44,702 nucleotides of DNA. Origin: Deinococcales bacterium. Lineage in GTDB: Bacteria; Deinococcota; Deinococci; Deinococcales; JAAFIG01. Position numbers and translations under genes: made by a program. Under the pieces are notes generated by a model, which did no database searches, was not told where the DNA came from, and was given only the letters and a program-made list of their open reading frames with translations. The stretch is taken from contig JANYHH010000062.1 of NCBI GenBank assembly GCA_025359505.1, positions 1-44,702 of the forward strand. The letters run 5' to 3'. Shown here in pieces: positions 1-44,702 of this stretch (position 1 is its first letter; each line of letters opens with the position of its first letter).

Positions 1-46
1 ACCCCCCCGGCACTTCGTGCCACCCCCCTACTTCGCAGGGGTGGAC
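1..46. terminator. GC-rich hairpins downstream of the gvpH-like gene
   Basis: Just past the stop of the minus-strand gvpH-like gene are two small hairpins: GGCAC-TTC-GTGCC at about 9-21, and CACCCC pairing with GGGGTG further right. Such C/G-rich intergenic hairpins often act as terminators or are dispersed repeats. There is no clear T-run, so the terminator role is a guess. Confidence 0.35.
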
Positions 47-50
47 AGGA

Positions 51-557
51 TCACGCAAATGGCAATGTCAACTCGAGGATGCCGTTCTGGTACGAGCGCC
101 GGATCGCGTCGCCATTCACGACTCTATTCAACTCGAGCCGCTTGACGTACTGCCGCCCGCCCGCGCCGTTCGCGCTGACGTTCAGCGTCTGCGCGGTGAT
201 TTCGACGCGGATGCTGTTGGCGTCCACGCCGGGGAGTTCCACGATCACGGTGAACTGCACGTCCTCCTCGAGCACATCGGTCAGCGGTTCGCGCACCGCG
301 TCGACTGCCGGGCCGCGCTCACTGTTGACGACGTTGCCGAACGGTTCAACTCGAGCTTCGCCGTTAACACTGCGAATATTGACGCCGAACACGCCGCTCA
401 GACCGCCCGGCGTGGTGAACGTGGTTTCACCGTTCTTGCCGCCGTTCTGACCGGATTGCTGCTGCAACTCCTGCGCGATCTCGAGCAGTTTGCCCAGCCC
501 GCCGAAAATGCCGCCCAGTCCGCTGCTCGAGACATCGGTTTTTTTATCGTCTGCCAT
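51..557 (-). CDS. gvpH: GvpH-like Hsp20-family gas vesicle protein
   Basis: 168 residues. The N-terminal third is low-complexity and Gly/Gln-rich, with a short helical stretch (GGLGKLLEIAQELQQQ). The C-terminal half looks like an alpha-crystallin/Hsp20 domain: PLTDVLEEDVQFTVIVELPG, then the beta-strand segment IRVEITAQTLNVSA and the closing NGILELTLP. GvpH proteins of gas-vesicle clusters are small Hsp20-like chaperones thought to help keep Gvp proteins soluble during assembly. The ATG has a GGGAGA ribosome site about 6 nt upstream. It is the last visible gene of the minus-strand gas-vesicle series, and more gvp genes (F/L, G, J, K, S) may lie beyond the left edge. A generic Hsp20 is the alternative, but the context favours GvpH. 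Confidence 0.78.
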   Translation of the reverse strand: MADDKKTDVSSSGLGGIFGGLGKLLEIAQELQQQSGQNGGKNGETTFTTPGGLSGVFGVNIRSVNGEARVEPFGNVVNSERGPAVDAVREPLTDVLEEDVQFTVIVELPGVDANSIRVEITAQTLNVSANGAGGRQYVKRLELNRVVNGDAIRRSYQNGILELTLPFA

Positions 558-654
558 GTGGGTTCTCCCGTGGTGCTGCGTGGGCGGGCGAGGCGAGCCT
601 CACCCCTACGGTTGTTTTCATCTCGAGCGGCGAGGAGTTGGAAACTGAGTGTCC

Positions 655-945
655 CTAATACTCGATCACCATCGCGCCGCCCGTGCCGAGCGGAGCGCGT
701 TTTGGGCGCACGCTGGGGCGCACGGGTTCGGTGGCTTGCTGCAACTCGGCGATTCGCGCATCGATCTTGCTGAGTTGCGCCTCGGCTTCTTCCAGTCGCA
801 GCCGCCACTCGCGGACGCTGCGCTCCAAGCGTTTTCGCTCGGCGGATAACTGATGAATTTGCAGGTATGTGCGGCTCTCAGAAGACGGTATTGCCGAGCG
901 CCTTAGACTGCTTGGGAGCAACGCGGTCTTTCGTGGAACGGACAA
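655..945 (-). CDS. Small coiled-coil protein of the gas-vesicle cluster
   Basis: Up to 96 residues; no family recognised. The middle is strongly charged and helical (SAERKRLERSVREWRLRLEE, then AEAQLSKIDARIAELQQ), typical of a coiled coil. It ends in a basic Pro-rich stretch and GTGGAMVIEY. The start is uncertain. The only standard start codon is a TTG at 945, which would overlap the end of gvpN by 68 nt; it has a strong AGGAAGGAGA ribosome site 5 nt upstream, although that site also lies inside gvpN codons. No ATG or GTG lies closer to the gvpN stop at 878. Its position between gvpN and the gvpH-like gene suggests a vesicle accessory role, perhaps similar to small helical Gvp proteins such as GvpG, but no sequence match supports this. 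Confidence 0.6.
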   Translation of the reverse strand: MSVPRKTALLPSSLRRSAIPSSESRTYLQIHQLSAERKRLERSVREWRLRLEEAEAQLSKIDARIAELQQATEPVRPSVRPKRAPLGTGGAMVIEY

Positions 946-1903
946 GACGCTCTCCTTCCTGCATCGCGTTGAACGCGATGGCGGCGGCGGCTGGTTGCGC
1001 GGAATCGGGCATCAGGCGCTGCATGAGTGCCGCGATTTGCCGTTTGGCGTCGGCGCGTTGGGATTCAATTAAAATGCTGCCGGTCAGGATATCCATCACG
1101 ACGCTTTCAAACTCGAGGTTGCCCGCCCGCACCGTCAACTCGCGTGAAACGACGACCTTGGCGATTTGCAACGCGGCTCGCACGGAGTGCTTGACTTTAT
1201 ACGCGTCGTTGTCGCTTCTGGTCTGGCGGCTCAGCGCGGTGATGACGTAAGCCAAGTCTGGGTCTAAACCGCTGCGTGCAGCGACAATCCCAGCCTCGGT
1301 CTCCAAATCGAAGCCCTCGAGCCGCATCGTAATCAGGCGGTCACGCAGCGCTTCCTGCGCGAGGTGAACCCCGGCGTAATCGTCGGGGTTGCTGGTGAAG
1401 ACCGCACGGAACTCCGGGTGAACTTTCATGTAGCCGCCCTTGCCAGCGGCGCTCGGGAAGATCAATAACCCCTCCTCGAGCACCGGCAGCAGAACGTTGT
1501 TGGCTTCGGCTTTGGAGCGCGTGAACTCGTCGTAGACGAGTGTATAGCCGTTCTTGCAGGCGACGGTTAGGCGCTCGTCCACCCATGAAGCCACACTTTC
1601 CTCGTCGACTTTCAGCACGCTGTGAATGAAGTTATCCACGACTTTGCGGCGGCGAAAACCTTGGTTACTGCCGAGTAGATTGCTCGAGCCGAACTCGTTG
1701 TCCCCGGTCAGCAGCACAATCGGGCGACCGCGCTGCGTGGCGACGTGCAGCGCCAGCGTGGTCTTGCCCGTGCCGCTCGCGCCTTCAAAGTTCACGCCGA
1801 GACCCGCTTCCAAGTAGCCCATCGCGCGGGTGGTCAGTTCCTGCACTTGCGGCGTGGAAACGAAGTCCTCGCGGGGACGGGCGATGATCGGCTCGGCGGG
1901 CAT
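878..1903 (-). CDS. gvpN: Gas vesicle protein GvpN (AAA+ MoxR-type ATPase)
   Basis: 341 residues. Residues 41-49 are a Walker A motif GASGTGKTT, and LVYDEF near residue 130 is the Walker B strand. VFTSNPDDYAG is the sensor-like segment typical of GvpN and its MoxR relatives. GvpN is needed for vesicles to grow to full size and is thought to remodel or load other Gvp proteins in an ATP-dependent way. The cluster context with GvpA supports GvpN over a generic MoxR. Its ATG overlaps the stop of the upstream gene (TGATG at 1901-1905), so the two are likely translationally coupled. The C-terminal tail (after about residue 270) is less conserved and ends in GNTVF. Confidence 0.92.
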   Translation of the reverse strand: MPAEPIIARPREDFVSTPQVQELTTRAMGYLEAGLGVNFEGASGTGKTTLALHVATQRGRPIVLLTGDNEFGSSNLLGSNQGFRRRKVVDNFIHSVLKVDEESVASWVDERLTVACKNGYTLVYDEFTRSKAEANNVLLPVLEEGLLIFPSAAGKGGYMKVHPEFRAVFTSNPDDYAGVHLAQEALRDRLITMRLEGFDLETEAGIVAARSGLDPDLAYVITALSRQTRSDNDAYKVKHSVRAALQIAKVVVSRELTVRAGNLEFESVVMDILTGSILIESQRADAKRQIAALMQRLMPDSAQPAAAAIAFNAMQEGERLVRSTKDRVAPKQSKALGNTVF

Positions 1904-2727
1904 CAGAGACCCTGCACGATGCGGTACGCGCCGTCAATAACAGCAATCTTGCCGCTGGTCACGAGTTTACGCAGCAACTCGCGCAGTTCATTGGCGTCCA
2001 AATACAGGTTGTCCTGCAAACCTTTAATGGTGATGCCGGGGTTTGCGCCGATCATTTTGAGGATCACGTTCTCGCGGCGACGCAGTCCGGTGACGGTCGG
2101 CTCTGGCAGCCCCATCGCGCTGACGGTGGCTTTGATGGACGCGCTCGAGGGCAATGTGGCAGCGCTGCGAATGGTGGGCTTGGCGGTGGGGGCACGCACC
2201 ACTTGGGCGCTCGAGCGGCCAGTGCTCGAGGATTTGCTACTCGAGACCGTTGCGGAGCGGCGGCCCGGGCCGCGCGTTTTCATCTGGGCGCTGAAAGCGC
2301 TCAAATCCTCGCGCAGCTCAGAGCGGCGACTGGCGGCGTCACCTAGAATCGCGTCGGTCGCATCGGTTAATTGCACTCGAGCCTGCGCCCGGTCGACGCT
2401 GCGTCGCGCCCCGGTCAGGCTGCGCTGCTCGTTCAGCGTTTCTAAGTCCTCGCGGATCTGGGCTTGGCGTTGGCGCTTCTCGTTGACTCTGTTGCTGATC
2501 TCCATCTGCGCCGTCTGCTGGCGTTGCGCCCCGATCTGCCCGAGGTGCAGTTGCATGCTCACGGCGTCCTGCGCGGCTTGACGGGCGCGATCTTGTTGGC
2601 TGCGAACGCGCTCGGCTTGGTCGGCGCGGCTTTCCTCACGCAAGCGGCTGTTGCTCTGCTGACGGTCGGCGGTGCTGGTGTCCAAAATGTCGCGCAGTGC
2701 AGCGCCAGCGTTCTCATCGAGTGGCAT
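1903..2727 (-). CDS. Coiled-coil / winged-helix protein in gas-vesicle cluster
   Basis: 274 residues; no family recognised. Residues about 15-150 are rich in Gln, Arg, Glu and Ala with heptad character and almost no hydrophobic patches, so a long amphipathic helix or coiled coil is expected. Residues about 150-205 form a Ser/Ala/Pro-rich linker. The last about 60 residues (RRRENVILKMIGANPGITIK, then GLQDNLYLDANELRELLRKL and a wing-like GKIAVIDGAYRIV) look like a winged helix-turn-helix. In gas-vesicle clusters, helical proteins such as GvpC bind the outside of the shell. A DNA- or protein-binding winged helix attached to such a coil would be unusual. An AGAAAGGAAG ribosome site precedes the ATG. 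It is coupled to gvpN by a 1-nt stop-start overlap. Confidence 0.72.
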   Translation of the reverse strand: MPLDENAGAALRDILDTSTADRQQSNSRLREESRADQAERVRSQQDRARQAAQDAVSMQLHLGQIGAQRQQTAQMEISNRVNEKRQRQAQIREDLETLNEQRSLTGARRSVDRAQARVQLTDATDAILGDAASRRSELREDLSAFSAQMKTRGPGRRSATVSSSKSSSTGRSSAQVVRAPTAKPTIRSAATLPSSASIKATVSAMGLPEPTVTGLRRRENVILKMIGANPGITIKGLQDNLYLDANELRELLRKLVTSGKIAVIDGAYRIVQGL

Positions 2728-2774
2728 AGATTGGCTTCCTTTCTGGTAACGGGCCCGTTGGTGGGCGTGGGACG

Positions 2775-2818
2775 TGAAAAAATGCAGTTCAAAAATCGGG
2801 ATTGAAAAAAGCAGTTCA
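2775..2818 (-). promoter_or_regulatory. Pair of direct repeats upstream of the coiled-coil gene
   Basis: Read on the plus strand, TGAAAAAATGCAGTTCA (2775-2791) and TGAAAAAAGCAGTTCA (2803-2818) are near-identical and 28 bp apart, close to the minus-strand start at 2727. They could be binding sites for a regulator or a promoter duplication. No function is shown. Confidence 0.4.
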
Positions 2819-3002
2819 GTAATTTTTTAAGTGGCTCCTCAGGAACGACTCCTCAGAAACCGTCACGCTCGAGAACCGTTGCTCGATGCGCGAAATCGCG
2901 TTCTCTGGTCATGCTGTGGAAGCTGCGTTCGACACGCAAAAAACTTGGTTGTTGAAAAGTAAAATTCTTTTGTTGGAAACTCGTGTCTTTGGCACAGTAG
3001 CC

Positions 3003-3044
3003 CGCTCGAGCGACAAAGGCTTCAGTAGCCTCGCCGCTCGAGCG
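3003..3044 (-). terminator. Double CGCTCGAGCG hairpin after gvpA
   Basis: Immediately downstream of the gvpA stop, two copies of the 10-bp palindrome CGCTCGAGCG (3003-3012 and 3035-3044) flank an inner AGGC...GCCT pair with loop TTCAGTA. Together they can form one long stem or two small cruciforms. There is no T-run. It is probably an attenuator or 3'-end stabiliser of the gvpA transcript. Confidence 0.4.
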
Positions 3045-3052
3045 ATGGGGGC

Positions 3053-3271
3053 TTACGCAGCGGGCGCGGCGACCATCGAGGTCAGACCAATCGCTTCGGC
3101 GTATTTGAGGTACGTTTCGACGCTGGCGGCGACCACGCGGGCTTCGATGGACAGCAATTCAATGCCGACCAAGCTGACGCGCACAAACGCATCAATGACG
3201 ATGCCTTTGTCCAGAATGCGATCTACCACTTCGCCGAGGCTCGAGGAACCCATGCTTTTTTCGACTGCCAT
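3053..3271 (-). CDS. gvpA: Gas vesicle structural protein GvpA
   Basis: 72 residues, the usual size for GvpA, the small hydrophobic protein that forms the ribbed vesicle wall. The core [20 protein letters not shown], then [17 protein letters not shown] and the [16 protein letters not shown] segment, is almost textbook GvpA. The start MAVEKS is chosen because a GGAGGT ribosome site (3276-3281) lies 4 nt upstream and the residues match the family N-terminus; a longer in-frame reading upstream has no family resemblance. It is the first gene of the minus-strand series and diverges from the plus-strand regulatory block. Confidence 0.97.
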
Positions 3272-3514
3272 TTTGACCTCCAAGTCATTCACAGGTTTTG
3301 AATAACCTGCGGTTGCGCCGGGGTTTTTCCCGGTTGCACGCATCATGCCCGAAGCGAGCCTTGATTCCCTAGCCCCAACTGGGGATGGCTGGCCATACCC
3401 GAATGGGTATACGCGCCATACCCAAATGAGGGTTTCGCCTGAGGTGCTCGAGTGCCTAAACTCGCTGGCAGTGGGAATCTGAACCGAAAGCACCACGTGA
3501 AAAGGGGGGCAATA
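3272..3514. promoter_or_regulatory. Divergent promoter region gvpA / regulatory block
   Basis: This spacer must hold the promoters of gvpA (leftward) and the block starting at 3515 (rightward). It contains three tandem 23-24-bp operator-like repeats at 3373-3442. It also has a GC hairpin near 3324-3341, where CCGGGG and a CCCGG are separated by TTTTT. I cannot place -10/-35 boxes with confidence. Confidence 0.6.
3373..3442. promoter_or_regulatory. Three tandem operator-like repeats
   Basis: Three imperfect copies lie head to tail at 3373-3396, 3397-3419 and 3420-3442. Each begins with a small dyad (CCCCAACTGGGG, ACCCGAATGGGT, ACCCAAATGAGGGT); the first two end in GGCCAT or GCGCCAT. The 23-24-bp spacing puts successive dyads about two helical turns apart on the same face of the DNA. 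This is the arrangement expected for cooperative binding of a dimeric regulator. Confidence 0.6.
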
Positions 3515-4852
3515 GTGAATCCGAACACCGAATTCGACACGGACAACGCCTCGTGGGATCTGAGCACATCGGGTCTCGCGGATTTTGAGGCCGAACTGTC
3601 CGATTTGCTTGATCCAGACCACTTCGAGACCGAAGTGGCGATTGACGATCAAGGCAATTTCCTCAATTGGAGCGACAGCGAAGCCCGGCTGGTCAGCCAG
3701 CCGCTGCCGAGCCGCGACGCGCCGCTGCTCGCGCCATCCAGCAGCGATCTGCTGGGCTTCAGCGAGAAGGGCGGCTTTGGGCTGTCACCGATCAAAACCT
3801 CGTCGAAGCGCGAACAGGTCAATACCAAGTTGAGCATTGACGACGCGCCGATGGAACTCAAACGCGGCGAGAGCCTCGGCATGGAAGACGATCTGGACAG
3901 CGCTTCCTTGGAGTTAGACGATTTGATGGAACCCGCCAAGCCCTCCGCGTCGGGCTTTGCGAGCGTCGTACCCGCGCCCAAAGCAGCGGAATCCTTGTCA
4001 GATGACCTGACGGCGGCTGTACCGATGATGGATTTGTTCGACGCCATCGAACCGCAAGCCGCGAAGCCGAGCCGCAAGGCTGAGTTTCCAAGTGCATCAA
4101 CCGACAGCCTCGAGCCAGTCAGCTTGAAACCAGTCAATCTCGAGCCAGTCGATTTTCAACCAGCTCCGCCCGTGCCGATCAGCGATTTCGGTTTCGAGTC
4201 GGTCAGCCTCGCGCCGCCCGTCGCCGCACCCGTGCAGATGCCGAGCGAAGCGCCGCTGCCCGTCAGCGTCCCCGCATCTGCGCCCAGCCAGAGCGCAGCC
4301 GCCCCGAGCGTTGTCACGCGCCTCGACCCGGTTGTCTCGAGCGTACCCGTGATGCCAGCCGTGACCACGCTGCGCCGCCATTTCGACGCCACAGACTTAC
4401 TCGAGGCGCAAAACAAATTGGTCGAAGTTTTGGAGATGCCGCGCGTGCCGCTGGTGATCTTTTTGGGTCGCGCGGCCGAGCGCTGCTCGAGCCAATTGCC
4501 GAACGTTCGCAGCATCGCCTTGGCGGAATTGCGCGACGAGGGATTGGTCAGCGTCCATCACCTGAGCGCCAACGACAGCTTCAGGAAGCTGCTTTTAGAG
4601 ATCGACAGCAGCTCCGTGGAAACAGCCGCCGATCTGACGATTGCGGACCTCAGCGACCTCGAGTTAGACGAAGTGGTGCTGCCCGTCACCGGGCCGCATT
4701 TGCTGCTGACGAAGCTCGAGTCCGACCCCAGCAAGCCCGGTCGCATTCGCGGCACACTTTCCTTATCTGGCCCGGTCGGTTTGCGCTCCGGCGCAGCCTT
4801 CCTCAAAGCCGTCGTCACCCGCCTCGAGTCCCCGATCACGCTGATGCTGTGA
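3515..4852 (+). CDS. Acidic linker protein with degenerate E2-like C-terminal domain
   Basis: 445 residues from a GTG with an A/G-rich ribosome site (AAAAGGGGGG) just before it; a GTG 18 nt earlier is possible. Residues 1-290 are low-complexity, acidic, then Pro/Ala/Val-rich (repeated [20 protein letters not shown] units). The last about 150 residues resemble the catalytic domain of 2-oxoacid dehydrogenase E2 acyltransferases, ending [20 protein letters not shown] plus [16 protein letters not shown], compared with the family pattern TLSxDHRxxDGAxxAxFLxxL...L. The catalytic HRxxDG signature is replaced (GPVGLRSG): His becomes Val and Asp becomes Ser. No lipoyl domain is present. So this is probably a non-catalytic trimeric or scaffold domain, not an E2 enzyme. 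It heads the five-gene plus-strand block that diverges from gvpA. Confidence 0.6.
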
Positions 4853-4877
4853 ACAGCTTTTTCATCTGGAGATCATT

Positions 4878-5519
4878 ATGAGTGAAGTATTCAAAGACGG
4901 CTTTCTGGACGAGATTGTTCAGGCTTACGTGCGCGACTTTGGTGAGCGCGTCGAAACCACCGATCGTTTTGAGCATTACGCCCCCGGTCACGCCCGCCGC
5001 GTCGCGGAAGTCAGCGTCGCGCTGTGCGAGGCCCTCGATTTTGAAGAAGAGGACATCCGCGTCGTCAAATCGGCTGCGCTCTTGCACGACATCGGCGAGG
5101 TCATTCAGCGCCACCCGTTCTACGGCGCTCCTCGAGCGCTTTCCCCGCAGGAAACCGTAGAAATGTGGCAGCACAGCTTGATCGGCGAGCGCGAAGTCGC
5201 TCGGCGCGGTTTTGGTCGCCGCGAGCAACTCTTGGTGCGTTGGCATCACGAGCGCTGGAACGGTCAAGGCTACCCGGACATGCTCTTCGGGCCAGACTTA
5301 CCGCTGGGGGCGCGGATCATTCGCATCGCCGATACATGGGACGCGCTGACCAACAGCCGCCCGTGGCGCGACGTGCTGCCCTTGGAGACCGCGCTGGACG
5401 AGATGCGGCTCGGGGCGGGTGCGGAGTTCGACCCGGAACTGATTCAGCTCTTCTTGGAGCTGCAAGCCAGTGACAGCCTCAAACCCAGTGGAAATTACGC
5501 CATCAGCGGAGGTGCATGA
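4878..5519 (+). CDS. HD-GYP-type phosphohydrolase
   Basis: 213 residues consisting of an HD-GYP domain and little else. Key motifs are HARRVAEVS (first metal His), LLHDIGE (HD pair), HSLIGE, WHHERWNGQGYPD (the HHExxxGxGYP signature) and ARIIRIADTWDALTNSRPWR. HD-GYP enzymes hydrolyse cyclic di-GMP or related dinucleotides. The usual HDIGK lysine is Glu here, as in some divergent members, so activity is likely but not certain. It starts 25 nt after the preceding gene and overlaps the next start (ATGATG at 5516-5521), which indicates one operon. No receiver or membrane segment is attached. Confidence 0.85.
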   Translation: MSEVFKDGFLDEIVQAYVRDFGERVETTDRFEHYAPGHARRVAEVSVALCEALDFEEEDIRVVKSAALLHDIGEVIQRHPFYGAPRALSPQETVEMWQHSLIGEREVARRGFGRREQLLVRWHHERWNGQGYPDMLFGPDLPLGARIIRIADTWDALTNSRPWRDVLPLETALDEMRLGAGAEFDPELIQLFLELQASDSLKPSGNYAISGGA

Positions 5520-6457
5520 TGTCTCAAGTCAAGGAATACGTCGGTGCGGAGATCATGTTGCTCTCCAAAATCATCAAAGCAGACAGCTACGCGATCCCCT
5601 TCGGTGGTCGCAACCCAATGTGGATGCCGTGGTGGTTGAAGACCTTAGGGAAAACCGTTCACACCAACGATTTGCTGCACTTTTCATACATGGACGCCGT
5701 GGGCATGGTGGAGAACGACGGCGTGCTGTTGGACGCCGACACTGTATCAGGACTCTTGGAGGGTCTGGGCGGCAGCAGCAACCGAGCGCTCGAGAACCCG
5801 GAACTCGCCAAGCTCGTGCCTTTGGAAGACGCTGTTTTTTACGATCAGCTTCGCGGTCGCATCGAACGCCTCGCGCCGCGTCAACGCGGCATGGCCTTGC
5901 GGGCTGGGTTCAACACCATTCGCTACTCGCAGATCATGGACTCGAGCCGCTTCGTGAACCTGAAAATGCCGCTGTCCAGAATTTTTGAGCGCGAGGTGCT
6001 GGAACTCAACAAGCGCGTCACCAGCGCTGGCAATGGCGTGGCGTACCGCATGGACGCGACGGAGTTCGTCGCCAGTCCAAAAGCCCAAGCGCTCTACATT
6101 CAGTTCCCGCTCTCCACTGGCATCAGCACCGAGTACGCCGTCGGAGCGCGACCGCGCGGGCCGCTCGGGCGCGAGATCTGGGCGCGTGGCCCATCCAAGA
6201 ACTGGTTGCCGGAGCTACGCACGGCTGTCAAGGGAACCTTCGGAGATCGCTTCACCAGCCGCGAGGGGTACTTGAGCGCCGTTACTGACTTTTTGGAAAA
6301 AGCCGAAGGCTACCCAACATGGGTGCTCAACGTCGAGGAATCCGATTACCCGGACATGCTGCGGGCCATCACGCGCTTTCGTAAACCCAAAGCCGCGCAC
6401 CGCATTGACACCCGCGAGGCCAGCGGCGGTTACATGGGTTACTTCGTCGTCGCTTGA
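5516..6457 (+). CDS. Unknown conserved-looking 313-residue protein
   Basis: I do not recognise a family. The protein is 313 residues, soluble and of mixed composition, with no signal peptide or membrane segment. Noticeable segments are the aromatic GRNPMWMPWWLKTLGKTVH, IERLAPRQRGMALRAGFNTI and VEESDYPDMLRAITRF. The absence of low-complexity stretches suggests a folded domain. Two start codons lie in tandem (ATG at 5516 and 5519) behind a GGAGG ribosome site at 5508-5512. The second has the better spacing (6 nt). It overlaps the stop of the HD-GYP gene and so is probably translated with it. The function may be tied to the gas-vesicle-adjacent block, by context only. Confidence 0.75.
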   Translation: MMSQVKEYVGAEIMLLSKIIKADSYAIPFGGRNPMWMPWWLKTLGKTVHTNDLLHFSYMDAVGMVENDGVLLDADTVSGLLEGLGGSSNRALENPELAKLVPLEDAVFYDQLRGRIERLAPRQRGMALRAGFNTIRYSQIMDSSRFVNLKMPLSRIFEREVLELNKRVTSAGNGVAYRMDATEFVASPKAQALYIQFPLSTGISTEYAVGARPRGPLGREIWARGPSKNWLPELRTAVKGTFGDRFTSREGYLSAVTDFLEKAEGYPTWVLNVEESDYPDMLRAITRFRKPKAAHRIDTREASGGYMGYFVVA

Positions 6458-6508
6458 CGCGCCCAAAGCATTGACAGACCGTGACGACGCCAGCTCGAGG
6501 CGACTGGA

Positions 6509-6537
6509 CGAGGCCCGACACAAACGTTTGGGCCTCG
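6509..6537. other. 8-bp perfect hairpin before the GAF-PAS gene
   Basis: CGAGGCCC (6509-6516) pairs perfectly with GGGCCTCG (6530-6537) around a 13-nt loop. It lies between two plus-strand genes, 16 nt before the next start. There is no T-run. It may attenuate transcription between the unknown gene and the GAF-PAS gene. Confidence 0.4.
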
Positions 6538-6553
6538 AGGAATGTAGGAATCA

Positions 6554-7930
6554 ATGGCGGCAACTGAGATGATTTCCCGAGACTTGCTTCACGACACCAA
6601 GCGTCTGAGCGCCGTGGGCGATTACTTGCCCATCATTGCCAGCGCGTTCAGCCGCGCGGCCAGAAGCGCGGCCCGTGCGACTGGGATGCCTTTTGCGCTG
6701 GTCTGCATCCTTGATGGTGAACACATTCATTTCAAAGGCACGTATGGTCTGGAGCTGAGCCACCCCAAGCGTGCGCTGCCAGACAACGTTTCCTTGCTGA
6801 TCCCGGAGCGCTTCATGCAGACCAATCAGCCTGAAGCGCTGGGCGCACTGAACCAGCTTTTCGCCAGCCGCTCCGGGTGGCAAAAGCATTTCTTCGCTTT
6901 TCAAGCGGCCGTGCCGCTGCGCGGTGCGGACGGTCACATCCTCGGAGCGCTGATCGTGCTGGACGAGCAAATCCGTGAACTGGACGTGCGCGACGTAGCG
7001 GTGTTAGAAGACTGCGCCGACGCGCTCGTGGCGGAACTGGATTTGCGCCGTCAGATCGCGGCGCTCGAAGAGCGCCGCAGCCAAACCCCGGATCTCGAGC
7101 CATCGGGGTTTGCGCCTTTAGAGTTTCAACCACCAGCATCGCAACAAGCGGCGATCGCGCTCCAAGGAGTGGGGAACGCCGCGTCGCTCGAGCCATCGGC
7201 GACTGCTGAACAGTTCTCAGAAGACCCGTTCCCAGAAACCCCGTTCTCAGAAGGTCACTTCCATCCCGGACGCATCGCCGATTCCAGCCCAGTGGCGCTG
7301 ACGGCCGAAACCTTGGATGGCACGATCACCTATTGGAACGCCGCCGCCGAGCGCCTGCTGGGGTACACGGTTGAGGGTGCGCTCGGGCTGAACAGCCACT
7401 CGATCATTCCCAGCGGTCGGGTCGACTTACCGCCGGACGATTTGGAGTTGCTGCACAACGGGGATTTCGTCACGACCGTCCAGACGACGCGTCTGCACCG
7501 CGATGGCCGCGAGCTGGCGGTGCGTGCAACTTTCGCGGCGATCAAGGACGCGCAGGGCAAGGTCGTCGGTATCTCGAGCACCTTAGAAGCAGCCATCGCT
7601 CCGCTGTCCGAGACACTGCCCGTTGGAAGCACGGGTGTGTTGCCTGCCCTAGTGTTCAGCATCGACATTGATGGTTTCTTCACCACCTGCGAGGGTGCGC
7701 CGCTGCTCGAGACGCTCAAGGACAAACAGCAAGTGATCGGACAGACTTGTTTCAGGGTGTTGGAGTCTGAGCAGTCGCTGCTCGAGGCGATCTGCGTCGG
7801 GTTGCTGGGTGAGGAGTTTGAATTCGGTTTTCACAACAGCCTCGGATTGCCGAGGCGGGCTTACGTCCATCCGATGTTCGAGGCGGGACTGCCGGTCGGT
7901 GTCTTCGGCGTGATCGTCCCCAGTCGCTGA
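6554..7930 (+). CDS. GAF-PAS sensor protein without output domain
   Basis: 458 residues. Residues about 20-165 look like a GAF domain (SAARATGMPFALVCILDGEH, then AVPLRGADGHILGALIVLDE). A short helix (LVAELDLRRQIAALEERR) and a Ser/Pro/Glu-rich linker follow. Residues about 235-350 are a PAS domain (LDGTITYWNAAAERLLGYT, then RDGRELAVRATFAAIKDAQG KVVGISSTLE). The remaining about 90 residues (LVFSIDIDGFFTTCEGAPLL...GVFGVIVP) look like a second PAS-like fold. No histidine kinase, GGDEF, EAL or HTH domain follows, so it must signal through a partner. Neighbours are the HD-GYP protein upstream and a ParA fusion downstream. The ligand is unknown. Confidence 0.75.
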   Translation: MAATEMISRDLLHDTKRLSAVGDYLPIIASAFSRAARSAARATGMPFALVCILDGEHIHFKGTYGLELSHPKRALPDNVSLLIPERFMQTNQPEALGALNQLFASRSGWQKHFFAFQAAVPLRGADGHILGALIVLDEQIRELDVRDVAVLEDCADALVAELDLRRQIAALEERRSQTPDLEPSGFAPLEFQPPASQQAAIALQGVGNAASLEPSATAEQFSEDPFPETPFSEGHFHPGRIADSSPVALTAETLDGTITYWNAAAERLLGYTVEGALGLNSHSIIPSGRVDLPPDDLELLHNGDFVTTVQTTRLHRDGRELAVRATFAAIKDAQGKVVGISSTLEAAIAPLSETLPVGSTGVLPALVFSIDIDGFFTTCEGAPLLETLKDKQQVIGQTCFRVLESEQSLLEAICVGLLGEEFEFGFHNSLGLPRRAYVHPMFEAGLPVGVFGVIVPSR

Positions 7931-8037
7931 GACTCGAGCGCTTGAAACGGTCAGGTCGGCCGTTGAGAACCGAGTGGTGAGCAATAATCAACCTTGTCCT
8001 AAGGATCAGCGCAAAAGAAAGTAAGAAAGGAGGTCTT

Positions 8038-9756
8038 GTGGAACCCGTTAAATTTAGCTACGGTTTTTTGGATTCGGGCAATGTTGTCGCGCTCCTGTTT
8101 GAATTAATTCTGGATGCACAAGTTTTCCAGATCGAGTTCAGCAACAAAGACAGCGTGTTGGGTGGCGTCTGGATTCGTGGTGATCAACTGATCGCCGCTA
8201 AAATCCTCAATTACAGAGGCGGCGAAGCCATTGAAGCGCTGCTGACTCAACCCGATTTGCACAGTTACATCGTTTACAAACTGAATCCCGAGGACACGGC
8301 CAACGTCGAACCCATCGGTTCACTGAGCGAGATGCTTTACGAACTCGTCTCGAGCGTGCACAGCTCCAAGGCATCAACGGTTGTCGCAAAAACCGCCGCC
8401 AAGTCCCCGCCCGAGGCAGCGGGCGATGCGACGACTGCGACACAAGCCACGGAGGAGACCGTAAATGATGAGGCAGTCGCGCAATCCAGCGCAACACCAG
8501 TGTCAGTCGCTGATCCTGAACCCGTGGCAGCGATCATGGACGATCCAGCCGACGAGTCGAGCACGGAGCAGGCTCCAGAGGTCGCTCTGACGCAAGTTGT
8601 GCAAACTCCTGCACTCGAGCGCACGGTTCTCGAGGTTGCAGCAGCGCTCGAGACACCAGTTTCCGAGGTTGCAATTCCTGAGACTCCAACGCTCGAGACC
8701 TCAGTTCCTGAAACTCCGGTGCTCGAAACTCCAGCGCTCGAGACGCCTGCTTTGGAAACTGCTGCTGCCGAACCAGTTACTGCCGAACCAGTTACTGCCG
8801 AACCAGTCACCGCCGAACCAGTGCGACTCCAACCCGTTCAAACCCAGATTGAAAGTGCAGCGGCAACCTCGAGTCGCACTGATTCGCCCTCGCCAGCCCA
8901 ACGCCCGAAGGCCACACCCAAACCACCGAAGCGGGCCGCTCGGCGCGGTCGCATCCTCGCGGTTGTCAGCCCCAAAGGAGGCGTCGGCAAGACCACGGTC
9001 TCACTGAACCTCGCCGTGGCCTTAGCGCAGCAGGGGTACTCCGTGGTGCTGGTCGACGCCGACCCGCAGGGCGGCGTGACCAACTCGCTGATGGCCAGTG
9101 GCGAGGCTCCCACCGGCGTGTACGACGTGCTGATGCGCCGCGAGTCCTTTGGCAGCGTGGTACGCAGCACCAAATTGGAGAACCTGCGATTGATGCCCGC
9201 TGGACGCTTGCTCGCAGAGGAAGTCATCACCCGTTCCGGGCAGCTCGCTAACCCTGAACTCTGGAAGCGGGTGCTCGAGACCGTACAGCGCATGGTGGAT
9301 ATTGTCATCGTGGACACCCCGGCGGGCGTTCAAGGCGTGACCACGCCGATTTTGGCGGCGGCAACCCATGTCGTGGCGGTCAGTCAACCCGAGCCGTTGT
9401 CGTTGCGTTCACTGCCGCAACTTCATCAGACGCTCGAGTCGCTCTCGCAGCTTGGAGCAGCCGCCGAGCTAATCGGTGTGATTCTCAACATGGTGCAGCC
9501 CGAGCGCCCGGTGTCGCTGGGCGTGTTGGAGACGCTCTCCAAAAAAGTCGTCAACAGTGACACATTGCTGGAACCAATGCTGGTACGCAGCGATTTGCTG
9601 CTGAGGGCTTCCTCGAGCGCGATGCCGCTGATGTTCGCCAGCGACCCAGTTTATCAGCCGCTAAAACGCGTTTTTGAAGATTTGGCAACGGAGCTGTTGC
9701 GCCGCTTGAATTTGGAGCGGGTCGTCGCACAAGAAGAGCCATTCATGGTTGCTTGA
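8038..9756 (+). CDS. DUF4388-like domain fused to ParA/MinD ATPase
   Basis: 572 residues. A near-perfect ribosome site AAGGAGGT (8027-8034) precedes the GTG. Residues 1-105 resemble a DUF4388-type domain (LLFELILDAQVFQIEFSN, GGVWIRGDQLIAAKI, GGEAIEALL). Residues about 110-295 are a disordered Ala/Glu/Pro/Thr linker with LETP and VTAEP repeats. From about residue 300 there is a complete ParA/MinD-type domain: deviant Walker A SPKGGVGKTT, VLVDADPQGG (switch I), VDIVIVDTPAG (Walker B) and VSQPEPLSLRS. Such ATPases position cargo (plasmids, carboxysomes, chemoreceptors) on the nucleoid or membrane. Next to a gvp cluster, positioning of gas vesicles is a reasonable inference. No ParB or centromere-like gene is visible. 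Confidence 0.85.
   Translation: MEPVKFSYGFLDSGNVVALLFELILDAQVFQIEFSNKDSVLGGVWIRGDQLIAAKILNYRGGEAIEALLTQPDLHSYIVYKLNPEDTANVEPIGSLSEMLYELVSSVHSSKASTVVAKTAAKSPPEAAGDATTATQATEETVNDEAVAQSSATPVSVADPEPVAAIMDDPADESSTEQAPEVALTQVVQTPALERTVLEVAAALETPVSEVAIPETPTLETSVPETPVLETPALETPALETAAAEPVTAEPVTAEPVTAEPVRLQPVQTQIESAAATSSRTDSPSPAQRPKATPKPPKRAARRGRILAVVSPKGGVGKTTVSLNLAVALAQQGYSVVLVDADPQGGVTNSLMASGEAPTGVYDVLMRRESFGSVVRSTKLENLRLMPAGRLLAEEVITRSGQLANPELWKRVLETVQRMVDIVIVDTPAGVQGVTTPILAAATHVVAVSQPEPLSLRSLPQLHQTLESLSQLGAAAELIGVILNMVQPERPVSLGVLETLSKKVVNSDTLLEPMLVRSDLLLRASSSAMPLMFASDPVYQPLKRVFEDLATELLRRLNLERVVAQEEPFMVA
8767..8825 (+). repeat. 15-bp tandem repeat in the ParA-fusion linker
   Basis: About 3.9 copies of a 15-bp unit (GCCGAACCAGTTACT and variants) encode repeated AEPVT residues in the disordered linker of the ParA fusion. 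Copy-number slippage here would change linker length without a frameshift. Confidence 0.85.
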
Positions 9757-9771
9757 AAGTGCACGATCACC

Positions 9772-9811
9772 AGCCCTCGAGACGCGCCCAGCTTTTCAGC
9801 TCTCGAGGGCT
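9772..9811. terminator. Bidirectional hairpin built on two CTCGAG sites
   Basis: A perfect 11-bp inverted repeat, AGCCCTCGAGA (9772-9782) and TCTCGAGGGCT (9801-9811), separates the convergent ParA-fusion and DUF4388 genes. The right arm overlaps the last codons and the stop (at 9796) of the minus-strand gene. Each arm carries a CTCGAG. A T4 tract (9793-9796) lies in the loop. It probably ends transcription from both sides. Confidence 0.6.
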
Positions 9812-10398
9812 TCGAGTTCTAATGCGTTCAACGGACGGACGATACCAGCCGTCTGGAGGCGCAGCAATCCCAGTTGAACCCACGGCAGGGCCAGACCAGT
9901 TTGCATCGCAAGTCGTTCCACGCTCGGGTAGGACAGCAGCCGTGGCAAAATCGCTCGCCAGAGGTCTTTGGTTTCATTGTCCAGCGACTCGAGCGATTCA
10001 AACAGACGCGGGTTCTCGTTGTTGAACGTGAAGCGCGTCTCCCGAATCGGAACCTGATCGCGGTACGTCACGAGGTCGTCCTCGTGCGTCACGGTCTTCA
10101 AAAAAAAACGCATTAAGTTCATGTCGAGGTCGTCGCGGAGGGCCGATTCGGGTTGATCCTCGAACTCAAAATGCCCCTGCTCCAATCCATTCAGATTCAG
10201 CAGTACCCCGCGCACTTGAACTGGCTGTTTGACAACGCCCAGCGGCGTCACGATGCCCGTCAAATCCCCCCGACGCAAATGCAGCTCGAGCCATTCGTAA
10301 TCCAGCACCGAGCGGAATTTCAAAATGCCAAATCGGTGGCGCAGCAGATGCATCACGGCATTCAGTGGGAATTCGTTGAGATCACTGGTCAGCGCCAT
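9796..10398 (-). CDS. DUF4388 domain protein
   Basis: 200 residues from MALTSDLNEF. Residues 1-55 match the DUF4388 pattern well: an opening LxEFPLxxVxxLL, then FGILKF and WLELHLRRGDLTGIVT. DUF4388 occurs in deinococcal, myxobacterial and other signalling proteins and often accompanies GTPase or motility modules; its biochemistry is unclear. The C-terminal part (LPRLLSYPSVERLAMQTGLA, then LPWVQLGLLRLQTAGIV) resembles a small winged helix. The start is chosen because a TACACT box lies 7 nt upstream of the ATG and a GAGG also precedes it; an extension 57 nt further upstream looks non-coding. It faces the ParA fusion, which also carries a DUF4388-like domain, so the two may act in one system. 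Confidence 0.8.
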   Translation of the reverse strand: MALTSDLNEFPLNAVMHLLRHRFGILKFRSVLDYEWLELHLRRGDLTGIVTPLGVVKQPVQVRGVLLNLNGLEQGHFEFEDQPESALRDDLDMNLMRFFLKTVTHEDDLVTYRDQVPIRETRFTFNNENPRLFESLESLDNETKDLWRAILPRLLSYPSVERLAMQTGLALPWVQLGLLRLQTAGIVRPLNALELEALES

Positions 10399-10405
10399 GA
10401 TCCTC

Positions 10406-10411
10406 AGTGTA
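10406..10411 (-). promoter_or_regulatory. -10 box TACACT of the DUF4388 gene (leaderless type)
   Basis: On the minus strand TACACT is followed by exactly 7 nt and then the ATG at 10398. A -10 box this close to the start codon implies transcription beginning at or near the A of the ATG. The same layout recurs at several other genes of this window. Confidence 0.55.
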
Positions 10412-10513
10412 ACCGCTGCACAACGGTTCTCGAATGTAGCTGACGCTCCATCCACGAAGGTCGGAGCGAGTCTCGAGCGGGAACGCGGGTGTCATCATCT
10501 AATCATCATTCGA

Positions 10514-10703
10514 TCAGCGCTCCTCGACCACCAAAAAGCGCGGGTAATCCGTGGCGGCAAGGCTGACCACCAACTTGTCCGGCTCGAGCGCATGCAGTTT
10601 GACTGGCACGGCAGTGTTGGTGAACGGATCAAAAACACTCGCACTGCTTCATTGGTTCGAGCAGTGCGAAATCGAGTACCTCAAGCCGAAGCTCGAGGTA
10701 CAA
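10514..10703 (-). pseudogene. Small gene after prs with apparent +1 frameshift
   Basis: Downstream of prs on the same strand, a TTG start (10703) opens a frame encoding YLELRLEVLDFALLEPMKQC then ECF, followed by TGA at 10629-10631. Skipping one T within the T5 run restores a frame that continues DPFTNTAVPVKLHALEPDKL, VVSLAATDYPRFLVVEER and stops at 10514. Both halves have the GC-rich codon use and CTCGAG sites of the neighbours, and together give about 62 residues. Causes may be a homopolymer sequencing error, a real mutation, or a programmed +1 shift: TTT TGA to TTT GAT has the same geometry as the prfB site CTT TGA C. An AGGAAA lies 11 nt before the TTG. I do not recognise a family. Confidence 0.5.
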
Positions 10704-10734
10704 AAAGCCTCGAGTTTCCTGAAGTCAACAGCCC

Positions 10735-11700
10735 TCAAGCGTTGAACATCTCAGCGATGCTCTCGCCGGTGTGAATCCTCGTGATCGCCTCCGCAAAAAG
10801 CGGCGCGACCGACAGCACCTTGAGCTTGTCGCAGGCCGCCATTTTCTCTGGGCTGACGTAGCACGAGTTGGTGCTGATGCACTCGACAATATCCAACCCT
10901 GCGATGCGCTCCACGGCCGGGCCGACGTACACGCCGTGGCTGCAAGCGACGTGAATTTCCTTCGCGCCCGCCTCTTTAATCACACCCACCGCTTCGATCA
11001 GGCTGCCAGCGGTGCTGATCTCGTCGTCGACGATCATCACGACTTTCCCTTTGACATCGCCGATCAATCCCCTCGCCTCGACTTTGGTGTCACTGACGCG
11101 GCGCTTGTCAATGAATGCGATCCCCGCTCCCAGCCGCTCAGCGAGGCTCGAGGCGCGTTTGATGTCCCCGGCATCGGGCGCGAGGACAACGGCGTCCTCT
11201 AAATTTGACAGGTGCGTGATGAAGTGGTTGGCAATCACGGGTTCGGCTGATAAGTGATCGGTCGGGATGCGAAAAAAGCCGTGGACTTGTGGGCTGTGCA
11301 GCGTCATTGTCAGCACGCGGTCAGCGCCGGCGGTCTCTAGGAGATCCGCGACGAGCCGCGCAGCGATGCTGATGCGCGGGCTGTCTTTTTTGTCGGAGCG
11401 GGCGTAACTAAAATACGGAATCACGGCCGTGATGCGGGCAGCCGAAGCGCCTCGGGCCGCGTCGATCATCAGCAGCAGTTCCATCACGCTGTCGGAGACG
11501 TTGAACGTGCCGTTTCCGGCCAGCGATTGCACGATGAAGACATCGGCTTCGCGTAAACTCTCTTGGAACTGCACTTCAATGTTGTCGTTGCTGAAATGCC
11601 GCGACATGGACTTCCCCAGTGGAATGCCGAGCGCGTCGCAGATATCGTGAGCGAGTTCCGGGTTGGCCTGCCCGGTAAAGATTTTCATCGGTCGTTCCAT
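10735..11700 (-). CDS. prs: Ribose-phosphate pyrophosphokinase (PRPP synthetase)
   Basis: 321 residues if started at [10 protein letters not shown]. It makes PRPP from ribose 5-phosphate and ATP for purine, pyrimidine, His, Trp and NAD synthesis. Diagnostic segments are [16 protein letters not shown] and [13 protein letters not shown] (ATP/flexible-loop region), [13 protein letters not shown], and the PRPP-binding loop [18 protein letters not shown]. The flexible loop is of the SDKKD type rather than SRQDRK. The start is uncertain among three in-frame ATGs (11703, 11700, 11688). AAGGGGA lies directly before them, and 11700 gives the more usable spacing. It diverges from the two-TM protein gene at 11902. 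Confidence 0.93.
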
Positions 11701-11849
11701 CATTCCCCTTGTGTGACTTTTGAGATGGGTGCGGCTCGAGGTGGCTCGAGCGAGGCGAGGGCGTTTCGTCGCGCCTTGCTGATGTGAGTTTAGCCCACGC
11801 CTTCGCGGATCAGCAAACGGACTCGCGCCATTCAAGCGTTTTTTGCGTT

Positions 11850-11855
11850 TATAAT
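11850..11855 (+). promoter_or_regulatory. -10 box TATAAT upstream of the 11902 gene
   Basis: A perfect TATAAT lies 46 bp before the ATG at 11902. The -35 region is poor. Unlike several neighbours this gene would have a real 5'-UTR, with AAAGGA as ribosome site. Confidence 0.5.
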
Positions 11856-11901
11856 GCCCAGCAAAGCACAAGCTGCCTATTTCACCGCTTGAAAGGATGC
11901 C

Positions 11902-13125
11902 ATGACCAATTTCGATCAGCGCTTACGGGATGCGGGGATCAGTACCGACGACGTGGAAACTCAGATTCAGAGTGCGGATACCGCGCTGCTGCTCACCGCG
12001 AGGGAGATCGTACTGCTGGAGCCGCAACGCGTTCAGCGCGGGCGCTTGCGCGATATCACCGGTGTCAAGATCGTCAAAACCGGCGAGTTGAGTGTGCGGT
12101 CGGCCGCCGAGTCGATGATTGAAGGCAACGTGCTGGGGTTTGAGAAAACCGAGCGCAAATTGTTTTTCGATGCGGTCAAAGACGCCACGGCGCGGGCGAA
12201 AGCGGGCGTCACCAACGCCACGTTACCGCCAACACTCGCTTCCCCCGAATCGCTTGATGTCGCGGCCTCGCACACCAGCGCCGATGATTGGCGGGCGTTG
12301 ACGAGCGCATCACCGTCGCAGCAGGCTGATTTTCCCAGCAATGGCGCGTCGGTCGGGGCGGACTTCGGGGCTTTGCCGTCGCACGGCGCTGACTTCGGGG
12401 CTTCGCCCTCGCACGGCGCTGACCCGGATCCATTCACGGTGCAACCCATCGCTGCTGCCCACCTTGCCGTGCCGTCAGCGCCAGATTTCGCGCCGAACGT
12501 CAGCCCGTGGGGTGGAGCGCCGGGTGCAGATGCACCTAACGCGGACTCGCCAGATGCGGGCGACGATCCGTGGAAAGCCAGCAAGCAAACCTTCGAGGTC
12601 GAACCCGAAAAGCCCGTCAGCCCAGCCGACCCGTGGCTGGCGACCAGCGCTGAAGCCCCAAGCGACAGCGCTCCGGCCGGACACGCGGACAGTTGGAACG
12701 ACCCGTTCGCGGCCGGTGCAGCCGTTGGCGTTGCGCCACTGGCGAACGTCACGGCCGTTCAGACCGGCAATGACGACTGGGGCGGCGACATGCTCGAGGC
12801 GGGCAAAGCCTTGAGCGGGCCAGTTCAAAGCGATCTCGAGCGCAGGGTCAGTGTCGCCACTGGCGACAACACTTCGACGCTGCAAGCGCTCTCACGGTGG
12901 TTGAAGATTTTCGCGGTGGTGTTTTTCTTGAGCGGTGCTGCCTTCACGGTAACGCTCTTGCCAGCCGATGCCAGCAATATCCTCGGGTATCTGGTGTTGC
13001 TGAGCGCGTTTTTCGGCAGCGTGCTGTTTTCGTTGATCGCGTGGGGACTCGGTGAGTTGCTGAGCGCTTACGCCATCAGTATGCAGGATCTGAAAGCGAT
13101 CCGCCGCGCCACACTCGGACACTGA
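11902..13125 (+). CDS. Two-TM membrane protein with long disordered linker
   Basis: 407 residues; no named family recognised. Residues 1-105 form a compact domain ([55 protein letters not shown]), whose strand pattern resembles a bacterial PH/GRAM-like fold. Residues about 110-320 are a disordered Ala/Pro/Asp linker with a duplicated 10-residue unit. Residues about 325-395 contain two membrane helices ([18 protein letters not shown] and [20 protein letters not shown]). It ends in a basic cytoplasmic tail. An AAAGGA site precedes the ATG. The function is unknown. Confidence 0.8.
12361..12420 (+). repeat. 30-bp tandem duplication inside the two-TM protein gene
   Basis: Two adjacent 30-bp copies (12361-12390 and 12391-12420) differ at 2 positions. 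They encode [10 protein letters not shown] and [10 protein letters not shown] in the disordered linker. It is a likely slippage product. Confidence 0.85.
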
Positions 13126-13139
13126 ACGCAACCAAATAC

Positions 13140-13171
13140 AGAGTGCCGCAAGCGTGATCTTGCGGCACTCT
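13140..13171. terminator. 13-bp perfect hairpin after the two-TM protein gene
   Basis: AGAGTGCCGCAAG (13140-13152) and CTTGCGGCACTCT (13159-13171) pair perfectly around CGTGAT. The position, 15 nt after the stop codon, fits a transcription terminator. It also ends the minus-strand tiny-ORF unit 15 bp after its stop. There is no T-run. Confidence 0.7.
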
Positions 13172-13185
13172 GCGTTGCAGTCCCC

Positions 13186-13344
13186 TCATTTCAGGCTCTC
13201 TTCGCTCGAGACCCTGACTTTCGTCAAGCTCCAAGCGCTTTTGCGCGACGGTTGCACAACGCTGACTCGAGCCTCGAGTCGTTGGGTTTCGGCCGTTTTA
13301 CGGCGTTGATCGGTAACGGGGCGTTTCTGAAGGTGTTTGCTCAT
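13186..13344 (-). CDS. Candidate small basic protein, 52 residues
   Basis: ATG at 13342-13344 to TGA at 13186. The protein begins MSKHLQKRPVTDQRRKTAET and is basic (pI high), hydrophilic and lacks Cys. It carries two CTCGAG sites early and one late, like neighbouring genes. The ribosome site is weak. It overlaps the 40-codon ORF by 47 nt in another frame, so at most one of the two may be real. No family is recognised. Confidence 0.35.
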   Translation of the reverse strand: MSKHLQKRPVTDQRRKTAETQRLEARVSVVQPSRKSAWSLTKVRVSSEESLK

Positions 13345-13420
13345 GGTTTGGTCTCGCAGGGGGTCGTGGGGAGTGGCGCAGGGACGCGGCGTCTGGGCGG
13401 GACAGCAATTTAATAGTCAT
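13298..13420 (-). CDS. Candidate small ORF, 40 residues, after a terminator
   Basis: MTIKLLSRPDAASLRHSPRP, then a Pro/Arg/Thr-rich tail. A good TAAGGAG ribosome site lies 13 nt before the ATG at 13420, and the ORF sits directly downstream of the Rho-independent terminator at 13459-13483. The composition after residue 15 looks non-folded. It could be a translated leader for the overlapping 52-codon ORF. No family is recognised. Confidence 0.35.
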   Translation of the reverse strand: MTIKLLSRPDAASLRHSPRPPARPNHEQTPSETPRYRSTP

Positions 13421-13458
13421 GAGGTTTTGCTCCTTACAGCGGGTGCGGGATACGAAAA

Positions 13459-13483
13459 ACCCCGACGGTGTGAGCGCCGGGGT
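13459..13483 (-). terminator. Rho-independent terminator / attenuator (minus strand)
   Basis: On the minus strand ACCCCGGCG pairs with a CGTCGGGGT (one mismatch) around a short loop, and is followed by TTTTT. It lies 20 bp after the stop of the 26-codon ORF and about 38 bp before the next ORF on the same strand. That is the layout of an attenuator or a terminator of a short transcript. Confidence 0.7.
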
Positions 13484-13502
13484 CATTTGCTTTTGTAGTA
13501 AG

Positions 13503-13583
13503 TCAAATGGGCGCAAGGGTGTACAACGAACCGGCGGCGTCGAGTTGCGCGGTCAGCAGGGTTTTGAAGAAGTTTGTGATCAC
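13503..13583 (-). CDS. Candidate 26-residue peptide gene
   Basis: GTG start at 13583, TGA at 13503. The peptide begins VITNFFKTLLTAQLDAAGSL and ends YTLAPI. It is short, with one Lys, a hydrophobic N-terminal stretch and a neutral end. AAAGGTGGTG lies just before the GTG, and a TACAAT box (13608-13613) is about 25 nt upstream of the start. A strong terminator follows. So promoter, ribosome site, ORF and terminator are all present in about 150 bp. It could be a leader or regulatory peptide, or a small secreted signal. No family is recognised. Confidence 0.45.
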   Translation of the reverse strand: MITNFFKTLLTAQLDAAGSLYTLAPI

Positions 13584-13607
13584 GCAGCACCACCTTTCAG
13601 ATGCACG

Positions 13608-13613
13608 ATTGTA
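13608..13613 (-). promoter_or_regulatory. -10 box TACAAT for the tiny-ORF unit
   Basis: TACAAT on the minus strand, 24 bp before the GTG of the 26-codon ORF. The -35 region is weak. The predicted transcript would have a very short 5'-UTR carrying AAAGGTGG. Confidence 0.45.
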
Positions 13614-13772
13614 AGCCAAGTCAGCCTGCGCTGTAACTACGCTGATGTGCTTAGTGGGCTGTCGCGTGAACGCTGCAAAGTCACGGCTCAGGTGATGCGG
13701 CTTGAGATACGGTCTGGAAATAGCCTGCAAACGGCTTGACCCTGAGCAGCCAACGCTCACACCCTGCTGCGT

Positions 13773-14720
13773 TCAGTAGCCTTTACTCACATCCACGACG
13801 TTCTCCAAGCCCCGCCCGGCCGCGAAGGCTTCGGCGTTGCGTTGCAGCAGGGCGCTGGCTTTGCGTGCCCAGTTTGGCCCACCGCCCGCGACGTGCGGCG
13901 TGATGATGCAGTTCGGGGCGTGCCACAACCGTGAATCGCCCGGCAGCGGCTCGCGCTCGGTGACATCGAGCGCCGCGCCGCCAATGGTTCTGGCCTCGAG
14001 CGCCTCGAGCAGTGCCTGCTCATCAATCGCGTTGCCGCGCCCGACGTTGACGACCCACGCCTTTTTCTTCAGTAACCCTAGGCGTTCCTTGGAGAGCAAT
14101 CCGACGGTCTGCGGCGTGTTCGGCAGCACCAAAATCACCGCGTCAAAATTGGGCAGCAGCCCATCTAAGTCGCTGAACGCGTGCGTCGTAAACCCGCCTC
14201 GAGTCCCTGCACTCATCGCCACGCCCTCGACGATTGACCCGAACGGCTGCAAGCGCCGCGCGATCTCCACGCCAATCGCGCCCATGCCGACGATCAATAC
14301 CCGCGCTCCCTCGAGCGACATCTCAGAGTCACCCTCGAGTGCTTGCTGGTACGCGTCTTTGTTCCAGACGGCCGCGTTTTGCGAATCCCTGAATAGATGT
14401 AAGCGCCGCACGGCCGATAGCAGCAGCGCGACGGCCATTTCAGCGGTCGGCGCGTCGTGCAAACCTTTGCCGTTGGCGACAGTAATTTGGGCGCGGGGTT
14501 GCAAGTTCAGCACGTGATCCACGCCCGCCGTCAGCGTCTGCACCCAACGCAGGCTCGGCAGCCCCAGCAGCGGCTCGAGGGCGCGGCCCGGCACGCCCCA
14601 GACCAGCAGCGCTTCAGCATCTAGGCCCTCGGGTAATGCGGCTTTGGGGTTGAAGCGCATCACGGTGAGCGGCAGAGCTGGGAGCGGGAATTGCACGGCG
14701 TCTGGGATCAGGATACGCAT
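13773..14720 (-). CDS. D-isomer-specific 2-hydroxyacid dehydrogenase
   Basis: 315 residues from MRILIPDA. It catalyses NAD(P)-dependent reduction of a 2-oxoacid or the reverse; members include glyoxylate/hydroxypyruvate reductases and phosphoglycerate dehydrogenases. The cofactor motif is VLIVGMGAIGVEIARRL (GxGxxG). The catalytic triad is visible as Arg in VNVGRGNAID, Glu in DVTEREPLPG and His in TPHVAGG. There is no ACT domain, which argues against SerA of the long type. Substrate is not predictable. The start is chosen because TACAAT lies 7 nt before this ATG, a leaderless layout; an upstream ATG at 14762 would include that box. Confidence 0.9.
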   Translation of the reverse strand: MRILIPDAVQFPLPALPLTVMRFNPKAALPEGLDAEALLVWGVPGRALEPLLGLPSLRWVQTLTAGVDHVLNLQPRAQITVANGKGLHDAPTAEMAVALLLSAVRRLHLFRDSQNAAVWNKDAYQQALEGDSEMSLEGARVLIVGMGAIGVEIARRLQPFGSIVEGVAMSAGTRGGFTTHAFSDLDGLLPNFDAVILVLPNTPQTVGLLSKERLGLLKKKAWVVNVGRGNAIDEQALLEALEARTIGGAALDVTEREPLPGDSRLWHAPNCIITPHVAGGGPNWARKASALLQRNAEAFAAGRGLENVVDVSKGY

Positions 14721-14727
14721 GCACATT

Positions 14728-14733
14728 ATTGTA
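14728..14733 (-). promoter_or_regulatory. -10 box TACAAT of the dehydrogenase gene (leaderless type)
   Basis: TACAAT on the minus strand followed by 7 nt and then ATG (14720). No ribosome site is visible between. It fits a leaderless transcript. Confidence 0.6.
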
Positions 14734-14934
14734 AGGACATCCGCCGTTAGCGTGCTGCCCAAAAGCTTGGATCTCGAGGAGTCGTTGCGTCACAACGTCG
14801 GTTTTCCTCGAGTTTTGAGCAGATGATCTCAGTTTCGACCTCGAGAAGCTGGTCGAGGTTTTGACTTGAAGCGATTGAGCAAGCTTTGCCCAAGCATCGC
14901 GTGTTTCCTCGCAGTTCATTCACAATTGTGGCGC

Positions 14935-14940
14935 TAAAAT
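14935..14940 (+). promoter_or_regulatory. -10 box TAAAAT of the secreted Pro/Gln-rich protein gene
   Basis: TAAAAT followed by 6 nt and the ATG at 14947, with no Shine-Dalgarno sequence. Another instance of the leaderless layout. Confidence 0.55.
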
Positions 14941-14946
14941 GCGCGA

Positions 14947-15447
14947 ATGAAACCCGTGATCCTCGCCATCGTGACGCTGAGCCTCGCCGCTGCGAGTTTC
15001 GCGGCCGGTCGCCTGAGCGCCCCCCACGCCAATGAGCCTCGCGCCGCGCCACTGCCGGGCATGGTTCTGACGCAGAACTCGAGTCCAGCCGCAGCGCCTC
15101 AGCAAGCGCCGAATGCAGCACCTCAGCAAGCGCCGAACGATCCGAGGGAATTGATCCCGCTCGGGCCCGGACAGCAACCCGGCCCGGGTCAGCGGCCCGG
15201 TGGGCAACCCGGACAAGCACCGGGCCCATGCCCCGTGCAGATTTACCAAGACGGCAAGCTCTATACTTTCCCGCAGCCCGGTCAGCAACCCCAACCCGGT
15301 CAGGGCAATGGCTCGCAACCCGGTCAGCCCGGACAGCCGCAGGAACTGATCCCGCTCGGGCCCGGCAATGGCGGCGGCGCGACACCCTCAATTCCAGCGC
15401 CCTCGAGTCCAACGCCGCCGGCCGTCCCCCCCGGCACGCGCAGCTAA
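14947..15447 (+). CDS. Secreted Pro/Gln/Gly-rich protein
   Basis: 166 residues. Residues 1-20 are a signal peptide or N-terminal anchor (MKPVILAIVTLSLAAASFAA). The remainder is low-complexity, built of QQAPN, PGQQPGPGQ and similar units. A distinctive block ELIPLGPG occurs twice (about residues 67-74 and 138-145), separated by a small segment CPVQIYQDGKLYTFPQPG that holds the only Cys. It is probably an exported, disordered wall- or envelope-associated protein. The function is unknown. Confidence 0.7.
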   Translation: MKPVILAIVTLSLAAASFAAGRLSAPHANEPRAAPLPGMVLTQNSSPAAAPQQAPNAAPQQAPNDPRELIPLGPGQQPGPGQRPGGQPGQAPGPCPVQIYQDGKLYTFPQPGQQPQPGQGNGSQPGQPGQPQELIPLGPGNGGGATPSIPAPSSPTPPAVPPGTRS

Positions 15448-15505
15448 TTTGAAGAGTCACACCAGTGAAAGCCAGACCTGCGTTCCTCACCTCCCAAGGA
15501 GTCCC

Positions 15506-16582
15506 ATGCAACCATCACCGCTGCAACCATCAACCAATGCGTTAGAACCGCAAGCCGTGCTCGAGGCCGCCTCCAAATTGCGCGGTCTACTGTTTGAAGT
15601 CAAGAAAGTCATCGTCGGGCAGGATCTGATGCTCGAGCGGATGCTGGTCGCGCTGCTGGCCCGGGGTCACATTCTGATCGAGGGCGTGCCGGGCTTAGCC
15701 AAAACCTTAGCGATCAAAACCATGTCCGATGCGATTGGCGCGTCGTTCAAGCGCGTGCAGTTCACACCCGATCTCGTGCCGGCCGATCTGATCGGCACGC
15801 GCATCTTCAACCCCAAGGAAGCCAAGTTTGACACCGAGCTGGGCCCGATTTTCGCCAATCTGATCCTCGCTGACGAGATCAACCGCGCCCCCGCGAAGAT
15901 CCAGTCCGCGCTCTTAGAGGCAATGCAGGAGCGTCAAGTGACGATTGGTCAGACGACGTTCAAGCTGCCCAATCCGTTTCTGGTGCTGGCCACGCAAAAC
16001 CCGATTGAATCCGAAGGCACGTACTTTCTGCCCGAAGCGCAGGTGGACCGGTTCATGTTCAAAGTCGTGATTTCCTACCCGGGTTTTCATGAGGAGATGA
16101 CGGTCGTGGATCGCGTCTCCATGAAATTTGAAGCGATCAAAGAGAAAATCTCGCTCGAGGAGCTGGTGGGCTTGCAAAATATGGCGGATCGCGTTTACGT
16201 CCACCCGAACGTCACCGAGTACGCAGTCAGACTGGCGAGGGCGACGCGGGATACGGCTGAAGTCAAAGCGGGCGAGTTGCAAAAGTACATCAACATCGGC
16301 GCGAGTCCGCGTGCCAGCGTCAACCTGATTCTCGGCGCGAAAGCCTTGGCGATCCTGCGCGGCCGCGAGTACGCATTGCCCGAGGACGTGCGCGACCTCA
16401 GCGGCGATGTGCTGCGTCACCGCGTATCACCGACCTACGAGGCGCTGTCTGATAACGTCAGTATTGAGAGCATCATCAACAAAATCGTCGAGCGCGTGCC
16501 ACTGCCAAAAGTCCACTTGGGCGACCCGTACAAAACGCCGCTGAACCGCCAAGCCCCCGAAGCGCTCGAGATCAATCTCTAA
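15506..16582 (+). CDS. MoxR-family AAA+ ATPase
   Basis: 358 residues from ATG with AAGGAG just upstream. Walker A is GVPGLAKTLAIKT, Walker B LILADEINRAP, and the sensor 1 region VLATQNPIESEGTYFLPEAQ is the MoxR signature. MoxR ATPases act as chaperones for VWA-domain partners, inserting metals or assembling complexes. Directly downstream are a DUF58 protein and two VWA membrane proteins, the classical MoxR/DUF58/VWA set. An upstream in-frame extension reads through the end of the preceding gene and is not family-like. Confidence 0.93.
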   Translation: MQPSPLQPSTNALEPQAVLEAASKLRGLLFEVKKVIVGQDLMLERMLVALLARGHILIEGVPGLAKTLAIKTMSDAIGASFKRVQFTPDLVPADLIGTRIFNPKEAKFDTELGPIFANLILADEINRAPAKIQSALLEAMQERQVTIGQTTFKLPNPFLVLATQNPIESEGTYFLPEAQVDRFMFKVVISYPGFHEEMTVVDRVSMKFEAIKEKISLEELVGLQNMADRVYVHPNVTEYAVRLARATRDTAEVKAGELQKYINIGASPRASVNLILGAKALAILRGREYALPEDVRDLSGDVLRHRVSPTYEALSDNVSIESIINKIVERVPLPKVHLGDPYKTPLNRQAPEALEINL

Positions 16583-16597
16583 GCTCGCGATCAATGT

Positions 16598-16639
16598 GTA
16601 GGGTATCTGCACACAATCGTTGGGCGCAGCCCACCCTAC
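16598..16639. repeat. Intergenic nested hairpin (GTAGGGT...ACCCTAC type)
   Basis: GTAGGGT (16598-16604) pairs with ACCCTAC (16633-16639), enclosing TGGGC-GCA-GCCCA (16621-16633, overlapping one base). It lies between the MoxR and DUF58 genes. It resembles common dispersed intergenic repeats carrying GTAGGGTGGGC. Confidence 0.5.
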
Positions 16640-16671
16640 GCCGTCGCTCGAGACTCAACGTAAAGGCCACC

Positions 16672-17697
16672 ATGACCCTCAGCGCTCCAAGCCCCAGACC
16701 GAGTTTCTTCAAGCGCCGCGCCCCCGCGAGTGCACCGATGAGCGCGGCCACTCCGAGCGCTCCGCCAGTCAAAGAACTGCCCGACGCGCTGCTGCGCCGC
16801 CTCGAGTTCAAGATTTTAAAGCGGCTGGACGGTTTTTTCTTCGGCGATTACAGCGGTATTTTTTACGGCCCCAGTCTGGATTTAGCCGAGGTGCGCGAGT
16901 ACCAGCCCGGCGACGAAGTGCGGCGGATCGACTGGAACGTCACCGCCCGCAGCGGTGGGCCGCTGTACGTGCGCCAGTACCGTGAAGAGCGCGAGATCAC
17001 CGCGTGGGTGATTCTGGACGGCGCGAGCAGCATGCATTTCGGCACGCGGCGCTTGACCAAATACCAGCTCGGGCTAGAATTTGCGGCTGTCGCAGCGCGA
17101 ATCGTCACGCGGCACGGCGATAAGATCGGCGCGATCGGCTCGAGTCCGGGTGGCTTGAAGCTCGTCACGGCCGGCAGCGGGCGCGGGCAGGCATTGCGGA
17201 TCATCAGTGAATTGAGCGGCGCTCCTCGAGCTGTACCAGTCAGCCCGAGCGCTGCACCCTCGAGTCCAGCCTCCTCGAGCGGGTCTGATCTCAACACCGC
17301 CCTCGAGCGGGTCGCCAAGAGCTTGCGGCGGCGCGGACTGGTGTTCGTGATCTCGGATTTCATGCGCGGCACGGACTGGGTGGAAGCGCTGTCACGCTTG
17401 GCATTGCGCCACGATGTCGTCGCGGTGCGCGTCTCAGACCTCGCCGAGCGCGAGTTGCCGAAAGTCGGCGGCGTGCGCTTTCGTGACCCCAGCAGTGGTC
17501 AGGAGCAGTGGGTCGACACGGGCGACAAAGCCGTGCGAATGCAACACTCAAAAATAGTCGCGGAGCGCGATGCTCGGATCACGGGCGCACTCAAACGCGC
17601 TGGCGTGGACAGCTTTGAGTTACGCACCGAAGCCGACGTGGTGCAACCGATTCTCAAATTCGCCTTGAAGCGCAAAGCCAGACGGTGGGGACGATGA
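16672..17697 (+). CDS. DUF58 domain protein
   Basis: 341 residues from MTLSAPSP; an upstream frame from 16594 crosses the hairpin and is unlikely. The core DUF58 signature is seen at about residues 60-110 (FFFGDYSGIFYGPSLDLAEV, then EYQPGDEVRRIDWNVTARSG and PLYVRQYREERE). A VWA-like fold follows (WVILDGASSMHFG, LVFVISDFMRG). A variable Pro/Ser insertion lies near residue 190. DUF58 proteins are encoded between MoxR and VWA proteins in this conserved set and are thought to be MoxR partners. Confidence 0.9.
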   Translation: MTLSAPSPRPSFFKRRAPASAPMSAATPSAPPVKELPDALLRRLEFKILKRLDGFFFGDYSGIFYGPSLDLAEVREYQPGDEVRRIDWNVTARSGGPLYVRQYREEREITAWVILDGASSMHFGTRRLTKYQLGLEFAAVAARIVTRHGDKIGAIGSSPGGLKLVTAGSGRGQALRIISELSGAPRAVPVSPSAAPSSPASSSGSDLNTALERVAKSLRRRGLVFVISDFMRGTDWVEALSRLALRHDVVAVRVSDLAERELPKVGGVRFRDPSSGQEQWVDTGDKAVRMQHSKIVAERDARITGALKRAGVDSFELRTEADVVQPILKFALKRKARRWGR

Positions 17698-17848
17698 AGG
17701 CGTTTGTTGCATCTCGAGTTCAAGACGCTCAAAGCTCGCTACACAGCTCGACAGATGCCACGTGCTCGGTACGGGTCGACACTGACACGTCCAATGAATG
17801 TTCAGGCTCGAGTCGTCATAAAAACTCAGGATCAGTGAGGTGCTTGGT

Positions 17849-18871
17849 ATGAACTTCGCCGCGCCTTGGTATCTGCTGCTGCTGCTGCTCGTCCCCGTGG
17901 CGATCTGGGCGTTGCGTTTCCTTGAGGGGCAGCGCCGCAAGACCGCTCTGGAGTACGCCGATGCACCGCTGCTCTCAGGCGTCTTGCAGCGCGGCAACCA
18001 AGCCCACTCGAGCTGGCCGCGCAACTTGCAACTGATCGCACTGGCGGCGCTGCTGTTTACCGCCAGTAAGCCAGCCGCCACGCTATCGTTGCCGCAAAAC
18101 AAAGCCGCCATCATCATCGCGCTGGACGCGTCGCGCAGCATGATTGCCACCGACGTGACTCCCACGCGGCTCGAGGTGGCCAAAAGCGTGATCAAGAAAT
18201 TCGTCGAACTCGCGCCCGCTGACACGCGCATTGGTTTGGTGACGTTCTCCGAAAGCGCCGCCTCGGTGATCCCCGTCACGACGGATCGCGTCCAGTTATT
18301 GGAGAAGTTGGCGGCCGTGAAAGTCTCGAGCAGCACCTCACTGGCAGATCCGCTGGTGGCGGGCGTGAAATCCCTGCCGGGGCGCAAGGATGCGGTGATT
18401 CCCAACGAATTGTTGTTGCGGGCTGCACCACCCGCGACTGGGACAGCGCCAGCCAAACCACCGATTGACCTGAACGCCCTGCCGCCCGGTGCGATTCTGC
18501 TGCTCAGTGATGGTGTCTCCAACAACACGCGCAGCGATCCGAAAATCGCTGCCAAATTCGCCAAGGATCACAAGGTCAAGATTTACACCGTCGCCATCGG
18601 CAAGGAAGGCGGCGCGGTCGCCAACATTGATGGGCAGAATTACTTCATTCCCTTCGACCCCAAATCGCTCGAGCAGATCGCGCAACTGACCGACGGCAAA
18701 GCCGTGCTGCCAACCGACGCGAATTTAGAAACGGTCTTCAAAGAACTCGGCACGGCGATTCGCTGGGAACCCACCAAGCTCGAGCTGGGCGGCTTACTGA
18801 GTGGGCTGGCCGTGGCATTGCTGGTCGTGGCGGGCGCGATGAGCGTGCAGTGGAACAGGCGCTTACCATGA
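17849..18871 (+). CDS. VWA-domain membrane protein (BatA-type)
   Basis: 340 residues from MNFAAPWYLL with GAGG about 9 nt upstream. An N-terminal BatA-type helix pair spans about residues 1-75, followed by a von Willebrand A domain. The metal-site (MIDAS) motif is ALDASRSM (DxSxS). ILLLSDGVSNNT is the later MIDAS strand. A C-terminal membrane helix (LLSGLAVALLVVAGAMS) anchors it. It works with the MoxR/DUF58 pair, probably in envelope integrity or complex assembly. A 150-bp spacer separates it from the DUF58 gene. Confidence 0.9.
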   Translation: MNFAAPWYLLLLLLVPVAIWALRFLEGQRRKTALEYADAPLLSGVLQRGNQAHSSWPRNLQLIALAALLFTASKPAATLSLPQNKAAIIIALDASRSMIATDVTPTRLEVAKSVIKKFVELAPADTRIGLVTFSESAASVIPVTTDRVQLLEKLAAVKVSSSTSLADPLVAGVKSLPGRKDAVIPNELLLRAAPPATGTAPAKPPIDLNALPPGAILLLSDGVSNNTRSDPKIAAKFAKDHKVKIYTVAIGKEGGAVANIDGQNYFIPFDPKSLEQIAQLTDGKAVLPTDANLETVFKELGTAIRWEPTKLELGGLLSGLAVALLVVAGAMSVQWNRRLP

Positions 18872-18908
18872 GCCTTAAGAACAGGCTTTTTGACACAGGA
18901 GATGTGGC

Positions 18909-19862
18909 ATGATCGGTTTTTCATGGCCGTGGTTTTTACTGGCTCTCGCGTGGATTCCGTTGCTGGTCTGGCTGTACCGCCGCAACAACGCTCGCCAAGC
19001 CGAGGCGGTCGTGTACCACCCGGACACCGAGTTTCTCTCGAGCATCGCCAAACGCGGTTTCTCACTGCGCCGCGAACTGCCCGTGATTTTGTATCTGGTT
19101 GCAGTCGGTCTGGGCGTCGCGGCTCTGGCCCGCCCGAACGCGCCGATCCCGTTTCCCGATAACCGCACGACGATCATGCTGGCGCTGGACGTTTCCTTGA
19201 GCATGGAAGCCGACGACATCAAACCCACGCGCTTTGAAGCCGCCAAAGATGCAGCCAAGATTTTCATCAAGCAGCTTCCAGCGGGCACGAAGATTGGACT
19301 GGCGAGTTTTGCGGGCTTCGCCGCCGTCAACGTCACACCGACCGCCGACCACGATGAAGTCGTCAAAGCGATTGACGACCTGTCCTTGGGGCGCGGCACG
19401 GCCATCGGCGCGGGCATCTTGGAGGCGCTGCGGGCCTTGCCCGACCGCGCAACCGACAAACTGCCCAAGAACCCCGCACCAGCCGCGATTGTGCTGCTGA
19501 CCGATGGGCGCAACAACCGCCCGCCCAACCCGGAGGACGGCTCGGCCGAAGCCAGAGCCAAGCAAGTCCCCGTCTACACCGTCGGCTTGGGCACGGAGAA
19601 CGGCGTGATTAACTTCGAGGGCAACCAAACGATGATGGTCGGCTTTGACCCGGAAACCCTGCGCCAAATTGCCCAGACCACCGGCGGACAGTATTTTGAA
19701 GCCCGCAGTGCGGGGCAACTCAACAGCGTCTACCAAAAGTTGGGTCGGCAGATCGGCTGGTCGACCAAACCCGGCGAGATCACCGGCATCGTCGCATCAA
19801 TCGCGGGCTTACTGCTGTTCGCCAGCATCGCCGTGGCGGAGCGCTCGAGGCGCGTGATCTGA
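18909..19862 (+). CDS. VWA-domain membrane protein, paralogue
   Basis: 317 residues with GGAG before the ATG. Same architecture as its neighbour: N-terminal helices (FSWPWFLLALAWIPLLVWLY and LPVILYLVAVGLGVAAL), VWA domain with MIDAS ALDVSLSM, VLLTDGRNNRPPN, and a C-terminal helix (ITGIVASIAGLLLFASIAVA). The two VWA genes are tandem paralogues, as is usual in MoxR loci. Its TGA stop overlaps a possible CTG start of the following HD-domain frame. Confidence 0.9.
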   Translation: MIGFSWPWFLLALAWIPLLVWLYRRNNARQAEAVVYHPDTEFLSSIAKRGFSLRRELPVILYLVAVGLGVAALARPNAPIPFPDNRTTIMLALDVSLSMEADDIKPTRFEAAKDAAKIFIKQLPAGTKIGLASFAGFAAVNVTPTADHDEVVKAIDDLSLGRGTAIGAGILEALRALPDRATDKLPKNPAPAAIVLLTDGRNNRPPNPEDGSAEARAKQVPVYTVGLGTENGVINFEGNQTMMVGFDPETLRQIAQTTGGQYFEARSAGQLNSVYQKLGRQIGWSTKPGEITGIVASIAGLLLFASIAVAERSRRVI

Positions 19863-20017
19863 TTTTCGGTCGCGCTCAAACCCTCGAGTCTGGTTTCGAG
19901 CGGCGCGGTCGGGCGCTCGGGCTGATCCAGCCGCTCGAGCCGAACGCGAACGCGATCATCGCCGCCCGCCTGTGCGCCGAGCACGACCTGACCCTCGAGC
20001 CGCGCACGCTCCCGACA

Positions 20018-20824
20018 TTGCGAACGCTACAGGTCGCTGCGCCGATCACCCAGCACCTCGAGTTGACGCGCTTGTTGCTGGCAAAGCACGCGGCGACTGG
20101 CGTCGTGGCGTTGCGCCAAACGGGTTGGCTGGCGGCACTGATGCCCGAACTCGAGATGTGCGCCGAGGTGCTGCCGTTCGGTTTCCATCACCTCAACGTC
20201 TTGGAGCATCAAATCGAGGCATTGCGTGTACTGCTCCAACTCTTTCCCACCTCGAGTTTTGAAACGCGACTGGCGACGCTGCTGCACGATGTCGGCAAGC
20301 CCGCATCGCGCATCTGGGACGAGGCGCGGGGGCGCTGGAGTTTCTTCGGGCACGACGACATGGGCGCGAGGCTGGTGGTCGAAATCCTCGAGCGATTCGG
20401 GTTTGAAGCGGCATTGACCGAGCGCGTGAGCTTATTGATTGCGCGGCACATGATCCGCTTGCCTGCGGACGAAACCCAAGCCGCCCGCTTCGTGCGGCGG
20501 CAACGGGCGCTGTTGCCGGATTTGCTCCACCTGATGCTCAGTGACCGCGAAGCGAGTCGTGGAGCCTCGAGCAGCAGCGAGGCGCGGTACGCCTATCAAC
20601 TCGGTTTCGAGCGCGTGCTGAGCGCCATGAACGCGCACGACGCGGTGAAGCCGCTGCTGAGTGGCCGCGACGTGATGGAAGTCCTCGAGCTGCCGCCGGG
20701 CAAGGTGATCGGGCAGGCGCTCGAGGTGCTGATGGAGTTGCAAAGCAGCGGTGAGATCGGCACGGCTGACGAGGCTCGAGCCGCGCTGAAACGCTGGGCG
20801 GTGGTGCGCGGGCTGAATTCGTAG
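20018..20824 (+). CDS. HD-domain protein related to tRNA nucleotidyltransferases, NTase domain missing
   Basis: 268 residues from the only standard start (TTG 20018). The open frame extends upstream without stops to 19859, and the extension reads like coding sequence (QPLEPNANAIIAARLCAEHD, LTLEPRTL), matching the neck region of CCA-adding enzymes and poly(A) polymerases. The start may therefore be a CTG at 19859 overlapping the VWA stop. The HD domain is clear: RLATLLHDVGKP, FFGHDDMGARLVVEILERF, LIARHMIRL. The catalytic nucleotidyltransferase domain (GGxVRD, DxD) is absent in either reading. A metal-dependent phosphohydrolase role is likely; the substrate is unknown. Confidence 0.8.
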   Translation: MRTLQVAAPITQHLELTRLLLAKHAATGVVALRQTGWLAALMPELEMCAEVLPFGFHHLNVLEHQIEALRVLLQLFPTSSFETRLATLLHDVGKPASRIWDEARGRWSFFGHDDMGARLVVEILERFGFEAALTERVSLLIARHMIRLPADETQAARFVRRQRALLPDLLHLMLSDREASRGASSSSEARYAYQLGFERVLSAMNAHDAVKPLLSGRDVMEVLELPPGKVIGQALEVLMELQSSGEIGTADEARAALKRWAVVRGLNS

Positions 20825-20847
20825 CGTTGCACGGGGCTTGCATCACA

Positions 20848-20928
20848 GGGCTTGCAGTGGCAAGCCCCTACGCATAGAACGCTCCAATAGGACACGATTT
20901 TTCGTAGGGGCGAACCTCGTGTTCGCCC
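20848..20928. repeat. Composite intergenic hairpin element
   Basis: Two hairpins, GGGCTTGC-AGTG-GCAAGCCC (20848-20867) and GGGCGAAC-CTCGT-GTTCGCCC (20908-20928), are linked so that CCCCTACG and CGTAGGGG can also pair. The segment ACACGATTTTTCGTAGGGG (20892-20910) recurs as ACACGATTTTCGTAGGGG at 44295-44312 before another hairpin. It is a dispersed non-coding repeat of unknown role. Confidence 0.6.
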
Positions 20929-21004
20929 GCTCCGACAGGCAGCCGATTGATGCGACGCTCGAGCATCGCCCTGTTGCCACTGCCTCGTTTCTCGAGTGAC
21001 TTGT

Positions 21005-21010
21005 TAAACT
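21005..21010 (+). promoter_or_regulatory. -10 box TAAACT of the amylase gene (leaderless type)
   Basis: TAAACT, 7 nt, then the GTG start at 21018. No ribosome site is visible. Confidence 0.55.
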
Positions 21011-21017
21011 GCGCCTC

Positions 21018-22430
21018 GTGAGCCTCACGCCAGACTGGGTTAAAGACGCCGTGTTCTATCAAATCTTCCCTGACCGCTTTGCGAAATCAGGTGTGGTGCG
21101 TAAATCGAGCAACCTCGAGCCTTGGGATTCCAAGCCCACGCCGCACGGCTATAAGGGCGGTGATTTGCGCGGCGTCATCGAGCATCTGGATCATATTCAG
21201 TCGCTTGGCGCGACCGCAATTTACTTCTGCCCGATTTTTCAGAGCGGCGCGAATCACCGCTACCACACGCACGATTACTACAGTATCGACCCGATGCTCG
21301 GTGGGAACGCCGCGCTGACAGACTTGCTCGAGGCTGCCCACGCGAGGGGAATGAAAGTCGTGCTGGACGGTGTGTTCAACCACGCCTCACGGGGCTTTTT
21401 TCAGTTCCATGACATTTTGGAGAATGGCTCCCAAAGCGCTTACATCGACTGGTTTCACGTCAAGGGCTTTCCACTGCGGGCGTATGAATCCAAAGACCCA
21501 CCCAATTACGACGCGTGGTGGGGCTATCCGGCGCTGCCGAAATTCAACACGGACACGCAGGCAGTGCGCGAGTTCCTGTGGGAAATCGCTGAATTCTGGA
21601 TCGCGCAGGGCGTCGACGGCTGGCGCTTGGATGTTCCCAATGAAATCGACGACGACGCGTTCTGGCGGGAGTTCAGGCGGCGCGTCAAAAGCGCCAATAA
21701 GGACGCGTACATCGTCGGCGAAATCTGGGGCGATGCGACGCGCTGGTTGCAGGGCGATCAATTCGATGCGGTGATGAACTACCCGTTCACACGCCTCGCA
21801 CTGGGATTCTGCGGTGCGAAGACTTTGCAGCAGAGCGTGATTAAGGACACGGGGTACAGCGACATGCTGCCCGTGAACGCCGAAGATTTGGCAGCTCGAG
21901 CCGAGGAACTCTTGAAGCATCACCCGTGGGAGATCACGCTGGCGCAGCTCAATCTGCTCGGCAGCCACGACACGCCAAGGGTCATCACCGTGGTCAAGGA
22001 CGTGCAGGCTGTCAAACTAGCGACCGTGCTGCAAATGACCTTCCCCGGCGTACCGTGCATCTATTACGGCGACGAGATCGGCTTGGAGGGGAACCGCGAC
22101 CCGGATTGCCGCCGCGCCTTCCCGTGGAATGAGCGCGAGTGGAACAGCGATCTGCTCGAGTTCACGCGCACCTGCACGAAGTTGCGCTTATCGCACCCTG
22201 CCTTGCAGCGCGGCGCGTACCGCACATTGCACGCCACGGGCATGACCTACGCGTTCGAGCGCTCGCTCGAGGGGACACGGATCGTCACGGTCATCAATGC
22301 CGATGCGGGCGCGGTCACGGTCAACCTCGAGACAGGGACGTATCTGGACTGCTTCAGCGGTGAAACGGTCACAGTCAAGGGTTCGCTCGAGGTTACGGGG
22401 CGCACGGCGCGGGTGCTGAAAAGCGTTTAG
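21018..22430 (+). CDS. GH13 alpha-amylase family hydrolase (neopullulanase/cyclomaltodextrinase-like)
   Basis: 470 residues from a leaderless-type GTG. It hydrolyses alpha-1,4 (and perhaps alpha-1,6) glucans. The TIM-barrel motifs are DGVFNHASRGFF (region I), GWRLDVPNEID (nucleophile Asp), YIVGEIWGDA (acid/base Glu) and LLGSHDTPRV (stabilising Asp). QIFPDRFAKSG at the N-terminus and RRAFPWNE are typical of the GH13_20 group. The N-terminal CBM34-like domain usual in that group is missing, and no signal peptide is seen, so a cytoplasmic role on imported maltodextrins is likely. A short C-terminal beta domain is present. Confidence 0.92.
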   Translation: MSLTPDWVKDAVFYQIFPDRFAKSGVVRKSSNLEPWDSKPTPHGYKGGDLRGVIEHLDHIQSLGATAIYFCPIFQSGANHRYHTHDYYSIDPMLGGNAALTDLLEAAHARGMKVVLDGVFNHASRGFFQFHDILENGSQSAYIDWFHVKGFPLRAYESKDPPNYDAWWGYPALPKFNTDTQAVREFLWEIAEFWIAQGVDGWRLDVPNEIDDDAFWREFRRRVKSANKDAYIVGEIWGDATRWLQGDQFDAVMNYPFTRLALGFCGAKTLQQSVIKDTGYSDMLPVNAEDLAARAEELLKHHPWEITLAQLNLLGSHDTPRVITVVKDVQAVKLATVLQMTFPGVPCIYYGDEIGLEGNRDPDCRRAFPWNEREWNSDLLEFTRTCTKLRLSHPALQRGAYRTLHATGMTYAFERSLEGTRIVTVINADAGAVTVNLETGTYLDCFSGETVTVKGSLEVTGRTARVLKSV

Positions 22431-22637
22431 AGCAGCGCTCATCTTGGCTGGTTAGACTCTGCGCTATTGCCTGCTGAGCGCGGTCGATTTGAGATTGGCG
22501 TCTCGAGAATAGCGTCTCTGGAACAATACTTCTGGAACAATGCCTCGAGATTCATATCGTAACCTCGAGATGCACGGGATCAGGCTCGAGGAAGTTTCGA
22601 TTTGCGAGTACGCGCAGACTGTTGACGGGGAGATCAT

Positions 22638-23822
22638 TTGAGTAGTCAAGTAAACAATCAGCCTAAGCGCATCCTGATCGTTTCGGACGAGGGTTTCGCG
22701 GCTGGTGGGATTGGCACGTCAACCGCTAATTTAGCGGTGGCGCTTGCCAAGGCTGGTCAGGATGTGGTGCTGGTCTGGCCCGATGCCGACTGCGTGCAAT
22801 TGGCAGGCGTGCGGCAGGTCGCGGTCAATGCCAAGCGCTTTGACGTCGGTAAGCTTGGGTTTGTGATGCTGGCCCTGCCGCCCAAGCAAGCAGCGATGCC
22901 GAGCGACTGGATTCCAGAAATTGTCCACATCATGCGACCGACGTACTTGGCGCTGTGGGCGTTTCGCTTGGCGCGGAGCAATCAGGCAAAAGTCGTGCTG
23001 TCGATGCACGAAATCATCGAGCAACTTCCCAATGCGACTTGGGTCGGCAAAGTCTTACGGCGCGTTGCTGCGTGGTGGTTCCGCCGCAACTACAACGCCG
23101 CCACGCAAAGCGTCACGCCCGCTCAATTTGTCACCGAGCACGCTTTTCAGACTTTAGCCCTGACCAGAAAACCCAAGTACCTCTCGAACGCCTTAGACTT
23201 GACGGCGTGGCAGAGGCTGGCTCGAGCGGCTGGTGTCGACGCACCACTGGTTGAGCGTCATGGGCCGCTGAAAATTTGCACGGTGATTAACTTCTCGCCG
23301 TACAAAAACCCGTTGATGATCCCAGAACTCTGGGCTGAGCTGCGTCGGCGTGGGGTAAAGACTCAATTGCAACTCGTCGGCGGTGGCGTGTTGTTTGAAC
23401 AGGTCAAGCAAAAAGTCGCGTCGCTCGAGCTGACAGACTTGATTACCCTGCGCGGGCCGCTCGGCAGAAGCGATGTGGCCCAAATCATCGCCTCGAGCGA
23501 CGCGTTCTTGCTGACCAGCCATTTCGAGTTGCAACCGATGGTCTTGATTGAATCGAAAGCGCTCGGGACACCCGCGCTCGTGGCTCGAGCGCCACTGTCT
23601 GGCGCGGTTGACCTGATCGAAGACGGCGTGACTGGCGTATTGTTTGGCTTAGACGTGCGAAAAGCCGCCGATACCTTGGAACCGTACTTGCGAAACCCTG
23701 AGCGCTTGCGGGCGATGCGCCCCGCAACATACGCCGATGCAGCCCAGTACGACCTCGAGCCAGTCGCTCGGGCCGCTTTGGAGATTTACAGTCACGCGGA
23801 TTTGAACATTGGTGTTCGGTGA
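22638..23822 (+). CDS. Glycosyltransferase family 4 (GT-B)
   Basis: 394 residues from a TTG with GGGGAG 5 nt upstream. It transfers a sugar from a nucleotide sugar to an envelope acceptor. The N-terminal Rossmann half starts RILIVSDEGFAAGGIGTSTA; the C-terminal half has ICTVINFSPYKN, VQLVGGG-like LQLVGGGVLFEQV, and the donor-site region FELQPMVLIESKALGTPALV (E-x7-E type). GVTGVLFGLD closes the fold. It opens the surface-carbohydrate block that continues to 32.2 kb. The sugar is unknown. Confidence 0.9.
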   Translation: MSSQVNNQPKRILIVSDEGFAAGGIGTSTANLAVALAKAGQDVVLVWPDADCVQLAGVRQVAVNAKRFDVGKLGFVMLALPPKQAAMPSDWIPEIVHIMRPTYLALWAFRLARSNQAKVVLSMHEIIEQLPNATWVGKVLRRVAAWWFRRNYNAATQSVTPAQFVTEHAFQTLALTRKPKYLSNALDLTAWQRLARAAGVDAPLVERHGPLKICTVINFSPYKNPLMIPELWAELRRRGVKTQLQLVGGGVLFEQVKQKVASLELTDLITLRGPLGRSDVAQIIASSDAFLLTSHFELQPMVLIESKALGTPALVARAPLSGAVDLIEDGVTGVLFGLDVRKAADTLEPYLRNPERLRAMRPATYADAAQYDLEPVARAALEIYSHADLNIGVR

Positions 23823-23903
23823 AGGTCGTCTCAGCCAACAACCAGTTTCTCACCGCATGATGAATCAGTAAAGAGTCACTGTTCGGCTCGAGGAGATCAC
23901 CTT

Positions 23904-25721
23904 ATGTCAAGCACCACCATTGCCGTCACTGGAGCCACTGGATCGCTGGGAAGGGCGCTGATCGAGCGTTTACTGAACAGCGGTCATATTGTAAAAGCTT
24001 TGATCCGCTCCGAAACCCAAGCGCAAAAAATGCAATCTGTCAACTTAGAGGTCGTGATCGGCGACGTGCGCGATGATGCGGCGCTCGAGAAATTGCTCCA
24101 AGGTGCGGACGTGGTGATGCACCTCGCGGCGTGGATGGGTAAGCCGTTCGACGAGAAAATCGCTCAAGGCATCAATGTCACCGCGACCGACCGCGTGGTG
24201 CGATTGGCAGCGGCGGCGGGCGTCAAGCGCGTCGTGCTGGCCAGTAGCGTCGCTGTCTACGGCCCGGTGCTGGGCGGCGTCATCAGTGAGAGCGCCCCGA
24301 CCCAGAAAATCGGCGATCTGTACAGCGACACCAAAACCGATGCCGAGAGCGCCGCCAAAGCCGCCGCTTTAGACACCGGCATCGAGTTGACGATCCTGCG
24401 CCCCGCGATGATCTACGGGCCCGCCTCGCCGTCGTGGACGGTCGTGCCGTTCGAGGGTATTCGCGCTGGCACGCCAATGATTATCGGCACGGGCGAGGAT
24501 TTACTCAACCCCGTGTTCGTCGGCGATGTCGCCAGAGCCTTCGAGATCGCGGCGTTTCATCCAGCCGCTGCTGGTGAGGCGTTCAACATCAGCGGTGAGC
24601 CAAGTTCGTGGAACACCTTTCTGGGGCATTACGCCCGCATGAGCGGTGTGAATCTGCGCCGCCTGCCTGCTGGCATCGCGCAGGTCGGCGCGGGCATCGG
24701 CGAGCGCGTCTCTAAAGCCATCGGCAAGCGCCCGCAGGTGATGGCGCAGATGGTCGGCGTGATGACCAGCCAAGCCAGCTTTAGCGGCGCGAAGGCTTTA
24801 GAAGTGCTGGGCTTCAAACCAGAGGTCAGCTTGGAAGCGGGCATGCTGCAAACTGAACACTGGCTGCGCGAACACGGTTACATCAAACGCGCCAGCACCG
24901 CCCTCGTCACGGGTGCGGGCAGCGGGCTGGGGCAGGCGATCGCCAAGGGCTTACTGAAAGAAGGCGTCAAGGTCTGGGCGTCGGACGTCAATCTCGAGAC
25001 GATGACGGATTTACCCGAGGGTGTGGAGCGCGTGGCGCTGAACGTCACCAGTGACGCCAGCATCGCGGCAGCACTCGAGGTCATCGCTACGGCGGGCGAT
25101 CACATTGACCTGCTGATTAACGTCGCGGGCATTGCCAAGCCGGGCCCGCTCGAGGCGCAGGCGTGGGATGAAGTCAGCCTGCAATTCGAGGTCAATGCGT
25201 TCGGGCCGCTGCGCCTCGCCCGCGCCCTCGCACCGGGCATGAGGCAGCGCGGCTTCGGACGAATCGTCAATGTCTCGAGCACCAACGGTTTTAACGTCAC
25301 GCCGTTCATGGGCGCGTACAGCGCATCCAAATTCGCGCTCGAGGCGCTGTCGGACAGCCTGCGCTTGGAGTTGAAGCCGTGGGGCGTGGACGTGATCGTC
25401 ATTGAACCCGGCGCGATGAAAACCCCGTTCGCGGCGACCGCGCAAAAGGGTTTGGAAGCGACGATGGAGCAGCACCCCGACTGGAAACCGTACTTGGAGG
25501 GCTTCATCAAAAGCTCGATGTGGGGCACGGTTGGCGGCACACCACCCGAGAAAGTCGCGGGTGTCATCATCAAAGCCGCGCTTGGCAAGGGCGCTCCCGC
25601 TCGAGTGCTGGCGACGATGGACGCGATCCCGTCGAAGGTGATTTCGACATTGCCCTCAGCCATCAAGGACACGCTGTTCACGCGGTTGTCTGGGCTGAGC
25701 AAAAAACCGACCCGCAACTGA
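23904..25721 (+). CDS. Fusion of two SDR enzymes (extended + classical)
   Basis: 605 residues with two complete Rossmann enzymes. Residues 1-325 are an extended SDR (sugar epimerase/3-beta-HSD type): VTGATGSLGRALIERLL, VLASSVAVYGP, and YSDTK as YxxxK. Residues about 330-605 are a classical SDR: ALVTGAGSGLGQAIAKGLL, NVAGIAKPGP, IVNVSSTNG, YSASK as YxxxK, and IEPGAMKTPF. The join (EHGYIKRASTALVTGAG) is short and in frame. GAGGAGATC precedes the ATG. In many genomes these are separate genes. The fused pair may act sequentially on one lipid or sugar substrate, which is inference. Confidence 0.88.
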   Translation: MSSTTIAVTGATGSLGRALIERLLNSGHIVKALIRSETQAQKMQSVNLEVVIGDVRDDAALEKLLQGADVVMHLAAWMGKPFDEKIAQGINVTATDRVVRLAAAAGVKRVVLASSVAVYGPVLGGVISESAPTQKIGDLYSDTKTDAESAAKAAALDTGIELTILRPAMIYGPASPSWTVVPFEGIRAGTPMIIGTGEDLLNPVFVGDVARAFEIAAFHPAAAGEAFNISGEPSSWNTFLGHYARMSGVNLRRLPAGIAQVGAGIGERVSKAIGKRPQVMAQMVGVMTSQASFSGAKALEVLGFKPEVSLEAGMLQTEHWLREHGYIKRASTALVTGAGSGLGQAIAKGLLKEGVKVWASDVNLETMTDLPEGVERVALNVTSDASIAAALEVIATAGDHIDLLINVAGIAKPGPLEAQAWDEVSLQFEVNAFGPLRLARALAPGMRQRGFGRIVNVSSTNGFNVTPFMGAYSASKFALEALSDSLRLELKPWGVDVIVIEPGAMKTPFAATAQKGLEATMEQHPDWKPYLEGFIKSSMWGTVGGTPPEKVAGVIIKAALGKGAPARVLATMDAIPSKVISTLPSAIKDTLFTRLSGLSKKPTRN

Positions 25722-25820
25722 GAAGGCTTTGTAGAAGATCGGCAAAAGGCGAAGGGCAAAGGTAAAAAACGAGCGGCATCCAAGTGATGTTGTATTCGCC
25801 TCTCGAGATTGGTTGATGGA

Positions 25821-25899
25821 AGAGCCGATCCACCGATCTCGAGCTGAGCCGATTCACCGATCTCGAGCTGAGCCGATTCACCTACCTCGAGCTGAGCCG
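25821..25899. repeat. 24-bp tandem repeat carrying CTCGAG
   Basis: Two exact copies of GATCTCGAGCTGAGCCGATTCACC (25835-25858, 25859-25882), with partial copies on both sides, lie between the convergent SDR-fusion and flippase genes. The unit includes CTCGAG and GAGCTGAGCCG. No coding role is likely. Confidence 0.8.
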
Positions 25900-25912
25900 C
25901 TTTTGCAGACAA

Positions 25913-26920
25913 TTAGTCTCGAGCGTCTGGCTCGAGGTCGGGCTTTTGTTGCTGGGCGCGAATCAGGGCCGCGCCGCCGATGAACGGCCCGATCAGCAAG
26001 TACAGGTAGTACGAGATCACGCGCCACATAATCACGAACGGGCCAATCGCGCTCTCGGGGACGTGGGTGGCGGCAAAGGCTCTGCCGAGCGCGATCTCGT
26101 AGTAACCAGCGCCGCCCGGTGTCGGCACGAGGAACCCCACGGCGATCACGATACTCTGCGTGGCGACCAGCGCCACTTGGTCAACAGGTAAGCCGATCCC
26201 AGCCGCTAACGCGCTGGCGGTCAAAAAATGCGTTAAGTACATGAAGCCCGTGATGACGTGCAGCAGCAGTTGGGTGGACACGGGAAGCGCTCGGATCAGT
26301 GCGACGCTGTGCACGGTTTCCTCGACGAAGGCTTGAGCCGCACTTTGAAAACGCTCGAGCCATTTGAAGTTAAACAGCCACGCGGTGAAGTGCCGCAGCA
26401 AATCAGCGCGGAACATCAACACCCACGCCAGCCCGAGCGCGAACGCGGTGGTGAGTATCAGCACGGGCGTAGCGAGTCCAATGTCAATGCCGCGCAGGTG
26501 CAGCACCAAGATAGACACCGGCAACGACCACGCGAAGTACACCAAATCCAGTCCGACGCTGAAAACAGCCACGGCCGTGGCCCGTTCAGTCGTGGTGTAT
26601 TTAGACAAGTACCACGCCATGCCGAAGGTCGAACCCGTGGCTGACGGTGTGATGGCAGCGGCGAACAACGACAATAAAAACGCCCTCGTCGCCCTGAGCA
26701 CGGTCACTTCTCTATCCTGCGCGAGGATCATCAACCGCCAGCCGCTCAGCAACCACCAAGCGACCAGCGCCAATATCAGCAAAAATACGTACAGCGCAGG
26801 GATATTCAGAAACCGTGAAAAATCCGAGAGCGAAAAACCCTTGCCGGTTAAAAACAGCACGCCGATGCCCGCGCCGGACAACACGAAGCTCACCAGCAAA
26901 GCCCGTACGACGGTCTTCAT
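25913..26920 (-). CDS. Flippase-like membrane protein (lysylphosphatidylglycerol synthase TM family)
   Basis: 335 residues, about 8 membrane helices, e.g. LLVSFVLSGAGIGVLFLTG, VFLLILALVAWWLLSGW and the later PTPGGAGYYEIALGRAF motif typical of the UPF0104/AglD2/MprF-N family. Such proteins are believed to flip lipid-linked intermediates; the soluble synthase domain of MprF is absent. Its ATG overlaps the stop of the upstream glycosyltransferase by 4 nt, so the two are co-translated. It probably moves the product of that glycosyltransferase. Confidence 0.88.
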   Translation of the reverse strand: MKTVVRALLVSFVLSGAGIGVLFLTGKGFSLSDFSRFLNIPALYVFLLILALVAWWLLSGWRLMILAQDREVTVLRATRAFLLSLFAAAITPSATGSTFGMAWYLSKYTTTERATAVAVFSVGLDLVYFAWSLPVSILVLHLRGIDIGLATPVLILTTAFALGLAWVLMFRADLLRHFTAWLFNFKWLERFQSAAQAFVEETVHSVALIRALPVSTQLLLHVITGFMYLTHFLTASALAAGIGLPVDQVALVATQSIVIAVGFLVPTPGGAGYYEIALGRAFAATHVPESAIGPFVIMWRVISYYLYLLIGPFIGGAALIRAQQQKPDLEPDARD

Positions 26921-27864
26921 CTCGAGGAATCTCCTTCGGGCTGGGAACGAAAGCTCGAGCGCATGGGAGCCAGTGTACTCGGTGGCAATGCAGGCTCGAG
27001 GCGACCGCTCAGCGGGAACGGGCTGTCCAGATAGGCGCTTGGGCCGCGCTTAGCGATGACTTCGATACCCTGCCACGCGCTGCGCCGCTCAACGTTGGGA
27101 TCAATGCGCTTGCCAACGAAACCCAGCAATTGCGCCATGCGCCGCGTTGCCTCGCTCCAGAAGCGCGGGAAGTGCTTGTCGATCAGGTACAGCCCGCCGC
27201 GTTGCGCCTCGAGCTGAAAATTGGAGTGCTGCGGCGTGCTGCTGCCCTCCAAATGCACGACCCGCTCTGGCACGAGCCTGAACTGATAGCCCTGACTCGC
27301 TGCCCGCCAGCACCAATCGAACTCCTCGTTGTAAAAAAAGAAGCGCTCGTCGAATAACCCGACCCGTTCCAAGGCGCTGCGCGGGATCATCGCGCAGCAA
27401 CCGTAGATCAGGTTGACACTCGCCACATGTTTCATGGCCGTTAGGTTGGGCCAGTACATGTACCCGAAAAACGGTTGCCTCGAGCCGTCGCCGTTTAACA
27501 GCACGGGCGAAACCCCGCCGATGTTCGCGTCTGCCTCGAGTTGCGCCCGCATGCTGAGCAGCGCGAGTCGCGTGATGAACAGATCCGAGTTGATCGTCAC
27601 CAAATACCTGCTGCTCGCGCTTTCAAAACCGCGATTGGTGGCGTGCGCCCAACCGTGATTGGGGATCTCTAAAAGCTTCAGGCGCGGCAAGCGCCCGAGA
27701 AACTCGGTCGTGACTTCCCTCGAGCCGTCGGTGCTGCCGCCGTCCGCGACGATGATCTCGCACTCCGGCGCTTCGCGCAGCAGCGTCTCCAAGCACTCGC
27801 GCATGACCCTGATGCCGTTGTAAGACGGGATGACGATGCTGATGTTCTCGAGCGATTTCACCAC
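26917..27864 (-). CDS. Glycosyltransferase family 2 (rhamnosyltransferase-like)
   Basis: 315 residues from a GTG at 27864; a GTG at 27909 and one at 27861 are alternatives. A TAGACT box lies 8 nt before 27864, favouring it. Motifs are NISIVIPSYNGIRVMRECLE, IIVADGGSTDGS (donor-binding DG), and a late FFYNEEFDWCWRA (the EDxDxCxR type), which marks rhamnosyl-type GT2 enzymes. The C-terminal tail is variable. It is in operon with the flippase-like protein downstream. Confidence 0.9.
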   Translation of the reverse strand: MVKSLENISIVIPSYNGIRVMRECLETLLREAPECEIIVADGGSTDGSREVTTEFLGRLPRLKLLEIPNHGWAHATNRGFESASSRYLVTINSDLFITRLALLSMRAQLEADANIGGVSPVLLNGDGSRQPFFGYMYWPNLTAMKHVASVNLIYGCCAMIPRSALERVGLFDERFFFYNEEFDWCWRAASQGYQFRLVPERVVHLEGSSTPQHSNFQLEAQRGGLYLIDKHFPRFWSEATRRMAQLLGFVGKRIDPNVERRSAWQGIEVIAKRGPSAYLDSPFPLSGRLEPALPPSTLAPMRSSFRSQPEGDSSR

Positions 27865-27872
27865 GACATCAG

Positions 27873-27878
27873 AGTCTA
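27873..27878 (-). promoter_or_regulatory. -10 box TAGACT of the GT2 gene
   Basis: TAGACT on the minus strand, 8 nt before the GTG at 27864. It is another near-leaderless layout and supports this start over 27909. Confidence 0.4.
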
Positions 27879-27953
27879 CAGGGTTAATCTGAGTGCGGCT
27901 CGAGATCACCAGCCCTCGCGTGGCTCGAGATAACTAACTCAGCTTGCTCGAGG

Positions 27954-27959
27954 TAATCT
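27954..27959 (+). promoter_or_regulatory. -10 box TAATCT of the RmlD-like gene (leaderless type)
   Basis: TAATCT, 7 nt, then the GTG at 27967. No ribosome site. Confidence 0.55.
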
Positions 27960-27966
27960 GGTCGGC

Positions 27967-28818
27967 GTGATTGATGCCCTTGTGATCGGTGCTTCGGGAA
28001 TGGTCGGCGGACAGTTGTTGCAGCTCGGTCAGCAGCGCGGCTTTACTGTGGCTGGCACGTACTCGAGTTTCGCCGTGCCGGGTTTGCATCCGCTCGATGC
28101 CAGTGACGATGCGGCCGTGCAGCACTTGGTTTCACGCCTCGAGCCACGCACTATTTTCCTGCCTGCCGCCTTCACCAACGTCGACGCCTGCGAGCGCGAC
28201 CCAAGCTTGAGTCAGCGCGTCAACGTCACCGCGATAGAAAACGTGGCGCGTGCCTGCCAACGCGGAAACGCGAAGCTGGTCAGCTTCTCGAGCGATTACG
28301 TCTTCGATGGTCGGCACGGCCCATACAGCGAGGACGCCGTGCCGAACCCTGTGAATGTCTACGGTCAGCATAAACTTGAGGCTGAGAGGATTGCCTTGTC
28401 GGTCGGTGCGTTGGTGCTGCGTACCAACGGTGTCTACGGCGCTGAAGTGCAGGGCAAAAACTTCGTGCTGCGGCTCGTGCAGGGTTTGCGGGCTGGGCAA
28501 ACGTGGCGCATTCCCGTGGATCAGTTCGGCAACCCAACGCTGGCAGATGACTTGGCTCGAGCCGCGTGGGACGGCTTAGCCTTGAGCGGCGTGTATCACG
28601 CAGCGGGCAGCCACTTCTGTCACCGCCACGCCTTCGCCCTCGAGATCGCCCGCGTCTTTAACCTGAACCCCGCGCAGCTCGAGGCGGTGGATACGCCGTC
28701 GCTGAACCAAGCCGCCTTGCGCCCACTGTGGGGCGGATTGATGTCCCAGCGGCTCGAGGAAGCGCTGGGCTGGAGCTTCCACGGACTCGAGGGGCTGGAG
28801 ATGCTGCTTGAGATATGA
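27967..28818 (+). CDS. RmlD-like sugar-nucleotide reductase (SDR)
   Basis: 283 residues from a leaderless-type GTG. It resembles dTDP-4-dehydrorhamnose reductase, the last step of dTDP-rhamnose synthesis. Motifs are VIGASGMVGGQLLQLG (cofactor), PAAFTNVDACERDP, SSDYVFDG and YGQHKLEAE (YxxxK). This fits the rhamnosyltransferase-like gene next door, although RmlA, B and C are not in the window. It could instead be the related methionine adenosyltransferase-type or another sugar reductase. Confidence 0.88.
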   Translation: MIDALVIGASGMVGGQLLQLGQQRGFTVAGTYSSFAVPGLHPLDASDDAAVQHLVSRLEPRTIFLPAAFTNVDACERDPSLSQRVNVTAIENVARACQRGNAKLVSFSSDYVFDGRHGPYSEDAVPNPVNVYGQHKLEAERIALSVGALVLRTNGVYGAEVQGKNFVLRLVQGLRAGQTWRIPVDQFGNPTLADDLARAAWDGLALSGVYHAAGSHFCHRHAFALEIARVFNLNPAQLEAVDTPSLNQAALRPLWGGLMSQRLEEALGWSFHGLEGLEMLLEI

Positions 28819-29054
28819 GGCTCGAGATGCTGGTGACACGATTGGCTTTGAGATGTCGCTCGGCTGGTCAATGAATTGTTTGAAATGTGCAGTGGTCGGT
28901 GGACGAATGCGATTTCGGTTTCGACCGCCACTCGAGACAAGGCTGTGCAGAATGACATCAAAATATTTGGATGGGTCAAAAAACGCTTGGGGTTACAGGC
29001 GGGTCGGGTAAAGAACACGCGCAGCCGCTCGAGCACTTTTACTCGTGTTTAGCT
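28819..29054. other. Spacer between convergent RmlD-like and GT2 genes
   Basis: 236 bp with scattered CTCGAG sites. I see no gene, hairpin with T-run, or promoter in it. Confidence 0.5.
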
Positions 29055-29825
29055 TTAAACCTCGAGTGCGCTGTTGATGACGGTGCGGTGATTCTTCGGC
29101 GGGATCGCGCCGAGCTGGTGCTTCTGGCTGAGCGCACTGAGCAGTGCCACGCGGCGCGGCTCGAACGGATCGCGCGAGGTGTTGGCTGCGCCGCCATCGC
29201 CGCGCCAACTCATCAGCACGCCGGGCGGCTCGAGCGGGAGCAGCGGGTAGCAAGCAGAAACGCGCAGGAACCAATCCCAATCCCAGTAATTCTCGAGGTC
29301 GCGGTCGAACATGCCCAAGGTTTCGTGCAGCGCCCTCGGGTACGCCACCCCGGAGGTCAGCAGCGTGTTATCGGCGCGGAGGGACGCGGTGCTCGTCGGT
29401 GGGTCGAATGCGAGGCGCTGTGTTTCCACCCAAATGCCGTTGCGCTCTTCCTCCAGAGCGAGCCAACCCGCACGGTGAACCAAGCCAACCGTGCCGCTCA
29501 GTCGCGCCAGCACGCGCTCGAGGTGCTGCATGTCTGTCCAGCGGTCATCGTCGTCCAAGAGCTGAATCACCGCGCCCTGAGCTTGGCTGACCCCCGCGTT
29601 GCGTGCGTCCACTTGCCCCGTGCCGGGGTTCTGAAAGGCGCTTACCCGAGGGTCGTTCAGTTGTCTCGCTGCGTTTGCGCCGGAGCCATCACCGTCGTCC
29701 ACGACGATCATCTCCCAATCCTCAAAGGTCTGCTCTCGGACGTTCTCAATCGTGCGAAGGAGCAAGTCAGCGCGATTGCGCGTGGGCGTGATGAGGCTGA
29801 TGGCGGGTTCGTTCACGGCTCGCAC
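29055..29825 (-). CDS. Glycosyltransferase family 2
   Basis: 256 residues from GTG 29825 (a second GTG lies 9 nt downstream). GT-A fold: AISLITPTRNRADLLLRTIE, MIVVDDGDGSG, then QLLDDDDRWTDMQ carrying the DxD-type acidic cluster for the metal and nucleotide sugar, and NYWDWDWFLRVS. No membrane segment. It diverges from the next glycosyltransferase across a 63-bp gap. The acceptor is unknown. Confidence 0.9.
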   Translation of the reverse strand: MRAVNEPAISLITPTRNRADLLLRTIENVREQTFEDWEMIVVDDGDGSGANAARQLNDPRVSAFQNPGTGQVDARNAGVSQAQGAVIQLLDDDDRWTDMQHLERVLARLSGTVGLVHRAGWLALEEERNGIWVETQRLAFDPPTSTASLRADNTLLTSGVAYPRALHETLGMFDRDLENYWDWDWFLRVSACYPLLPLEPPGVLMSWRGDGGAANTSRDPFEPRRVALLSALSQKHQLGAIPPKNHRTVINSALEV

Positions 29826-29871
29826 GTTGCTAGAAATCTGTCAGGATTTCGTCAGCGTGCTGCATCCCACG

Positions 29872-29877
29872 TAGAAT
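29872..29877 (+). promoter_or_regulatory. -10 box TAGAAT of the 29889 glycosyltransferase gene
   Basis: TAGAAT 11 nt before the ATG at 29889, in the 63-bp divergent gap, without a ribosome site. Confidence 0.4.
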
Positions 29878-29888
29878 GCGCCCTCGAG

Positions 29889-30818
29889 ATGGAGCGCTCC
29901 CCCCTGACGATCATCTCAGTCAAGTTTGGCTCAGGGGAATTGCTGACCTGCAACGCGGCGCTTGTTCGCGCACTCAATCCAGACGCGAGTTACGAATGGC
30001 TCGTGGTGAACAACGATCACGACCGTGAGTTCGCCTCGAGCGGTGCGAGCGCGTTTCGGATGCTGCCCGGTGTGCCGCGACCCGAAGAGGCGAGAGATCG
30101 CGGCAGCGCCCATCACGCGGCGGCGATCACATCGGCATTGCAATTCGTCAGGGGCCGTTACGTGCTGCTGCTGGATCACGATTTCTTCGTGGTGAAACCG
30201 GGTTGGATGCGAGCCATCCTCGAGCACGTGACCGAAGAGAGCATTGCGTTCTTCGGCTCCGTCTGGCATCCGCGTTGGTCGTATCAACCGCGCGGCTTCC
30301 CATCGGTGCATTTCATGCTGATTGATCTGGAACAAATTGACCGCAGTGCCCTTGATTTCAGACCCGATATGAACGGGAATCGCCTCGATACCCTCATCAG
30401 CCAGCCAAATCTGCCGCTGCCTCAGGGCTTACGCACCCTGCTACAAACGGGTGCGTTCCGTGACACGGGTTGGCGCGTGCGGCAGCGCTTCATGGATTCT
30501 GGACTGTACACCGAATGCCTCGTGCCGCACGTGAATCTGGAGAGCGCACGGCGCGATGCGGAACCGCTGCACCGATTCGTGGCGCGGGTGCTGCCAAGGC
30601 TTCGCAACCCGATTCCTCGAGCGGATGAAATCACCAGTCAGAGTTTCTTGCGTGCCGATTCGCCGCTTGGATACGCGCTCGGTTGGGAGGAGTTCTTCTG
30701 GCAAGGCGTACCGTTCGGATTCCATCTCCGCAGCGTCGGCAGGCGCATCACAGATTCCGAGGCTGACTTGGCGGAACTGGATCGCTTGCTCGGGCGGTAC
30801 GCCGTCTCGAGGAGCTGA
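29889..30818 (+). CDS. Glycosyltransferase (GT2-like)
   Basis: 309 residues from MERSPLTI. The frame is open far upstream to 28971, but that stretch is antisense to the other glycosyltransferase and non-coding. The fold is GT-A-like: PLTIISVKFGSGELLTCNAA, YEWLVVNNDHD, and GRYVLLLDHDFFVVKPGW, where DHD is the metal/nucleotide motif. The C-terminal half (RQRFMDSGLYTECLVPHVNL, GYALGWEEFFWQGVPFGFHL) is not familiar. It probably acts on the same polysaccharide as the neighbours. Confidence 0.82.
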   Translation: MERSPLTIISVKFGSGELLTCNAALVRALNPDASYEWLVVNNDHDREFASSGASAFRMLPGVPRPEEARDRGSAHHAAAITSALQFVRGRYVLLLDHDFFVVKPGWMRAILEHVTEESIAFFGSVWHPRWSYQPRGFPSVHFMLIDLEQIDRSALDFRPDMNGNRLDTLISQPNLPLPQGLRTLLQTGAFRDTGWRVRQRFMDSGLYTECLVPHVNLESARRDAEPLHRFVARVLPRLRNPIPRADEITSQSFLRADSPLGYALGWEEFFWQGVPFGFHLRSVGRRITDSEADLAELDRLLGRYAVSRS

Positions 30819-30863
30819 CATGCGGCTGACGCATCGCCAGATTACGCAAGGTAGGACTGTGTG

Positions 30864-32228
30864 ATGAGCACACCACTCGAGGTCACGATCATCGGCGCGG
30901 GGTACGTCGGACTCTCCACGGCGGCCGCGCTGGCGCTCGCTGGGCATCGCGTCTGGATCGTGGAGCGCGATCCCGTGCGCCTCGAGCAACTTCGCCAAGG
31001 ATGTGCGCCGTTCGATGAACCCGGTCTCGAGGCGGTGTTGAGAGACCCTGCACTCCAGCTCTGCCCGACGCATGATCTGCGAACAGCCGTGACCACCTCG
31101 AGCGTCGTGATGATCGCCGTCGGCACGCCGCCGACGCCATCGCACGGCGTTGATCTGACGCAAGTCTTCGCGGCCGTCGAAGCGCTCGCACCGCATTTGG
31201 ACGGCACGCCTCGCGTAATCGCGGTGAAGTCCACCGTGCCGGTTGGCACGAGCGCGGGGATCGCAGAGACGCTGCGCCGCCTCGCGCCGGACGCAAGGGT
31301 CGCCGTCTCGAGCAACCCCGAATTTCTGCGCCAAGGACGTGCGCTGCGCGATGCGGTCTTCCCAGACCGCATCGTCGTCGGCGCGACTGAAGCTTGGGCG
31401 CTCGAGCATCTGCGTGCGCTGTACGAGCCATTGATTGCGGGGTCAAGCTCCGTGCCCGCCTTCTTGGAGGATCACCGACCTGCCGCGCTGATCCCGTGGT
31501 TGGCGGTCAGTCCGCGCAGCGCTGAGCTATCCAAATACGCCGCGAACGCGTTTCTGGCGATGAAAATCAGCTTCATCAACGAGATCGCCAACCTCTGCAT
31601 TGAGACCGGAGCGGACGTGGACGAGATCGTCGCGGTTTTGGAGCGGGATGCGCGAATCGGCGGTGACTTCCTGCGCCCCGGCTTGGGCTACGGCGGTTCG
31701 TGCTTTCCAAAGGACACGCGGGCACTCTCGCAGATCGCTTTGAAGGGCGGGTACGATTTTCGCCTGCTTCGCGCCGTGATCGAGGTCAACACCGCGCAAC
31801 CTTTTCGCGCCTTGGATCGTTTAGAGCGGCGCTTGGGCGATCTGCGCGGCGCACGAATCGCGGTGCTGGGACTGACTTTCAAACCCGAGACCGACGACCT
31901 GCGCGAATCGCTCGGCGTGGAAATCGCGCTTGAACTCAGCGCTCGAGGTGCGGTGGTGAGTGCCCACGATCCGGTCGCGGCGAAGGCGGCTCGAGGTTTA
32001 CTGCCAGCGGCAATTCACGTCACCAGTGACCTCGAAGATTGCGTGACGGACGCCGACGCGATCATCCTCGTGACGGAATGGGTGGCGTACCGAAATGCGG
32101 ATTGGGAGCGCCTTGGAAGCGCGATGCGGCGACGCTTGATTTTCGATGGGCGCAACGCACTGGATGCGGCGCTGCTCGAGCGGGCGGGCTTTGAATACCT
32201 CGGGGTGGGCAGAAGTCTTCCAGCCTGA
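30864..32228 (+). CDS. ugd: UDP-glucose 6-dehydrogenase
   Basis: 454 residues from ATG 30864 (GTG 30861 is adjacent). It oxidises UDP-glucose (or a similar UDP-hexose) to the uronate, a precursor for acidic polysaccharides. Motifs are VTIIGAGYVGLSTAAALAL (NAD), STVPVGTS, FLAMKISFINEIANLC, and the catalytic loop FLRPGLGYGGSCFPKDTRAL with the active Cys. VLGLTFKPETDDLRES marks the C-terminal UDP-binding domain. UDP-ManNAc dehydrogenase is a possible alternative. It ends the surface-carbohydrate block. Confidence 0.93.
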   Translation: MSTPLEVTIIGAGYVGLSTAAALALAGHRVWIVERDPVRLEQLRQGCAPFDEPGLEAVLRDPALQLCPTHDLRTAVTTSSVVMIAVGTPPTPSHGVDLTQVFAAVEALAPHLDGTPRVIAVKSTVPVGTSAGIAETLRRLAPDARVAVSSNPEFLRQGRALRDAVFPDRIVVGATEAWALEHLRALYEPLIAGSSSVPAFLEDHRPAALIPWLAVSPRSAELSKYAANAFLAMKISFINEIANLCIETGADVDEIVAVLERDARIGGDFLRPGLGYGGSCFPKDTRALSQIALKGGYDFRLLRAVIEVNTAQPFRALDRLERRLGDLRGARIAVLGLTFKPETDDLRESLGVEIALELSARGAVVSAHDPVAAKAARGLLPAAIHVTSDLEDCVTDADAIILVTEWVAYRNADWERLGSAMRRRLIFDGRNALDAALLERAGFEYLGVGRSLPA

Positions 32229-32258
32229 AGTCGGTAAACGTCGCTGTGACAGCGCGAA

Positions 32259-33086
32259 TCAATCCTCGAGCGACGCCGCGATGCGTGCCGCCGCCGCCCG
32301 TACCGCCTCGCTGTACAGCTCGCGTTTGTCTGCCGTGAGCCGCGCCGTGAAACCCGCGATGTTGACGGCCGCGACCGCCTCGCGCTTTGTATTCAGCACG
32401 GGCGCGGCGACGCTGAACTCCCCAATCGCGTAATCGTCCACCGAGACGCGCAGCCCAGCCACGCGCACCCGCTCGAGTTCGGCGCGAAGCGCGGCTTCTT
32501 TCGTCAGCGTCTTCGCGGTGAAGGCGTGGCGCTCGCGCTTCAGCAAACCCTCAAGGACGCCCGGCGGTGCAAACGCCAGCAGCGCTACACCCAGCCCACC
32601 GACGTGCAGCGGCAAGCGTGAGCCGATGTCCCAGTCCACGCGCAGCGAATGCGTTCCGACGCGGCGATCAATCACGACGCGCTCGAAGCCGCTCCGCACC
32701 GCCAGCAGGATGCTTTCGCCGGAGAGCGCGGAGAGCGCGTCCATCGGTTGCGTCGCCGCGTGCAATAACTCACGGTGGCGCTGGTCGCTGCGCCCGAGCA
32801 GCGCGATTTTCGGGCCCAGATGATAGCTGCGATCCGCGTCGCGGCTGACGTAACCGCTGCCTTCAAGCGTGGCGAGCAAGCGGTGCGTTTGGTTGTGCGT
32901 CAAGCCCGCTCTGGCGGCGAGTTCACTCATACCGAAGCCCGGCTGTTCCGCGACGGTCTCGAGCAGATGCAGCGCGGTCTGGACGGCTTGAACGCCATTC
33001 GGAGCTGGAGCAGCGGGTGGTTGGCTCGAGGCTGCTCGAGCGGCTGAACCTGAGCGCGGCTTGACTGTTTTGATTTGGGCTGACAT
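32259..33086 (-). CDS. IclR-family transcriptional regulator
   Basis: 275 residues. An Ala/Pro-rich N-terminal tail (residues 1-30) precedes a winged helix-turn-helix (about 35-95): LETVAEQPGFGMSELAARAG, LTHNQTHRLLATLEGSGYVS. An IclR effector-binding domain follows (SILLAVRSGFERVVIDRRVG, SRLPLHVGGLGVALLAFAPP, VSVDDYAIGEFSVAAPVLN). It diverges from the sugar-type ABC importer, over an AT-rich palindromic region (33118-33146) that is a likely operator. The effector may be the imported compound. PhnF, the usual GntR-type phn regulator, is absent, so this IclR could be the local regulator. Confidence 0.92.
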   Translation of the reverse strand: MSAQIKTVKPRSGSAARAASSQPPAAPAPNGVQAVQTALHLLETVAEQPGFGMSELAARAGLTHNQTHRLLATLEGSGYVSRDADRSYHLGPKIALLGRSDQRHRELLHAATQPMDALSALSGESILLAVRSGFERVVIDRRVGTHSLRVDWDIGSRLPLHVGGLGVALLAFAPPGVLEGLLKRERHAFTAKTLTKEAALRAELERVRVAGLRVSVDDYAIGEFSVAAPVLNTKREAVAAVNIAGFTARLTADKRELYSEAVRAAAARIAASLED

Positions 33087-33117
33087 GGCGATGATACCTC
33101 GGGGGCAAACTCGTTTA

Positions 33118-33146
33118 TAGAAATATAATTTCTATTCTACAGAAAT
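33118..33146. promoter_or_regulatory. Candidate IclR operator, AT-rich double palindrome
   Basis: TAGAAAT-ATA-ATTTCTA (33118-33134) is a 17-bp palindrome with 7-bp arms. ATTTCT (33128-33133) also pairs with AGAAAT (33141-33146) across 7 nt, so three half-sites AGAAAT/ATTTCT/AGAAAT lie in a row. It is in the 195-bp gap between the divergent IclR and importer genes and is far more AT-rich than its surroundings. Confidence 0.6.
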
Positions 33147-33281
33147 AACACGAACCCTCGAGATTCGCAAGTCCACAGCTCAAATACCGAAATTCGCTCA
33201 GGAAAGGATTGAACGCCGCACACACGACCGGCTCGAACTCCTCGAGCTTCCAACTCTTCTCCCACGTTCACGGAGGTTGAC

Positions 33282-34577
33282 ATGCGAGTACAACACAAAT
33301 GGATCGTCTCGAGCCTGCTGCTCACCGCTGCCCTCGCCATCGGTGCGGCGGGTCAAGCGCAAACGCCGGTGAAGATCTCGTACTGGAACATCAACACCGA
33401 AAACTTCGGCGGGCCCGCCGTGCGCGAACTCGTGCAGCGCTTCCAGCAGCAGAACCCCAGCATCACCGTGGAGCCGCGCTCGTTTCAGAACGCTTACACC
33501 GGCGTCCTTCAGGGCGTGCAGGCCGCCATCGCCGCGAACGATCCGCCGGATGTCGTCCAAGTTGGTTATCTCTACACCGATTACGTGCGCCTGAATTTGC
33601 CATTCATTCCAACGAACGATCTGGCCAAGAAGTTTAACGGCGAGAAATTTCTGATGCAGTTTCGCGCCAATATTTTGGAGCAGGGTCAAGCTGAGGGCGT
33701 GCAAGTCGGCTTACCGTACTCGCTTTCGAACACGATGGTGTATTACAACGGCGATCTCTTCAAGCAGGCTGGGCTGAACCCCGATTCACCGCCGCTCTCG
33801 TGGGCGGCGTGGCGCAGCGCGGCGAAACTGATCAAAGAGAAAACCGGGAAGTTTGGCTTGTACATCAACACCTTGGATGACAACTGGACGACCGAGGCGC
33901 TGATGGCGTCCAATGGCGGGAGCCTGCTGGGTTGCCAAGACGGGAGCGCGGTCGCGTCCTTCGACAGCCCGGCGGCTGCTGAAGCGCTCCAGACTTGGGC
34001 GGATCTCGTGAAGGACGGCTACGCCCTGAACGCGCTCGCGCCGCAGGGTGAGCAAGCCTTCCTGTCCGGCGAATCGGCTGCGTTCGTTGCCACGATTGCG
34101 AAGCGTGCCGCACTGCAAGCGAACGCGAAATTTGCGTTGAAGGGTGCGCCGTTCCCGCGCTTCGGCACGAAACCCACGCGCTTGCCGGGCGGCGGGAACG
34201 TGCTGGCGGTGTTCAGCAAGGACGCCGCGAAGCAGGAAGCCGCGTGGAAGTTCATGCAGTACCTGACCTCGCCCGAGGGCTTCACCGTCTGGACGAAGGG
34301 CACGGGTTACGCGCCGCTGATTCGCGGCCTCGACCGTGACGCGAAGTATCTCAAAGATTTCGTCGCGCAGAACCCAATGCAGCGCATCGGCATTCAGCAG
34401 CTCAGCAACGTCTTTCGCTGGACTGCTTTTCCCGGCGCGAACGGCCTCGCCGCTTCGCAAGCACTCTTCAAAGCTACGCAGCGCGTCCTCGGTGGGCAGG
34501 CGAATGCCAAGGACGCGCTCGCGGCAGGTGCGGCGGAAGTCAATAACCTTATCAAGGGCGAGAAGTGCAAGAAGTAA
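33282..34577 (+). CDS. CUT1-type ABC substrate-binding protein
   Basis: 431 residues with GGAGG before the ATG. A signal peptide covers about residues 1-27 (SSLLLTAALAIGAAGQAQ); no lipobox Cys. The mature part is a family-1 solute-binding protein (UgpB/MalE-like): VKISYWNINTENFGGPAV, LPYSLSNTMVYYNGDLFKQA GL, DNWTTEALMASNGG, TSPEGFTVWTKGTGYAPL. Such proteins bind sugars, polyols or glycerol-3-phosphate (di)esters. Its location ahead of phn genes suggests a phosphorus-bearing or glycosylated ligand. It overlaps the next gene by 13 nt. Confidence 0.92.
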   Translation: MRVQHKWIVSSLLLTAALAIGAAGQAQTPVKISYWNINTENFGGPAVRELVQRFQQQNPSITVEPRSFQNAYTGVLQGVQAAIAANDPPDVVQVGYLYTDYVRLNLPFIPTNDLAKKFNGEKFLMQFRANILEQGQAEGVQVGLPYSLSNTMVYYNGDLFKQAGLNPDSPPLSWAAWRSAAKLIKEKTGKFGLYINTLDDNWTTEALMASNGGSLLGCQDGSAVASFDSPAAAEALQTWADLVKDGYALNALAPQGEQAFLSGESAAFVATIAKRAALQANAKFALKGAPFPRFGTKPTRLPGGGNVLAVFSKDAAKQEAAWKFMQYLTSPEGFTVWTKGTGYAPLIRGLDRDAKYLKDFVAQNPMQRIGIQQLSNVFRWTAFPGANGLAASQALFKATQRVLGGQANAKDALAAGAAEVNNLIKGEKCKK

Positions 34578-35521
34578 GCCCAGACGAAACAAAGCAGCTC
34601 GAGGGAGCGCCGCGCACTGCGGCGTTCCCGTTTCGCACGAACGACTCGAGGCTCGAGATAGCGCCGTATTTGTTGCTGCTGCCCGCGATGACTGCGCTTG
34701 GGTTGTTCGTGTTCGGGCCGCTGGTGCAGACGCTTTGGATCAGTTTTTTCGAGTGGAACCTCGTGAACCCAGCGCGGCGATTCGTTGGCTTGGAGAATTA
34801 CGCGGCGATTGTCGGCGACGCGGGGTTCCTCGGGATGATCGCGCAGAGCTTCGCGTACATGGGACTGGCGCTGATCGGCAACCTCGCCCTGCCGGTTGGA
34901 CTGGCGCTGCTGACGCTGCAACTCTCGGAGCGCGAGGCGGAACTGTTTCAGAGTTTGCTGTTCGTACCCGCCGTGGTCGCGGTTTCGGTCGGGGTGCTGG
35001 TGTGGTCGTGGTTTTACCTACCCGCCGGGGGCTTGTTCAACGTGGCGCTCGAGGGGCTGGGCTTGCCGAAACCCGCTTGGCTGAACGATCCATTCTTGGC
35101 GCTGCCATCGGTGTCGCTCGCGGCAAACTGGAAGTTTCTGGGCTTCAATTACCTGATCGCCCTCGCGGGACTGCGGGCGATTCCCCGCGAATACCTCGAG
35201 GCGGCCCGCGTGGACGGCGCTGCGGGCGTGTTTTTGCTGCGGCGAATCGTGCTGCCGCTGTTCGGCCCGAGTGCGCTGTTTTTACTGGTCAGCACCCTCT
35301 TGCAATCCTTGGAGCAAGTCTTCGTGCCGATTGAAGTCCTGACCGTGGGCGGCCCGGCGGGCGCGACGACGAACCTGATGTACGCGGTCTACCAGGAGGG
35401 CTTCAAGTTCTTTCGCGCGGGTCGCGCCGCTGCCGAGAGCGTCCTGCTGATCGGCTTGTTCGCTGGACTGATCGTCTGGCAATTCCGACTCTTCGAGCGG
35501 CGCGTGACCTATGAGCGCTAA
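34565..35521 (+). CDS. CUT1-type ABC permease (UgpA-like)
   Basis: 318 residues from a GTG that overlaps the binding-protein gene by 13 nt. Six membrane helices are expected, e.g. ISPYLLLLPAMTALGLFVFG-like IAPYLLLLPAMTALGLFVF. The EAA loop, which contacts the ATPase, is EYLEAARVDGAAGVFLLRRI. It is the first of the two permeases of the importer. Confidence 0.92.
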   Translation: MQEVSPDETKQLEGAPRTAAFPFRTNDSRLEIAPYLLLLPAMTALGLFVFGPLVQTLWISFFEWNLVNPARRFVGLENYAAIVGDAGFLGMIAQSFAYMGLALIGNLALPVGLALLTLQLSEREAELFQSLLFVPAVVAVSVGVLVWSWFYLPAGGLFNVALEGLGLPKPAWLNDPFLALPSVSLAANWKFLGFNYLIALAGLRAIPREYLEAARVDGAAGVFLLRRIVLPLFGPSALFLLVSTLLQSLEQVFVPIEVLTVGGPAGATTNLMYAVYQEGFKFFRAGRAAAESVLLIGLFAGLIVWQFRLFERRVTYER

Positions 35522-36365
35522 AACCGCTCGAGCACCGATCTCCAAAGCCAGAAGCGGCGTCTGGCTGGCTCGAGTGGCGCTGAGCATCGCCGCGCTGCTG
35601 ATGTTGCTGCCGCTGATTTATCAACTCGGGCTGAGCTTCAAAGCGCCAGCGGATATCTTCGTGAAGCCGATCAATCCGCTGCCCGCCAATCCGACCCTCG
35701 AGAATTACGCGACGGTGATTGCGGCGCTGCCGCTCGGGACGTATTTGCTCAACAGTTTAATCTTCTCCCTCGGCGTGACCTTCGGGCAGATCGCGCTGGC
35801 GATCCCGGCGGCATACGCGCTCGCCCACGCACGCTTCGCGGGGCGACGCTTGGCGCTGGCGCTGGTGATGCTCTCGATGACGGTTCCCTTCGTCGTGACC
35901 TACATCCCAAATTACCTGACCGTCGCGGGTTGGGGACTGATCGGCACATTGCCCGGCATGATCCTGCCGCTGATCGGCAGCGGCTACGGAATTTTCTTGC
36001 TGCGGCAACACTTCGCTACTTTTCCCACTAGCATTCTCGAGGCAGCCAGAGTGGACGGCGCGAACGTGCTGCAAACGCTGTTCCTCGTGCTCGTGCCCGC
36101 GAACCGTGCGGCGATCACCAGCCTGTTCGTGTACCTGATGATTGCGAGTTGGAACCAACTGATCTGGCCGCAACTGATCGGCTCGCGCCAATCGGCGTAT
36201 ACGCTGACCGTTGGCGTGCAGAGCTTTGCGAGCGGTGAGGGCGGCAGCAGTTGGGGGCCGATGATGGCGGCCGCGACCCTCGCCAGCCTGCCGACGGTGC
36301 TGACCTATCTGCTCGTGCGGCGCGGCTTACTGGCGACCTTCAGCGACGGCGCGGTCAAGGGCTGA
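35511..36365 (+). CDS. CUT1-type ABC permease (UgpE-like)
   Basis: 284 residues; its start overlaps the previous permease by 11 nt. Six helices, with VALSIAALLMLLPLIYQLGL first and the EAA loop SILEAARVDGANVLQTLFLV late. Together with the upstream two genes it forms an importer. No sugar-type (MalK/UgpC) ATPase gene accompanies it; a shared ATPase elsewhere in the genome, or PhnK/PhnL, would have to power it. Confidence 0.92.
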   Translation: MSAKTARAPISKARSGVWLARVALSIAALLMLLPLIYQLGLSFKAPADIFVKPINPLPANPTLENYATVIAALPLGTYLLNSLIFSLGVTFGQIALAIPAAYALAHARFAGRRLALALVMLSMTVPFVVTYIPNYLTVAGWGLIGTLPGMILPLIGSGYGIFLLRQHFATFPTSILEAARVDGANVLQTLFLVLVPANRAAITSLFVYLMIASWNQLIWPQLIGSRQSAYTLTVGVQSFASGEGGSSWGPMMAAATLASLPTVLTYLLVRRGLLATFSDGAVKG

Positions 36366-36390
36366 CAGGATTCAACGCTTGAAAGGACTC

Positions 36391-37242
36391 ATGACAACAC
36401 TACTTTTCATCGGCGACATCGTAGGCGAACCCGGATTGCGATTCCTCGAGACGAACCTTCCCGAACTGATCCAGATGCACAACGCAGATTTCGTGATCGC
36501 CAACGCCGAAAACCTGCATCTCGAGGATCACCCGAACGGGCCCTGCGGCATGACAGCTTCAGCGTTGGCGCGGCTCTTCGCGGCGGGTGTGCAACTCGTC
36601 ACGGGCGGCAATCACTCTTGGGACGGACCCGAGGGCGCGACCGTTCACGACGACCCGCGTGTATTGCGCCCCCTCAACGTCAGCTCGAGTACGCCCGGAC
36701 GCGGCGCGGGCATCGTCAGCTCGAGGGGTGGCGTGCGGCTTGGCGTCGTCAACCTCGCGGGGCGGAGCGCAATTCCAACGGTGATTGACCCGTTCCCCGT
36801 GCTCGAGGCGCAACTTCAAATCTGGGGCGTCGGTACGGATACCTCGAGCGTGGACGCGGTGTTCGTGGATCATCACGGGGAGAGCGTCTTCGAGAAGGTC
36901 ACATTGGCGCACGCCTTCAGCGGACGAATCGCGGCGCTCGTGGGGACGCACACGCACGTCCCGACGATGGATGCTGGACTGCTGCCGGGCGGCGTGGCGT
37001 TCGTCAGCGATGTCGGCATGACCGGCCCCGGCGGCGGGGCGCAGGGCTACGACCCAGCCTCGTTCGTGCAGAACCTGCGCTTTCCAAACGACGCACGAAC
37101 GCCAATGCGCTTGGCGAGCGGCGCGGTGGAACTCGGCGCGGTGCTGATTCGACTCGAAGGCGGCAAAGCGGTTGGCATTGAACGCGTCAACCTGCAACAG
37201 AGCGCCGTACAACCGAGCGCAATCCTCGAGTTGACCCGTTAG
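36391..37242 (+). CDS. YmdB-family metallophosphoesterase
   Basis: 283 residues from ATG 36391 with AAAGGA 6 nt upstream; the TTG at 36379 contains that site. This is the TIGR00282/YmdB family of dinuclear-metal phosphodiesterases, some of which act on 2',3'-cyclic nucleotides. Metal motifs are FIGDIVGEPG, VIANAENLH, TGGNHSWDG and LVGTHTHVPTMD. Here, downstream of an importer and upstream of C-P lyase genes, it could hydrolyse an imported phospho- or phosphonate ester. It follows the second permease by 25 nt. Confidence 0.9.
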   Translation: MTTLLFIGDIVGEPGLRFLETNLPELIQMHNADFVIANAENLHLEDHPNGPCGMTASALARLFAAGVQLVTGGNHSWDGPEGATVHDDPRVLRPLNVSSSTPGRGAGIVSSRGGVRLGVVNLAGRSAIPTVIDPFPVLEAQLQIWGVGTDTSSVDAVFVDHHGESVFEKVTLAHAFSGRIAALVGTHTHVPTMDAGLLPGGVAFVSDVGMTGPGGGAQGYDPASFVQNLRFPNDARTPMRLASGAVELGAVLIRLEGGKAVGIERVNLQQSAVQPSAILELTR

Positions 37243-37282
37243 ACCTCTCGCATCACATCAGTACTTTTTCGCCTCTCCCTGC

Positions 37283-37584
37283 GGGCTACCGTGTTCACAC
37301 ATGTATCTCCGATTCTCGAGCAGGCTGCCCAACAGCCCACTCTCATCCCCAACCCTGTCTTGCCCTTGAAGCAGCACCTTACGGGCTTGGGTGCTTCTCT
37401 CGCCAGCGAGAGAAGGGAGCCGAGCTGCACAACAATTTGCCCTCTTTCGTGAAACGAGAGAGGGCCGGCGCGTAGCGACGGGGTGAGAGCGGCCCGCACG
37501 CCAGTCTCGATGGCGTTCGAGATCAACTGGTCAAATCGGAGCCGTGCAGCACAGTCTCAAAAAGATGTGTGAACATGGTAGCCC
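37283..37584. mobile_element. MITE-like element with 22-bp terminal inverted repeats
   Basis: The left end GGGCTACCGTGTTCACACATGT (37283-37304 region) and the right end, read in reverse complement, GGGCTACCATGTTCACACATCT (37584-37563), match at 20 of 22 positions. The 302-bp interior encodes no transposase. It holds hairpins such as TTCTCTCGCC-AGC-GAGAGAA and CCCTCTTTCGT-GAAACGAGAGAGGG. I see no clear target duplication. A non-autonomous element mobilised by a transposase elsewhere is the simplest reading. Confidence 0.7.
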
Positions 37585-37672
37585 TGTGCTCGATACCGCT
37601 GAAGGCGGGTGAGGGGGCGAGCGCAGCGAGTTGCCTTTGACGTTCGTCTCGAGGTCAAGTGCATTCGCGTCG

Positions 37673-37723
37673 CACCCATGTGTGCAGGTCAGCACTGTCA
37701 CCCATGTGTGCAGGTCAGCACTG
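37673..37723. promoter_or_regulatory. Two 25-bp direct repeats upstream of phnG
   Basis: Two exact 25-bp copies (37673-37697 and 37699-37723), one base apart, each with an inner dyad GTGC-AGGTCA-GCAC. The 26-bp period is about 2.5 helical turns. They lie 90-140 bp before phnG, beyond the MITE. They are a candidate operator for a phosphate-starvation or phn regulator. Confidence 0.6.
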
Positions 37724-37798
37724 AGAGAGGGAGCAACCCAGCGCCATCCTCGAGCGGACGCGTTAATGGGCGATGACCTCAGGGTGACATTTCTCTTT

Positions 37799-37804
37799 TA
37801 CGGT
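37799..37804 (+). promoter_or_regulatory. -10 box TACGGT of phnG (leaderless type)
   Basis: TACGGT, 8 nt, then the GTG of phnG at 37813. No ribosome site is visible. It may be the promoter of the phn operon. Confidence 0.4.
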
Positions 37805-37812
37805 GCGCCGCA

Positions 37813-38259
37813 GTGAAGGACGCATCAGAGGGTTTCGATCAATCCACCGCGCTCGGTCTCACGGCGACCGCATCGCCCGACGCGGTGAAGGCACTCGCGG
37901 AGACGTTGCTCACGGCGCTCGAGGATTCGGGCACGCCGCTGACGGTCGTGGAGAACCGCACGGGCTTGGTGATGCTGCCCTACCGCGACACCGTTCACGG
38001 CAGCCTGTTTCACGTCGGCGAAGCGCTGATCGCGGAAGCGCGGGTGCGTCACGGCTCGCTCGAGGGTTACGGCGCGTGTCTCGGGCGCGACCTCGAGTTT
38101 GCGCTCGGGATGGCGATTGTTGACTTGGCGTTCCAGAGCGGTTTGCTGCGCGATCAGGTGCAGGCGTTTCTCGAGGCGGCGGCGGCGGATGATGCAGCTC
38201 GACAGGGCGCATTGTTCGCGCAGGTCGAGGCGACGCGTGTGCAGATGGAAACCTTCTGA
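37813..38259 (+). CDS. phnG: C-P lyase subunit PhnG
   Basis: 148 residues from a GTG. PhnG is a core subunit of the PhnGHIJ complex that converts alkylphosphonates to ribose-1-phosphonate-5-triphosphate. Family-typical segments are VVENRTGLVMLPYRDTVHGS, LFHVGEALIAEARVRHG and GYGACLGRDLEFALGMAIVD. It is followed by phnH with a TGATG overlap at 38257-38261. The N-terminus is slightly longer than usual. Confidence 0.93.
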   Translation: MKDASEGFDQSTALGLTATASPDAVKALAETLLTALEDSGTPLTVVENRTGLVMLPYRDTVHGSLFHVGEALIAEARVRHGSLEGYGACLGRDLEFALGMAIVDLAFQSGLLRDQVQAFLEAAAADDAARQGALFAQVEATRVQMETF

Positions 38260-38837
38260 TGTCGCCGATTAACACTGCGCCCGTCCAAACGCCGCTCGAG
38301 GCTCGAGCACACGCGACCTTCGACGCCCTGATGCGAGCACTGTCCTATCCGGGTCGCCCGCAAACCCTGAAGCTCGAGGATGGACGAACCGCGTTCGCGG
38401 CGATTGCCGAAGCGCTGCTCGATCTCGAGGTGACAGCGTTTAGCACTGAACAATCGCTCGAGGCAGATTTGCGGGCCACGGGTGCGAAGCTCGTCTCGCT
38501 CGAGCGTGCCGAATACGTTTTTATGCCGCATCTGACCGAAGCTCAATTGCCGCTGCTCCAGCGCGTCAACCGAGGTTCGACGCTGACGCCGGACGACGCG
38601 GCGACCCTCGTGATCGGCGCGAGCTTCGCTGAGGAATCCCTCGAGCCAGCGCAACGGTTGCGGCTGCGCGGCCCCGGCATTCAAGACTCGCTCGAGGTAC
38701 GGATCGGCGGTTTGCCGCTCGAGTTCTGGCGCGTCCGCGAAGCGGTTATCGCATTCCCGATTGGCTGGGATGTCTTCTTCGTATCGGGCAATCAGATTCT
38801 CGGACTGCCCCGCACGACAATCGTGGAGGTGCTCTAA
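38259..38837 (+). CDS. phnH: C-P lyase subunit PhnH
   Basis: 192 residues. PhnH is a structural subunit of the C-P lyase core complex related to PLP enzymes but without PLP. Typical parts are FDALMRALSYPGRPQTL near the start (F-R-x-L-M-x-A-x-x-x-P-G pattern), LRLRGPGI and PIGWDVFFVSGNQILGLPRT near the end. Its ATG overlaps the phnG stop by one base. phnI follows with no gap. Confidence 0.93.
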   Translation: MSPINTAPVQTPLEARAHATFDALMRALSYPGRPQTLKLEDGRTAFAAIAEALLDLEVTAFSTEQSLEADLRATGAKLVSLERAEYVFMPHLTEAQLPLLQRVNRGSTLTPDDAATLVIGASFAEESLEPAQRLRLRGPGIQDSLEVRIGGLPLEFWRVREAVIAFPIGWDVFFVSGNQILGLPRTTIVEVL

Positions 38838-39935
38838 ATGGCTTACGTCGCAGCTCGAGGTGGCGAGGCGGCGATTCTCGAGGCGGAACGCTTGTATAAA
38901 GTGATGCTCGGGCCGCTGGGAATGGCGCAGGTGCGAATGCTGACCGATCACCTGCCGTACCTCTTGGACCGCGTGATGGGTGAGGCTTCGCTGTACGCGC
39001 CGGAGTTGGCGGCGCTGGCGGTCGCGCAGACGGGCGGCGATCTGTACGAGGCGGTGCTGCTGCTACGCGCGTACCGCAGCACCCAACCGCGACTGGCCTA
39101 CGCCGCGCCGATAGAGCAGGACGCGATCACCACCGTGCGCCGCGTCTCAGCGGCGTTCAAGGACATTCCGGGCGGGCAAGTCTTGGGCCCGACGCTCGAT
39201 TACAGCCACCGGATGCTCGAGATGAACGTGCTGCGCGGTCAACCGACTACGACGAACTCGAGCGTTGATGTCTCGAGCACCGTGTCCTCGAGTCCCACGG
39301 TCTTTCCAGCGCTCGCGGCGTGGCAACGCCAAGCGGGATTGCTGCCCGAGATCACGGCGGACACGACGACGCCAGATGAAATTCCCGACGTGACCCGCGA
39401 ACCGCTGCTGTTTCCCGTCTCGAGATCGCACAAACTCCAAAGCTTGGCGAGGGGCGACACGGGCGGGATTCTGGCGCTCGGCTACGCGAACATGCGCGGC
39501 TACGGCGCGGTGCATCCGACGATCAACGAGGTGCGCCTCGGGTACGCCGACGTGATCCTGACGCACCCGGTCACGGGTGTGCATTTCAGCGCCGGGCAGG
39601 TGCGCGTGTCCTCGGCAGAGATCGTCACGAACTTCGCGGGCGATCCGCACGATCCGCGCTTGGAGCTGGGTTTCAGCGCGACCCTTGGCTGGAACGAAGT
39701 CAAGGTCATCGCCGCTTCGATGCTGGACTTGAGCATGGGAAAAGCCGGGCACGCCTCGCAGACGCCGGAATTCGTGCTGTACCACACCGAACCTGTGGAG
39801 AGTTCGGGGTTCTGCATTCATTTCAAGCTGCCGCATTACGTGACCTTTCAGAGCAGTCTCGAGGCGATGCGCGGCGTCAAGCAACTCGAGCGTGCGGACG
39901 ACCTGCTCGAGATGGCAGAAAAGGTGGACGCGTGA
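38838..39935 (+). CDS. phnI: C-P lyase subunit PhnI (nucleosidase)
   Basis: 365 residues. PhnI, with PhnG and PhnH, attaches the phosphonate to C1 of ribose triphosphate using ATP or GTP. The start MAYVAARGGEAAILEAERLY and the block GDTGGILALGYANMRGYG, VHPTINEVRLGYADV, GWNEVKVIAASMLDL and HYVTFQSSLEAMRGVKQLER are family-typical. A short Ser/Val insertion (SSVDVSSTVSSS, near residue 140) looks added by CTCGAG-rich DNA. It overlaps phnJ by 4 nt (GTGA). Confidence 0.94.
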   Translation: MAYVAARGGEAAILEAERLYKVMLGPLGMAQVRMLTDHLPYLLDRVMGEASLYAPELAALAVAQTGGDLYEAVLLLRAYRSTQPRLAYAAPIEQDAITTVRRVSAAFKDIPGGQVLGPTLDYSHRMLEMNVLRGQPTTTNSSVDVSSTVSSSPTVFPALAAWQRQAGLLPEITADTTTPDEIPDVTREPLLFPVSRSHKLQSLARGDTGGILALGYANMRGYGAVHPTINEVRLGYADVILTHPVTGVHFSAGQVRVSSAEIVTNFAGDPHDPRLELGFSATLGWNEVKVIAASMLDLSMGKAGHASQTPEFVLYHTEPVESSGFCIHFKLPHYVTFQSSLEAMRGVKQLERADDLLEMAEKVDA

Positions 39936-40867
39936 GCCGCTTGTCTGAACTGACGCACGACTGGCAGGATCACAGCTACGCCTTTCTGGACGAGGCCAGC
40001 AAGCGCGAGTTGCGCCGCAAAATCCTCAAAGCCATCGCCATTCCCGGCTATCAAGTGCCTTACGCCTCGAGAGAAGTGCCGATGGCTCGAGGCTGGGGGA
40101 CGGGTGGTTTGCAGGTCACGCTGACTTTGGTCGCGCCGCACGACACGGTGAAGGTGATTGACCAAGGCGCGGACGATTCGGTCAACGCCGCGAACATCCG
40201 GCGCTTTATCGCTCGAGTCGCCGGAGCAGCGACCACCACCGACACATTGCGCTGCACGCTGCTTCAGAGCCGCCACCGCATCCCGGAAGAACGGCTGCTC
40301 GAGGGGCAAATTCTGATTTTGCAAGTCCCGGAACCCGAACCGCTGCGCGGCGTGGAGACCAGCAGCGCGGCGTCGGCGGTGCTGCACGCCGACGCCGATT
40401 ACGGCTTGATGTGGCTGAGCTTGTACGAGCAGATCGTGCGCCACCGCCGCGTGATCCTCGGCGCGAGTTACCCGGTGATGGTCGGCGGGCGCTACATCAT
40501 GGCTCCCAGCCCGATCCCGCGCTGGGACGTGCCGATGCTGCATCAAGCAGCGCATCTGACGATCCTCTCCGCCGGGCGCGAGAAGCGGCTCTACGCCGTG
40601 CCGCCCTACACGGACGTGCGCCCACTGGAGTTTGACGACGTGCCGTTTCGCATCGAAGATCAGGGAGGGGAAGTCTGCTACCGCACCGGAGCGGGTCACA
40701 AGTTCCTCAACGAACTCCCGCAGGACGACGGCTCGAGCCGCTTCGAGCTGAGCGACAGCGGCTACGGCGAGAAACTGCTGCGACGACAAGCGGGCGAAAC
40801 GGTCGAGATCGGCGCGACCTATTACGACGAGCGCGGAGGCTTTTATCATGACGACCTTCTCCGCTGA
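39932..40867 (+). CDS. phnJ: PhnJ-like C-P lyase subunit lacking the Fe-S/thiyl cysteines
   Basis: 311 residues. PhnJ is the radical-SAM enzyme that cleaves the C-P bond. The N-terminal two-thirds are clearly PhnJ: KAIAIPGYQVPY (Gly39, the glycyl-radical position, Gly32 in E. coli), ARGWGTGGLQVTL, KVIDQGADDSVNAANIRRF, SRHRIPE, MAPSPIPRWDVP, AGREKRLYAVPPYTDV. But the cysteine region is degenerate. E. coli has CAIC...VCSDTDYC (Cys241, 244, 266 for [4Fe-4S]; Cys272 thiyl). Here it reads CYRT...ELSDSGYG: Cys249 is kept, the others are Thr252, Leu273 and Gly279. The frame is intact through the region. Overlaps phnI by 4 nt and phnK by 20 nt. It cannot use the known mechanism unchanged. Confidence 0.88.
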   Translation: MSRLSELTHDWQDHSYAFLDEASKRELRRKILKAIAIPGYQVPYASREVPMARGWGTGGLQVTLTLVAPHDTVKVIDQGADDSVNAANIRRFIARVAGAATTTDTLRCTLLQSRHRIPEERLLEGQILILQVPEPEPLRGVETSSAASAVLHADADYGLMWLSLYEQIVRHRRVILGASYPVMVGGRYIMAPSPIPRWDVPMLHQAAHLTILSAGREKRLYAVPPYTDVRPLEFDDVPFRIEDQGGEVCYRTGAGHKFLNELPQDDGSSRFELSDSGYGEKLLRRQAGETVEIGATYYDERGGFYHDDLLR

Positions 40868-41690
40868 CTTTTCCACTCGAGCCAGCCAGCCGCCCATCCA
40901 GCTCGAGCCGCCGCGCCTCGAGATCGCGCAACCGATTCTCGAGGTGCGCGACCTCAACAAGTCCTACGGTTCTGTGCGTGCGCTCGAGGAGGTCAGTCTG
41001 GAGTTGTACCCGCGAGAAGTCCTCGGCGTCGTCGGCGAGAGCGGCAGCGGCAAAAGCACCTTGCTGCGCGTGCTGAATCTCGAGGAGCAACCCGAGGGCG
41101 GCGAGTACCATTTGGGCATCCCGCCGTATGAGGGACGCAACCTGCTTCAGCTCGAGCGCTTCGAGCGCCGGGCATTGCGCGTCAAGCACATCGGCATCGT
41201 CTATCAAAATCCGCATCTGGGACTGCGGATGAACAACACCTCGAGCGGCAACGTCGCGGAGCGCCTTGTGATCGCCGGAGAGCGCCGCTTTCACGCGCTG
41301 AGAGCCGCCGCGCGAGGCAGCCTAGAGGTCAGCGAATTTCCGATCTCGCGCATGGATGACCCGCCCAGAAAACTTTCCGGCGGAATGCAGCAACGCGTGC
41401 AACTCGCCAAGGCGATTGCGTTGAAACCTGCATTGCTGCTGCTGGACGAACCGACCACGGGTCTTGATGTCAGCGTGCAAGCGCTCGTGTTGGATACGCT
41501 GCGCCGTCTGCAACGCGACCTTGGGATTGCGATGCTGGTCGTCTCGCACGACCTCGGCGTGATCCGCACCCTTTCAGACCGCGTGGTCGTGATGCGTCAC
41601 GGTCGCGTTGTCGAAAGCGGACTGACCGATCAAGTGCTCGAGGATCCGCAGCACCCGTACACGCAGCAACTCGTCCACGCGAAACTATGA
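40848..41690 (+). CDS. phnK: C-P lyase ABC-type ATPase PhnK
   Basis: 280 residues; starts within the end of phnJ (20-nt overlap). An ABC ATPase without membrane partner that binds the C-P lyase core complex at PhnJ. Motifs: Walker A GESGSGKST, Q-loop IVYQNPHLGLRMN (the PhnK-type loop), signature LSGGMQQRV, Walker B LLLLDEPTTGLD, switch His in LVVSHDLGV. About 30 extra N-terminal residues (Pro/Gln/Leu) precede the usual PhnK start LEVRDLNKSYG, so translation may start further downstream. It could in principle also energise the sugar-type importer, but PhnK is not known to do so. Confidence 0.93.
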   Translation: MTTFSADFSTRASQPPIQLEPPRLEIAQPILEVRDLNKSYGSVRALEEVSLELYPREVLGVVGESGSGKSTLLRVLNLEEQPEGGEYHLGIPPYEGRNLLQLERFERRALRVKHIGIVYQNPHLGLRMNNTSSGNVAERLVIAGERRFHALRAAARGSLEVSEFPISRMDDPPRKLSGGMQQRVQLAKAIALKPALLLLDEPTTGLDVSVQALVLDTLRRLQRDLGIAMLVVSHDLGVIRTLSDRVVVMRHGRVVESGLTDQVLEDPQHPYTQQLVHAKL

Positions 41691-41700
41691 AGGGCAGCTA

Positions 41701-41722
41701 TTAGCCGTTAGCTCTTGGCTAA
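41701..41722. other. Hairpin between phnK and phnL
   Basis: TTAGCC (41701-41706) pairs with GGCTAA (41717-41722). The only spacer in the phnG-phnM series. It could adjust expression of phnL relative to phnK. AAAGGAGA follows as ribosome site for phnL. Confidence 0.4.
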
Positions 41723-41740
41723 ACGCTCAAAGGAGATTCA

Positions 41741-42469
41741 GTGATTCTCGAGGTTCAGGGCTTAACAAAGCGCTTTGCGTTGCACGAGTTGGGGCGCACG
41801 GTGGATGCGTTCGCGGACTTGGAGTTCACATTGAGCGCGGGGGAGTTTTTGCTCGTAGCGGGTGGGAACGGCGTGGGCAAGAGCACCTTGCTGCGAACGC
41901 TTTACCGCACCTACCGCGCCTCGAGCGGGGCAGCGTTTTACAACAGTCATCGCGGGCGGATTGATCTGACGCGGGCGGCGGACGTGGACATCGTGCTGCT
42001 GCGGCGCGAGGAGCTGGGGTTCGTGACGCAGTTCCTGCGCCCGCGACCTCGAGTCAGCGCTTTGGAATTGGTCGCGGAACCGCTGCTGTTCGCAGGCGTG
42101 CGTCAGGAGGAGGCGTTGCGGCGCTCGAGTGAATCCCTCGAGTTATTCGGCTTGAAGCGCGAACTCTGGGAGGCGTACCCGAGCACCTTCAGCGGCGGCG
42201 AGCAGCAGAAAGTCAATTTGGCAAGGGCGCTGATTCAGCCGCGCCGATTACTGCTGCTGGACGAACCAACCGCTTCACTGGACGCGACGGCTCGAGCCGC
42301 ACTGCGCGAACGTTTGGCGGCACTCAAAGCCGAGGGCATGGCGATGATCGGCGTGCTGCATCACCCGGAGGACGCCACAGGCTTGCTGGATCGAGAGATT
42401 CGCTTGGAAGCCCCAAGCGGCTCAGACGCACGACTGCTCGAGGCGCTGGAAGCGGACTATGTGGCTTAG
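41741..42469 (+). CDS. phnL: C-P lyase ABC-type ATPase PhnL
   Basis: 242 residues from GTG with AAAGGAGA before it. A second non-transport ABC ATPase of the pathway that stacks on PhnK in the C-P lyase complex. Motifs are Walker A GGNGVGKST, FVTQFLRPRPRVSALELV (Q-loop and PhnL-typical RV/ISALE), signature FSGGEQQKV, Walker B LLLLDEPTASLD and a GVLHHPED switch. It overlaps phnM by 11 nt. Confidence 0.94.
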   Translation: MILEVQGLTKRFALHELGRTVDAFADLEFTLSAGEFLLVAGGNGVGKSTLLRTLYRTYRASSGAAFYNSHRGRIDLTRAADVDIVLLRREELGFVTQFLRPRPRVSALELVAEPLLFAGVRQEEALRRSSESLELFGLKRELWEAYPSTFSGGEQQKVNLARALIQPRRLLLLDEPTASLDATARAALRERLAALKAEGMAMIGVLHHPEDATGLLDREIRLEAPSGSDARLLEALEADYVA

Positions 42470-43631
42470 CGACGTGCGGCTGGTGCTGCCGGATCGCGTC
42501 CTCGAGCGGGCGAGTCTGAGGATTGATGGTGGACGGATCGCGGAGCTGCGCGACGGGCCCGTGCCGCATGCCGACCTGCACGGAACAGGGCTGACCGCGA
42601 TTCCCGGCATCGTGGATTTGCACGGCGATATGTTGGAGCGCGAGATCGAACCGCGTCCCGGCGCGGCGTTCCCGATCAACATGTCGCTGTTCGAGTTGGA
42701 CAAGCGCCTCGCGGCGGCGGGCGTCACGACCGCCTACGCCGCGATCTCGTTCTCCGAACACCGCGCCAATCACCTGCGAAGCGAGGAACGTGCCAAAGAA
42801 ATTGTCGAAGCCGTCGGTGCGTGGCGCGGGTCGCTGCTGACGGACTTTCGGATTCACGCCCGCTTCGAGATCACCAATCCAAGGGCTGCCCCGGTGTTGA
42901 AAGACCTCATCGAGCGCGGCCTCGTGGATCTCGTGTCGCTGAACGACCACACGCCCGGTCAGGGGCAGTACCGCGACCTCGAGCAATTCATTCACTACGT
43001 TTCCACGTGGCAGGGCAAAACCCGTGCCGAGGTCGAAGCCAACGTGCGCGAACGCATGGCGCGTAGCCGTGACGCACCGCCGAGCTGGGCGACGATTGCG
43101 GAGGTCACAGCGCTCGCGCTCGAGGCGGGTTTCTGCGTCGCCTCGCACGACGATGACAGCCCGGAAAAAGTCGCGCTCGTACACAGCGTTGGTGCAAGCC
43201 TCTCCGAATTCCCGGTGACGCTCGAGGCGGCCTGCGCTGCCCGCGATGCCGGAATGCGGGTCATCATGGGCGCACCGAACGCGCTGCGCGGTGGTTCGCA
43301 CAGCGGCAACCTCTCTGCCATCGCCGCGCTCGAGGCGGGCGCATTGGACATCTTGGCGAGCGATTACTACCCGGCGGCGATGCTGCAAGCCGCGCTCTGT
43401 CTGCACCGCGATCACGCGCTGCCGCTGCATCGTGCGATCAACCTGATCAGCCTGAACCCCGCAAACGCTGTCGGTCTGCACGATTGCGGCAGCCTCGAGC
43501 TGGGCAAGCTGGCGAACCTCGTGCTGCTCGATCACGGGCATCACTGGCGCGTCGCGGCTACCCTGCGCGAGGGACGCGTCGTGTACTGGGCGGGTCATCC
43601 CGTGCTGCGTCACGGCGCGGTGTACGCGTGA
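42459..43631 (+). CDS. phnM: RPnTP diphosphatase PhnM
   Basis: 390 residues. PhnM, of the amidohydrolase fold, removes diphosphate from ribose-1-phosphonate-5-triphosphate to give the substrate of PhnJ. Motifs: AIPGIVDLHGDMLEREIEPR (metal HGD), VSLNDHTPGQGQYRD, FCVASHDDDSPEKV, MGAPNALRGGSHSGNLSA and ILASDYYPAAML. All are family-typical, so this enzyme looks active, in contrast to PhnJ. It overlaps phnL by 11 nt and the next gene by 4 nt (GTGA). Confidence 0.95.
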   Translation: MWLSDVRLVLPDRVLERASLRIDGGRIAELRDGPVPHADLHGTGLTAIPGIVDLHGDMLEREIEPRPGAAFPINMSLFELDKRLAAAGVTTAYAAISFSEHRANHLRSEERAKEIVEAVGAWRGSLLTDFRIHARFEITNPRAAPVLKDLIERGLVDLVSLNDHTPGQGQYRDLEQFIHYVSTWQGKTRAEVEANVRERMARSRDAPPSWATIAEVTALALEAGFCVASHDDDSPEKVALVHSVGASLSEFPVTLEAACAARDAGMRVIMGAPNALRGGSHSGNLSAIAALEAGALDILASDYYPAAMLQAALCLHRDHALPLHRAINLISLNPANAVGLHDCGSLELGKLANLVLLDHGHHWRVAATLREGRVVYWAGHPVLRHGAVYA

Positions 43632-44229
43632 AGCTCACAGCAGCGCCGACCCTGCACCCCACCGCGCAGATTGTGAACTCCAATCTGGGCGCGTGGACGT
43701 TCGTCAGCCACGACACGACGATCACCGACTCGAGCCTCGGCGATTACAGCTACGTGATGCAGCACAGCCAGATTATGGGCGCGGAGATCGGCAAGTTTTG
43801 CAGCCTCGCCAGCTTCGTGCGCCTCAACCCCGGCAATCACCCCTTGGAGCGCCCGAGTTCGCACCACATGACCTACCGCGCCATGCAGTACGGTTTCGCG
43901 GACACCGACGATCTGCCGTTCTTCGCGAGGCGCATCCGGTTCGCATCGGGCACGATGTCTGGATCGGGCACAACGTCACCGTGCTGCCCAGCGTGACGAT
44001 TGGCAACGGCGCGGCGGTTGGCGCGGGCGCGATTGTCACGAAGGACGTGGCGGCGTACACCGTCGTCGCGGGCGTGCCCGCCAAACCGATTCGCCGCCGC
44101 TTCAGCGAAGCCGTCTCCGCGCAGCTCGAGCAAATCGCGTGGTGGAACTGGACACGCAGTGAACTCGAGATGCGGTTTCTGGATTTCCGCGATATGGATG
44201 CGTTTCTGGAGAAGTACGGAACAGAATAA
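43628..44229 (+). pseudogene. Phosphonate-type hexapeptide-repeat transferase, frameshifted
   Basis: Two frames together make one protein of about 200 residues, of the transferase hexapeptide family that accompanies phn operons (TIGR03308-like). The first part (GTG 43628) runs GDYSYVMQHSQIMGAEIGKF, LNPGNHPLERPSSHHMTYR to FFARRIR. The second, in the frame starting around 43942, runs RIGHDVWIGHN, VTIGNGAAVGAGAIVTKDV, VAGVPAKPIRRRF and ends at 44229. One base appears to be missing near 43940 (CGG TT CGC). No programmed-shift signal is seen. A sequencing error or recent mutation are both possible. The reading without the shift stops at 43996. Confidence 0.8.
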
Positions 44230-44553
44230 CTCATAGAAGTTCCCAGAATTGATAAGGCGAAAAGGAAAAGCGAACTCGACCAACACCGCGCAATACACGA
44301 TTTTCGTAGGGGTTTAGTATGCTAAACCCGGTGCGCCGCGTCGTGCCGTCGAACTCATGTTCGCATGGGCGAAACGCACGCAAGAGCGTGACGCTGCACT
44401 TACATCCCTCGAGACTCAGATTGCACGCACTCGAGCCGCTGATTTCACAAACCAATACGTTGTGATGGAATCTCGAGAACCGTTGCAAAGCTCGAGCAGT
44501 TGTTTAGCGCCATACACTCGCGCTGATCTCGAGCGTCACTCCCACCGACCAAT
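44230..44553. other. Spacer after the phn operon
   Basis: 324 bp. It includes the hairpin repeat at 44295-44329. The rest, 44340-44553, has six CTCGAG sites and no convincing gene. Confidence 0.55.
44295..44329. repeat. Dispersed hairpin repeat (terminator-like)
   Basis: ACACGATTTTCGTAGGGG (44295-44312) shares its sequence with 20892-20910 and runs into GGGTTTAG-TATG-CTAAACCC (44310-44329), a perfect 8-bp stem with a 4-nt loop. It lies 65 bp after the last phn-operon gene. Confidence 0.6.
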
Positions 44554-44702
44554 CTAAGCTCGAGCTTCCTCGAGCACACCGACGCCAATGCGTTCACCGA
44601 TCTCTGGTACGCGCACCTCGCCCGGCAAGGATTCCGCTGCCCAGACGCGTCTCGCTTCGGATTGCCAACGCGCATTCTCCCAACCGAAGCCGTCGCCCGG
44701 CG
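44554..44702 (-). CDS. C-terminal end of an unidentified minus-strand gene
   Basis: Open from the right edge of the window to a TAG at 44554-44556: 48 residues, reading PGDGFGWENARWQSEARRVW, then AAESLPGEVRVPEIGERIGV and GVLEEARA. Codon use is like the neighbours and it carries CTCGAG sites, so I believe it is real. The start is outside the window. No family is recognised. Confidence 0.6.
   Translation of the reverse strand, partial: PGDGFGWENARWQSEARRVWAAESLPGEVRVPEIGERIGVGVLEEARA

What the first reader, a model, noticed from the sequence alone, without database searches (positions are those of the whole stretch)
39932..40867. PhnJ without three of its four essential cysteines inside an otherwise intact C-P lyase operon
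Seen: the region matching E. coli CAIC...VCSDTDYC reads CYRT...ELSDSGYG, so Cys241 is kept but 244, 266 and 272 are Thr, Leu and Gly. The frame is open and flanking residues align (SDxxY). Known: Cys241/244/266 ligate the [4Fe-4S] cluster and Cys272 carries the thiyl radical. The glycyl-radical Gly and all partners (PhnG, H, I, K, L, M) look intact. Inference: either a dead PhnJ in a repurposed complex, or a C-P (or C-O-P) cleaving system with different chemistry.
Basis: partly seen in the sequence, partly recalled or inferred. Interest (0 to 1): 0.92.

Follow-up and report, generated by a model that had tools for sequence, protein, structure and literature searches.

The report
C-P lyase without its radical centre
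A branch of bacteria carries a close relative of the C-P lyase machine, which breaks down phosphonates, that lacks the cysteines for its radical chemistry but keeps its zinc-site residues, so it likely releases phosphorus by a different, radical-free reaction and would be a poor marker for methane production.

Summary
It is not an error or decay. The 120 listed homologues (of 7,947) all lack the last three cysteines, dN/dS is 0.02-0.10, and the trait marks one clade in PhnJ, PhnI and PhnK trees. Carriers are Deinococcota (including Thermus plasmids), Chloroflexota and Alphaproteobacteria. Of 51 alphaproteobacterial genomes, 48 also hold a full-length PhnJ of canonical-range identity; in 29 of 29 others the cys-less copy is the only match. 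The loss is selective: Gly32, the residues reported to hold 5-phosphoribosyl-1,2-cyclic phosphate, and PhnI zinc ligands are kept in all aligned cys-less rows (120 PhnJ, 114 PhnI). PhnI beside the zinc has changed: Cys326 in 110 of 114 against 1 of 83 canonical. I infer that the ATP-gated complex still loads a phosphorus compound onto ribose but releases it at the zinc site by 2'-hydroxyl attack, without radicals; a cyclic phosphodiesterase (here a second YmdB copy) would finish. The substrate is unknown. New variant of a known kind; mechanism confidence about 0.4.

The parts
39932..40867 (+). phnJ, cys-less type (311 aa); C249/T252/L273/G279 at the Fe-S/thiyl cysteine positions
   Evidence: clade
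40046..40048 (+). PhnJ Gly39 (E. coli Gly32, reported radical site), kept
   Evidence: G in 205 of 205 rows
40271..40276 (+). PhnJ Arg114-His115 (E. coli Arg107-His108, ribosyl cyclic phosphate contacts), kept
   Evidence: R and H in 120 of 120 cys-less; contacts from PMC9947105 section 9
40676..40768 (+). region of the lost cluster, CYRT...ELSDSGYG
38838..39935 (+). phnI; zinc ligands His226/His328/His333 (E. coli 219/328/333) kept; clade-specific Cys326 and Glu318 beside them
39813..39815 (+). PhnI Cys326 codon, two residues before zinc ligand His328
   Evidence: C in 110 of 114 cys-less, 1 of 83 canonical
37813..38259 (+). phnG
   Evidence: PF06754, 61 bits, over cut-off; TIGR03293 below cut-off
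38259..38837 (+). phnH
   Evidence: PF05845, 118 bits; TIGR03292 over cut-off
40848..41690 (+). phnK (longest start; overlaps phnJ by 20 bases)
   Evidence: best NCBIfam hit TIGR02323 PhnK, below its cut-off
41741..42469 (+). phnL
   Evidence: best NCBIfam hit TIGR02324 PhnL, below its cut-off
42459..43631 (+). phnM
   Evidence: TIGR02318 404.5 bits, over cut-off
36379..37242 (+). second YmdB-type phosphodiesterase, candidate opener of the ribosyl cyclic phosphate
   Evidence: PF13277 219.7 bits; best PDB match YmdB phosphodiesterase 4b2o; a second paralogue elsewhere in the genome scores higher
33282..36365 (+). CUT1-type importer: solute-binding protein and two permeases, overlapping frames, no ATPase gene seen beside them
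   Evidence: Pfam for the binding protein and the first permease; PDB matches sugar-binding 7bvt, then UspB/UgpB; spacing; second permease by similarity to loci only
32259..33086 (-). IclR-type regulator, divergent from the importer
   Evidence: PF01614, PF09339
43484..44229 (+). hexapeptide transferase (phn_thr-fam), split over two frames in this assembly

Best explanation
This is a member of a clade of C-P-lyase-type complexes whose PhnJ lacks three of the four cluster/thiyl cysteines but which keeps every side chain reported to hold the zinc and the ribosyl phosphate, and it likely releases its phosphorus compound at the zinc site by a radical-free attack of the ribose 2'-hydroxyl on phosphorus. 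Shown here: the cysteine loss, its clade, the matching splits of PhnI and PhnK, purifying selection, retention of zinc-site residues, and changed PhnI residues beside the zinc ligands in sequence. Inferred from the E. coli pathway: PhnI with G, H, L swaps the base of ATP for the phosphorus compound; PhnM removes pyrophosphate; PhnK ATP turnover opens the core. Inferred and untested: zinc and PhnJ His108 (here His115) help the 2'-OH attack phosphorus and expel the other substituent heterolytically, giving 5-phosphoribosyl-1,2-cyclic phosphate. The expelled group would be an alkoxide, amide, thiolate or a stabilised carbanion, not methane. A cyclic phosphodiesterase then opens the ring; in the window this is predicted to be the second YmdB copy.
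Against: No activity, metal or product was measured. Most loci carry phnCDE-type transport matches and the Thermus binding protein resembles phosphite/phosphonate binders, so the substrate may be an ordinary phosphonate whose C-P bond resists heterolysis. An ATP-costly route seems wasteful for simple phosphate esters. YmdB is beside the operon in only 2 of 84 loci, and three of the four 2H-type genes are on the opposite strand. Within 8.6 kb in 20 paired alphaproteobacterial genomes, DUF1045 is commoner beside the canonical operon (18) than the cys-less one (2). Thermus-type PhnI keeps Asp318 and has Ala326, so the PhnI change is not universal. The AlphaFold model of PhnI is unreliable at residues 317-339, so the place of Cys326 relative to zinc is not shown.
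Confidence: 0.4

Rival explanations
1. PhnJ is catalytically dead but structural: it docks PhnK and completes the pocket, and the complex only performs the PhnI transferase/nucleosidase step, making a ribosyl-phosphonate or ribose 1-phosphate product for salvage, modification or detoxification.
For: PhnK-docking PhnJ Asp229 kept 120 of 120 and Tyr158 114 of 120; PhnI and PhnM kept; transport genes vary between operons.
Against: PhnJ is itself among the most constrained proteins of the operon, and its His108/Arg107/Gln124 pocket is kept in 120 of 120, beyond what docking alone needs. Two of the docking acids, 226 and 228, are often not acidic in the clade.
Confidence: 0.25
2. It still cleaves ordinary C-P bonds, using another cofactor or metal, or the retained Cys249 and the zinc site, so organisms with only this copy do live on phosphonates and may release alkanes.
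For: Most operons carry phnCDE-type transporter matches; the fold is the same; zinc-site residues are kept; 29 of 29 non-alphaproteobacterial loci genomes show no other PhnJ.
Against: Cys241 itself is Asp in 10 of 120 cys-less rows; no recurrent gene with a CX3CX2C motif near 81 loci (other radical-SAM motifs were not sought); E. coli C-P cleavage is reported to be SAM-dependent and strictly anaerobic (PMC9947105, PMC10574752, passages).
Confidence: 0.2
3. Gly32 is turned into a glycyl radical in trans by a separate activase, as in pyruvate formate-lyase, so the cluster is not needed in cis.
For: Gly32 is invariant, 120 of 120 cys-less.
Against: Cys272, recalled as the thiyl site, is gone too; 7 CX3CX2C hits in ORFs around 81 loci, none recurrent in the operon; an activase elsewhere in the genome was not searched for. 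Gly32 lies in a stretch conserved in both groups, so a structural role is enough.
Confidence: 0.05
4. Assembly error, pseudogene or decaying copy.
For: The neighbouring hexapeptide transferase is split over two frames; the genome is a 127-contig draft.
Against: The pattern recurs in all 120 listed homologues and in named isolates and plasmids; dN/dS 0.02-0.10.
Confidence: 0.01

Closest known systems
E. coli C-P lyase core complex Phn(GHIJ)2 with PhnK/PhnL (4xb6, 7z15-7z19)
   Different: No Cys244/266/272; PhnI Cys326/Glu318 instead of Val/Asp; no PhnP match and no PhnN over cut-off in the own genome; PhnJ C-terminal extension with a Gly-x-Thr-x-Tyr motif (93, 94 and 87% of 120 rows)
PhnH, the cluster-free homologue of PhnJ inside the same complex
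   Different: The cys-less protein aligns with E. coli PhnJ over nearly its whole length, C-terminal domain included (model 10-287); the operon has its own PhnH
YmdB / TIGR00282 phosphodiesterases (B. subtilis-type YmdB 4b2o, Thermus TTHA0625)
   Same: The window's second copy matches over residues 8-272 of 287
   Different: Scores 171 bits against the TIGR00282 cut-off of 254; sits behind a CUT1-type importer and before phnG
2H-type phosphodiesterases of phn operons that lack phnP (rcsF in PMC10574752, section 15, passage)
   Same: A 2H-type gene lies near cys-less operons in four loci (cluster 25); the review says the family can hydrolyse ribosyl-1',2'-cyclic phosphates
   Different: Pfam was run on one of the four and is weak (28.3 bits, cut-off 27); not found in the window

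Membership tests
PhnJ family (PF06007) | profile match and fold | tested here: met
C-P lyase core complex | phnG, H, I, J, K, L, M in one operon | tested here: met
   window frames 37813-43631 overlapping or at most 50 bases apart
C-P lyase core complex | zinc ligands in PhnI (His219, 328, 333) and ribosyl-phosphate contacts in PhnJ (Arg107, His108, Gln124) | tested here: met
   sequence only; contacts from PMC9947105 section 9
Radical-type C-P lyase (PhnJ with [4Fe-4S] cluster) | four cysteines 241, 244, 266, 272 | tested here: not met
   C/T/L/G
Radical-type C-P lyase (PhnJ with [4Fe-4S] cluster) | Gly32 | tested here: met
   Gly39 at 40046-40048
Radical-type C-P lyase (PhnJ with [4Fe-4S] cluster) | SAM-dependent release of alkane from ribosyl phosphonate | not testable with these tools
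   needs biochemistry
E. coli-type phosphonate pathway | PhnP and PhnN downstream | tested here: not met
   own genome: no PhnP match at E 0.001, PhnN 50 bits against a cut-off of 156; the genome is 91.8% complete
YmdB phosphodiesterase (window 36379-37242) | PF13277 match over its gathering score | tested here: met
   219.7 bits
YmdB phosphodiesterase (window 36379-37242) | TIGR00282 curated cut-off | tested here: not met
   171 bits against 254; the paralogue on contig C74 is also just under it, 251

The most novel reading that the evidence does not exclude
The C-P lyase machine has a second catalytic mode: an ATP-gated zinc enzyme, with PhnI Cys326 as a new zinc ligand or nucleophile, that cuts a phosphorus-carbon (or other phosphorus-heteroatom) bond on a ribosyl carrier without iron-sulfur, SAM or radicals, spread by gene transfer through Deinococcota, Chloroflexota and Alphaproteobacteria.
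Probability: 0.25. Interest if true: 0.95.

Novelty: new variant of a known kind. Interest (0 to 1): 0.8.

Why it matters
In E. coli C-P lyase the cluster site is reported to lie about 30 A from Gly32, and Gly32 31 A from the zinc in the open state; how these parts work together is unsettled (PMC9947105). This clade is a natural separation of function: the cluster is gone and the zinc site is kept and altered around its ligands, so the role of each can be tested directly. It also affects ecology: sources name cys-less proteins 'alpha-D-ribose 1-methylphosphonate 5-phosphate C-P lyase', and phnJ counts are read as capacity for methane from methylphosphonate. Marivita SBSPR1 was reported to have the full methylphosphonate pathway (PMC8774927, passages); the held assembly shows one full-length PhnJ match, the cys-less one, plus two canonical-like fragments.

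Full report

NOT AN ERROR, NOT DECAY. The protein search scored 7,999 candidates, found 7,947 homologues and listed 120. None of those 120 has a cysteine at the last three positions. The own genome (4.23 Mb, 127 contigs, 91.8% complete) shows one PhnJ. In six pairs dN/dS of PhnJ is 0.022-0.102, among the lowest of the operon (the window/L007 pair has dS 1.68, near saturation).

A CLADE. I put 76 rows into a tree: 38 of 116 cys-less and 30 of 78 canonical locus rows, the window, and 7 plasmid rows; L070, with two of the four cysteines, was left out. The cys-less rows form one side of one branch, SH-aLRT 100, and 94 when the part from residue 238 on is left out. PhnI (76 rows, 99) and PhnK (78 rows, 100) split the same way, so the operon appears to be inherited as a unit. 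These are quick trees without bootstrap, and some canonical rows have long branches.

WHERE IT OCCURS. Deinococcota: of 111 genomes, 11 have a cys-less and 3 a canonical PhnJ, and 1 a marginal match. Chloroflexota: of 400 genomes, 37 match; 12 read as cys-less, 18 read as canonical, and 7 were not read (338-389 bits, at or below the canonical scores). Alphaproteobacteria: of 385, 65 match; 2 are cys-less, both with a second copy in the canonical score range; 28 were read as canonical and 35 not read. The first look scored at most five candidates in many of these genomes, so extra copies could be missed. Named carriers include Thermus thermophilus plasmids, Deinococcus species, Oscillochloris, Rhizobium, Salipiger mucosus and Thalassovita; a few MAGs labelled with other phyla also appear and may be mislabelled. 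Of these 80 loci, 51 are labelled Alphaproteobacteria: 48 of these genomes hold an additional full-length copy at 70-78% identity to E. coli PhnJ, one (Marivita SBSPR1) only canonical-like fragments, two none. The 29 others show only the cys-less copy. The 23 such second copies that I read (L088-L110) all have four cysteines; the other 25 were judged by identity alone.

WHAT WAS KEPT. PMC9947105 (section 9 and passages read) places 5-phosphoribosyl-1,2-cyclic phosphate at a zinc site formed by PhnI His328/His333 (and His219 in the open state), held by PhnJ Arg107, His108, Gln124 and loop 47-50, with the cluster cysteines and Gly32 elsewhere. In 85 canonical and 120 cys-less PhnJ rows (81 and 98 distinct), Gly32, Gly47, Gly49, Arg107 and Gln124 are invariant, and His108 is kept in 203 of 205. 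In PhnI (83 and 114 rows), His328 and His333 are invariant and His219 is missing from one canonical row. The groups are defined by the cysteines, so their contrast at those columns is by construction; the two-peaked distribution (one row in between) and the trees are not.

WHAT CHANGED BESIDES. In PhnI, Asp318 (83 of 83 canonical) is Glu in 109 of 114, and residue 326, two before zinc ligand His328, is Cys in 110 of 114 against 1 of 83. The four exceptions at 326 are the Thermus-type rows, which branch first within the clade in the PhnJ tree. This suggests that the cysteine loss in PhnJ came before the PhnI changes near the zinc. PhnJ of the clade also has a C-terminal extension, shorter in Alphaproteobacteria and Thermus, with a Gly-x-Thr-x-Tyr motif in about nine of ten rows.

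NEIGHBOURS. Among 84 cys-less loci (80 from the scan, three plasmid loci and the window; many cut by contig ends), PhnM is found in 75, a hexapeptide transferase in 49, and phnC-like ATPase matches in 64 (ABC matches are ambiguous). CUT1 genes precede phnG with no phnF between in the window and 8 rhizobial or other alphaproteobacterial loci, with a PfkB-type kinase in 7 of those 8; a few further loci have CUT1 genes before phnF. YmdB with a CUT1-type permease also lies beside the Thermus SNM7-6 operon, on the other strand. I compared the canonical and cys-less operons of 20 of the 23 alphaproteobacterial genomes (the tool takes 20 regions), within 8.6 kb: DUF1045 18 against 2, PhnN 9 against 2, hexapeptide transferase 17 against 8, PhnM 13 against 19, phnC-type 16 against 14, CUT1 binding protein 0 against 4, PfkB 0 against 6. 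So the two operons keep different company in one cell. Phosphodiesterase genes of several families lie in or near cys-less operons. A calcineurin-type gene follows phnK on the same strand in L009, L018, L026 and L043, and phnL follows it in the three loci that are long enough. DUF1045 follows phnM in three, YmdB is beside two, and a 2H-type gene lies near four, on the same strand in one. This fits a cyclic phosphate product but does not prove it. The own genome has two YmdB paralogues: one just under the family cut-off on another contig (251 bits) and the operon's divergent one (170 bits). It has no PhnP match.

HOW IT LIKELY WORKS. Inferred: the entry steps (PhnI transfer to ribose, PhnM trimming) and ATP-driven opening run as in E. 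coli; the radical step is absent; the zinc site performs the release by intramolecular 2'-OH attack on phosphorus. This needs a leaving group that can depart heterolytically, so unactivated alkyl phosphonates such as methylphosphonate would be poor substrates and methane an unlikely product. The actual substrate is unknown; the transport genes point to phosphonate- or phosphite-like anions in most operons and to sugar- or glycerophosphate-like solutes in some. Rivals are a structural PhnJ with transferase-only chemistry, and C-P cleavage by other means.

KNOWN OR NEW. The complex is a known kind; a clade without the radical centre is, as far as the searches named in Tried and rejected reach, not described.

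Noticed in passing
window 43484-44229 +: The hexapeptide transferase (phn_thr-fam) is split over two reading frames, breaking near 43935; relatives have one frame of about 210-220 aa. Sequencing error or decay cannot be told apart here.
   Followed up: partly
window 36379-37242 and G000:C74:2860-3612: Two YmdB/TIGR00282 paralogues in one genome; the one beside phn is the divergent one and follows an importer.
   Followed up: partly
L009 9630-10385, L018 11782-12594, L026 11736-12491, L043 2228-3019: A calcineurin-type phosphoesterase gene is inserted directly after phnK in four cys-less operons.
   Followed up: partly
L065, L072, L120: Cys-less operons in Phyllobacterium, Microvirga and Mesorhizobium carry DUF1045 and PhnN directly after phnM, like complete pathways.
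   Followed up: partly
L038, L041, L045, L046, L050, L052, L058: In Rhizobium-type loci a CUT1 importer plus a PfkB-type kinase stands before phnG and no phnCDE match is seen after phnM, hinting at a sugar-like substrate.
   Followed up: no
G965 (Marivita SBSPR1), contig C11 76816-77604 and 89823-90200: A full-length cys-less PhnJ lies about 12 kb from two fragments of a canonical-like PhnJ; decay or assembly fault.
   Followed up: no
L070 10001-10894: Bradyrhizobium glycinis PhnJ has Cys at positions 241 and 272 but Ser/Leu at 244/266, the only row between the two patterns.
   Followed up: no
window 22638-32228 +: Upstream of the phn region lie a group 1 glycosyltransferase and a sugar-nucleotide epimerase fused to a short-chain dehydrogenase (Pfam); the frame at 30861-32228 looks like a nucleotide-sugar dehydrogenase by eye only.
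   Followed up: no
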